Virus record (IMG/VR): IMGVR_UViG_3300044617_001695
Coordinates: 1 to 35,179 of that record
Strand: one strand, 5' to 3'
Source of the DNA: a virus
Length of the DNA: 35,179 nt
Shown here piece by piece: positions 1-35,179 of this stretch (position 1 is the first letter of the stretch; every line of letters begins with the position of its first letter). The notes beneath the pieces were generated by a model. It did not search any database and was not told the DNA's origin. It saw nothing but the letters and a program-made list of their open reading frames with translations. The translations under genes and the position numbers were made by a program.

Positions 1-1
1 C

Positions 2-841
2 CCCACCACCGCCCCACCGCCCGCCAACATCTTCGAGGCCGCCGGCGCCGGCGCCGACGCCACGGCGCCGCAGAACGCCAACGCGCACCCCGCCACGCAG
101 GCGCCCAAGCCGGACGACGGCAAGCCGCAGCGCCCCCCCGACGTGGCCGAAGAATTCTGGGACGCCGAAAAGGGCGTGGTGCGCGTGGCCGAGCTGGCGC
201 GCAGCCAGCGCGACCTGCGCACGCGCATTGCGCGCGGCGAGCACAAGCCGCCCGCCAGCGCCGACGGCTACACCCTGCCGGTGGTGGAGGGCGTGGACCC
301 CGCGCTGGTGCCGGCCGATGATCCGTTGTGGAAGGGCGTGCGCGAAGCGGCGCACGCGCGCGGCATTCCCCAGGGCGACCTGGAGGCGATCGCGGCACCC
401 TTCCTGAAGATCGCGTCAGAGGCCCTGAAGAACGCCAAGCCGGCCGCGCCTGACCCGGCCGCGACCGAAGCCGCGTATCAGCAGGAAATCACCAAGCTGG
501 GCCCGAACGGGCAGGCGGTGGTGGCCAGCGTGGGCACCTGGCTGAACGGCCTGGTGGCGCGCGGCACGCTGACCGCGGACGAGCTGGCCGACCTGCGCGC
601 GGTCAGCACCGCCAACGGGGTGCGCGCGCTGGTGAAGCTGCGCGAAATGGTCGGCGGCCCGCCCATTCCGCTGGACGCCGTGAGCGACGGCGCCATGAGC
701 CAGGCCGAGGCCGAGCGGCTGCTGACCGAGGGCCACGCCAAGAACGACGAGGCCATGAAGGCGCGCGCCCGCGGCGTGCTGCAGCAGCTGGAGAAGGCCG
801 GCCGCCTGGTGGTGCCAGGGCCTGGCGGCCGGGTGGGGTGA
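2..841 (+). CDS. Capsid scaffolding/assembly protein, 5'-truncated
   Basis: The frame is open from base 2 to the TGA at 839-841, so the start lies outside the window; 279 residues are visible. The N-terminal part is rich in Ala, Pro, Gly and Asn. It is followed by a segment typical of podoviral scaffolds (YTLP then a DPLW..REAAHARG stretch) and a charged helical C-terminus. Scaffolds direct procapsid assembly and leave before DNA packaging. The call rests on position immediately before the capsid gene and on the helical, low-complexity character. The GTG at 143 is not the true start, because clear coding sequence continues upstream. Confidence 0.75.
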   Translation, partial: PTTAPPPANIFEAAGAGADATAPQNANAHPATQAPKPDDGKPQRPPDVAEEFWDAEKGVVRVAELARSQRDLRTRIARGEHKPPASADGYTLPVVEGVDPALVPADDPLWKGVREAAHARGIPQGDLEAIAAPFLKIASEALKNAKPAAPDPAATEAAYQQEITKLGPNGQAVVASVGTWLNGLVARGTLTADELADLRAVSTANGVRALVKLREMVGGPPIPLDAVSDGAMSQAEAERLLTEGHAKNDEAMKARARGVLQQLEKAGRLVVPGPGGRVG

Positions 842-864
842 ACGGGAAACGCCAACCCGTTCAC
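838..864 (+). terminator. Perfect hairpin at the end of the scaffold gene
   Basis: A 9-bp perfect stem (GTGAACGGG at 838-846, CCCGTTCAC at 856-864) with a 9-base loop overlaps the scaffold stop codon. No T-run follows, so it is not a classical intrinsic terminator. It may be an attenuator, an RNA-processing site or an mRNA-stabilising structure that separates scaffold from capsid expression. Confidence 0.45.
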
Positions 865-1101
865 ACTTCCCCGGATTTGCGATTGACGCGGCGCGCCCCG
901 ATTTGACAGCAATTGCGGCACCAGGTGGCTGCACCTGGGCGGCGGGGGCGCCGCGGCTTCGCCCCAAGTGACCGGACCCTTGGACGGGGCTGCATCCACC
1001 GGCAGGCGCGCATGCGCCGGGGGGACCCCCAACGCCTTGGCCCTATCCGCGCGAAACGGCTGGCCGCCGAGAAGGCCAATCGCTTCCCGAGGAGTACGGC
1101 A
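865..1101 (+). promoter_or_regulatory. Structured leader of the capsid gene
   Basis: This gene-free stretch holds two further perfect stem-loops: 921-927 with 932-938 (CCAGGTG/CACCTGG, 4-base loop) and 945-950 with 960-965 (GGGGCG/CGCCCC). A TTGACA hexamer at 904-909 could be a -35 element, but I see no convincing -10. A strong ribosome-binding site (GAGGAG, 1089-1094) ends the stretch. The arrangement suggests post-transcriptional control or transcript processing of the most abundant virion protein. Confidence 0.35.
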
Positions 1102-1938
1102 ATGTCCGTCGGTCTTTCCGCTATTCAGCAAATCGAATTCGACGCCCAGGTGAAGGCCGCCTACCAGAAGGCAGGCCTGCTGCGCCCCCACGTGCGCGTC
1201 AAGACCAACGTGGTCGGCAACACCGCCCGGTTCCGCCGCTACAGCCGCGGCCAGGCCACCGTGCGCGTGCCGCAGACCAACGTGATCCCGATGGGCACCA
1301 CCTACGGCAACGCCGACGCGGTGCTTTCCGACTGGAACGCCGCCGAATACACCGACGTGTTCGACCAGCAGAAAACCAACGTCGACGAACGCCCGGTGGT
1401 GGCCGCCAACATCGCCGCGGCGATCGGCCGGCGCGAGGACCAGCTGATTTTGGACGCGGCCGACGTGGCCGGCGGCACCGTGACCGACACCGTGTTGACC
1501 GGCGCCACCGACCTGACCATGGCCAAGCTGCGCCGCGTGAAGCGCATTCACGACAGCCGCGCCGTGCCCATGAACGCCCGCTGTTTCCTGCATTCCGCGC
1601 AGGGGCTGGAGGCGCTGCTGGGCCTGACCGAGGCCACCAGCGCCGACTTCAACGCCGTGCGCACGCTGGTGAACGGCGAGCTGAGCACCTTCCTGGGCTT
1701 CAAGTTCGTGATGATCGAGGACCGCGACGAAGGCGGCCTGCCCAAGGCGGGCAACGTGCGCACCAGCTACAGCTGGGATATGGCGGCCGTGGGCCTGGCC
1801 ATCGGCATCGAGTTCCGCACCGAGGTGGCGTACATCAACGAGAAAACCAGCTGGCTGGCCAACGGCCTGTTCAGCGCCGGCGCGGTCGGCATCGACCCGC
1901 TGGGCATTGTCGAGCTGCAGACCACCGAAGCCGCCTGA
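1102..1938 (+). CDS. Major capsid protein
   Basis: 278 residues. The start is ATG at 1102, preceded by GAGGAG with 7-base spacing. Upstream in-frame codons have no comparable ribosome site and fall in hairpin DNA. The protein begins MSVGLSAIQQIEFDAQVKAA and contains RVKTNVVGNTARFRRY near residue 33, the pattern of a podoviral major-coat family that I expect to have the HK97-type fold (inference). It should form the icosahedral shell around the scaffold. Position between scaffold and head/tail-joining genes fits. A small hairpin (1940-1961) follows the stop codon. Confidence 0.85.
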   Translation: MSVGLSAIQQIEFDAQVKAAYQKAGLLRPHVRVKTNVVGNTARFRRYSRGQATVRVPQTNVIPMGTTYGNADAVLSDWNAAEYTDVFDQQKTNVDERPVVAANIAAAIGRREDQLILDAADVAGGTVTDTVLTGATDLTMAKLRRVKRIHDSRAVPMNARCFLHSAQGLEALLGLTEATSADFNAVRTLVNGELSTFLGFKFVMIEDRDEGGLPKAGNVRTSYSWDMAAVGLAIGIEFRTEVAYINEKTSWLANGLFSAGAVGIDPLGIVELQTTEAA

Positions 1939-2002
1939 TCGCCCGCCCCATCAACCGGGCGCGCGACCAGCTGCTGGCGCGGCCTGACAAGGAGCTTTCC
2001 CC

Positions 2003-2320
2003 ATGCCTCTCGTTGTAGCCAACTTCCAGCCCGCGGCGGCCGGCGGGTCCAAGCCCGGCCTGGGCGGCGCGCCCGCGATCCACACCTACAAGACCAACGA
2101 CGCGATCACCGCCGTGCGCGTGGTCGGCTATTTCAACGCCATCCGCAACCTGCTGCAGATCGGCGACCTGATCTATGTCGTGGTCGTCACCAACCTGGGC
2201 CTGTCCAACGAAACGTTGTCCACGGCCAGTTTCGTGGTGGTGAAGGACAAGCCGGCGGCTGGCGCGGTCGGCATCGACGTGACCGACCAGCTGGCGCTGA
2301 CCGTGACCGACACCGACTGA
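2003..2320 (+). CDS. Small head-associated protein, unknown
   Basis: 105 residues; ATG at 2003 with AAGGAG at 1989-1994. A Gly/Ala-rich N-terminus is followed by alternating hydrophobic stretches (LIYVVVVTNLG, ASFVVVKDK) that suggest a beta-rich fold. Small genes directly after the coat gene of podoviruses often encode decoration or head-completion proteins, but no specific family is recognised. It is probably co-transcribed with the coat gene and is bounded downstream by the 2329-2354 hairpin. Confidence 0.7.
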   Translation: MPLVVANFQPAAAGGSKPGLGGAPAIHTYKTNDAITAVRVVGYFNAIRNLLQIGDLIYVVVVTNLGLSNETLSTASFVVVKDKPAAGAVGIDVTDQLALTVTDTD

Positions 2321-2328
2321 GCCTGCCC

Positions 2329-2354
2329 GGCCCCGGCGAGCGATCGCCGGGGCC
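2329..2354 (+). terminator. 11-bp hairpin with GNRA tetraloop between head genes
   Basis: GGCCCCGGCGA (2329-2339) pairs perfectly with TCGCCGGGGCC (2344-2354) across a GCGA loop. The stem is very stable but has no T-run, so an attenuator or RNA-processing/stability element is more likely than an intrinsic terminator. Confidence 0.5.
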
Positions 2355-2375
2355 ATCCTGCTGGAGCAGCACACC

Positions 2376-2711
2376 ATGCACGTTCGCCACCCCTTCCTGC
2401 CCGACGCTGGCGCCAGCACCGTGGCGCTGGCCGTGCTGGCCACCACCGCAGCCATTGCCCTGCCCGCGGTTTCCGACCCCAGCGGCGGCAGCATTCGGGT
2501 GCGCAACGTGGGCACCAACGAGGTGGTGGTGGCGCTGGGCGCCGCCGCCGTGACGGCCGCCATTCCCGTGGCCGGCGGCGCGGCCGGCAACATGTCGATC
2601 GCGCCCAACAGCAGCGAAGTGTTCGCGCGCACCACCGGCATCACGCACCTGGCGGCGATCGCCGGCGCCACCGGCAACACGCTGTTCATCACGGCCGGGC
2701 AGGGCGCCTAG
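2376..2711 (+). CDS. Small head/decoration-like protein, unknown
   Basis: 111 residues, ATG at 2376 with TGGAG upstream. It is rich in Ala, Val, Thr and Gly with a predicted beta-strand pattern (IRVRNVGTNEVVVALG, NTLFITAGQG). A hydrophobic stretch near residues 17-31 is probably buried strand rather than a membrane helix. By position it could be a capsid decoration or head-fibre protein; that is inference from order only. Confidence 0.65.
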   Translation: MHVRHPFLPDAGASTVALAVLATTAAIALPAVSDPSGGSIRVRNVGTNEVVVALGAAAVTAAIPVAGGAAGNMSIAPNSSEVFARTTGITHLAAIAGATGNTLFITAGQGA

Positions 2712-2739
2712 GCCGGCCGGCCGAGGAAGGCGCCATGCC

Positions 2740-3357
2740 ATGAGCCTGCCCGTCAGCTACTGCAACCAGGCGCTGCTGCTGATCGGCAGCGGCGCCATCA
2801 ACTCGTTCGATGACGGCACCGACCTGGCAACCATTTGCGCCACGCTCTACCCCACCGTGCGCGACCAGCTGCTGGTGCAGTATCCGTGGAACTTCACCCT
2901 GACCAAGGCGCGCCTGGTGCAGCTGACCGCCACGCCGCTGGCCGGCTGGCGCTACGCCTACGCCCTGCCGGCCGACCTGCTGAACCTGCGCGCGCTGTTC
3001 GACACGCCGGCGCTGAACGCCGCCCCGACCACCGACTGGCAGCTGTTCGACGGCCGCGCCTTCACCAACCACCAGGCGCTGTATGCCGATTATCAGCGCG
3101 ACGCGCCCGAGGAAGCCTTTCCGCCGCACTTCCTGCCGGTGCTGAAGTATGCCCTGGCCGCCGAATTCGCCGTGCCGGTGACCGAGCAGGCCACCGTGGC
3201 CGAGCTGTACGCGCGCCGCGCCTTCGGCACCCCCCAGGAAGCCGGCAATGGCGGGCAAATGCGCATCGCCCGCACGCTGGACGCGCAGCAGAAGCCCGCG
3301 CAGGTCTTCACCGACTTCCAGCTGCATGACGCGCGCTTCGGCACGCACCGCGCCTAA
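2740..3357 (+). CDS. Tail tubular protein A-like (T7 gp11 type)
   Basis: 205 residues. The N-terminal pattern (SYCNQALLLIGSGAINSFDD, then a YPTVRDQLLVQYPWNF segment near residue 40) is characteristic of the podoviral tail tubular A/gp11 family, and the length matches the T7 protein. It forms the adaptor ring between portal and nozzle. Its TAA stop overlaps the ATG of the next gene by one base, indicating translational coupling of the two tail-tube genes. Confidence 0.85.
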   Translation: MSLPVSYCNQALLLIGSGAINSFDDGTDLATICATLYPTVRDQLLVQYPWNFTLTKARLVQLTATPLAGWRYAYALPADLLNLRALFDTPALNAAPTTDWQLFDGRAFTNHQALYADYQRDAPEEAFPPHFLPVLKYALAAEFAVPVTEQATVAELYARRAFGTPQEAGNGGQMRIARTLDAQQKPAQVFTDFQLHDARFGTHRA

Positions 3358-5273
3358 TGCCCATTGTCCGCACCCTTCAGGCCAGCTTCACAGCCGGCGA
3401 GCTGGACCCGCGCCTGGCCGCGCGCGAGGACGTGAGCCGCTACTACAGCGGCGCCGAGCGCATGGAGAACGTGCTGGTCGTGCCGCAGGGCGGCTTCCGG
3501 CGCCGCCCGGGCCTGCGCCACATCGACACCCTGGCCGACGGCCTGGCCGGCGTGCGCTTCGTGGCCTTCGCCTTCAACACCGCCCAGGCCTACCTGGTGG
3601 TGCTGACCCAGGGCCAGGCGCGCATCTACCGCGACAACAGCCTGGTGGCCACCGTGACCGGCGCGCCCTGGCAGGCGGCCGAGCTGGCGACGATCACCTG
3701 GGCACAGTCGGCCGACACGCTGCTGGTGGCGCACCAGAACTGGCCCCTGCAGCGCCTGCTGCGCGGCGCCACCGACGCCACCTGGACGCTGACCGCGCCG
3801 GCGCTGCTGAACCTGCCAGGCCACGATTACGGCGCGATCACGCCGGCCGGCACCTTCACGGCCGCGGCCGTGACCGGCGCCACCACCATCACCGCCAGCC
3901 TGGCCACCTTCACCGCCGCCATGGTGGGCTATGAGATCACCGGCAACAGCGGCCGCGCGCGCATCACCGCGTTCACCAGCGCCACGCTGGTTTCGGTGCA
4001 GGTGTTGGACGACTTCACCAACACCAGCGCCTTCAGCGACTGGAAACTGCTGGAGCCGGTGATCTCCACCGCGCGCGGCTGGGCGGCCGCGGTGAGCTTC
4101 CATCAGGGCCGGCTGTTCCTGGGCGGCTTCCGCGGGCGGCCGGCTTCGTGGATTGGCAGCAAAGTGGGGCAGTTTTTCGACTTCGACCGCGGCACCACGC
4201 TGGACGATGAAGGCCTGTATGGCACCCTGGGCGGCGACCAGATCAACGCCATTCTGGCCATTCGCAGCGCGCGCACGCTGCTGTTCTTCACCAGCGGCGC
4301 CGAGCACGCCTATGTGGGCGCCACGCCGATCACGCCCAAGACCGTCGACGCGATCGAGGAACAGACCCGCCGCGGCCTGCAGGCCGGCGTGCCGGTGGTG
4401 GAGGTCGACGGCGCGCAGCTGTTCGTGCAGCGCCTGGGCCGCGCGCTGCGCGAATTCATCTTCCTGGACACCGAGGGCGCGTATCGCAGCGACATTCTGA
4501 GCCTGCTATCGCCGCACCTGTTCCGCGCGCCCGTCGACATGACCGCGCGCAAGGGATCTTCCAGGGACGACGCCGACCATGTGCTGATCGTGGACGCCGA
4601 CGGCGACATGACCGCCATGACCACGCTGCGCAGCCAGGAGGTGCTGGCCTTCAGCCGCTGGACCACGGCGGGCAAATTCCGCCGCGCCGCGGCGCTGGAG
4701 AACGGCGAAGTGTACTTCGCCGTGGAGCGCAGCGGCACCGTGCGCGTGGAATTGTGGGATGACGCCTGCCTGCTGGACGCCGCCGCGGTGCGCACCGCCG
4801 GCCTGCCTTCCACCGACCTGAACGGCATGGCGCACCTGGAGGGCCAGGCGGTGGCCGTGATCGCCGACGGCGCCAACCAGGCCGACGCCACCGTGACCGC
4901 CGGCGGCATCACGCTGGCCAACCCGGCCACCAGCAGGATCGAAGCCGGCCTGGCCTGGTTGCCGGTGGTGCGCACCATGCCGCTGGCGCCGCGCCTGCCC
5001 GACGGCACCGTGGTGGGCGAGCGCGTGCGGATTTTCCAGATCACCGGCCGCATGCTGGACAGCGGGCCCTTCAGCATTGCCGGCCAGGAAGTGACCATGC
5101 GCCGGTTTGCCGATGCACCGGCCAGCCCGCTGGACGCAGCGCCGCCGGTGCGCAGCGACGACTTCCGCGTGCAGGGCGTGCTGGGCTGGAGCCGGCGCGC
5201 GCAGATCATCATGACCCAGGCCACGCCGCAGCCGCTGACCGTGCTGGGCCTGGCGATCAAGGCAAAGGTCTAG
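3357..5273 (+). CDS. Tail nozzle protein (tail tubular protein B/gp12-like)
   Basis: 638 residues, coupled to the preceding gene by TAATG. The N-terminus (TLQASFTAGELDPRLAAREDVSRYYSG then NVLVVPQGGFRRRPG) is the signature of a phage tail family that occupies the gp12 nozzle position; gp12 likewise starts with a genome-ejection nozzle domain containing RRP. The rest is beta-rich. It should form the distal part of the short tail that carries the fibres. The family assignment is good; exact equivalence to gp12 is by position. Confidence 0.8.
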   Translation: MPIVRTLQASFTAGELDPRLAAREDVSRYYSGAERMENVLVVPQGGFRRRPGLRHIDTLADGLAGVRFVAFAFNTAQAYLVVLTQGQARIYRDNSLVATVTGAPWQAAELATITWAQSADTLLVAHQNWPLQRLLRGATDATWTLTAPALLNLPGHDYGAITPAGTFTAAAVTGATTITASLATFTAAMVGYEITGNSGRARITAFTSATLVSVQVLDDFTNTSAFSDWKLLEPVISTARGWAAAVSFHQGRLFLGGFRGRPASWIGSKVGQFFDFDRGTTLDDEGLYGTLGGDQINAILAIRSARTLLFFTSGAEHAYVGATPITPKTVDAIEEQTRRGLQAGVPVVEVDGAQLFVQRLGRALREFIFLDTEGAYRSDILSLLSPHLFRAPVDMTARKGSSRDDADHVLIVDADGDMTAMTTLRSQEVLAFSRWTTAGKFRRAAALENGEVYFAVERSGTVRVELWDDACLLDAAAVRTAGLPSTDLNGMAHLEGQAVAVIADGANQADATVTAGGITLANPATSRIEAGLAWLPVVRTMPLAPRLPDGTVVGERVRIFQITGRMLDSGPFSIAGQEVTMRRFADAPASPLDAAPPVRSDDFRVQGVLGWSRRAQIIMTQATPQPLTVLGLAIKAKV

Positions 5274-5275
5274 GC

Positions 5276-5884
5276 ATGGCCGAGCTCGCAATTGCCGCGC
5301 TGGGCACCACCGCCGCCACCGGCACCACGGCCGCCGGCACGGCGGCCGCCGCTGGCACCGCAGCAACTGCTGGCACCGCGGCAGCTGGTGCGGCCGGGGC
5401 GGCCGCCACCGCCGGCTTTTGGGGCACCGCCGGCGCGGCACTTTCCAGCCCGTGGTTGTCGTTGGGCCTGACCCTGGCCAGCGCCGGCCTGCAGGTGGCC
5501 AGCGGCAACCAGCAGGCCGCCGGGCTGAACGCCCAGCGCCAGCAGGCCGAGCTCGAGGCGCAGCAGGAAATCATCCGCGGCAAGCAGGAAGGCAACCAGC
5601 TGCGCGAGCGCCTGCTGGCCGCGGCCGCCGCGCAGAATGCCATTTTCGGCGCATCGGGCCTGGACATGGGCAGCGGCACGCCGGCCGACATTGCCGCCGA
5701 AACCAGCGCCGAGGCCGACCGTGAGCTGGACGTGATCCGCACCAACGCCGACATTCGCGCCGGTTCCGCCCGCGGCCGCGCCGGCCAGGCCGGCCTGGCC
5801 GCCACCGCCGCCCAACAGGGCGGCTATATTCGCGCCGGCAGCTCGCTGTTCGACTTCGTGGACCGCCGGGCAAGGCGCGGCTGA
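5276..5884 (+). CDS. Internal virion protein (gp14-like), small
   Basis: 202 residues, close to the T7 gp14 length. The first 45 residues are an Ala/Gly/Thr tract, followed by a hydrophobic helix (SSPWLSLGLTLASAGLQ, about 58-74) and a long alpha-helical, Gln/Glu-rich segment. Proteins of this type sit in the head core and are ejected into the outer membrane of the host as the first part of the DNA-ejection channel. It lies 2 bases after the nozzle gene and 2 bases before the next ejection protein. Confidence 0.7.
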   Translation: MAELAIAALGTTAATGTTAAGTAAAAGTAATAGTAAAGAAGAAATAGFWGTAGAALSSPWLSLGLTLASAGLQVASGNQQAAGLNAQRQQAELEAQQEIIRGKQEGNQLRERLLAAAAAQNAIFGASGLDMGSGTPADIAAETSAEADRELDVIRTNADIRAGSARGRAGQAGLAATAAQQGGYIRAGSSLFDFVDRRARRG

Positions 5885-5886
5885 CC

Positions 5887-8637
5887 ATGGCCCAGCAACC
5901 CCGCCGCCAGCGCCGCCAGGGCCTGCCCATCCTGGACGAAAACACCCTGCCCGAAACCGGCCTGGACACCGGCGGCGGCGGGGCCAACGCCATCATGGCG
6001 CGCACCGGCCAGGCCCTGGCCGCGCAGCTTTCCGGCATTCTCGACCGGCGCGAAAACTACGCCGACCAGGTGGCCGGCGAGCAGGCCACCACCGAAGGCA
6101 TGGCCGCCGGCACCGCCAACCCCACCGCGCGCCAGGACGGCGAGAGCATCCGCGCCCGCAGCTTCAACCGCGCCGCCACCGAGGCCGGCCTGCGCACGCT
6201 GGAAATTGGCGTGCGCGACCGGCTGGACGAGATCGCGCGCGACCACGGCAGCGACCCGGTGAAGTTCAACGAGCTGGCCGGCGCGCACGTGCAGGGGGTG
6301 CGCGAAACCCTGCCGCCCGAAACGCAGGCCCGCTTCGCCCTGACGGCCGAGGCCCTGCTGCAGCCCTACCGCAACCAGGTGCGCCGCAACGCCGACAGCG
6401 CCGCCGCCGACGAGCGGGTGGCCACGTTCAACGCCGCCGCCGATCGGCGCACCACCACGGTGCAGCGCCTGGGCGCCGCCGCCCCGGTGGACCCCGCCGC
6501 GCAGCAGCAGCTGCGCGCCGAGCTCAACGCCAACGCGGCCGACCTGGTGAACCTGGGGCCGCGCACTGCGTTCACGTGGCTGGGCCGGCAATACCCGGCC
6601 GACCCCACCCGCGCCGGCGCGCTGACCTTGCAGCAGATGCACACCGCGCAGCGGCGCCTGGAGGACCAGGCCACCGAAGCCACGGTCATGGGCATTTTCA
6701 ACGCCGGGCCGCGCGACCTGGGATGGGTGGAAACCTGGCGGGAAAACACGCTGCGCCAGCCCGGCATGGTGCGCCCCCCGGCGGCCGATGCCGCCAGCTA
6801 TGCCGCCGGCGTGCGCGCGCTGGAAAGCCCGGACGGCCGCGCCAACCCATCGGGCGCGACCGGCTTCTACCAGATCATGCCGGACACGCGGGCAGCCTAC
6901 CCGCCCGGCACCAGCGACGAGGCCATTCTGGCGGCCGAAACGGGGCGCAACCGCCGCACCATGGCCGCCCGGCTGGGCCGCGAACCGACCGACGCGGAAA
7001 CCTTCCTGGCGCACCGGCTGGGCGCCGCCGGCGCGCTGGCCGTGCTGACCGCGCCGCCCGGCACCCCGGTGCGCGACGCGCTGGCCCCTGTGTTCGACGG
7101 TTCCGGTCGCGGCCGCCCGCCGGTCGAAAAGGTGCTGGAACAGAACCCCTATTTGCGCCGCGCCCCCACCACCGACCAGCTGGTGGCGCAAATCGGCAAC
7201 GACTGGGCGCGCGTGGCCGGCGGTGGCGCCGACACCTCGGGCCAGCTGCGCCCCGACCAGGTGGAACGCCTGGCCGGCCAGATGCGCGCCGAGATTGCCA
7301 ACCGCGCCGCCGTGAGCCGGGGCGAGCTGGCCGATATTCGCGTGCAGGGCACCGACCTGCGCACCCGCCTGAATGCGGGGCTGGACGTGCCGGCCCAGGC
7401 CTTCATCGACCTGGCAGCCCGCGCCGAAACGCTGGGCGACCAAAGCCTGGCCGCGTCATATCGGCGCGAGGCCGAGGTGCACAGCACGCTGGTGGCGGCC
7501 CGCGCCATGCCCATGGCCGACCTGATGCGCGAAGCCGGCCGCGCCGCCGAACGCGCCGGCCAGGAAGGCGCCGACGGCAACAGCGCCATGCTGGCCCAGG
7601 GTTACGCGCGCCTGGTGGTGGCCAAGCAGAACGCCCTGGCCGCCGATGCCCTGGCCTATGGTGCGCAGGTGCACCGCGCCGCCGTGGGCACGCTGGCGCC
7701 GCTGGACTTCTCCAGCGCCGACGCGGCCGAAGCCGGCCTGCGCCAGCGCGCCAGCCAGGCCACCCGCGTGGCCGGCATCGAAGGCCTGGAAACCGTGTTG
7801 CCGCTGACCGCCGGCGAGATCGCCGGGCTGAAGGCAAGCATGAACCGCGCGCCCCCCGATACCGGCGCCGCCCTGCTGGGCGCGCTGGCCACCGCGCTGC
7901 CCACGCCGCAGTTCAACGCCGTGATCGCCAAGATCGCCACCGAACAGGACGGCCACGCCCTGGCGGTGGCCGGCGCCGTCTATCAACGCGACCCGGCGCT
8001 GGCGCAGCAAATCCTGGACGGCCGCCGCCTGATCGCCGAAACCAAGCCCGACCTCGGCAGCCCCGTTGCCCGCCGCGCGGCCTTTCCGGCCGGGGTGGCC
8101 ACGGCCATGCGCGACGTGGCCGGTGACACCGTGGCGCAGGTGACCGCCGCGGCCGAAGCCGCCTATGTGGCGCGCCAGGTGCGCGAGCTGGGGCCGAACG
8201 CGCCATTCGACGCTACCCGCTATGCCACGGCGGTGCAGGCCATCACGGGCAACGCGGTTTCCTGGAACGGCAGCACGCTGCTGCCACCCCGCTTCAACAT
8301 GCCGCAGGCCGATTTCGGCCGCATCATGGGCGCCCTGACCGACGCCGACCTGGCCACCGCCACCAGCGGGCGCGGCCAGCCGATCACCGCCGACATGGTG
8401 CGCCGGCACGGCATGCTGCGCAGCGTGGGCGACGGCGTGGTGGAAATAGACTTTCGCGGCGGCACCGTGCTGGGCGAAGGCGGCGCCGCCTTCCGGCTGG
8501 ACCTGCGGCCCATTGCCGACCGCCCGGCGCCCGTCCAGCCGCCGGCGCGCGCCCCGGCCGGAAGCCGCACCATGCCCACCGGGGGGCGGCGCATTGAAGG
8601 CTTCGACGAAGCGGAACCGGGAGGGGCCGCGCCATGA
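5887..8637 (+). CDS. Internal virion protein with lytic transglycosylase-like domain
   Basis: 916 residues, mostly helical. Around residues 300-390 is an SLT-like core: a likely catalytic Glu at 313 (ALES), then a SGATGFYQIMPDT motif at 322-334, as in goose-type/SLT transglycosylases where Glu lies before a GxxGxxQIxP loop. The domain would cut peptidoglycan locally so that the ejection channel can cross the wall. In T7 the equivalent domain is at the N-terminus of gp16; here it is internal. The gene overlaps the next by four bases (ATGA). Confidence 0.75.
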   Translation: MAQQPRRQRRQGLPILDENTLPETGLDTGGGGANAIMARTGQALAAQLSGILDRRENYADQVAGEQATTEGMAAGTANPTARQDGESIRARSFNRAATEAGLRTLEIGVRDRLDEIARDHGSDPVKFNELAGAHVQGVRETLPPETQARFALTAEALLQPYRNQVRRNADSAAADERVATFNAAADRRTTTVQRLGAAAPVDPAAQQQLRAELNANAADLVNLGPRTAFTWLGRQYPADPTRAGALTLQQMHTAQRRLEDQATEATVMGIFNAGPRDLGWVETWRENTLRQPGMVRPPAADAASYAAGVRALESPDGRANPSGATGFYQIMPDTRAAYPPGTSDEAILAAETGRNRRTMAARLGREPTDAETFLAHRLGAAGALAVLTAPPGTPVRDALAPVFDGSGRGRPPVEKVLEQNPYLRRAPTTDQLVAQIGNDWARVAGGGADTSGQLRPDQVERLAGQMRAEIANRAAVSRGELADIRVQGTDLRTRLNAGLDVPAQAFIDLAARAETLGDQSLAASYRREAEVHSTLVAARAMPMADLMREAGRAAERAGQEGADGNSAMLAQGYARLVVAKQNALAADALAYGAQVHRAAVGTLAPLDFSSADAAEAGLRQRASQATRVAGIEGLETVLPLTAGEIAGLKASMNRAPPDTGAALLGALATALPTPQFNAVIAKIATEQDGHALAVAGAVYQRDPALAQQILDGRRLIAETKPDLGSPVARRAAFPAGVATAMRDVAGDTVAQVTAAAEAAYVARQVRELGPNAPFDATRYATAVQAITGNAVSWNGSTLLPPRFNMPQADFGRIMGALTDADLATATSGRGQPITADMVRRHGMLRSVGDGVVEIDFRGGTVLGEGGAAFRLDLRPIADRPAPVQPPARAPAGSRTMPTGGRRIEGFDEAEPGGAAP

Positions 8638-11606
8638 TGCTGCTGGACCTGGCCGGAAGCCGCGTGGCCAGCACGCCCGTGAAGCCGCTGGAGGCCGCGC
8701 CGGTCGATGCCAGCGAGCGCCTGAACGCCGCATGGGAAGCGCAGAAGCTGCGCGGCTGGTGGGGCTTGACGCAGATGGCGCCCCACACCGCCTATGAGGA
8801 CGCGCGTGAGGCATTCCGCCGGGCCGGCCTGCCCGTGCCGCAGAACCCTTACGACGCCAGCCCGGACGAGCGCACCGACCCGCTGACCGACCTTTCCCAG
8901 CGCGCCTTCCGCGCCGCCACCGGCAGCCCGACCCGCGCCAGCCTGACCGAGGCCTACCGCGCCGCCGCCGCCAAGGCGCGCGAGCAGTTTCCCGACCTGG
9001 CCGACACCTTCCCTGATCCGTTCGAGCTCGAGGCCCAGGCGCAGCGCCGCGCCCGCGCCGCCCAGCAACGGCTGGACGAAGCCGAGGCCGGCGGCACCGG
9101 CGTCGGCACCTGGCTTGCTGGCGCCGCCGGCGGCATGGCGGCCGCCATTCTGACCGACCCCTTGCAGCTGGTCACCCTGCCGATCGGCGCGCCCAGCAAC
9201 CTGGCGGGATCGACCGCGCTGCGCGTGCTGAAGGCCGCCGCCATTGAAGGCGGCGTGGCGGCCGCAGCGCAGGCCGCCAGCACCACCCTGAACCGCCAGG
9301 CGCAGCTGGCCGCCGGCATCACGCCCGACCCGCTGGCCGATATCGCCCTGGCCGGCGCCGGCGGCGCCGTGCTGGGCGGCGGCATGCGCGCGGCCGTGGA
9401 GGGCTGGCGGGCCATGCGCGCGCGTGGCGCCGTGAACCCCGAGGCCGACCAGGCCGCCAGCGTGGCCCAGGCCTGGGAAATGGCCCAGGCCGGTGATCCC
9501 GGTGGCGGTGCGCCTAATGCCCACGCCACGGCCATGGACCAGGCGTTGGGCGATGCCGCTGCAGGACGGCCCACGGCGGCCAGCGGACTGCCGCCGGTAG
9601 CGGCGCCTGATGCGGCGCAGCGCCTAGCCGGGCTGAACCCAACCGATTTGCGCGTGCATGTCGGGACTGTCATTGACGGCATCATCACCGCACAAGCAGG
9701 CGTTCGGCAGGATGGCGCATGGCGCAGTGATCTGGGCGCCATCACTGTCGAATGGGGGCAGGCCGGCAATCCCTTGCGCCAGCATCGTGGCGGCTTCGGC
9801 ATTTCCCACATCATCGCGCGCCGCAACGCCGAAGGTAATGACGGCGAGGAATGGGTTCGCACCGTGCTGCCGGACGTGCTGCTGCAAGGCCGCGTGGCCG
9901 CCGTCTATGGGCCGCCTGACGGTCTGCGTGTCGATCTGGTGTGGCAGAACCACCAAGCGTCGCTGTCGCTTTATCGCAATGGCCAGCGTGAAACCTGGGT
10001 GGTCACGGGTTTTCCGCAAAACGGCGGCCCCGGTGGAACGGGAGGGGTAAACCCTGCGCCGCCCTACGCGCCGGCGCCCTCTGGTATACAGGCGCCGGCG
10101 GGAGCGAGGCCGCCGAGCCCCATCATAGGCGGTCCGGCCGCGCGTTTCCAGACCTTCACCGCGGCGGGCCGCGGCATCTTGGTGGAACCGCGCGTGGTTG
10201 AGCTTGACACGCTGGTGCCCAGCAATCTCGACGACTTCACGCCCAACCCGGCCTACCCACACCGCGAAGGCGTACAGCCGCGCGACCGGTCGCGCGAAAG
10301 CGACCAGCAATGGGTGCGCGAAACCGCCTCCAGCATCAACCCCGAGCTGCTGGGCCGCAGCGCCACGGCCGATGCCGGCGCGCCGATCGTTGGCCCCGAC
10401 AACGTGGTGGAAAGCGGCAACGGCCGCATCATGGCGCTGCGCCGGGCCGCGCGCGAACACCCAGAAGTCTGGGCCAACTATCAGGCATGGCTGGCCGACC
10501 AGGGCTTCGACCTGGCGGCATACCGCCAGCCCGTGCTGGTCATGGATCGCATCAGCGCGCTGACAGCCACCGAACGCGCCTTGTTCGTGACCGAGGCCAA
10601 CGCCCCCACCGCCGCGCGCATGAGCGCGGCCGAAACCGCACGCGCCGATGCAGGCCGGCTGGACGACATTTTGGACCTGCACCAAGGCGGCGACGTGGGG
10701 CAGGCCCGCAACGTGGACTTCGCCCGCGCCTTCCTGGCCAGCCTGCCGCGCAGCGAAGCCAACGCGCTGCGCACGGCCGATGGGCAGCTGAGCGTGGACG
10801 GCCTGCGCCGACTGCGCGCCGCGCTGCTGGCCCGCGCCTATGGCGACCAGGCCGGCCCGCTGCTGGAACGCATGCTGGAAAACGCCGACACCGACATCAA
10901 GGCCATCGCCGGCGCGCTGGAGGATGTTTCGGCCGAATGGGCGCGCATGCGCGTGCTGGCCGCACGCGGCCTGCTGCCCGGCGACCCGGACCGCACCGCC
11001 GACCTGCTTTCCGCCGTGCGCGCCGTGGAGCACGCCCGCGGCACCGGCCCGCGCGTGGACGACTGGCTGGCCAGCGGCGACTTCTTCGACCCCACGCGCG
11101 GCCTGAGTGACCGCGCCATGGCGTTCCTCGCCGGCTTCTTCCGCGACGACGCGGCGCCCTTCAGCCGCGCCGCCGGGCGCGACACCGTGACCGCCCGCCT
11201 ACGAAGCTATGCCGACGCGGCCATTGCCACACGCCAAGTTGATATGTTCACCCCGGCGCCAGGCCGCGCAGAAGGCCCGCAGGATGCGCCAAACGCACCC
11301 GCTGGCACCATGCGCCCGGAAACCGACGCGGACGCACCAGCGCCGCGCCCGGGCGCGCCAGACCCCATTCCGGCCAACGTGCAGGCCGCCCGCGCCGCCC
11401 TCGCTGACGCTGCGGTTCCGCCGCCCAAGGATGCCGACGCCGCGCTGTTCCTGGACGCGCAGCGCGCCGCCGCCGCCGGCGACTTCACCGTGCCCACCGA
11501 AAGCGGCGCCAGCATGGGCGCGCGGCAGTTGCTGGACGAGGCCGAGGACGCCGCCGCGCAGGCCGCCCAGGCCGGCGCATGCCTGGTCGGAGGGGCCGCG
11601 ACATGA
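8634..11606 (+). CDS. Ejected polyvalent protein: membrane-active N-terminus, PBECR-type nuclease, DdrB-like ParB domain
   Basis: 990 residues; ATG at 8634 with GGGAGG upstream. Residues 1-150 are helical and 153-252 form a Gly/Ala-rich, membrane-interacting region as in ejection proteins. Residues about 330-470 resemble the phage Barnase-EndoU-ColicinE5/D-RelE nucleases (GGFGISHIIARR at 386-397 with His392; WVVTGF at 455-460). A Pro/Gly linker follows. Residues about 505-780 match the DdrB-like ParB superfamily (DNVVESGNGR at 589-598, then an EANAPTAARMSAAE segment). The C-terminus is Ala/Pro-rich. Polyvalent proteins are injected with phage DNA to counter host functions; that role here is inference. 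Bases from about 9480 to 10300 have visibly different codon use. Confidence 0.75.
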   Translation: MMLLDLAGSRVASTPVKPLEAAPVDASERLNAAWEAQKLRGWWGLTQMAPHTAYEDAREAFRRAGLPVPQNPYDASPDERTDPLTDLSQRAFRAATGSPTRASLTEAYRAAAAKAREQFPDLADTFPDPFELEAQAQRRARAAQQRLDEAEAGGTGVGTWLAGAAGGMAAAILTDPLQLVTLPIGAPSNLAGSTALRVLKAAAIEGGVAAAAQAASTTLNRQAQLAAGITPDPLADIALAGAGGAVLGGGMRAAVEGWRAMRARGAVNPEADQAASVAQAWEMAQAGDPGGGAPNAHATAMDQALGDAAAGRPTAASGLPPVAAPDAAQRLAGLNPTDLRVHVGTVIDGIITAQAGVRQDGAWRSDLGAITVEWGQAGNPLRQHRGGFGISHIIARRNAEGNDGEEWVRTVLPDVLLQGRVAAVYGPPDGLRVDLVWQNHQASLSLYRNGQRETWVVTGFPQNGGPGGTGGVNPAPPYAPAPSGIQAPAGARPPSPIIGGPAARFQTFTAAGRGILVEPRVVELDTLVPSNLDDFTPNPAYPHREGVQPRDRSRESDQQWVRETASSINPELLGRSATADAGAPIVGPDNVVESGNGRIMALRRAAREHPEVWANYQAWLADQGFDLAAYRQPVLVMDRISALTATERALFVTEANAPTAARMSAAETARADAGRLDDILDLHQGGDVGQARNVDFARAFLASLPRSEANALRTADGQLSVDGLRRLRAALLARAYGDQAGPLLERMLENADTDIKAIAGALEDVSAEWARMRVLAARGLLPGDPDRTADLLSAVRAVEHARGTGPRVDDWLASGDFFDPTRGLSDRAMAFLAGFFRDDAAPFSRAAGRDTVTARLRSYADAAIATRQVDMFTPAPGRAEGPQDAPNAPAGTMRPETDADAPAPRPGAPDPIPANVQAARAALADAAVPPPKDADAALFLDAQRAAAAGDFTVPTESGASMGARQLLDEAEDAAAQAAQAGACLVGGAAT

Positions 11607-14044
11607 CCGTTGAACTGCGGCTGAAGAAGTGCCTGACCGACGCCGTTGCCCAGGGCAAGCTGACCCAGGCCGGCGCCGACGAAGCCATGGCCACCGTGCG
11701 CCGGCTGCTGCGCGACAAGCCGGCCATGACCGAAGGCCAGGCCGCCGCCGCCGCGGCCGAGGAAATGGCCGCCGCCGCCGCCCGCAAAAAGCAGCTGGCG
11801 GCGCTGGCCGTGGTGCGCACGCGCGAGCTGCTGAACCGCATCGAGGCGCGGCCCAAGGACGTGTACGGCGTGGTGTCCGGCATGCTGGTGCGCGACCGTG
11901 GCACCGACCGCGGCGGCGTGGCCGGCGGCGCCAGCGTGGAAGGCCGCACCCGCGCGGTGCAGCAGCTGCTGCACGGCATGGTCGCCGACATGCTGGGCAG
12001 CTACCGCAGCATGAACCTGGGCCTGACCCGCAACGCCGTGGGCTTGCGCAACCTGATCCGCGAGACCTTCAACGAAACCACCGGCGACGCCGCCGCCGCC
12101 ACGGCCGCCAAGGGCTTCGGCCAGGCCGCCGAATACGGCCGCACCCGCTTCAACCAGGCCGGCGGCAACATCGGCAAGATCGCCAACTGGGGCCGCCCCC
12201 AGGTGTGGAACGCCGCGACCGTCAAGGCCGCCGGCCGCGCGCAGTTCGAGGCCGACATGCACGACGCCATCGGCAAGGGATGGCTGCGCCTGACCGACTG
12301 GGAAACCGGCAACCCGATGGCGCCGGAACAGGCCCAGCAGATCATCAGCGAGGCCTACACCCGAATTTCCAGCAACGGGCTTTCCGACCTGGTGCCGGGC
12401 CAGGCCGGCGGCGGTGCGCTGGCCAACCGCCGCGCCGACCCGCGCGTTTTCGAGTGGACCAGCAGCGATGCCTGGTTCTGGGCCAACGGCAAGTACGGCG
12501 CCGGCAACGAAGGCCACGCGCTGTTTGGCCTGCTGACCGAACACCTGGACGGCATGGCCCGCGACATTGCGCTGCTGGAGGTGCTGGGACCCAACCCGGC
12601 GCACACCGCCCGCGTGCTGATCGACACGGCGCGCAAGGCCGGCATCACCGACAGCCAGGCCAACCGGCTGGAAGCACAATGGGAAGTCGTTTCCGGCCTG
12701 GCCAACACCCCGGTGAACGAAGCCGTGGCCTACTACATGCGCGAGGCCCGCGCCTTCCTGACAAGCACCAAGCTGGGCAGCGCGTTCCTGTCCGTGCCGA
12801 CCGACTTTGCCACGCTGCGCCAGACCGCCGCCTGGAACGGCGTGCCCGCCGGCGACGTGATGCGCCGCTACCTCAGCCTGCTGAACCCCGCCAACGAGGC
12901 CGACCGGCTGACCGCCGTGCGCGCCGGCATCACGGCCGAGGCCTGGGCCCGCGCCGCCGCCACCGCGCAGCGCCAGCAGGCCGAGGTGGTGGGCAACGGC
13001 CTGGCCAGCCGCACCGCCGATACCGTGCTGCGCGCCAGCGGCCTGACCGCGCACACCCAGGCCGCCCGCATGGCCTTCCAGGTGGAATTCCTGGCCACGC
13101 TGGGCGACCAGGTGGGCAAGCGGCTGGAGCAACTGGAGCCGCGCCAGCAAGCCGCGCTGGCCCGCCACGGCGTGGGCGCGGCGGAATGGGATTTGATCCG
13201 CGCCGTGCCGCTGTTCGACCAGCGCGGCATGCGCATGATCCACCCCGAGGCGATCGCGCGCAGCGGCCGGGAAGGCAGCGAGGCGGCCGGCCGCTTGATG
13301 CAGCTGGTGACCACCGAAACCGACTTCGCCATACCGCAGCCGGGCGCCTATGAACGTTCGCTGCTGCTGGGCCGCACCAAGGCGGGCACCTGGTCGGGCG
13401 AGTTCATTCGCAGCGCGACGCAGCTGAAAAGCTTTCCCATCACCATGATGACCACGCACTTGATGCGCGGGCTGGAAAGCTACCGCGGCGGCGACAGCGG
13501 CAAGTATCTGGCCGGCCTGGCCGTCAGCCTGACCGTGATGGGCGCCTTCGCCATGCAGCTGAAGGACGTGGCGCGCGGCCGCGACCCGCGCGACATGAGC
13601 GACCCAAAATTTTGGGGCGCCGCGTTCATGCAGGGCGGCGGCGCCGGCATTCTGGGCGATTTTTTGTATGCCGGCCTGAACCGCGCCGATCGCAGCTTCA
13701 TTGCCACCGTGGGCTTTGGTCCCCTGGGCGGCCTGGCCGATGACCTGGCGCGCCTGACCACCGGCAACCTCAGCCAAGCCACCGCCGGCAAGGACACCAA
13801 TTTCGGCGCCGAGCTGGCGCGCTTCGTGCGCATGAACGCGCCCGGCACCTCGCTGTGGTACGGCCGCCTGGCGCTGGACCGGCTGCTATGGGACCGGCTG
13901 CAGGAAATGGCCGATCCGAATTACGCGCGCGCCTGGCGCCAGATGGAGCAGCGCGCGCAGAAAGAAACCAACCAGCAATTCTGGTGGCGCCCGGGGGCTT
14001 CCGCACCCGACCGTGCACCAGCCTTTGGCGGGAGCGCCCCATGA
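11603..14044 (+). CDS. Large internal virion/DNA-ejection protein
   Basis: 813 residues from ATG 11603 (GGAGG at 11590-11594, ATGA overlap with the previous gene); the longer reading from 11579 lacks support. It is largely alpha-helical, with an Ala-rich coiled region near residues 45-75 and a hydrophobic stretch (YLAGLAVSLTVMGAFAMQL) about 635-653 that could be a membrane helix. Order after the other ejection proteins and before the fibre suggests the inner-membrane part of the ejection channel, analogous to the C-terminal part of T7 gp16. No enzymatic motif is seen. Confidence 0.65.
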   Translation: MTVELRLKKCLTDAVAQGKLTQAGADEAMATVRRLLRDKPAMTEGQAAAAAAEEMAAAAARKKQLAALAVVRTRELLNRIEARPKDVYGVVSGMLVRDRGTDRGGVAGGASVEGRTRAVQQLLHGMVADMLGSYRSMNLGLTRNAVGLRNLIRETFNETTGDAAAATAAKGFGQAAEYGRTRFNQAGGNIGKIANWGRPQVWNAATVKAAGRAQFEADMHDAIGKGWLRLTDWETGNPMAPEQAQQIISEAYTRISSNGLSDLVPGQAGGGALANRRADPRVFEWTSSDAWFWANGKYGAGNEGHALFGLLTEHLDGMARDIALLEVLGPNPAHTARVLIDTARKAGITDSQANRLEAQWEVVSGLANTPVNEAVAYYMREARAFLTSTKLGSAFLSVPTDFATLRQTAAWNGVPAGDVMRRYLSLLNPANEADRLTAVRAGITAEAWARAAATAQRQQAEVVGNGLASRTADTVLRASGLTAHTQAARMAFQVEFLATLGDQVGKRLEQLEPRQQAALARHGVGAAEWDLIRAVPLFDQRGMRMIHPEAIARSGREGSEAAGRLMQLVTTETDFAIPQPGAYERSLLLGRTKAGTWSGEFIRSATQLKSFPITMMTTHLMRGLESYRGGDSGKYLAGLAVSLTVMGAFAMQLKDVARGRDPRDMSDPKFWGAAFMQGGGAGILGDFLYAGLNRADRSFIATVGFGPLGGLADDLARLTTGNLSQATAGKDTNFGAELARFVRMNAPGTSLWYGRLALDRLLWDRLQEMADPNYARAWRQMEQRAQKETNQQFWWRPGASAPDRAPAFGGSAP

Positions 14045-16389
14045 GCCTGCAAATCCTGGCCAATGACCGGGCCGAATACTTCACCGCCGTCGGCGGCGAA
14101 ACCGTGTTCCCCTACAACTTCCCGCTGCTGGCCAGCGACGACCTGGCCGTGTGGCGCCGGCGCGGCACGCTCATCACGCGGCTGGCCTTGGGCACCGACT
14201 ACACGGTGGCCGACGTGGGCAACCAGGCCGGCGGCACCGTAACCCTGACCGCGCCCGCGATCGCCGGCGACGTGATCACCCTGGCCGGCGACCTGTTGCC
14301 CCGCCGCATCACGGCCTTCACCACGTCGGGCGACTTCCGGGCCGACGCGCTGAACGCCGAGCTGAACCGGCTGACCATCAACCTGCAGGAGCTGACCCGC
14401 CGCCAGGACCGCACCGTGCGCCTGGCCGACGGCGACCCCACCGCCGAAGTCGTGCTGCCCGACGCCACCACCCGCGCCGGCAAAGCGTTTTTCTTCGACC
14501 TGGCCGGCAACCCCTCGGTCGGCGACCTGCCCACCGGCGAGCTGCCCGCCACCCTGTTGCAGGACGGCGCCGGCGCCACCGCGCGCGCCTTTGACCTGCT
14601 GGTGCGGCGCGCCTGGCTCGACCCCTACCAGTTCGGGCTTGACCCTGCGGGCACCGGCGCCGCCAACCTGACCGCGCTGAATGCCGCAATCGCGCAGGCC
14701 AATGCCTCGCAGCGCCGCATCGAGTTCCGCCACGCTTGCGGCCAGACCGTGGACATTGCCGGGCAGCCCAGCCGCATCCTTTCCAGCTTCGACGGCTACG
14801 GCACCACGCTGCGCGAAACCAGCGGCCTCAACGCAGCCTTCCTGCGCTTCGGCCCCACCGCCGGCGTGCGCATCCAGCGCGCCATCTGGCGCGACGTGCG
14901 GGCACGCCGCCAGACGCAAAGCGCCTGGACCGGCCTGGCCAACTGCGTCGGCATCGAGATGAGCAACGCCGACAATTGCGATATCGAAGTGGCGCAGGCC
15001 GAGGGCTTCACCATCGGGCTTGACAGCGTGGGCGACGGCCTGGGCTTTGAGGACAACAAGCGCACCCGGCTGGGCCTGTTGCAGTTCAACCAGATCGGGC
15101 TGCGCATCCGGTCGCTCAACGTGGGCGGCTGGAACATTGCAAACCACTGGTACGGCGGCCAGTTCAGCAACAGCGCCACTCTCAACCCCAGCCTGCCGCG
15201 CTACGGCGTGGCCTTCTTCGCGGACCCGGTCGCAACCGGCGTCAACTCGCACCTGTTCGATGCGCCCAACTTCGAGCTGGGCAAGCCCGCCGGCGCCGAG
15301 GCCTACGCATTCTGGTTTCCGCCCGGCGGCAACGCCGTGCTGCGCGTGCAGGCCCGCGACATGCGCGGCGAGGGCAACAGCCCGAGCCCCATCCTGATGG
15401 ACAGCAATTGCCAGGATATTGACCTGGAGCTGGTTTCCTGGAACCCGGGCGGCCCCGACCTGGTGGCCACGCGCGGCGCCGGCAACACATTCGGCGTGCC
15501 CATTCTGCGCAGCAAGACCTACGCCGTGGCGCTGGACACCACGCGCGAGGTGGCCACCGTGCCCAACGTGCGCGCCGTGGCTTACCGCGAGGACGGCGCC
15601 GGCAACATCGGCTTTGACGGCCTGGTGCCGATCGCCACCACCAGCGCCGCCTCCACGCTGCTGGCCGACAGCCCCGGCGGGCTTTCGGGCTTCACCCTGA
15701 ACGCCCGCAGCGTGACCATCGGCGCCAACCGTGGCCTGGGTTTCATTGTCGATACCAACGACGCCAAGCTGTTCCTGCTGTTGTGGGAACTGCTGGACGG
15801 CGCCGACAGCGGCGGCCGCCTGTTCGTGCGCTGCTTCGACGCCAGCCTGAACGTGCTGGACGATGCAGGCGGCGATCTCGTGTTTGGCGACCGCGGCGTG
15901 CTGACCTATGCGGGCGCGTCGCGCTGGTGGGCGCAGGGCAGCGACGCCAGCGACAGCAGCCTGAGCCGCCGCCAGGTGGTGCGCCTGGCCGACGCGGTGA
16001 AGTTCGCGCAGATCGGCGTTTTCCGTGGCAGTGCCGATGTGGAGATCATGAGCATCGGCTTGGAAACGCCAGACGGCCGCCGCGTGCCCGTGCTGCACGG
16101 CCTGCCAACCTTGAATTTCGCGGGCTCGCGCGAGAGCTTCGCCAGCGTCACCTATGACCCGCCCAACCTGGCCGACGGAGCTGGCGTGACCACGACCGTG
16201 ACTGTGCCGCGGGCGCGCCCGGGAGACGAGGCCTTCGCCAGCTTCGACGCCAGCGTGGGCGGCATTCTGGTGGGCCCGTACGTGCAGGGCACCGACACCG
16301 TGGCCGTGCGCTGGCAAAACGAAACCGGCGGCGCGCTGGATATTGCCAGCAGCACCTTGCGCGCCGGGGTGCGAAAGGCGCGGCTGTGA
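14041..16389 (+). CDS. Tail fibre/receptor-binding protein
   Basis: 782 residues; ATG 14041 is preceded by GGGAG and overlaps the previous stop (ATGA). Residues 1-145 match the T7 gp17-type fibre N-terminus that docks on the nozzle (FPYNFPLLASDDLAVWR, LGTDYTV, GGTVTLTAPAIAGDVITL, then LNRLTINLQEL). The middle resembles a parallel beta-helix with a pectate-lyase-like cadence, as in depolymerising or sugar-binding tailspikes, and ends in a beta-rich domain. The C-terminal two thirds should set host range. No catalytic residues can be assigned by eye. Confidence 0.85.
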   Translation: MSLQILANDRAEYFTAVGGETVFPYNFPLLASDDLAVWRRRGTLITRLALGTDYTVADVGNQAGGTVTLTAPAIAGDVITLAGDLLPRRITAFTTSGDFRADALNAELNRLTINLQELTRRQDRTVRLADGDPTAEVVLPDATTRAGKAFFFDLAGNPSVGDLPTGELPATLLQDGAGATARAFDLLVRRAWLDPYQFGLDPAGTGAANLTALNAAIAQANASQRRIEFRHACGQTVDIAGQPSRILSSFDGYGTTLRETSGLNAAFLRFGPTAGVRIQRAIWRDVRARRQTQSAWTGLANCVGIEMSNADNCDIEVAQAEGFTIGLDSVGDGLGFEDNKRTRLGLLQFNQIGLRIRSLNVGGWNIANHWYGGQFSNSATLNPSLPRYGVAFFADPVATGVNSHLFDAPNFELGKPAGAEAYAFWFPPGGNAVLRVQARDMRGEGNSPSPILMDSNCQDIDLELVSWNPGGPDLVATRGAGNTFGVPILRSKTYAVALDTTREVATVPNVRAVAYREDGAGNIGFDGLVPIATTSAASTLLADSPGGLSGFTLNARSVTIGANRGLGFIVDTNDAKLFLLLWELLDGADSGGRLFVRCFDASLNVLDDAGGDLVFGDRGVLTYAGASRWWAQGSDASDSSLSRRQVVRLADAVKFAQIGVFRGSADVEIMSIGLETPDGRRVPVLHGLPTLNFAGSRESFASVTYDPPNLADGAGVTTTVTVPRARPGDEAFASFDASVGGILVGPYVQGTDTVAVRWQNETGGALDIASSTLRAGVRKARL

Positions 16390-16601
16390 GCAACGACAAC
16401 GCCATAATCGATGCCGAGAAAAAGGACCTGGCCGTGCACGCGGAGCTATGCGCCCAGCGATACGACCGCGTGGACCGACGCCTAAAGCGCATCGAGCACA
16501 TGCTGTATGTGCTGATCGGCGGCATGCTGGGCACCGCCGCGCTGCTGAAGGTGGAGGTGGCGCCGATCCTGGCCGCCCTGGCCCAGGCCGCCCTGAAGTA
16601 A
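16386..16601 (+). CDS. Small coiled-coil membrane protein, XhlA-like (lysis-associated)
   Basis: 71 residues starting at GTG 16386, which overlaps the fibre stop (GTGA). A charged helix (residues 8-38, ending RLKRIEHM) precedes one membrane helix (about 40-62). This layout is that of XhlA/holin-accessory proteins, which sit next to holins in phage lysis modules. Function is inferred from layout and neighbour. Confidence 0.6.
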   Translation: MSNDNAIIDAEKKDLAVHAELCAQRYDRVDRRLKRIEHMLYVLIGGMLGTAALLKVEVAPILAALAQAALK

Positions 16602-16626
16602 CCCGCGCAGCTGAAAGGAACCCCCG

Positions 16627-16833
16627 ATGCGCAACGTGCTGACCTATCTGGCCGCCCGCCTGAAAGAGCCCAGCAGCTGGGCCGGCATTGCCGGCCTGCT
16701 GACCGCCGGCGGGGTGGCGGTGGCCCCGGAACAATGGGGCGCGATCGTGACCGTGGGCACCGGCCTGGCCGGCCTGGCGGCGGTGGTGCTGCCCGAAAAA
16801 AATGCATCCAAGAAACTGTCCAACACCCCCTGA
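16627..16833 (+). CDS. Putative holin
   Basis: 68 residues; ATG with AAAGGAA upstream. The pattern is LKEPSSWAG, a short helix, a second membrane helix (AIVTVGTGLAGLAAVVLPE), then a lysine-rich tail, as in a widespread family of small phage holins with two membrane helices. It should form lesions in the inner membrane at the end of infection. No endolysin gene lies beside it, which is unusual. Confidence 0.65.
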   Translation: MRNVLTYLAARLKEPSSWAGIAGLLTAGGVAVAPEQWGAIVTVGTGLAGLAAVVLPEKNASKKLSNTP

Positions 16834-16886
16834 CTGCACGGGCGTTTTCTTGGACGGCCCTTTGAAATTCCAGCGTTTCCGGTTCT

Positions 16887-16931
16887 CTCTTAATCAGCGG
16901 GTCCCAGGTTCGAGCCCTGGTGCGCCCACCA
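16887..16931 (+). other. attP: attP core: 3' part of a tRNA-Lys(CTT) gene
   Basis: Bases 16887-16931 reproduce a tRNA from the anticodon loop (CTCTTAA, anticodon CTT at 16889-16891) through the T-arm (CCAGG/TTCGAGC/CCTGG) to the acceptor strand TGCGCCC, discriminator A and CCA. The 5' half is absent: the bases before the loop do not pair with TCAGC. Such a fragment is the usual crossover core of phages that integrate in a tRNA gene and restore its 3' end. Late genes lie on the left and the integrase operon on the right, so this is joined attP, not attL or attR. Confidence 0.85.
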
Positions 16932-16973
16932 AGGATTTCCCTTGGTATTCGGCGGATGTTCTCTATGAGAACA
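16929..16973 (+). repeat. Two inverted repeats beside the attP core
   Basis: CCAAGG (16929-16934) pairs with CCTTGG (16940-16945), starting at the CCA end of the core. TGTTCTC (16957-16963) pairs with GAGAACA (16967-16973). They could be arm-type integrase or excisionase sites, or transcript ends; nothing distinguishes these by eye. Confidence 0.35.
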
Positions 16974-16999
16974 AATTGAAACGTCCGAGTTAGCGTCCA

Positions 17000-17266
17000 T
17001 TAAGTTAATTTGCGATGTTCTCGCCATAGTCCATAGACCGTATCGGCGGCGCGCGCACCGCTCACGTTGAACCATTCGCCGTTGCTGCGCTGGGAGGCCA
17101 GTGCCTCATGCGCCAGCGTCTCAATCCGGGCCGCCAAAGTGCGGCCGCAGCCAAGCCATAGCAGCAGCTTTAGCGGCGTTGGATTGCCGACCTGGAGCAT
17201 GGCCATGCGGGCCAGTGGGTCGCGGGCTACGCCGATCTTCACCGACAGCGGGCCAGCGCCGATCAC
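17000..17266 (-). CDS. MUG113/T5orf172-like GIY-YIG-fold protein
   Basis: 88 residues if started at GTG 17266. The pattern VKIGVARDPLARMAMLQVGNP, a central helix and RSNGEWFNVS matches the MUG113 subgroup of the GIY-YIG fold (the usual motif is KIG..xxxxR..LQ.GNP ... EWF). The frame is open further upstream and encodes a matching GVYVIG strand before the GTG, but without an ATG; a nearby ATG (17295) is out of frame, so the 5' end may be shifted or truncated. Members are small putative nucleases of unknown role in phages. It is the last gene of the leftward operon, next to attP. Confidence 0.6.
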   Translation of the reverse strand: MIGAGPLSVKIGVARDPLARMAMLQVGNPTPLKLLLWLGCGRTLAARIETLAHEALASQRSNGEWFNVSGARAADTVYGLWREHRKLT

Positions 17267-17402
17267 ATAGACCCCCGACCGCTTCGGCCCGCCATCAACT
17301 GCTGCCTGTTCGCGCGGCGCTGCACCGCTCGACGCACAAACCCCGAAGGTGAAACCAGCCAGCCAGCGGCGTCTAAGCCGCCGCGCGAATCCGCATCATC
17401 GC

Positions 17403-17624
17403 TCACCGCCCGCCTCCCTGTTCCGCCGCCGCCTTCTCCAGCCGCGCCAGCACGATGCGAGCGCCGACCAGATCGCCGGTCGGATCGCTTAGGTAGATCG
17501 GCCTAGAGCCGTACGGTGAGCGGGCCAGGTGCTCCCTGCGCATGGCCTCAAACGCAACCAGCTGTTTCTCGTGATCGGCGATCGTTGCCCGCACGATGGC
17601 CAGCGCATCGTCCCAAGTTAGCAT
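17403..17624 (-). CDS. Small protein downstream of integrase, unknown
   Basis: 73 residues. ATG 17624 overlaps the integrase stop (TGATG), so it is probably translated by coupling. The longer frame reaching 18245 is antiparallel noise over the integrase. The sequence is helical and charged (MLTWDDALAIVRATIADHEK..., ending KAAAEQGGGR). No family is recognised. Confidence 0.6.
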   Translation of the reverse strand: MLTWDDALAIVRATIADHEKQLVAFEAMRREHLARSPYGSRPIYLSDPTGDLVGARIVLARLEKAAAEQGGGR

Positions 17625-18811
17625 CAGGCCTTCCCTCCCTGTTCCGCCGCCAGCCTGGCCTTGAAGGCCCGGCGCGCGCTGGCGGCGGTGCGCACCAGGT
17701 AGTGATTGCCCAGGATCGCATCGACCCCCTTGGGCGTGTGGCCGGTGATGCTGGCAATCGTGAGCGCGTCGCACCCGGCCTCGTTCAGCCTGGTCACGGC
17801 GGTGTGCCGCAGCCACATGAACCAAAGGCCCGCCACGCCAGGCCGCGCGGCCAGCGCCGGCTGGTCGGCCGTGGCCGGCAGGCCGGCGGCCGCGGCGGCC
17901 CGCACTTCGGCGAAGGCATGGCGGAAACTGTCCTCTGCCCAGGCTTCGCCGGTGCGATCGTGCACCAGCAGGTGCGCCACGTGCTGCACGGCGCCAGGCC
18001 GCGCGGCTTCGGCCTGCAGGCGCGCCACCAGGTGGGGCACCAGGTCGATCGGCAGCGCCACCTGGCGCTTGGTCTTGCCCTGGCGGAACACCAGCGCGCC
18101 GTCGGCGAGCTCCCACCGCGGCAGGCGCAGCACGTCGCCCTGGCGCTGGCCCATCCATTCGTTCAGCAGCACCGCCGTGCCCACGCTGCGCCAGCCCAGC
18201 CGATCGGCCGCGGCCACCAGGGCGGCCACGTCCGCCGGTTCCCATAGGCGCGGATCGGTGCGGCGCTTGTGGCTGATCGCGGGGTTAATCGCCGGGTTGC
18301 TGGCCACCAGGCCCAGCAGGCGCCCGGCCTCAAACACCAGGCGCAGCACGCGCACCAGCGCGGCGGCCTTCGCCGGCGTGGTGGCGTGCCGGGCGTAGAA
18401 TTCCTGGACCAGCGCCGGCGTGATCGACCTGGCCGGCGCGTCGCCGCACCAGTCGGACACGATCGCCAGGCACCAGTCGTAGAATTTGCGGGTCTTGGGC
18501 GCCAGCGCGTCGCCGGCATAGAAGCGGCTGGCCTTGTAGCGGGCCACCAGGTCGTCCACCGAGCCGGGCGCCGCGGCCGCGCGCTTGCGCCTGGTGCTGG
18601 CCGGCGCCGCCGGGTGGGCTTCGCCGCGGCGCCAGGCATCCACCGCCTGGTTGCGGGCCTGCGCGGCCGCCACCGCCTGGGCTTCATCGTCCGGCAGGCG
18701 CGTGGGCTGCCAGCCCTGGGCGCGCAGCTCGCCCGAGGGCTGCCAGAACCAGCGATCGCCCCCGAATTTGCCGGGCTTCCGTACCAGATACCGCACCTTG
18801 ATGGTGGCCAT
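17624..18811 (-). CDS. int: Tyrosine-type integrase
   Basis: 395 residues, the usual length for phage integrases. Residues 1-60 resemble an arm-binding domain, 83-170 the SAM-like core-binding domain, 185-395 the catalytic domain. Visible catalytic residues are Arg223 (GQRQGD), Lys246 (QGKTKR), Arg335-His336 (LRHT), His358 (TGH) and nucleophile Tyr371 (NHYL). The His usually found three residues before the second Arg is Met332 here. It should recombine attP with a tRNA-Lys gene and lies 0.7 kb from the attP core. A GGGGAG ribosome site precedes ATG 18811. Confidence 0.92.
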   Translation of the reverse strand: MATIKVRYLVRKPGKFGGDRWFWQPSGELRAQGWQPTRLPDDEAQAVAAAQARNQAVDAWRRGEAHPAAPASTRRKRAAAAPGSVDDLVARYKASRFYAGDALAPKTRKFYDWCLAIVSDWCGDAPARSITPALVQEFYARHATTPAKAAALVRVLRLVFEAGRLLGLVASNPAINPAISHKRRTDPRLWEPADVAALVAAADRLGWRSVGTAVLLNEWMGQRQGDVLRLPRWELADGALVFRQGKTKRQVALPIDLVPHLVARLQAEAARPGAVQHVAHLLVHDRTGEAWAEDSFRHAFAEVRAAAAAGLPATADQPALAARPGVAGLWFMWLRHTAVTRLNEAGCDALTIASITGHTPKGVDAILGNHYLVRTAASARRAFKARLAAEQGGKA

Positions 18812-18825
18812 GATCGCTCCCCGCC

Positions 18826-19083
18826 CTAGAGGCGCTGTTCGCGTTCGCGCGCCGGCGCGTCGTCCAGGCTATCGGCGGCATGGCCCGCCATGTTGCTGGC
18901 CATGCCGTGCAGGTCCTGCACCGTCTGCCAGACTTCCAGCTTGGCGTCCCAGGACCAGGCGCGCCCTTTTGGCGTGGTGCCGCTGATCCGGGCCAGCCAT
19001 ACCGCCTCATCCGCCAGAAACGTGACCGCCGCGCGGAGCGTTCCCCGCTGATAATCGCCGGCCTTGATCGCCTCGGTGCCCAT
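18826..19083 (-). CDS. Small protein upstream of integrase, unknown
   Basis: 85 residues from ATG 19083 with AGGA upstream; the longer frame to 19302 runs through the AlpA-like gene and is rejected. It begins MGTEAIKAGDYQRG and contains two Trp-rich stretches (EAVWLARISG, SWDAKLEVW), with an acidic C-terminus. It lies between the Xis-like gene and int in the same operon. Function unknown. Confidence 0.55.
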   Translation of the reverse strand: MGTEAIKAGDYQRGTLRAAVTFLADEAVWLARISGTTPKGRAWSWDAKLEVWQTVQDLHGMASNMAGHAADSLDDAPAREREQRL

Positions 19084-19127
19084 CCTGGTGTTCCTGTGTT
19101 CGTTGCGGGTGCCCAGCCTGCCCCGAG

Positions 19128-19361
19128 CTAGGCCGCCGTGGCCAGCCTGGCGCGCAGCCGGGCTTCCCATGCGTCGACCGCGCCGGGGCGCTGCGCGGCC
19201 AGCCAGGCTTCGATCGCCGCCGGGTCCCAGCGCCGGCCGCAACCTGGCACCGGCGGCGGGAAGCCCTGGACTTCCAGCCGCGCCCGGTGGCGAGAGAACC
19301 AATCGGCCGAGTGCCCCAGCAGCTGCGCGACCTGGCCGTGCTTCAGCAGCGCGTCAGGCAT
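19128..19361 (-). CDS. AlpA/excisionase-like HTH protein
   Basis: 77 residues with a winged-helix, MerR-like DNA-binding pattern: VAQLLGHSADWFSRHR, then GFPPPVPGCGRRWDPAAIEAW. This is the layout of AlpA regulators and phage excisionases, which bend att DNA and set the direction of integrase. Position two genes upstream of int supports an Xis role. Its start overlaps the end of the J-domain gene by 8 bases. Confidence 0.75.
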   Translation of the reverse strand: MPDALLKHGQVAQLLGHSADWFSRHRARLEVQGFPPPVPGCGRRWDPAAIEAWLAAQRPGAVDAWEARLRARLATAA

Positions 19362-19932
19362 TGCCCACCTCCTTCAGCCCCTGATCGCGCGCCGCCAGCA
19401 GGGCCGCCATGGCGTCGTGCGACCCGCCGCGATCCGGGTGCATCTTCTCTGCCAGGCGGCGGAACATTGTTTCCACATCGCGGGCGGAATGCGGGCCAGC
19501 CGGCAGGCCCAGCACCTCGCGCCATGTGCGCGCCGGCGCCGGCAGCGCCAGGAAGCCGCTGAACATGGCCGTGACCATGTGCTTAGCGCCGTGCCGTTCG
19601 ATCGCGCGCATGGCTTCGATCGACAGCGCAATGGCCTGCACGTTCTGCTCGATGCGCTGCCACCGATCGCACGGTATCGCCAGCGGCTTCTGGTCCCACA
19701 CGAAGTATGCGACCACGCCAGGGTCCGCGGGCGCGTCCACCCCCAGCGTGGCGTTGCTGGACAGCACCAGCGTGCGTTCCACCGCCGGCCCGGCCAGCAG
19801 CCGCAGCTGGTCGCGCAGGTTCTTCAGCGCCGCCGGCAGCGTGGTGCGATAGGCGCCCTTGGCGCGCAGGCCTGGCCCCGTGCGCGGCCAGTTCGCCGGC
19901 CAGGCCAGCGGGTATGCCGTGGGCTGGTTCAT
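19354..19932 (-). CDS. J-domain protein with C-terminal HPD motif
   Basis: 192 residues from ATG 19932, which overlaps the upstream stop (ATGA). Residues 137-190 form a J-domain-like module with the DnaK-stimulating HPD tripeptide at 165-167 (AEKMHPDRGG) and the flanking helices. The N-terminal 135 residues (starting MNQPTAYPLAWPANW) are of unknown function. J-proteins recruit Hsp70; phages use host DnaK in replication or assembly. A C-terminal rather than N-terminal J-domain is atypical of DnaJ but occurs in phage proteins. Confidence 0.75.
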   Translation of the reverse strand: MNQPTAYPLAWPANWPRTGPGLRAKGAYRTTLPAALKNLRDQLRLLAGPAVERTLVLSSNATLGVDAPADPGVVAYFVWDQKPLAIPCDRWQRIEQNVQAIALSIEAMRAIERHGAKHMVTAMFSGFLALPAPARTWREVLGLPAGPHSARDVETMFRRLAEKMHPDRGGSHDAMAALLAARDQGLKEVGNA

Positions 19933-20465
19933 GCCGATTCCACCGCTTCCGGTACGCCGCCGCGTGCGGCCTGGGCGAGATCGCGCTGGGCCTTGCCGCA
20001 GTTGTGCCACCAGACTGACGCCTGCGATTTGCTGACCGGCGCGCCCGGCAGGCCGGTAAGCTGCGCCGCCAGCTGCGCCCAGGGCACCGGTAAGCCGTCG
20101 CGTTCAGCATCGGCGACGTGCCGGAACAGCAAGGCCTTGCGTTCGTCGGTCCAGCGCACGGGTTGGACCATTTTGAAGCCACCGGCCGCCGGCGGGCCGG
20201 GCACCGGCACGTCATCGGCGCCGCGCTTGACCGCTTCGGCGACGGTTTCGCAGCCGGGCGGCGGCGCGGGCGGGGCGTTGGCGGGCCACCATGTCGCGCC
20301 CGCGCCGGCGGGCTTCAGCTGCGCGCCGTGTTCCATCAGCGCCACCAGGTGGGCGGCCAGTTCCACCCGCTGCAGCATGGGCAGCTGCTCCTGACCCAAG
20401 GCCATGCCGATGCACTCGACGCGCAACTGCTCGAGGCTGGGGCCGATCGCTTCCGGTTCGCTCAT
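19929..20465 (-). CDS. Unknown protein, Trp-containing C-terminal domain
   Basis: 178 residues; ATG 20465 overlaps the previous stop and its own stop overlaps the J-domain gene (ATGA at both ends). A helical N-terminus, a Pro/Ala-rich middle (residues 60-100) and a C-terminal WTDERKALLFRHVADAERDG ... WWHNCGKAQRDL segment that could be a small HTH/Myb-like fold. Placement before the J-protein suggests a replication-related role, but this is a guess. Confidence 0.6.
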   Translation of the reverse strand: MSEPEAIGPSLEQLRVECIGMALGQEQLPMLQRVELAAHLVALMEHGAQLKPAGAGATWWPANAPPAPPPGCETVAEAVKRGADDVPVPGPPAAGGFKMVQPVRWTDERKALLFRHVADAERDGLPVPWAQLAAQLTGLPGAPVSKSQASVWWHNCGKAQRDLAQAARGGVPEAVESA

Positions 20466-20854
20466 TGCGGCACCCCCATGTTGACGGCGCTGGCCGTGCG
20501 CTTGCGCCCGCCGATGCGGGCAACGACTTGTTCCACCGCGCGCCGATCGTCCGGCGCGAGGTTCAGCACCGCCTGCATCATCACGGCGGCGGTGATTTCC
20601 TCACCATTGGCCACAAACGGGTCGTGAGCCAAGCCGTCCCGCAGCGCCTGCGTCAGCACGTCGTGCGCTGCGTCCCCCATATGGCGACGGGCCACCATCA
20701 GCGTGGCCAGCAGCAGCACGCGCACCTGCGGCGACACGTCAGGCGGGACGGCAAAGGCCAGCACCAGCACGCCCGGCGGCATGCTGGCGCCGTCCAGCGG
20801 CGGCGCCATGGTCGGGGCCTCCTCCGTCGTGGTCATGTGTACCTCGCGCGTCAT
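20462..20854 (-). CDS. Unknown early protein
   Basis: 130 residues. ATG 20854 overlaps the upstream stop (ATGA); a second in-frame ATG (20836) is a possible alternative start. The middle is hydrophobic and helical (VLVLAFAVPPDV, VRVLLLATLMVARRHMG) and the C-terminus basic (RIGGRKR). No family is recognised. The hydrophobic helices look amphipathic rather than clearly membrane-spanning. Confidence 0.55.
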   Translation of the reverse strand: MTREVHMTTTEEAPTMAPPLDGASMPPGVLVLAFAVPPDVSPQVRVLLLATLMVARRHMGDAAHDVLTQALRDGLAHDPFVANGEEITAAVMMQAVLNLAPDDRRAVEQVVARIGGRKRTASAVNMGVPQ

Positions 20855-21114
20855 GCCGCGCCCCCATGCTCAGACGTGGCGATCACCGGCTGCACCGGCA
20901 TGCGGGCGGGCTTCAGCTGCACCACTTTGTCGCCTTCGCCGGCGTGGCGGGCGTTGGCGGGCACCACCTGGCGCTCGAGGGCATCCACCTGCTCGGCCAG
21001 GTCGCGCAGCACGGCGGCAATCGAGCGCTGGCGCAGCGGTGACAGGGTTTGCGTGCCGGCCTGGGCGGTAGTCTCGAAGTGTGCGGCCAGGCCGGAAAGC
21101 TTGGACGAGATCAT
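20851..21114 (-). CDS. Small early protein with helical core, unknown
   Basis: 87 residues from ATG 21114, coupled by TGATG to the ATPase gene. The longer frame to 21192 has no better start. The central helix (RQRSIAAVLRDLAEQVDALERQV) has heptad character and may dimerise. No family is recognised. Confidence 0.55.
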   Translation of the reverse strand: MISSKLSGLAAHFETTAQAGTQTLSPLRQRSIAAVLRDLAEQVDALERQVVPANARHAGEGDKVVQLKPARMPVQPVIATSEHGGAA

Positions 21115-21581
21115 CAGCGGGTTCCTTCCTTCATCGTGACCGCGTCCAGCCGGGCGGCGCCGGCGCGCAGCATGGCGCGGGTGCGATCGCATTCCATGTC
21201 GTGCGCCGACATCTCCAGCAGCTGCGCCAGCGGCATGCGGTACGGGGCCGGCGCTTCCGCCGCCCAGTTCAGCAGGTGCGCCCAGGCGCGGGCGGCAGCG
21301 TCGCGCGCCTGGGTGGCCGGCTGCGCGGCCTGAACCGGACCGTTCACGCCTTGCTCCGTGGCCTGAGCCACCGATGGTGCCGACGCCCCCAGCGCAACCC
21401 CGCCCCGAGAGTTGCCCGGCGGCGTGACCCGCAGCGCATGCGTGCCGGCGTCCAGGTCCTCATCACGCACCACCACGACGCAGCCCAGCGACACCAGGTG
21501 CGCGTGGATCGCTGCCATCACCTGCGACTTGCCGCAACCCTGCGGGCCAGTTGCGGTGATCATCATGAACGGCTGGGTCAT
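21114..21581 (-). CDS. Small P-loop NTPase
   Basis: 155 residues from ATG 21581, which overlaps the upstream stop (ATGA). A Walker A motif, GPQGCGKS, is at residues 12-19, preceded by a hydrophobic strand and followed by a helix and the strand VVVVRDED. The protein is too short for a full AAA+ or RecA fold and no Walker B is obvious. Small ATPases of this kind in phage early operons may assist replication or act as kinases; the specific role is unknown. Confidence 0.65.
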   Translation of the reverse strand: MTQPFMMITATGPQGCGKSQVMAAIHAHLVSLGCVVVVRDEDLDAGTHALRVTPPGNSRGGVALGASAPSVAQATEQGVNGPVQAAQPATQARDAAARAWAHLLNWAAEAPAPYRMPLAQLLEMSAHDMECDRTRAMLRAGAARLDAVTMKEGTR

Positions 21582-21823
21582 GGCTGCACCCCAAGCTCGG
21601 CAAGGCTTGCCTCCACACGGCGCAGCTGATCGAGAAGCAAGCCTTGCCACAGGTCGGCGTCGATCTCGACGGCGCCATAGAACTCGCGCTTCAGCGTGAC
21701 AATGCCGACCAAACCAGCGTGCCGTTGCTGCTTCAGCTGCTGGCGCATTTGCAGCAGCGCGATGATCTGGTTGTCGCGGTCCGTGCGCATTTTGGCCTTT
21801 GCCGCCTGGGTGCTGTCGTTCAT
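21578..21823 (-). CDS. Small helical early protein, unknown
   Basis: 81 residues from ATG 21823; ATGA overlaps on both sides. It is charged and Gln-rich with two helices (RDNQIIALLQMRQQLKQQ and LLLDQLRRVEASLAEL). No family is recognised. The longer frame to 22231 runs over the neighbouring gene and is rejected. Confidence 0.6.
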   Translation of the reverse strand: MNDSTQAAKAKMRTDRDNQIIALLQMRQQLKQQRHAGLVGIVTLKREFYGAVEIDADLWQGLLLDQLRRVEASLAELGVQP

Positions 21824-22122
21824 GGCTCGCGCCCCTCCGCGCGGGCGATGGCGGCGCGGGCGGCTTTCCACGACGCGCGGTTCGGCTCGCTCATCGGCCC
21901 GCCATCTGTGTCTCTGTAGAAACGCGACATGTAGGCATCGTATTCCCGCAGCGCCGCCAGCATGTCCGGCGCGGCGGCGATCAGGCGCGCGTTGGCATCC
22001 TGATCGGTCAAAGAATGAACGGTGGCAACGCTGATGGTTTCCGATTTCGCACAGACGCGCACAGCGCGGCGCTGATTGCCGGCCACCACCACCCACGGCC
22101 CCGGCGTGTGCTGCGCGCTCAT
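21820..22122 (-). CDS. Conserved phage protein of the HTPGPW type
   Basis: 100 residues from ATG 22122. It starts MSAQHTPGPW and contains DANARLIAAAPDMLAAL, the two hallmarks of a small protein very common in phage early operons of proteobacteria. Its function is not established. It is coupled to its neighbours by ATGA overlaps. Confidence 0.75.
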   Translation of the reverse strand: MSAQHTPGPWVVVAGNQRRAVRVCAKSETISVATVHSLTDQDANARLIAAAPDMLAALREYDAYMSRFYRDTDGGPMSEPNRASWKAARAAIARAEGREP

Positions 22123-22433
22123 GCCGGCACCCCGGCTTCCATGTCGGCAAGGATGCGCCGTGCCAACGCCTGCACGTCCTGCCACTGTTCAGGAAAATCC
22201 GGCTGCACACCCATGGCGACGCAGCGCGCAACCTGCAGCAGCGCCGGCGCGGCCATGAACAGCGCCATGTCGGCCGGGTTGCGGATGGTGGCGGCGATGA
22301 TTTGGCCGTGCGCGCCGCCGCAGATCATGCCGGCGCCGGCGCGCCACGGCAGCGCCGTGACACCGGCCGGCAGGTCGACCACCGGGGCCGGCATCATGGC
22401 AATCGCGCTGTCGTCAGGTTGACAGGCACCCAT
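22119..22433 (-). CDS. Small phage protein related in pattern to the preceding class
   Basis: 104 residues from ATG 22433 (TGATG with the upstream gene); GTG 22436 is an equally coupled alternative. It contains a LPWRAGAGMICGGAHGQIIAA stretch broken by a short turn and NPADMALFMAAPALLQVAR, a pattern like the ANARLIAAAP segment of the neighbour. Function unknown. Confidence 0.6.
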   Translation of the reverse strand: MGACQPDDSAIAMMPAPVVDLPAGVTALPWRAGAGMICGGAHGQIIAATIRNPADMALFMAAPALLQVARCVAMGVQPDFPEQWQDVQALARRILADMEAGVPA

Positions 22434-22858
22434 CACGCGGCCCCCTTCTTGGCAGCAGGCGCAGCGGCAGCAGCGGCGGCAGCGGCAGCTACCGCGCGGG
22501 CCTTCAGCCCATCGGCCGCGGCGTTGGCCACCGCCACCGGCACGCGGTAGGCGCGGCCGTTGATGCGCACCGTCTCCTGGTTCAGCACGGCGTCGGGCAG
22601 CACCGGCGCGGGCGGCGGCGGCAGGCTGCTGTCCTGGTGCGGCCTGTAGTCCTGGGCGCGTCCCAGCGCCCGCTGGATCAGGTCCGCCTGGCTGCGCGAC
22701 AGCCGGGCTTCAATGGAGCGCGCGCCGACCAGCACCCGCAGCACCACCGGCACCAGCGGGTCGTCGTCGGCTTCCACGCGCACCGTGACCGCGCGGGCGC
22801 GATCCGTGAAACCGCCAGCCTCATAGACCGGCGCAATAGGGGATTTGGGTTTGGACAC
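22433..22858 (-). CDS. First gene of the leftward operon, unknown
   Basis: 141 residues from GTG 22858, chosen because GGAGG (22865-22869 on the complementary strand) lies 6 bases before it; the longer start at 22888 falls inside the promoter. The central part (ARSIEARLSRSQADLIQRALG) is helical, followed by a Pro-rich segment and a strand-rich NQETVRINGRAYRVP, with an Ala tract and lysines at the end. No family is recognised. Confidence 0.6.
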   Translation of the reverse strand: MSKPKSPIAPVYEAGGFTDRARAVTVRVEADDDPLVPVVLRVLVGARSIEARLSRSQADLIQRALGRAQDYRPHQDSSLPPPPAPVLPDAVLNQETVRINGRAYRVPVAVANAAADGLKARAVAAAAAAAAAAPAAKKGAA

Positions 22859-22887
22859 GTGTGGCCTCCGTCGTTGATGACGGGCCA

Positions 22888-22935
22888 ATGTTTCCTGACA
22901 GGCACATTCCTGTCAAGAAGAAATATCCTGACAGG
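22888..22935 (-). promoter_or_regulatory. Leftward early promoter with three repressor-operator candidates
   Basis: On the minus strand, TTGACA (22916-22911), a 17-base spacer and AAACAT (22893-22888) form a promoter for the leftward operon. Three 9-bp palindromes of the form CYTG(A/T)CARG lie here: 22894-22902 (in the spacer, touching the -10), 22909-22917 (covering the -35) and 22927-22935 (upstream). The same pair geometry recurs at 23702-23731. The clustering, not the single motif, is the evidence for operators. Confidence 0.7.
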
Positions 22936-23009
22936 CAATATCAAAACCAGGCCACGGGCAGGGCGGCAGGCTTGGCGCCTGGCCCAAGGTCAACCCAACC
23001 GTGCGCAGG

Positions 23010-23192
23010 TCAGCCGAACAACGGCCGCAGGATCATCCAGTAGATCGGCCAGATGGTGGCCAGCAAGGCATTGATCGGCAATGCGATCAGCCAGTTCCAG
23101 GCGTTGTAGCGGTAGCCGTCGAAAAACGTGAGGAAAACAAAGGTCGCGGCATCAGCCGCCAGATAGGCATACAGCAGCGCCCGGCCCCACAT
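23010..23192 (-). CDS. Small membrane protein co-expressed with the repressor
   Basis: 60 residues from ATG 23192, which overlaps the repressor stop (TGATG). Two membrane helices are visible (about 4-25 and 34-55), with aromatic residues and the end WPIYWMILRPLFG. It would be made in the lysogen from the repressor transcript. Small membrane proteins in this position often change the lysogen's sensitivity to other phages (superinfection exclusion); that role is inference. The general WNW...IWPIYW pattern is one I recall from other prophages. Confidence 0.7.
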   Translation of the reverse strand: MWGRALLYAYLAADAATFVFLTFFDGYRYNAWNWLIALPINALLATIWPIYWMILRPLFG

Positions 23193-23644
23193 CAAACCGA
23201 CCTGGGCGGTTCGTGGAACCCGTGCGGACCACGCTTGCCGGTGCTGCCAAGTGGCCGCCCGCGCCGCGGTGCGGCGGCAGGCGCCCGCAGCAAATGCGGC
23301 GACTGATGGGCCAGTTCACGCGCGGCGCGGGCCATCATGGCGCCGCCTTCCAGCCAGTTGCGCCGCATGGCCGGTTCCATGATGGCCAGAATGCGCCGGG
23401 CTTCCGCCAGTTCGGCGCTGCTTTCCACCGTGCTGGGCGCCCGCAGCAAATCGGCCGGGTGCGCCACGCCATAAAGCTGCGCCAGCGCCGCCAGGTCGCT
23501 GAGCTGCGGCGAGACCCGGCCGGTTTCCCATTTCGAGACCGCCGCCGTGCTTTCAAACCCGAAAAGCGCGGCAACGTGATGCTGCTTCAGCCCGGCGCGG
23601 TCGCGCCACTCGGCCAGGTGAATGTGGGGCTGGTCTGCCGACAT
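23192..23644 (-). CDS. CI-like repressor, short form without peptidase domain
   Basis: 150 residues from ATG 23644. Residues 9-62 form an XRE helix-turn-helix (LAEWRDRAGLKQHHVAALFG, then AVSKWETGRVSPQLSDLAALA). The C-terminal half is helical (EARRILAIMEPAMRRNWLEG) and basic; no S24/LexA-type Ser-Lys autoprotease is present. Induction must therefore differ from the RecA-stimulated cleavage of lambda CI. It diverges from the Cro-like gene, and both flanking promoters carry the repeated palindrome. The ribosome site before ATG 23644 is weak. Confidence 0.8.
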   Translation of the reverse strand: MSADQPHIHLAEWRDRAGLKQHHVAALFGFESTAAVSKWETGRVSPQLSDLAALAQLYGVAHPADLLRAPSTVESSAELAEARRILAIMEPAMRRNWLEGGAMMARAARELAHQSPHLLRAPAAAPRRGRPLGSTGKRGPHGFHEPPRSV

Positions 23645-23701
23645 ACCCGCAAGGATAGCCAACGGGCCGCAACCGCGAGAGGTGCGAGCAGGAACAAGTT
23701 G

Positions 23702-23731
23702 CTTGACAAGAACTTTCCTGACAGGATTAAT
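23702..23731 (+). promoter_or_regulatory. Rightward early promoter with two operators
   Basis: TTGACA (23703-23708), 17-base spacer, ATTAAT (23726-23731). The palindrome CTTGACAAG (23702-23710) covers the -35 and CCTGACAGG (23717-23725) fills the spacer up to the -10, the same arrangement and 15-bp centre spacing as at the leftward promoter. Transcription should start about 7 bases after the -10, i.e. at or beside the ATG at 23739, giving a leaderless mRNA. Confidence 0.7.
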
Positions 23732-23738
23732 CTGCGCC

Positions 23739-23963
23739 ATGGACCTTCGCAGCTATCTTGCCGAGCACCGACTGACGCACGAGGCCTTCGCCCGCCAGAT
23801 CGGCGTGACGACCTCGGCCGTGACCAAGCTGGTGGCCGGCACGCGGCCCAGCTGGCCGACCATGGAGCGCATCGTTGCCGCCACCAGCGGCGCCGTGACC
23901 CCCAACGACTTCCTGCCCCCCACCGCCACCACCCCGGCCCAGGCCGACCAGGTGGCCGCATGA
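23739..23963 (+). CDS. Cro-like HTH protein
   Basis: 74 residues from ATG 23739, seven bases after the promoter -10, with no ribosome site: leaderless. The helix-turn-helix is HEAFARQIGVTTSAVTKLVAG, followed by RPSWPTMERIVAATSG. This is the size and layout of Cro/YdaS-like switch proteins divergent from a repressor. The C-terminal 24 residues (GAVTPNDFLPPTA..., ending ADQVAA) are duplicated at the end of the next small gene. The stop overlaps the next ATG (ATGA). Confidence 0.75.
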   Translation: MDLRSYLAEHRLTHEAFARQIGVTTSAVTKLVAGTRPSWPTMERIVAATSGAVTPNDFLPPTATTPAQADQVAA

Positions 23964-24091
23964 TCGACCTGACGCAGGGGTGGTGGCTGGACGAGCGGGG
24001 TCAGCTGGTCTGGCGCCCAGGCGGCGCCGTGACCCCCAACGACTTCCTGCCCCCCACCGCCCCGGCCCCGGCCGACCAGGTGGCCGCATGA
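23887..24091 (+). repeat. Tandem duplication of the Cro-like gene tail
   Basis: Bases 23887-23927 and 24021-24061 are identical (41 bp). After a short divergent stretch with a 6-base length difference, 23943-23963 and 24071-24091 are again identical (21 bp), each ending in the ATGA overlap with the next gene. The spacing is 134 bases at the left end. Confidence 0.85.
23960..24091 (+). CDS. Chimeric 43-residue ORF: unknown start joined to duplicated Cro tail
   Basis: Begins MIDLTQGWWLDERGQLVWRP and ends with a copy of the Cro-like C-terminus. It is coupled by ATGA on both sides, so it is probably translated, but it looks like the 5' end of one gene fused to a copy of another gene's 3' end. 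The natural partner of the first 20 residues is not in the window. Confidence 0.45.
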   Translation: MIDLTQGWWLDERGQLVWRPGGAVTPNDFLPPTAPAPADQVAA

Positions 24092-24366
24092 GCGACTGGC
24101 GCGCGGCCGTCGTGGCGCGGTACGTCTCGCCGTTCGTGGTGTGGCGCGAGATGTACGGCAGCCTGGAAAACTGGCCCGCGCATCTGGCTAGTTTGGTTTC
24201 TCCGGCAGCGGCGCGGTCACCAGCACCTCGCCCTGTTTCGCCTTTTCGAGCCCGGCTTGCAGCAGCTGCGCCAGCCTGCCGCTGCTGCCACCGGTGGCCA
24301 CGCGCCAGCGCAGCAGGTCCAGCAGCGCGTCGGCCTTGCCTGTCAGCACGGCGAGGTCGGCCATGA
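24088..24366 (+). CDS. Small right-operon protein, unknown
   Basis: Up to 92 residues from ATG 24088 (ATGA overlap). The first 32 residues (MSDWRAAVVARYVSPFVVWR, EMYGSLENWPAH) look like a real protein. The remainder is Pro/Arg-rich and lies antisense to the minus-strand gene at 24188-24400, so the true product may have been truncated or extended by an insertion at about 24180. Confidence 0.4.
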   Translation: MSDWRAAVVARYVSPFVVWREMYGSLENWPAHLASLVSPAAARSPAPRPVSPFRARLAAAAPACRCCHRWPRASAAGPAARRPCLSARRGRP

Positions 24367-24400
24367 GCATCACGCACTCGTTCGCGTCCGCGTCATCCAT
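24188..24400 (-). CDS. Small minus-strand gene in the right operon, unknown
   Basis: 70 residues; ATG 24400 with AAGGA 8 bases upstream. Acidic and helical (MDDADANECVMLMADLAVLT, KADALLDLLRWRV, RLAQLLQAGLEKAKQ). It points against its operon and overlaps the 3' part of the plus-strand ORF from 24088. It has protein-like composition, unlike the opposing frame. No family is recognised. Confidence 0.55.
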   Translation of the reverse strand: MDDADANECVMLMADLAVLTGKADALLDLLRWRVATGGSSGRLAQLLQAGLEKAKQGEVLVTAPLPEKPN

Positions 24401-24427
24401 CGGGAAATCCTTGCTGGGAGAAGCCGC

Positions 24428-24736
24428 ATGAGGCGCGGCAGCGTGCCCGCGTGGGAAGTGCAGCGCCGCAGCCTGAGGGCACGCCTGCACCGGCCCGCGC
24501 ACCTGCGGCCCTGCACAACCGCGCAGTTTATCGACGCGGTGCGCAAGGCCGGCGCGTGGCAGCCGCCAGCCATCAACCCGGCGCTAGCAGGCCCCTGGCT
24601 CGCAGCCAGGCTTGGCGTTCCGCCTCCAGCGCCTCCGGCAGTTGCACCAGGCGCAGCAGTTCCACCACCGCCCGCGCCACGCGATCGCCGGCCACCTGGT
24701 GCAGCGTGTCCGCCTGATCCGTCAGGTGATCGGTGA
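24428..24736 (+). CDS. Uncertain plus-strand ORF between two minus-strand genes
   Basis: 102 residues from ATG 24428 with GGGAG at 24416-24420. The N-terminal half is basic, with a plausible TTAQFIDAVRKAGAWQPPAI segment. The second half is Pro-rich and antisense to the gene at 24573-24860. Only the first 48 codons lie in DNA not claimed by another gene. Confidence 0.3.
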   Translation: MRRGSVPAWEVQRRSLRARLHRPAHLRPCTTAQFIDAVRKAGAWQPPAINPALAGPWLAARLGVPPPAPPAVAPGAAVPPPPAPRDRRPPGAACPPDPSGDR

Positions 24737-24860
24737 GCCCGATGGCAGTCCTTTCGATCGTTGCCACCAGCGGCGCGGCGCCGCCGGCGGCCATCGCCGT
24801 CGCGGTCGCTACCAGCACGCATTCCAGCGCGGTCACCCGCGCGCGCAAATCCTCGTCCAT
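24573..24860 (-). CDS. Small helical minus-strand gene, unknown
   Basis: 95 residues from ATG 24860, chosen for GGAG five bases upstream; ATG 24872 would add four residues. It is almost entirely helical with heptad-like spacing (RARVTALECVLVATATAMAA, DHLTDQADTLHQVAGDRVAR), suggesting a dimer or coiled coil. It shares orientation and general character with the gene at 24188-24400. No family is recognised. Confidence 0.55.
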   Translation of the reverse strand: MDEDLRARVTALECVLVATATAMAAGGAAPLVATIERTAIGLTDHLTDQADTLHQVAGDRVARAVVELLRLVQLPEALEAERQAWLRARGLLAPG

Positions 24861-24901
24861 TGCCAACTCCATCGGTGGTCTTCCCGGCGCCGATGGTAGC
24901 A

Positions 24902-24937
24902 GCCGGGCGGCGGCACCCCAACGAGCCGCCGCCCGGC
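24902..24937 (+). terminator. 13-bp perfect hairpin
   Basis: GCCGGGCGGCGGC (24902-24914) and GCCGCCGCCCGGC (24925-24937) pair perfectly with a 10-base loop. No T-run is present on either strand. It lies upstream of the minus-strand gene and between two plus-strand genes, so it could block transcription in both directions or shape mRNA ends. Confidence 0.45.
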
Positions 24938-24941
24938 ACCC

Positions 24942-25043
24942 TCAACCTATCCAAGCCACCACCACCGCCAGCGCCAGGGCCACCACGCCCACCAGCGCCA
25001 GCGCCGCCACCACCATGCCCGCCTTCCCCCTGCTGCCTTCCAT
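24942..25043 (-). CDS. Possible 24-33 residue hydrophobic peptide
   Basis: A minus-strand frame encodes a single membrane helix (MVVAALALVGVVALALAVVV, then AWIG) from ATG 25016 with AGGGGGAAGG upstream, or from ATG 25043. Repetitive Gly/Ala/Val-coding DNA can give such frames by chance, so this is only a candidate. Confidence 0.2.
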   Translation of the reverse strand: MEGSRGKAGMVVAALALVGVVALALAVVVAWIG

Positions 25044-25071
25044 TCCCGAAGCATGAAGCAGGAGCCCGCAC

Positions 25072-25494
25072 ATGACTGCGCCGACAACACAGCAACTCTG
25101 CAACGCCGTCGGACCCGACAAGCAGGTGGCCCGCCTGGCCGGCGTGCACCCCGCCACCGCCGCCCGCTGGCGCCGTGGTGAAACCAGCATGCCCGCCGCC
25201 GCCCTGTTGCGGCTGGTGGCACGCAGCCAGCCCGCCCGCGCCACGTTGCTGGCGCTGCTGAAGCTGGACGACGCCGCCGTGGCCGAACGCCTGGCCACGA
25301 TCGAAACCGAGCTGGCCGCGCTAAAGGCCCGGCGCACCGGCCACCAGGAGAACACCCCCCATGCTCTGGCGCCTTGCATCGCTGCTGGCGTGGATCACCA
25401 TGCGCCTGGCCCTGGCCCTGGAAACCATCACCGACAGGCTGCTGGCCTATGCCAAGCGGCGCCAGCGCCGCGCGCGCCGGGCGTAGCGGCATGA
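25072..25494 (+). CDS. HTH DNA-binding protein
   Basis: 140 residues from ATG 25072 (AGGAG upstream at 25060). Residues 15-45 contain a helix-turn-helix (DKQVARLAGVHPATAARWRR), followed by helices to about residue 92 (ETELAALKARR). From residue 98 on, the frame overlaps a second, differently framed small gene and reads like non-native sequence, yet its stop forms ATGA with the next gene. It is probably an early regulator in the place of a CII- or replication-control protein. Confidence 0.6.
   Translation: MTAPTTQQLCNAVGPDKQVARLAGVHPATAARWRRGETSMPAAALLRLVARSQPARATLLALLKLDDAAVAERLATIETELAALKARRTGHQENTPHALAPCIAAGVDHHAPGPGPGNHHRQAAGLCQAAPAPRAPGVAA
25361..25486 (+). CDS. Nested small gene inside the HTH gene, +1 frame
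   Basis: 41 residues from ATG 25361, preceded by CAGGAG at 25345-25350. It encodes MLWRLASLLAWITMRLALAL followed by a short helix and a strongly basic tail (KRRQRRARRA): a single membrane-anchored or amphipathic helix with positive C-terminus. It lies wholly within the 3' part of the HTH frame. The good ribosome site and coherent hydrophobic pattern favour it. Confidence 0.45.
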   Translation: MLWRLASLLAWITMRLALALETITDRLLAYAKRRQRRARRA

Positions 25495-25835
25495 GGCACA
25501 CAGTCTCCGCCACCGTGTGGCAGCCCAAGGCGCCCGGCCTGATGCGCGTGGTCGAACTGGAGTTCGACGAGGCCGGCACGCTGCGCGACGTGACCACCGA
25601 GCGCAACCCCGACGTGGCCGAGACCCTGGAAAGCGCCCATTGCGCCGACCTGGTCGACGCCGTGGGCAAGCGGCTGCGCGCCGGCAGCAGCATCAACGAC
25701 CAGCTGGTGGCGCTGGGCCACATGCGCGACCTGCTGACCGAGCTGGCATCACAGGAGCGGGTGGTCGGCCAGCAGGTGCGCGAGCTGGCGCGCAAGCGCC
25801 GCGCGGTGCGCCCCATTTTCACGGCCGTGGCCTGA
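25491..25835 (+). CDS. Small early protein, unknown
   Basis: 114 residues from ATG 25491 (ATGA overlap with the HTH frame). The N-terminus is strand-rich (HTVSATVWQPKAPGLMRVVE), the C-terminus helical and basic (LLTELASQERVVGQQVRELARKRR). No family is recognised. It directly precedes the primase gene. Confidence 0.6.
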   Translation: MRHTVSATVWQPKAPGLMRVVELEFDEAGTLRDVTTERNPDVAETLESAHCADLVDAVGKRLRAGSSINDQLVALGHMRDLLTELASQERVVGQQVRELARKRRAVRPIFTAVA

Positions 25836-25838
25836 CCC

Positions 25839-26954
25839 ATGGCCGAAGCCGCGCCCGGTTCCCGCCCCCCCGCTGCCCGCCCCCCCGCTGCCCGCCCCAT
25901 GGTGCCGATCGCCGAGATCGCCGCGCGGCTGGACGAACGCGCGGGCGAGCTCGCGGCCGAGTTGCTGCCCGGCGGCCGGCACGATCGTGGCCAATGGCGC
26001 TGCGGCAGCATCTTCGGCGACCCCGGCAATTCGTTCGTCTACACGCTGGCCGGCCAGCACCGCGGCCGCTGGCACGAATTCAGCGACGGCAGCCACGGCG
26101 ACACGTTGGACCTGGTGGCTGCGGTGCGCTTCGGCGGCAACAAGAGCGACGCGATACGCTGGGCCCGCCGATACCTCGGCATCGATGACGCCGACCCGGC
26201 GGCGCTGCGCCAGCAGGCCATGGTGCGCGCCGAACGCCAGGCCCAGGAAGCCCAGCAGCACGCCGAGCACGACCAGGCCCGCCGGCGCCAGGCCTGGGCC
26301 CGCTGGCTTTCCGCCACGCCGATCAAGGGCACGCCGGCCGACCTCTATTTGGCCGGGCGTGGCGTTGGCCTGGCGCAGCTGGGCCGCGCGCCGCGCGCGC
26401 TGCGCTTCGCCGCCATGGAATGGAACGACGAGGCGCGCATGCACATGCCGTGCATGCTGGCCGCAATCGTGCGCGCCGACGGCAAGCACCTGGCCACGCA
26501 CCGCACCTGGATCGAACGCGACGGCGCCGGCGGCTACCGGAAGGCCAAGCTGAAGTACCCCAAGAAGGTGCTGGGCGCGTTCGCCGGCGGCACCATCAAC
26601 CTCTGGCGTGGCCAGTCCGGCAAGCCGCTGCGCGACGCGCCCGACGGCGACACGGTGGCCCTGGCCGAGGGCATCGAGGACGCGCTGACCGTGGCGCTGG
26701 CCTGCCCCACCTGGCGCGTGCTGGCGGCCGTGAGTGTGGGAAACCTGGCCAACGTGGCCTTGCCGCCGGCGATCGCCGAGGTGGTGCTGGTGCTGCAGCG
26801 GGATGGCGAGAACGACCAGGTGCGCCGCGCCCGCGACGCGGCCGAACGGCGCTTCATGGAGGAAGGCCGCAGCGTGAAGCGGGCCCTGCCACCAGAAGGC
26901 CACAAGGACTTCAACGACTGGCACCAGGCGCAGCTGCGCCAGGGGGCGGCATGA
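25839..26954 (+). CDS. DNA primase with Toprim domain
   Basis: 371 residues. A Pro/Ala repeat (PPAAR twice) at residues 10-19 precedes an N-terminal domain (45-115) shaped like the zinc-binding domain of phage primases (GRWHEFSDGSHGDTLDLV) but without the cysteine quartet. The C-terminal Toprim domain has catalytic Glu277 (LAEGIEDALT) and an acidic loop at 322-326 (RDGEND), ending in KDFNDWHQA. It should make RNA primers for replication together with the ATPase/helicase at 30176. Its last 40 bases recur at 27299-27338. Confidence 0.8.
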   Translation: MAEAAPGSRPPAARPPAARPMVPIAEIAARLDERAGELAAELLPGGRHDRGQWRCGSIFGDPGNSFVYTLAGQHRGRWHEFSDGSHGDTLDLVAAVRFGGNKSDAIRWARRYLGIDDADPAALRQQAMVRAERQAQEAQQHAEHDQARRRQAWARWLSATPIKGTPADLYLAGRGVGLAQLGRAPRALRFAAMEWNDEARMHMPCMLAAIVRADGKHLATHRTWIERDGAGGYRKAKLKYPKKVLGAFAGGTINLWRGQSGKPLRDAPDGDTVALAEGIEDALTVALACPTWRVLAAVSVGNLANVALPPAIAEVVLVLQRDGENDQVRRARDAAERRFMEEGRSVKRALPPEGHKDFNDWHQAQLRQGAA

Positions 26955-27271
26955 TGCCCATTCGCCCGGACCAGCGCGCGCGCTACCCGAAGGACTGGAA
27001 GGCCATCAGCCTCAAGGTGCGCAACGAAGCCGGCTGGCGCTGCGAACAATGCGGCGCGTGCCATGGCGTGGCGCATCCCGACACCGGCAGCACCGTGGTG
27101 CTGACCGTGGCGCACCTGGACCACCAGCCCGAGAATTGCGACCGCGCCAACCTGCGCGCCTGGTGCCAGCGTTGCCACAACCGCCACGACGCGCCGACCC
27201 GCGCGGCTGGCCGAAAGGCAAGGCGCGTGGTGGAGCGCGGCACGCTGCCCCAATCCGGCCTGCCGTTTTGA
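26951..27271 (+). CDS. HNH endonuclease
   Basis: 106 residues from ATG 26951 (ATGA overlap). Zinc-binding CxxC pairs at 31-34 and 72-75 flank the catalytic core: His55 in VAHLDH, Asn67 in ANLRAW, His76 and His79 in CHNRHD. This is a canonical HNH domain. Early-operon HNH proteins nick DNA during replication or recombination, and some act as homing enzymes; the role here is open. It is accessory material inserted between primase and methyltransferase. Confidence 0.85.
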   Translation: MMPIRPDQRARYPKDWKAISLKVRNEAGWRCEQCGACHGVAHPDTGSTVVLTVAHLDHQPENCDRANLRAWCQRCHNRHDAPTRAAGRKARRVVERGTLPQSGLPF

Positions 27272-27281
27272 GGCCCGGCAC

Positions 27282-27338
27282 ATGATCTTTGTCCCGACCG
27301 ACTGGCACCAGGCGCAGCTGCGCCAGGGGGCGGCATGA
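27282..27338 (+). pseudogene. Chimeric junction ORF (18 residues)
   Basis: ATG 27282 reads MIFVPTDW followed by HQAQLRQGAA and TGA. The first 25 bases (27281-27305) copy the start of the gene at 27970 (one mismatch, 27969-27993). The last 40 bases (27299-27338) copy the end of the primase gene (26915-26954) exactly. The two overlap in CGACTGG. It is a recombination fossil that still couples to the methyltransferase by ATGA. Confidence 0.85.
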
Positions 27339-27973
27339 GCCAGCGCGTTATCGTTGGCGACTGCCGCGCAGTCCTGCCCACGCTGCAGGGCGCCACGGTG
27401 GTGATCACTGATCCCGTGTGGCCCAACTGCCCGCCCGGCTTGCTGCAAGGGCATGATCGCCCGGCGGCGCTGCTGGCCGAGGCAATGGAGGCCCTGCCTT
27501 CGAGCGTGAAACGTGTGGTGCTGGTGCTGCGCAGCGACTGCGACCCGCGGTTCCTTGCGGGCGTGCCGGCGCGGTTCCCCTTCTTCAACGCCCTGTGGCT
27601 GCGTTACGCAATGCCAGGCTACATCGGCCGCAAGCTGGGCGGGTCCGAGATCGCCTATGCGTTCGGCGAGCCGATCCGCAGCGCACCGGCGCAAAGGCTT
27701 GTGCCCACGTTTTCGCCGGTGGCCCAGCCGCGCGACCGCCTGGCCAACGGGCACCCATGCTCGCGCGCGCTGGTGCACTTCGACTGGCTGGTGCGCTGGT
27801 GGACCGAAGCGGACGACGTGATCGTTGACCCATTCTGCGGCAGCGGCACCACGCTGGTGGCAGCGCTGCGGCAAAATCGCGCGGCCATCGGCATCGAGAT
27901 CGAGCCAGCCTATGCCGAGATCGCCCGCGCACGATTGGCCAACGAAGCCCCGTTGCTGGCGGTGGGCGCATGA
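27335..27973 (+). CDS. DNA methyltransferase (N4-cytosine/N6-adenine type)
   Basis: 212 residues. The order is catalytic motif first (TDPVWPN, Asp26-Pro27-Val28-Trp29) and AdoMet-binding motif last (VDPFCGSGTT at 164-173), i.e. the beta class of amino-methyltransferases; the N-terminal VGDCRAVLP is also typical. DPVW in place of DPPY/DPPW is unusual. No target-recognition insert of normal size is present, so it is a compact enzyme. It may protect phage DNA from restriction. It was probably brought in with the duplicated flanks described at 27282-27338. Confidence 0.85.
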   Translation: MSQRVIVGDCRAVLPTLQGATVVITDPVWPNCPPGLLQGHDRPAALLAEAMEALPSSVKRVVLVLRSDCDPRFLAGVPARFPFFNALWLRYAMPGYIGRKLGGSEIAYAFGEPIRSAPAQRLVPTFSPVAQPRDRLANGHPCSRALVHFDWLVRWWTEADDVIVDPFCGSGTTLVAALRQNRAAIGIEIEPAYAEIARARLANEAPLLAVGA

Positions 27974-28134
27974 TCTTTGTGCCGACCGACTGGCGCGTGG
28001 TGGTGGCACGGCTGACCGACGGCCGGGTGCGCATTTATGGCGCCGCGCCCGGCGAGAAGCTGCGCGTGCTGCTGGAGGTGAGCGGCGACCAGGCCGCCGC
28101 CATGCTGCCCGAGCTGCGCGAGGTGGCGCGATGA
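27970..28134 (+). CDS. Small protein after the methyltransferase, unknown
   Basis: 54 residues from ATG 27970 (ATGA overlap). It begins MIFVPTDWRVVVARLTDGRV and ends in a helix (DQAAAMLPELREVAR). It is the intact version of the gene whose first 25 bases are copied at 27281. No family is recognised. Confidence 0.6.
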   Translation: MIFVPTDWRVVVARLTDGRVRIYGAAPGEKLRVLLEVSGDQAAAMLPELREVAR

Positions 28135-28277
28135 ATTCCGGCCGGGTGCCTGAACACCTGGCCGGCATGCGGGCGTGCGCGCGGCTGCGCACGCGGTCCA
28201 TCGTGGACGTTTCCCACCGGCACCTTGCCGCGCGGCCGCGCCTGGCCGCGCGGCACTTTTCGAGTGGTGCCGTATGA
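28131..28277 (+). CDS. Possible small basic protein
   Basis: 48 residues from ATG 28131, coupled by ATGA at both ends. It is His/Arg-rich. The C-terminal third is encoded by the arms of the hairpin at 28226-28255, so the amino-acid sequence there may be a by-product of RNA structure. Coupling is the main support. Confidence 0.4.
   Translation: MNSGRVPEHLAGMRACARLRTRSIVDVSHRHLAARPRLAARHFSSGAV
28226..28261 (+). terminator. Intrinsic terminator/attenuator candidate
   Basis: TGCCGCGCGGC (28226-28236) pairs perfectly with GCCGCGCGGCA (28245-28255), 8-base loop, followed by CTTTTC. This is the best intrinsic terminator I see in the window. It lies inside the right operon, just before the winged-HTH gene, so it may set a step-down in expression or need antitermination. 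Confidence 0.6.
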
Positions 28278-29080
28278 CCCGCGCGGCGCAGGAAACCCAC
28301 GGCGAGCGCATTCTGGCCGAGCTGCAAATCTACCGCGGCAGCGTGGTTTCGCGTGCACAGCTGCTGGCCGCCATGTACCGCGATCGGCCGATCCCGCTGG
28401 GCGCGGTCGAGTGCCTGCGCGTGCAGGTCACCAGGCTGCGCGCCCAGCTGTACGCGCCCTGGCGGATCGTGAGCATCCGCGGCGTGGGCTACCGCCTGAC
28501 CGACAAGCCGCCCGCCGACCTTTCCCCCATCCAGCCCCGAGGTTCCGCCATGCGCGCCATCATGTTTGCCGTGCTGCTGCTGCTGCCCGCCCTGGGCCAC
28601 GCCCAATGGTACGCCGACAGCATCAACAGCCCGAACAGCCCGCGCGCGCTGAGCGTTAGCAGCAGCGCCGGCGGCGCCGGCGGCAGCGTGACCATGCGCG
28701 ACCGCCTGCAGGCGTCAGGCCTGGGCAGCTACGCCGCGGCCAGCGGGCCTTGCGTGGGCGCCAGCACCATGGCCGGCCTGACCTTCCCAGGCATCGGCGC
28801 CCAGGGCGGCCGCACCGAGATCGAGCCCGAATGCCAGGTGCGCGAGGCCGCGCGGCTGCTGGCCGCCATGGGCGACACCGAGGGCGCGCTGCGCCTGATC
28901 CGCAGCCTGCCCAGCGTGCGCGCGGTGCTGGCCGAACCGCCGGCGGTAGTGGCCACCGCGCCGATCGCCACGCCGCCCGCCGCGGCCGCGCTGGTGGCGC
29001 CGGCGCCGGCCCGGCCGGCCTGGTGCGACACCGCCAGCCCGGCCGACGGGCCCCGCGTGCAGGCCGCCTGCGCGCGCTGA
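28274..29080 (+). CDS. Winged-HTH protein fused in frame to a signal-peptide protein
   Basis: 268 residues from ATG 28274. Residues 5-75 form an OmpR/PhoB-type winged helix (RILAELQIYRGSVVSRAQLL, then VQVTRLRAQL and IVSIRGVGYRL). No stop codon separates it from residues 93-268, which begin with a hydrophobic segment (MRAIMFAVLLLLPALGHA) and continue as a Gly/Ser/Ala-rich, Cys-containing domain. As one protein it would have the layout of ToxR/CadC regulators: cytoplasmic HTH, membrane helix, periplasmic domain. As two proteins, the second starts at 28550. Both may be made. Confidence 0.55.
   Translation: MTRAAQETHGERILAELQIYRGSVVSRAQLLAAMYRDRPIPLGAVECLRVQVTRLRAQLYAPWRIVSIRGVGYRLTDKPPADLSPIQPRGSAMRAIMFAVLLLLPALGHAQWYADSINSPNSPRALSVSSSAGGAGGSVTMRDRLQASGLGSYAAASGPCVGASTMAGLTFPGIGAQGGRTEIEPECQVREAARLLAAMGDTEGALRLIRSLPSVRAVLAEPPAVVATAPIATPPAAAALVAPAPARPAWCDTASPADGPRVQAACAR
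28550..29080 (+). CDS. Secreted protein from an internal start of the same frame
   Basis: 176 residues from ATG 28550 with GAGG eight bases upstream. It has a textbook signal peptide with a likely signal-peptidase I site after GHA (residue 18), then a mature domain with a PCVGAS stretch, ECQVREAARLLAAMGDTEGA and an Ala/Pro-rich tail ending in two Cys-containing segments. The mature part resembles small periplasmic phage proteins of unknown function. Choosing between this start and the longer fusion needs experiment. Confidence 0.5.
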   Translation: MRAIMFAVLLLLPALGHAQWYADSINSPNSPRALSVSSSAGGAGGSVTMRDRLQASGLGSYAAASGPCVGASTMAGLTFPGIGAQGGRTEIEPECQVREAARLLAAMGDTEGALRLIRSLPSVRAVLAEPPAVVATAPIATPPAAAALVAPAPARPAWCDTASPADGPRVQAACAR

Positions 29081-29088
29081 CCCTGGCC

Positions 29089-29253
29089 ATGAACGCCTTG
29101 GGGCCCAGGCTATCCGCCGCCGCCGCCGGCGTGGCGTATCGCCCCGACATGGCTAACCGCGCGTTCCCCAAGCTGTACCCATGCGCGCGGCATGCTGAAA
29201 CCCCTGCCTGGGCGCAAGTGAGGTGGGAAAATGTCGGGAGCCGGCAACCTTGA
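29089..29253 (+). CDS. Doubtful 54-residue ORF
   Basis: ATG 29089 opens a frame that ends at 29253, inside the truncated helicase-start copy. It has Arg/Ala/Pro composition, no clear ribosome site and no recognisable motif. Listed only because nothing else occupies 29081-29249. Confidence 0.2.
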   Translation: MNALGPRLSAAAAGVAYRPDMANRAFPKLYPCARHAETPAWAQVRWENVGSRQP

Positions 29254-29290
29254 CCAAGCCACCCAGCAACGTGACCTTGATGGGCGCGCG
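29250..29290 (+). pseudogene. Truncated copy of the replicative helicase start
   Basis: 29251-29276 is identical to 30177-30202 (26 bp), and 29251-29290 matches 30177-30216 with three mismatches. It encodes TKPPSNVT with TTG in place of the ATG, then loses similarity after about 14 codons. It marks the left edge of the reversed cassette. Confidence 0.8.
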
Positions 29291-29314
29291 CTGCCTCGGC
29301 GCGCCCGTGGCCGG

Positions 29315-29578
29315 TCAGGCGCGAGACAGGCGCGCCACCGCGGCGCGGGCGGGGCGTATGGCGGCGCTGCGTTCATCGAGCAGCGCCAGCAGCGCGGCGA
29401 CCACCGGCGCGGGCCAGCGTGGCGCGCCCCAGCGCTGCGCCGCCTGGCGCGAGACGCCGAGCCGCGCCGCCACGAGCGCCCGCCAGTCGGAACCCAGCGC
29501 GGCAACCAGGATGGCCGGGATGGCGGGGGCGGTCATGCCCGCCCGCGCGGGAAGGTCAGGCTGCATTGTCGTCGCCAT
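29315..29578 (-). CDS. HTH protein of the reversed cassette
   Basis: 87 residues from ATG 29578, 13 bases after the upstream stop; an in-frame ATG at 29536 is an alternative. Contains a helix-turn-helix-like segment (RALVAARLGVSRQAAQRWG) followed by a long helix (VVAALLALLDERSAAIRPAR). It is the likely DNA-binding member of the cassette and could act on the palindrome at 30085-30115. No strong ribosome site is seen. Confidence 0.55.
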   Translation of the reverse strand: MATTMQPDLPARAGMTAPAIPAILVAALGSDWRALVAARLGVSRQAAQRWGAPRWPAPVVAALLALLDERSAAIRPARAAVARLSRA

Positions 29579-29591
29579 GGATGCTTGGGGT

Positions 29592-29840
29592 TCAAAGCAA
29601 GCTGGGCTGGGCAGCAACTGCGTTGGTCCGTGACTTGTGGCCGCAGTAAAGGGCCAGCACATCGGCAAGCGGCCAGGGCTGCTTGCTGATGCTGACCGAG
29701 CGGAAAACGGTCCAATCGCGCGCCTTGTTGTCGCACCCGGCGCGGGTCATGGCTTCGTATGCCGTGGCGCGCGTGCAGGGGATGCCGCCAAAGCTGATCA
29801 CTTCCAGCATCATGCGCGCTGCAAGATTGGTCTTGGTCAT
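29592..29840 (-). CDS. Middle gene of the reversed cassette, unknown
   Basis: 82 residues; ATG 29840 is preceded by AAGGGAG in a leader copied from the first gene. It begins MTKTNLAARMMLEVISFGGI and has two Cys and several Trp. The TRATAYEAMTRAGCDNKARD stretch could be a helix-turn-helix. No family is recognised. Confidence 0.6.
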   Translation of the reverse strand: MTKTNLAARMMLEVISFGGIPCTRATAYEAMTRAGCDNKARDWTVFRSVSISKQPWPLADVLALYCGHKSRTNAVAAQPSLL

Positions 29841-29862
29841 GTCGGTAGCTCCCTTGTTGATG
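29835..29862 (-). repeat. Duplicated leader, copy 2
   Basis: Identical over 28 bp to 30057-30084. On the minus strand it comprises CATCAACAA, the ribosome site GGGAG, ACCGAC and the start ATGACC. The same leader therefore serves the first two genes of the cassette. Confidence 0.9.
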
Positions 29863-29864
29863 TT

Positions 29865-30062
29865 TCAGGCGTATTCGGCGGTTTTGGCGACGCGGCGGCG
29901 GATATACGACCAATCGCCTGTCGCGATCACATTGCCGCGATCCGTCAGCGCCCACCCCTTCTTGCCATGGCGCAGCACGATCAGCCCGAGGTCAAAGCGG
30001 TCGATCGCGGCTTGCAGCTGCTTGGCGTTCGCTGCCGTGTCGCAAATTTCGTAAGCGGTCAT
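29865..30062 (-). CDS. First gene of the reversed cassette, unknown
   Basis: 65 residues; ATG 30062 with AAGGGAG. Begins MTAYEICDTAANAKQLQAAI and continues LGLIVLRHGKKGWALTDRG, ending with a WSYIRRR helix. It has alternating strands and helices and mixed charge. It is the promoter-proximal gene and so probably the most expressed product. Base composition is less GC-rich than its neighbours, suggesting transfer. No family is recognised. Confidence 0.65.
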   Translation of the reverse strand: MTAYEICDTAANAKQLQAAIDRFDLGLIVLRHGKKGWALTDRGNVIATGDWSYIRRRVAKTAEYA

Positions 30063-30084
30063 GTCGGTAGCTCCCTTGTTGATG
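30057..30084 (-). repeat. Duplicated leader, copy 1
   Basis: 28 bp identical to 29835-29862. Its left end on the transcript falls about six bases after the -10 hexamer, i.e. near the expected transcription start, so the duplicated unit is almost exactly the 5' untranslated leader plus two codons. Confidence 0.9.
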
Positions 30085-30118
30085 ACGATAGTAAACCACC
30101 TCGGTTTGCGATCGTCAA
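30085..30118 (-). promoter_or_regulatory. Promoter of the reversed cassette overlapping a palindromic operator
   Basis: On the minus strand: TTGACG (30118-30113), 17-base spacer, TTTACT (30095-30090). A 31-bp interrupted palindrome fills the spacer: ACGAT (30085-30089) with ATCGT (30111-30115), and AAACC (30093-30097) with GGTTT (30103-30107). A repressor bound here would block RNA polymerase. A second small palindrome (TCACG/CGTGA, 30135-30148) and a plus-strand GATAAT (30147-30152) follow and may belong to the helicase gene. Confidence 0.65.
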
Positions 30119-30175
30119 CATCGTTTCCGCACGTTCACGGTTTCGTGATAATGCGGTGATTGCAGGCCACGCCGC

Positions 30176-32002
30176 ATGACCAAGCCACCCAGCAACGTGA
30201 CCCCGATCGGCGCGCGCCTGCGCAACGCGCCGGCGGCGCCGCGCCGGCACAGCGTGCTGCCCGAAGATTGCCCGATCACGCCGCTGGGCGTGGAAGGCAA
30301 GAAAAACTGGTTGCTGGACGCGCTGGGCCAGTTGATTTCCGCCACGCCGCAGGAACTCGGCGCGGCCTGGCTACCTAATCTTTTCACGCCGCACGTCAGT
30401 TACTTGGAAAAGCACTGGCCGCGCAAAACCAAGATCGTCGACAAGAAGGCCGGCACGGTTGAATGGGTCATCAACGGCATTAAGGCTGAGCAGGTGCGGG
30501 CGGATATTGTGCAGGCCTGCGGTGCGCTGGGCGTGTGGAGCCCGTACGCCAAAGTGCGTGGCAGGGGCGCCTGGCGCGGCGAGGATGGCGACCTAATCCT
30601 GCACTGTGGCGACGTGCTGTACATCAACGGCCAGATCACGCGGCCCTGCGTGCGCAACGGCATGGTCTATCCGGTCTACAGCGCGCGCCCGCGCCCGGCG
30701 GCAGATCCCGAGCCCGGCGGCGGCACCGGCGCCGGTCACCAACTGCTGACGATGCTCAACACCTGGTCATGGCATCGGCGCGGGCTGGACGCGCGGCTGC
30801 TGCTGGGCTGGGTCTGCGCGGCCATCCTGGGCGGCGCTCTGCACTGGCGGCCCGCCTGCTGGGTTACTGGCGACCGTGGCACCGGCAAATCCACCCTGCA
30901 GGAACTTATCCGCTGCGTGCTGGTCGACGGCGAAGGGATATATTCGGTTTCGGACACGACCGCCGCCGGTATCCGCAGCGCCGTGGGGTTCGACAGCCTG
31001 CCCGTCGGCCTCGATGAGCTGGAGGCCGAGGAAGACAACACGCGGGTCAACGCCGTGATCGGCCTGGCCCGCCAGGCCAGTAGCGGCGGCGTCATCCTGC
31101 GCGGCAGCAGCGACCACAGCGGCGCCAACTTCATCGCGCGCTTTGCGACGCTCTACAGCTCGATCCTCATACCGCCGTTGCGCGCACAGGACCGCAGCCG
31201 CATCGCCCTGCTGGGCCTGCGCCCGCTGGGCAACGCGCGGCCGCCCGTGCTGCGCCCCGACGAGTTGCGCGAGCTGGGCCAACGCCTGATGCGCCGCATG
31301 GCCGATCGCTGGCAGCATTTGCCGGCGGCCATGGAAACCTGGCGTGAGGCGCTGATGGCCCAGGGCTACGACAGCCGCGGCTGCGACCAGTTCGGCACGC
31401 TGCTGGCCTGCGCTGACCTGGCGCTGGAGGACGAGCCGATCGACAGCGACAGCTTGGCCGAGATCGTGGGGCGCCTGGTCGACAGCACGGCCGACGAACG
31501 CGCTGACGAGCTGGCCGATTGGGCGCGGTGCATCGAGCACCTTACCACCAGCGCCGGGCCCATCCTGCCGGGCAAGATGCCGGCCACGGTGGGCACGCTG
31601 ATGGCCATGGCGGCGGCGCGCCCGGTCATCCGCGATGCCGACACGGGCGACAGCCGCCGCCCCGACCCAAAGCAGCAGGCGGATGCAGCAGACATGCTTT
31701 CCATGATCGGGGTGCGCGTGATGGAGCACGCGCCCAACCAGCCGGCCATGGTGGCCGTGGCGAACAGCCACAAGGGGCTGAACGGGGTGTTCCAGGGCAG
31801 CCATTGGCAGGCGCGCAGCGGCGCCAGCGGCACGTGGAAACAGGCCCTGGGGCGCTGCCCTGGCGCCGTGGCCAGCGCGGCCGCGGTGCGCTTCCGTGGC
31901 ACGCAGCAGCGCGCCGTGCTGGTGCCGCTGGCCCGCATGCTGGGCGAATACGACGCGGCTGCGGCGGCCCCCACCTCAGCCGACACCAGCGACGCCACAT
32001 GA
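30176..32002 (+). CDS. Replicative ATPase/helicase (primase-helicase-like)
   Basis: 608 residues from ATG 30176. Walker A GDRGTGKST at 232-240 and a Walker B-like acidic pair at 280-281 (PVGLDELEAEED) lie in a P-loop core containing SVSDTTAAGIRSAVGFDSLP and a GGVILRGSSDHSG segment. This pattern belongs to a phage/prophage family of replication ATPases related to helicases. The N-terminal 200 residues may bind DNA or primase. It is followed directly by an iteron-rich region, as expected for an initiator-helicase. A broken copy of its first 14 codons lies at 29250. Confidence 0.75.
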   Translation: MTKPPSNVTPIGARLRNAPAAPRRHSVLPEDCPITPLGVEGKKNWLLDALGQLISATPQELGAAWLPNLFTPHVSYLEKHWPRKTKIVDKKAGTVEWVINGIKAEQVRADIVQACGALGVWSPYAKVRGRGAWRGEDGDLILHCGDVLYINGQITRPCVRNGMVYPVYSARPRPAADPEPGGGTGAGHQLLTMLNTWSWHRRGLDARLLLGWVCAAILGGALHWRPACWVTGDRGTGKSTLQELIRCVLVDGEGIYSVSDTTAAGIRSAVGFDSLPVGLDELEAEEDNTRVNAVIGLARQASSGGVILRGSSDHSGANFIARFATLYSSILIPPLRAQDRSRIALLGLRPLGNARPPVLRPDELRELGQRLMRRMADRWQHLPAAMETWREALMAQGYDSRGCDQFGTLLACADLALEDEPIDSDSLAEIVGRLVDSTADERADELADWARCIEHLTTSAGPILPGKMPATVGTLMAMAAARPVIRDADTGDSRRPDPKQQADAADMLSMIGVRVMEHAPNQPAMVAVANSHKGLNGVFQGSHWQARSGASGTWKQALGRCPGAVASAAAVRFRGTQQRAVLVPLARMLGEYDAAAAAPTSADTSDAT

Positions 32003-32144
32003 CCGCTACCACCCGCGCCCGCACCCGTGCTAGCCTCCGTCTGCCCGCGCCCCGCACCCTCAGGTGGAAGACAAACAGGCGGCGAGGGCACTTGCAGCGG
32101 CCCCGCGAATACTGGGGCGATACTGCAAAACCCAATGATATCAA

Positions 32145-32420
32145 GCGGGACGCGCCGGGACTTAACGGGACAGTTTGTTGTCCCGCGCAAGCCATTGATC
32201 CAACACGCGAAAAGCCGAACGGGACAGCGGGACAGGTTTTCCGGCCTCGCATGTGTGTGCGTGCGCGGGTGCGGGGGCAGGCGCGCGCGCTATGCGAGGG
32301 GATGGCGTGTCCCACTGTCCCATTCTTCTTATTTATCAGTTCCATCAATGCGATAGGGTGGGACAAGAGGCGGGACAGGTGCGGGACGGCAACGAAATCC
32401 TGTCCCGCGCAAGTCATTGA
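32145..32420 (+). other. Probable origin of replication with iterons
   Basis: Within the gene-free stretch 32003-32461, GGGACA or its complement occurs nine times (starts 32167, 32179, 32221, 32229, 32308, 32316, 32360, 32372, 32401), plus three GGGAC cores (32147, 32157, 32383). The 20-mer TGTCCCGCGCAAGYCATTGA is present at 32179-32198 and 32401-32420. An AT-richer stretch (32322-32350) lies between. Direct and inverted iterons plus a melting zone after the replication ATPase gene fit an origin; a packaging-initiation role is an alternative because the small terminase gene follows. Confidence 0.65.
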
Positions 32421-32461
32421 AATCAGGTGTGCGGTGCGCGTGACGGGGGCTTCCCGGGGGT

Positions 32462-32956
32462 GTGACGCCCGTGGGTAAGACCTCGGCCGAGCGGATGCGC
32501 GACCTGCGCGCCAGGCGCCGCCTGGCGGCCGCGCGCACCGTGGACGAGATGGAGGCGATGATGGCCGGCGGGGCCCAGCTGCCGTTGGCCGGCATTGTCG
32601 ACGGCGCGCGCGATCGCCGCCTGCCGGCACGCATCAGCGAGGCCCGCGACCAGCTGCTGGCGCGCTACAGCTCGCCGCTGGTGGCCTGGGCCGAGATCGC
32701 CAACCGGCCGGTGGAGCTGCTGGCGGCCGAGCTCTCGTGCACCAAGCTCGAGGCCATGCAGGTGCAGATGCGGGCGTTGGAGAACCTGGCGCCCTACCTG
32801 CACCAGCGCCAGCCGCTGGCGCTGCAGGCCGACGGCGCGGCGATCGCGCCGATCGTGCTGGGCATCAGCGTGGCCGCGGCCGCGCGCGTGGGCGCCGAGG
32901 GCAACGTGCTGGAAATCGTGGCGGATCAAGCGGTTAGCACCGAGGTGAAGCCATGA
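32462..32956 (+). CDS. terS: Terminase small subunit
   Basis: 164 residues from GTG 32462 (GGGGG run upstream; GTG 32471 is an alternative). A basic N-terminus (SAERMRDLRARRR) is followed by a helical region (LPARISEARDQLLARY, WAEIANRPVELLAAEL) and an amphipathic C-terminal part. Position immediately before the large subunit and the layout support a DNA-recognition subunit of the packaging motor. Its pac or cos target may be the neighbouring repeats. Confidence 0.7.
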   Translation: MTPVGKTSAERMRDLRARRRLAAARTVDEMEAMMAGGAQLPLAGIVDGARDRRLPARISEARDQLLARYSSPLVAWAEIANRPVELLAAELSCTKLEAMQVQMRALENLAPYLHQRQPLALQADGAAIAPIVLGISVAAAARVGAEGNVLEIVADQAVSTEVKP

Positions 32957-33234
32957 CTTGGACAGCGCCGACTTGGACAGCAGGCCGCAAAGCCAGGGCC
33001 GGCCTGGGTTTCCGGCCGGCCGCGCCACTGATCCGCTATCAGCGGCCGGGCGCCGGCGATCGGGCCAGGCCAGGCGTGCGACCCCCCCCTGCCACCCCTT
33101 GCGCCCCCCCGCCCCCCCACGCGCGCGCCCGCGTTCTTCGCCCCTGTCTGTCAGGACAGTTGAAGCGAAATTCGCGTGTTCGAGGCCAAGGGGGAGCCAC
33201 GGCCACCGGGTGGGGGTGCGGGGTGGCCGCATGA
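32953..33234 (+). CDS. Bridging ORF between terminase subunits
   Basis: 93 residues from ATG 32953, overlapping the small-subunit stop (ATGA) and itself ending in ATGA with the large-subunit start. The N-terminus has an in-frame repeat (TWTAP, TWTAG; bases 32955-32966 and 32970-32981) and RKARAGLGFRPAAPLIRYQ. The remainder is Arg/Pro/Gly-rich over a C-rich tract and looks weakly protein-like. It may serve mainly to carry ribosomes to the large subunit, or the DNA may be a packaging site. An inverted repeat CTGTC/GACAG lies at 33148-33159. Confidence 0.4.
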   Translation: MTWTAPTWTAGRKARAGLGFRPAAPLIRYQRPGAGDRARPGVRPPPATPCAPPPPHARARVLRPCLSGQLKRNSRVRGQGGATATGWGCGVAA

Positions 33235-34667
33235 GCAACCGCACGGTGTGGCAGGCGCCTGGCCCCGTGGCGCAGGCCTTCCTGGAGACCACCGACCTGG
33301 TGGCCGTGCTGCTGGGCCCGGTGGGCGGCGGCAAGACCGTGACCGGCCTGATGCGCGGCGTGTTCTGGTCCTATGGCTACCCGGCCGAAAGGGACGGGGT
33401 GCGTCGCATCAAGGGCGCGGTGATCCGGCGCACCTACGTGGACTTGTGGAGCACCACCATCCCGAGCTGGTGGGCGTGGTTCCCGCAAAGCCTGGGCACC
33501 TGGACCGGCGGGCAGGGCGGCCCGGCAAGCCACGTGCTGACCCTGCGCCACCCCGGCGACGGCGGGCTGATCGAGCTGACCGTGCAGTTCATCGGCCTGG
33601 GCGACCGCGAACTGGAAAGCGCGATGCGCGGCTGGGAAGGCAGCTGGTGCTACGTGGACGAGATCGACCTGATGGACCGCCGCGCGCCGGGCTGGCTGTT
33701 GAGCCGCACCGGCCGCCACCGGCTGGGCCAGGTGCCGGTGAAGCCGCCAGGCGCGGTGTGGGGCACCTGCAACGCGCCCGACGTGGACCATTGGATTTTC
33801 GCCGACTTCATCGAGCGCCCGCGCGACGCCTACCGGCTGTTCCGCCAGCCTTCCGGCCTGAGCCCCGACGCCGAGAACATCCGCATTCTGGGCCTCAGCT
33901 ACTACCCCGACCTGGTGCGCACCATGAGCGAATGGGAGGTGCGGCGCTTCGTGCGGTGCGAGTTCGGCCCGAGCCGCGACGGCCAGCCGGTCTATCCCGA
34001 ATTCAACGACCGGCTGCACATGAGCGAGACGCCGCTGGAGGTGCTGCCAGGCCGCACGCTGGTGCTGGGCCTGGACGCGGGCGGCACGCCGGCGGCCGCC
34101 GGCTTCCAGCGTGCGGCGAATGGCCAATGGCGCGGCCTGTTCGAGCTGGCCACCGACGGCACCGAGGTGGTGGGGCCAACCAGGTTTGGCGAGCTGCTGG
34201 CCGTGCAGCTGGCGGAAAAGCGGTTCCGCGGCCTGCGTATCGAAGCCTATGGCGACCCTTCCGCCGCGTGGGGCGCCGACACGCAGGCCGGCGAAGCTTC
34301 GTGGCTGGAAAGCGTGGGCAACGCGATCGGGCAACAGATCCTTCCAGCGCCCACCAACGCCGCGGCGCCGCGCATCGAGGCGCTGCGCCTGCCGCTGGCG
34401 CGGCTGATCGATGGCCGCCTGCCGGGCATGATCCTGGACCCCAGCATGCGCCAGACCCGCGGCAACCTGGCCAGCCGCTACCGCTACAGCGTGACCAAGG
34501 GCGAGCGCGGCAACGCGCCGATGAAAAACCACGCCAGCCACCTGACCGACGCGGAGCAATACGCGCTGTTGGGCGGCGGCGAATACGCGGCCGTGATGGG
34601 CCGCAAGCAGGTGCGTGCCGAAGCGCGCCGGCCGGTGATCGCTTCCACCAGCTTCAACCCGATCTAG
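33231..34667 (+). CDS. terL: Terminase large subunit
   Basis: 478 residues from ATG 33231; the longer open frame upstream covers the bridging ORF and is rejected. The ATPase domain has Walker A GPVGGGKT at 29-36 and Walker B CYVDEID with Asp143-Glu144. The nuclease domain has the first acidic residue at Asp282 (VLGLDAGGTP), preceded by PVYPEFN at 254-260. This is the packaging motor that pumps DNA into the procapsid and cuts it. Confidence 0.92.
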   Translation: MSNRTVWQAPGPVAQAFLETTDLVAVLLGPVGGGKTVTGLMRGVFWSYGYPAERDGVRRIKGAVIRRTYVDLWSTTIPSWWAWFPQSLGTWTGGQGGPASHVLTLRHPGDGGLIELTVQFIGLGDRELESAMRGWEGSWCYVDEIDLMDRRAPGWLLSRTGRHRLGQVPVKPPGAVWGTCNAPDVDHWIFADFIERPRDAYRLFRQPSGLSPDAENIRILGLSYYPDLVRTMSEWEVRRFVRCEFGPSRDGQPVYPEFNDRLHMSETPLEVLPGRTLVLGLDAGGTPAAAGFQRAANGQWRGLFELATDGTEVVGPTRFGELLAVQLAEKRFRGLRIEAYGDPSAAWGADTQAGEASWLESVGNAIGQQILPAPTNAAAPRIEALRLPLARLIDGRLPGMILDPSMRQTRGNLASRYRYSVTKGERGNAPMKNHASHLTDAEQYALLGGGEYAAVMGRKQVRAEARRPVIASTSFNPI

Positions 34668-34679
34668 AGGAATTCGACC

Positions 34680-35179
34680 ATGCCGCCCAAGACCACCACC
34701 ACCGCGCCCGCCGACGACGCAAACGCCAAGGATTGGGACGCCGAGCTGGCGGCCGAAATGGCGCACGCGGTGCCGAGCGTGGCGGTCAACCCGCCCGACC
34801 AGAACGTGCCGGCCGACCTGGCCGCGCCGATCGCCGCGCCGATCGCCGGCGCGTCGCCGGACATGATGGCGGCGATCGCGCAGCTGGTGGCGCAGACCGT
34901 GGCCGGCGTGCTGGCCGCCCAGCCCGGCAGCCAGCACGGCGCGAAACCGCAAGGCGCGCACTACCACGAGAGCGCGGCCGAGACGGAGCGCCGCCTGGCC
35001 GAGGAAGCCAAGAACCTGCCGCCCGCCGTCGACACGCGCGCGGAAATCGTGGTGCGGCTGGAGCAGCGGCACGTGGACTGGCTGCGCGCCGTGGCGCAGG
35101 CCGTGCCGGTGCGCGACACCAACAACCGGCCGCGCCCCATGACCGTGGAGGAAGCCGCCGCCTACGTCATTCGGCACGC
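34680..35179 (+). CDS. Protein after terminase, 3'-truncated, unknown
   Basis: At least 166 residues from ATG 34680 with AGAGGAA upstream; the frame is still open at the window end. The first half is Thr/Ala/Pro-rich (MPPKTTTTAPADDANAKDWD) with a hydrophobic MMAAIAQLVAQTVAGVLAA helix. The second half is charged and helical. It lies where a portal would be expected next, but nothing here resembles a portal. It could be a packaging accessory or head protein. Confidence 0.65.
   Translation, partial: MPPKTTTTAPADDANAKDWDAELAAEMAHAVPSVAVNPPDQNVPADLAAPIAAPIAGASPDMMAAIAQLVAQTVAGVLAAQPGSQHGAKPQGAHYHESAAETERRLAEEAKNLPPAVDTRAEIVVRLEQRHVDWLRAVAQAVPVRDTNNRPRPMTVEEAAAYVIRH

Follow-up and report, generated by a model that had tools for sequence, protein, structure and literature searches.

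A chimeric 18-codon open reading frame as the probable scar of an additive crossover between the primase and helicase genes of a phage

Morons are extra genes inserted between genes that are adjacent in relatives, and gene addition to tightly coupled phage operons is usually inferred from finished mosaics with worn-away joins. One described case is gene 68 of mycobacteriophage Island3, which Brujita lacks; over its final 18 codons (about 60 bp) it duplicates the 3′ end of gene 67 (Pope et al. 2011, PMC3029335, Fig. 5C). The explanation given was a recombination event at the repeat, either between phages or within one (PMC3029335). Short conserved boundary sequences have been discussed as module-joining sites in phage mosaicism (PMC3029335, PMC2327257), as has homeologous or short-homology recombination (PMC2327257). 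In cluster K mycobacteriophages, start-associated sequences (SASs) place a 13-bp motif at many genes, probably for translation initiation (PMC3203893).

We analyzed an uncultivated virus record of 35,179 bases, referred to in its entirety as the window. It encodes an integrase, tubular-type tail proteins, and a terminase, and the phage therefore looks like a temperate podovirus-like virus. Its primase and the D5-like helicase at 30176 form a replication pair, between which lies the cargo block listed in Table 1.

Table 1. Features of the window that bear on the join and on the surrounding cargo block.
Feature	Coordinates	Strand	Remarks
43-aa ORF, 3′ part copying the 3′ tail of the preceding HTH regulator gene	23960..24091	+	41 nt + 22 nt exact around a short gap; ATGA on both sides
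Toprim primase gene	25839..26954	+	phrog_510 DNA primase; PF13362 Toprim_3, PF23639 DUF7146
Primase 3′ tail, original copy	26915..26954	+	SD-like GGGGG, stop codon, ATGA overlap with HNH; anti-SD duplex -10.3 kcal/mol
HNH endonuclease-like gene, 106 aa	26951..27271	+	phrog_1571, E 2.8e-25
Chimeric 18-codon ORF MIFVPTDWHQAQLRQGAA (then stop), probable recombination scar	27282..27338	+	ATG 27282, TGA 27336-27338
Copy of the start of the gene at 27970	27282..27306	+	24/25 nt identical to 27970-27994
Microhomology CGACTGGC, 8 nt	27299..27306	+	common to both parents of the join
Second primase 3′ tail copy	27299..27338	+	40/40 nt identical; ends in ATGA overlap with the methyltransferase start
DNA N4/N6 methyltransferase gene, 212 aa	27335..27973	+	PF01555, E 5.3e-15
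54-aa 'MIFVPTDW' (MIF) gene	27970..28134	+	no relative in any collection searched
48-aa ORF	28131-28277	+	cargo
Trans_reg_C-type wHTH gene	28274-29080	+	cargo
Relic of helicase gene start, about 41 nt, TGACCAAGCC onward	29250..29291	+	copy of 30176-30217
Two minus-strand cargo genes	29592-29840, 29865-30062	-	starts share a perfect 28-bp repeat
D5/primase-helicase-like replication gene	30176..32002	+	directly after primase in 51/128 loci

Between the HNH and methyltransferase genes lies an 18-codon ORF that a preliminary description had read as the start of the gene at 27970 (25 nt, one mismatch) joined to a perfect 40-nt primase end. Position-by-position alignment bore this composition out. 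The second part, 27299-27338, equals 26915-26954 over all 40 nt, a stretch that takes in the end of the primase gene with its TGA stop and reaches the ATGA overlap; the first part departs from the MIF gene start at the single position 27293 (GTC/GTG, both Val), and the similarity continues 5 nt upstream of 27282 (28/30 nt). The span had been given as 27281-27338, of which the end is right and the start one base early. Likewise, a shared CGACTGG of 7 bp had been noted at the join; the microhomology is real and measures 8 nt, as all three sequences (ORF, primase tail, and 27970 gene start) agree over CGACTGGC. About 3e-13 exact repeats of 40 nt are expected in a window of such size and composition, and chance as the source of the copied segments is excluded. 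The microhomology also exceeds chance, with probabilities for an 8-nt match at a random join of 0.0004 (composition model) to 0.0009 (empirical). ATGA overlaps connect primase to HNH, the miniORF to the methyltransferase, the methyltransferase to MIF, MIF to the ORF at 28131, and that ORF to the gene at 28274. The earlier statement that every ATGA coupling had been kept intact thus holds for these five junctions and fails from HNH to the miniORF, where a 10-nt gap separates the HNH stop (27269-27271) from the start at 27282. That the ORF is a junction and no real gene was upheld: a longer version is absent from all relatives examined, and degenerate DNA patterns for both of its halves gave no matches in viral contigs. 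The window being a record from an uncultivated virus, a metagenome assembly artefact comes to mind; it is scarcely credible, since assemblers join over far longer overlaps than the 8 nt at the sole new adjacency, and analogous scars are present in other records.

The anatomy is one already known from Island3 gene 68, and the window is a further example of that kind: the inserted ORF repeats the 3′ end of the upstream gene at its own 3′ end, here over 40/40 nt. Three things set the window apart from gene 68: what precedes the tail has itself been copied, from the beginning of a third gene; the scar has a cargo gene on either side; and other lineages re-use the tail of the same gene, primase. 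As with the boundary sequences of mosaic phages, a short shared sequence at a gene boundary is the joining site, but in the window it belongs to a coding 3′ end with an SD-like site, joined at 8 nt at the upstream edge. New are the double-copied scar, made of one gene's start and another's tail, the recurrent use of a single gene's tail, and the ribosome-binding-site argument developed below.

Related loci were collected with a primase profile, which gave 35 genome loci, mostly from Acetobacteraceae and Sphingomonadales, along with 80 viral ones, and with a helicase profile, which gave 70 further loci; a search of one host family (299 genomes) added more. The resulting comparison set comprises 128 non-redundant loci with both primase and helicase, window included; L numbers below denote single loci. 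Primase and helicase are adjacent or overlapping in 51 of the 128, and at least 150 nt of unrelated cargo separates them in 67, the window having the largest gap of all (3.2 kb). The kinds of cargo include C5 and D12 methyltransferases, Mom, DUF5131, GcrA, ASCH, a NUMOD3 protein, and unknowns. As with morons, then, the window carries extra DNA between genes that adjoin in other phages; the 51 loci with adjacent genes have one tail each, but even the nearest full-length primases share only about 53% identity with that of the window. An ATGA, GTGA, or TTGA is found at the primase stop in 58 of the 67 loci with cargo and in 44 of the 51 in which the genes adjoin. Unlike morons, the first cargo genes look translationally coupled to primase; the ATGA coupling suggests read-through expression rather than expression from a promoter and terminator of their own. 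A clean natural cargo swap at gene boundaries is found between the sister phages L079 and L180, which are 97.2% identical up to where the first cargo gene ends and 99.2% identical again from the beginning of the helicase gene, with unrelated cargo between. The switch points are the end of gene A and the helicase start (L079 2428-3697 versus L180 4063-4822).

We then scored the best ungapped match of each primase's own last 60 nt in the 97 intervals of at least 60 nt, with tails swapped from other phages as controls (12 per interval, 1,164 scores). The window scored 40, L180 28, L171 21, L177 16, and L064 15, and a single control of the 1,164 reached 14 or more. Close repeats in general were also surveyed, but coding tandem repeats dominated the outcome, and that survey was kept out of these statistics. 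In L171, the tail copy is exact over 25 nt across the ATGA. The stop that closes the copy overlaps the next start in the window, L171, and L064. In L180, the second cargo gene ends in a primase-tail copy that matches at 36/40 nt and encodes the same amino acids; all four differences from the phage's own primase tail fall at third codon positions, which suggests a foreign origin, and the copy is probably the allele of another phage. A frame of 8 codons (L180 4808-4834) runs from a GTGA start to an ATGA end and bridges the tail copy and the helicase start. The anatomy in L180 is the same as that of the scar in the window, and the 8-codon frame resembles the 18-codon frame. The matches in L177 and L064 are short, and the L177 copy, which is not at a gene end, may be merely a shared initiation signal. 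Copied primase tails recur in other lineages, clearly in L180 and L171 and more weakly in L064.

The copied tail carries a strong ribosome-binding site and an ATGA, and the methyltransferase consequently has the initiation signal of HNH: the 20 bases upstream of the start are the same for both genes, and pairing with the 16S 3′ end is identical at the two starts (-10.3 kcal/mol, against 5% and 1% levels of -8.0 and -10.6 kcal/mol in the window background). For the tail copies in other lineages, the anti-SD strength is -11.6 kcal/mol in L180, -10.7 in L064, and, weaker, -5.2 in L171. The 18-codon frame may thus serve as a translational relay from HNH to the methyltransferase. With SASs the window shares repeated DNA at gene starts, probably for translation initiation, but its repeat is a 40-nt copy of one gene's end. 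One could read all of the repeats as shared functional signals (SD plus stop/start) that converged or spread as the SASs may have, with no insertion history. Every copy does contain or adjoin an SD-like stretch, start signals are repeated elsewhere in these phages (L204, L007, and L117), and SASs are documented (PMC3203893). Such a reading is nevertheless highly implausible: a perfect 40-nt coding end plus a 25-nt gene-start copy in one frame exceed any SD signal, so that the length of the window copy already excludes it, and swapped-tail controls with the same kind of signal fall short of the scores given above.

We consider it probable that an additive, unequal crossover at the primase–helicase cargo site put HNH and methyltransferase in tandem and left the ORF as its scar; the retained tail may have been under selection. 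One parent would have contributed primase, HNH, and the start of the MIF gene; the other, which may have been another phage or another genome copy, would have contributed its own primase end followed by methyltransferase and MIF. Joined at the 8 nt of shared sequence, the two would yield a product with both cargo genes. A crossover ending inside the partner's primase tail would bring in the partner's next gene together with its initiation signal, and the copied tail would have been retained by selection for that signal. Ribosomes leaving HNH would re-start 10 nt on and, by way of the 18-codon frame, finish on the methyltransferase ATGA.

An intragenomic route to the same product is unlikely. 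It would start from a phage with a single cargo gene, in which two copies of the phage underwent unequal crossing-over or template switching at CGACTGGC and gave the order primase–cargo–scar–cargo–MIF, one cargo copy being later replaced by HNH or methyltransferase via homologous exchange. Consistent with such a route, the two primase tails of the window are identical, and no second parent was present in the collections searched. It requires two events, however; the tail copy in L180 is a different allele, and cargo exchange between phages is directly visible in L079 and L180. Homing is very unlikely: the HNH nuclease would cut near the primase 3′ end of HNH-less phages and be copied in at repair, leaving a flanking duplication. 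The HNH gene does adjoin the duplicated tail, and HNH relatives lie near the replication module upstream of primase in L304 and L308 and downstream of helicase in L324, none between the two genes. Most HNH relatives are not beside a primase, however, and tblastn with the window HNH found none in the gap of the tail-scar phages L180, L171, and L064. Nor was an HNH family found among cargo proteins in the Pfam survey or among the top 25 PHROGs families listed, and the regulator-tail duplication at 23960 has no recognized nuclease gene alongside.

The additive crossover is favored over these routes, and several of its expectations were followed up. The preliminary description had proposed a two-parent crossover uniting the accessory genes, with parental orders primase–HNH–MIF and primase–methyltransferase–MIF. 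The junction itself, the cargo swaps, and the recurring tails agree with the crossover; neither parental order was found among the 128 loci, although this absence carries little weight, the collections containing no close relative of the whole phage. Scans of viral and genome contigs with the single MIF and primase proteins gave no confirmed parent, and alignment-based scans of the gap in the 35 genome, 80 viral, and 70 helicase loci showed no HNH, no methyltransferase of this type, and no MIF. The MIF side of the join is not traceable in relatives, because neither tblastn nor phmmer, the latter run on 30,033 ORFs, gave a convincing relative of the 54-aa protein. To say that the junction reveals how the methyltransferase was added was an over-reading, as the join is compatible with either HNH or the methyltransferase as the second arrival. 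In the helicase tree the window groups with L162/L163, and in the primase tree it does not (AU p = 0.069 and 0.117, not significant); the direction of this disagreement is the one expected from a two-parent origin. No phage single-strand annealing protein was found among the minus-strand early genes, and no phage recombinase able to anneal 8 nt was recognized in the window.

Because copied primase tails recur in other lineages, additive crossover is plausible as a general process at the primase–helicase site, and the presence of comparable scars at this position in relatives suggests that new genes are plugged in there with a translation signal attached. More tentatively, and with considerable doubt on our part, the primase tail might be a portable coupler (coding end, ribosome-binding site, and stop/start) copied with each incoming gene, allowing stepwise cargo uptake while translation of the replication operon stays unbroken; in that case, phage operons that load cargo step by step would generally be recognizable by such tail copies. 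With 40/40 nt, the join in the window is fresh and displays the microhomology through which it formed; comparable scars occur at the primase gene in other lineages. If selection for a copied ribosome-binding site holds true, phage genomes could be screened for copied gene tails as traces of acquired genes.

Other boundaries in the window have a similar appearance. The segment 23887-24091 is a second tail-duplicating insertion in the same genome, in which the 43-aa ORF closes with the duplicated 3′ tail of the HTH regulator gene that precedes 23963, and the helicase-start relic at 29250 is a second boundary scar within the same cargo block. The relic sits upstream of the minus-strand gene block, as if a similar event had inserted that block. 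The perfect 28-bp repeat at the two minus-strand gene starts occupies 29835-29862 and 30057-30084. The closest helicase-side relative, L161 (72%), has the same minus-strand material in a different order, and the start of its related minus-strand gene has other upstream sequence.

Repeated gene starts were also observed elsewhere. An RBS-plus-start sequence recurs at several gene starts, in the manner of SASs, in L204 (10977-14673), L199 (7798-9283), and L208 (13334-13935); the L204 repeat reads AGAAGGAGCACCGATCATGA on the other strand. In L006, near 5990-6001 and 6640, a methyltransferase gene and the next gene both start with ATGCCTGAGATGCGCG; this may be a gene start that was copied at a further insertion.

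Follow-up and report, generated by a model that had tools for sequence, protein, structure and literature searches.

A block of three small genes that sits against the replication genes of a temperate phage is an independently promoted and, to judge from its sequence, probably autoregulated cassette. We read it as a self-regulated accessory (moron-type) locus, with the last gene, C, as the likely repressor and with anti-defence as the leading guess for its function, and we give this reading a probability of about 50%. The view of an independent, probably self-controlled unit follows from a promoter and a dyad that overlie each other, from the conservation of both in the one relative found, and from the lack of a perfect CI-type operator at the promoter. 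The case is a modest one, since the layout is familiar and only one, partial relative is available. Phage anti-defence proteins have been discovered among small orphan genes whose strong promoters are under their own control.

The phage and the position of the cassette

The window analysed is an entire IMG/VR virus record of 35,179 bases and about 71% GC, and its integrase-like, CI-like and Cro-like genes indicate a temperate phage. The cassette opposes a rightward block of genes and lies directly upstream of the helicase gene, for which no relatives were found in genome contigs.

17624-18811, minus strand: integrase-like gene, ~36% identical to annotated integrases on Bradyrhizobium plasmids
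23192-23740, minus strand: CI-like repressor gene
23622-23963, plus strand: Cro-like gene
25839-26954, rightward block: DUF7146/Toprim primase
27335-27973, rightward block: methylase
30176-32002, plus strand: primase/helicase-type replication gene flanking the cassette (the helicase; PHROG 21086, E 2e-72; PHROG 35358, DNA primase, E 2.3e-48)

Promoter and operator

30090-30118, minus strand: sigma-70-type cassette promoter (-35 TTGACG at 30118-30113, 17-bp spacer, -10 TTTACT at 30095-30090), conserved in the relative
30083-30117, centre 30100: imperfect palindrome of 35 bp, putative operator, TGACGATNGNAAACC-N5-GGTTTNCNATCGTCA
30124-30152, plus strand: possible divergent helicase promoter beside the operator, TTTCCG-17-GATAAT, recognised by eye

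The cassette promoter, already proposed in an earlier sequence-only reading, stands: it matches the consensus at 9/12 positions and carries an extended -10 (TGG, with the TG one base ahead of the -10), and an automatic promoter scan had omitted it because of the T at position 2 of the -10. The palindrome said to fill its spacer is also present and has the highest composition-aware dyad score among all centres in the window, but it measures 35 bp rather than 31. It pairs at 13 of 17 positions and is centred on the spacer, extending across the -10 and the greater part of the -35. By score alone the dyad is only suggestive (its score was equalled at some position in one of 15 dinucleotide shuffles of the whole window); what makes it convincing is its position on the promoter together with the conservation of its arms in the relative. 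The score itself appears to pick real operators, as suggested by the runner-up palindrome, which is centred at 22906, within the CI-operator cluster.

Perfect matches to the dyad half-site, ACGATNGNAAACC, are confined in the window to its own two arms, and in viral contigs the operator patterns were found only on the contig of the relative. Perfect CI-type sites, CCTGACAGG, occur only at 22894-22935 (three, clustered) and at 23717-23725 (one, between the -35 and -10 of the early promoter ahead of Cro); these are probably CI operators, distinct from the cassette dyad. That early promoter has, by eye, the same design (TTGACA, a spacer holding CCTGACAGG, ATTAAT) with a different operator. Since no perfect CI-type operator lies at the cassette promoter, its control appears to be separate from that of CI; direct control of the cassette by CI was considered and is unsupported, the perfect sites being limited to the immunity region. 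A promoter of this kind could be on in a lysogen, as would be expected if A and/or B formed a prophage-expressed defence or superinfection-exclusion system shielding the lysogen from other phages. We regard this as unlikely, given that the cassette has no PADLOC match at E up to 1 and that its proteins are very small and without recognised effector domains. No terminator was found in 28900-30300, and Rfam gave 0 matches.

Genes of the cassette

29865-30062, minus strand: gene A, 65-aa orphan, called by coding statistics; no family match
29592-29840, minus strand: gene B, 82-aa orphan, called by coding statistics and by a match in the relative
29315-29536, minus strand: gene C, 73 aa from the ATG at 29536; HTH-like candidate repressor with a weak coding signal
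30057-30084, minus strand: 28-bp leader with RBS, CATCAACAAGGGAGCTACCGACATGACC, of gene A (exact direct repeat)
29835-29862, minus strand: second copy of this leader, before gene B (exact direct repeat)

The three reversed small genes described earlier could be recovered, A and B clearly and C as the least certain of them. All lie on one strand, with 24 nt between A and B and at most 55 nt between B and C. With log-odds codon scores learned from fifteen further genes of the phage, gene A reached +0.40 and gene B +0.22 bits per codon, with the other five frames negative and 0/1000 shuffles reaching the score in each case; A and B are clearly coding. The 73-aa form of C scored +0.10 bits per codon, and its doubtful status reflects two antisense frames that score almost as high (+0.05 and +0.08). 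Alternative starts of C at 29566 and 29578 would give 83 and 87 aa, and the gene lacks a good RBS. The 28-bp leader, which the sequence-only reading overlooked, does hold a good RBS, and its two copies in the window are both in the cassette.

Neither A nor B matched a known family in NCBIfam, Pfam, PHROGs or the PDB sequences, known Acr homologues included, and no solved structure or significant phage or plasmid relative was found for either. Gene A has no homologue in viral contigs or phages (matches at E 0.4-0.6 were disregarded), and gene B has one partial homologue in viral contigs and none in genome contigs, phages or plasmids (two phage matches at E 0.9 were disregarded); the pattern searches relied on exact matches to short peptides and may have passed over diverged homologues. 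No homologue of A or B was found beside any known defence or anti-defence gene. Modelled without alignments, gene A gave a beta-alpha-beta-beta-beta-alpha fold of medium confidence (pLDDT 73), the structural searches with which stayed at noise level (best Foldseek E of 0.085 in the PDB and 0.022 among viral models; best VIA Z of 5.9), and gene B reached a pLDDT of 57.

As for the HTH-like member of the cassette, a local profile built from six phage HTHs gives weak support for C being such a protein (12 bits, E 0.0064, with 7.8 bits as the best of 200 self-shuffles). C is the highest-ranking ORF of the window after three known HTH genes, and inspection places the HTH-like segment at LVAARLGVSRQAAQRWG. 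The curated databases did not bear this out: C had no NCBIfam match and no Pfam match at E up to 10 (an AcaFinder-type search asks for a Pfam HTH model at E<1e-3), and only an HTH family at E 1.8 in PHROGs. No homologue of C was found in viral contigs or phages. A resemblance of the long C frame to a minor-head protein (PHROG, E 0.017) was rejected, as the match is absent with the 73-aa form.

A mosaic of small genes beneath a constant promoter

29513-29570, minus strand: 58-nt block common to the window and the relative (blastn, 96.6% identity), comprising the C head and a few preceding codons
29250-29311, plus strand: diverged helicase-start remnant (TTGACCAAGCCACCCAGCAACGTGACC...) at the left border of the cassette (repeat search)

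The only relative of the cassette found in IMG/VR is IMGVR_UViG_3300044624_002358 (our L001, L005 and L007). Its helicase is 73% identical to that of the window at the amino acid and 75.5% at the nucleotide level, whereas the intergenic region is 95.6% identical up to the helicase start, with four differences, two of them at the dyad centre. Behind the same promoter and operator the relative carries an unrelated first gene, A' (70-75 aa), then a truncated C head, and then B. A' keeps a clear coding bias and has no homologue in the phage collection. The C head soon diverges into a short frame that overlaps the B start by ATGA, and B, the sole cassette gene seen in the relative, is 97% identical in amino acids and 99.1% in nucleotides over 111 nt (the first 37 codons), to the contig end. 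Cassette pieces that are 95.6-99.1% identical beside a helicase at 75.5% indicate recent exchange. Two further traces concern gene order. The 58-nt block opens with codons like the end of A' (D-N-A-A-stop in the window, D-D-A-A-stop in the relative), suggesting that an A'-like gene once preceded C in the window, and 12 bases, TGAACCCCAAGC, stand after B in the window and before B in the relative. By this comparison the locus is a mosaic of small genes beneath a constant promoter, as read from one relative whose contig ends inside B, such that an intact C could lie beyond. At 2-886 (minus strand) the same contig has a frame resembling a DNA cytosine methyltransferase (PCQPFS motif).

The conserved gene triplet envisaged in the sequence-only reading is thus not what the single relative shows: its first gene differs, its visible C is a truncated head, and B comes in a different order. 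Neither a toxin-antitoxin pair nor an obligate three-gene module fits this well; it is better accounted for by an accessory cassette that recombines and resembles acr-aca loci in design. Small genes, an HTH gene and an operator in the promoter are the type II toxin-antitoxin layout as well (a parallel also drawn in PMC9765179), with the HTH protein as the autorepressing antitoxin. Yet no fixed pair is seen, with the first gene different, C truncated and B retained (in one relative whose contig ends in B), and toxin-antitoxin families gave no match, the sole trace being gene A against Pfam Ntox27 at E 0.1, below cut-off; we consider such a module very improbable. Of the earlier proposal of an autoregulated cassette of small proteins, then, the self-regulated part gains from the conserved promoter and dyad, while its toxin-antitoxin option is disfavoured.

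The left border was described earlier as a broken copy of the helicase start, and this was confirmed: positions 29251-29311 match 30177-30237 at 82% over 61 nt, the first 26 nt being identical. The stop codon of gene C lies three bases from the end of the remnant, and the ORF preceding it ends in TTGA, overlapping the TTG of the remnant. We infer that the helicase may formerly have started at the remnant, and that recombination may then have brought in a block bearing the cassette together with a second helicase start; events could also have run in the other direction. The low GC content attributed to the whole block applies to the promoter, A and B (29560-30175, 60%, within the lowest ~0.15% of 600-nt windows) but not to gene C, which is at 80% against a window mean of 71%. 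The broken helicase copy, the truncated C head of the relative and the weak coding signal of C might also be taken as recombination debris, in which A and B are passengers, C is a decaying fragment and nothing is selected. The clear coding bias of A, B and A' and the conserved promoter-operator and RBS speak against this, and we find it distinctly unlikely.

A more distant phage (L008, 54% helicase identity) lacks the cassette: its Toprim primase (3817-4929) overlaps the helicase start (4926) with no cassette in between, and the rest of the record yielded no B. That phage also lacks the HNH, methylase and other genes that separate primase from helicase in the window, which means that the absence is not peculiar to the cassette. 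The same phage bears on the possibility that operator and repressor form a local replication switch governing the divergent helicase promoter along with the cassette, with A and B modulating replication. The dyad does lie between the divergent starts, just upstream of that possible promoter, and the intergenic conservation with the relative reaches the helicase start. However, the helicase promoter is weak (only 3/6 matches at the -35), the main CI-controlled early operon can supply helicase transcription, the relative has a different gene in first place, and the distant phage manages without the region; a switch of this kind seems improbable to us.

Comparison with known systems

The cassette belongs to a type of phage locus that is well known. 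In acr-aca operons an HTH gene is co-transcribed with small acr genes and the HTH protein binds a promoter repeat, and in each bacterial Aca family tested the core promoter contains an inverted repeat (PMC9410906). AcaFinder looks for genes on the same strand, with gaps under 250 bp and proteins under 200 aa, and with an HTH model match (PMC9765179); here the proteins are of 65 (A), 82 (B) and 73-87 (C) aa, with gaps of 24 and at most 55 nt. The cassette resembles acr-aca loci in its short same-strand genes, the HTH-like gene in last place, the inverted repeat in the core promoter and the mosaic content, and differs from them in that no known Acr or Aca homologue was found, C has no Pfam HTH match and there is no CRISPR evidence. 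We do not class it as an acr-aca member, because C has no curated HTH match and searches of NCBIfam, Pfam, PHROGs and the PDB sequences gave no known Acr homologue.

As in morons and other accessory loci, the genes are extra and reoriented, with (by sequence) a promoter of their own, inside an otherwise collinear operon; in base composition the promoter, A and B are AT-richer than the window while C is GC-richer; and the cassette is absent between the same neighbours in the distant phage. Unlike morons, it has its own operator and no terminator was found (not every described moron has one), and the difference from the distant phage exceeds the cassette. In the mobile regulatory cassettes of T4-type phages, regulatory repeats are tied to the shuffling of small early genes; here, the arrangement is instead a promoter-operator with a repeated leader, and no promoter-plus-stem-loop unit is seen. 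The leader also recalls the SAS/ESAS elements of cluster K mycobacteriophages, that is, conserved RBS-containing repeats ahead of start codons, about half of them with upstream inverted repeats (PMC3203893), in being a conserved RBS-containing repeat just ahead of the starts of different genes. It differs from SAS (13 bp, GGGATAGGAGCCC-type, at many genes) in length (28 bp), sequence, and number (two copies at one locus), and from SAS/ESAS in that only the first leader copy has the dyad in its promoter.

Proposed mechanism and significance

Under the preferred reading of a self-regulated accessory locus, transcription would start at the strong leftward promoter immediately before the replication helicase, and the small proteins would be translated via the standard leader and RBS. 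A dimeric HTH repressor, most likely C, would bind the 35-bp dyad over the spacer and -10 and shut the promoter, giving a burst of expression upon entry and then a low, CI-independent level. Between phages, the small genes would be swapped by recombination at short shared stretches (the 28-bp leader, the C head, the helicase start), with promoter and operator retained. A and B would most likely target host functions, with acr-aca-like anti-defence as the foremost guess; a defence or anti-defence role is plausible, and the findings do not discriminate between defence, anti-defence and other accessory roles.

Because the promoter and operator are constant and the genes turn over, the operator could provide a bait for finding more such genes, and in archaeal viruses conserved regulatory sequences have served to find anti-defence genes (PMC11065993). 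A stronger version, which we hold to be possible yet doubtful, is that A, B and A' represent new families of inhibitors, exchanged downstream of an unchanging promoter-operator to which a novel HTH autorepressor, undetected by Pfam, would bind. If so, the operator itself could fish out more anti-defence genes.

Other features of the phage

In the replication region, 28175-28545 encodes an OmpR-type winged-helix domain (Trans_reg_C, E 5e-8) without a receiver domain, followed at 28550-29080 by a protein with a signal-peptide-like start. The frame at 33230-34667 is a candidate large terminase by position and sequence alone; with 0 Pfam matches at 0.01 and 0 in the phage collection at 1e-10, it would, if a terminase, be strongly diverged. 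A large virion-region protein (8634-11606) contains a ddrB-like ParB domain (E 1.5e-28) and has a sub-threshold PBECR1 nuclease-like match. Finally, the stretch coding for the C-terminal tail of the Cro-like protein (AVTPNDFLPPTA...ADQVAA; 23887-23968) has a ~90% identical second copy at 24021-24096.
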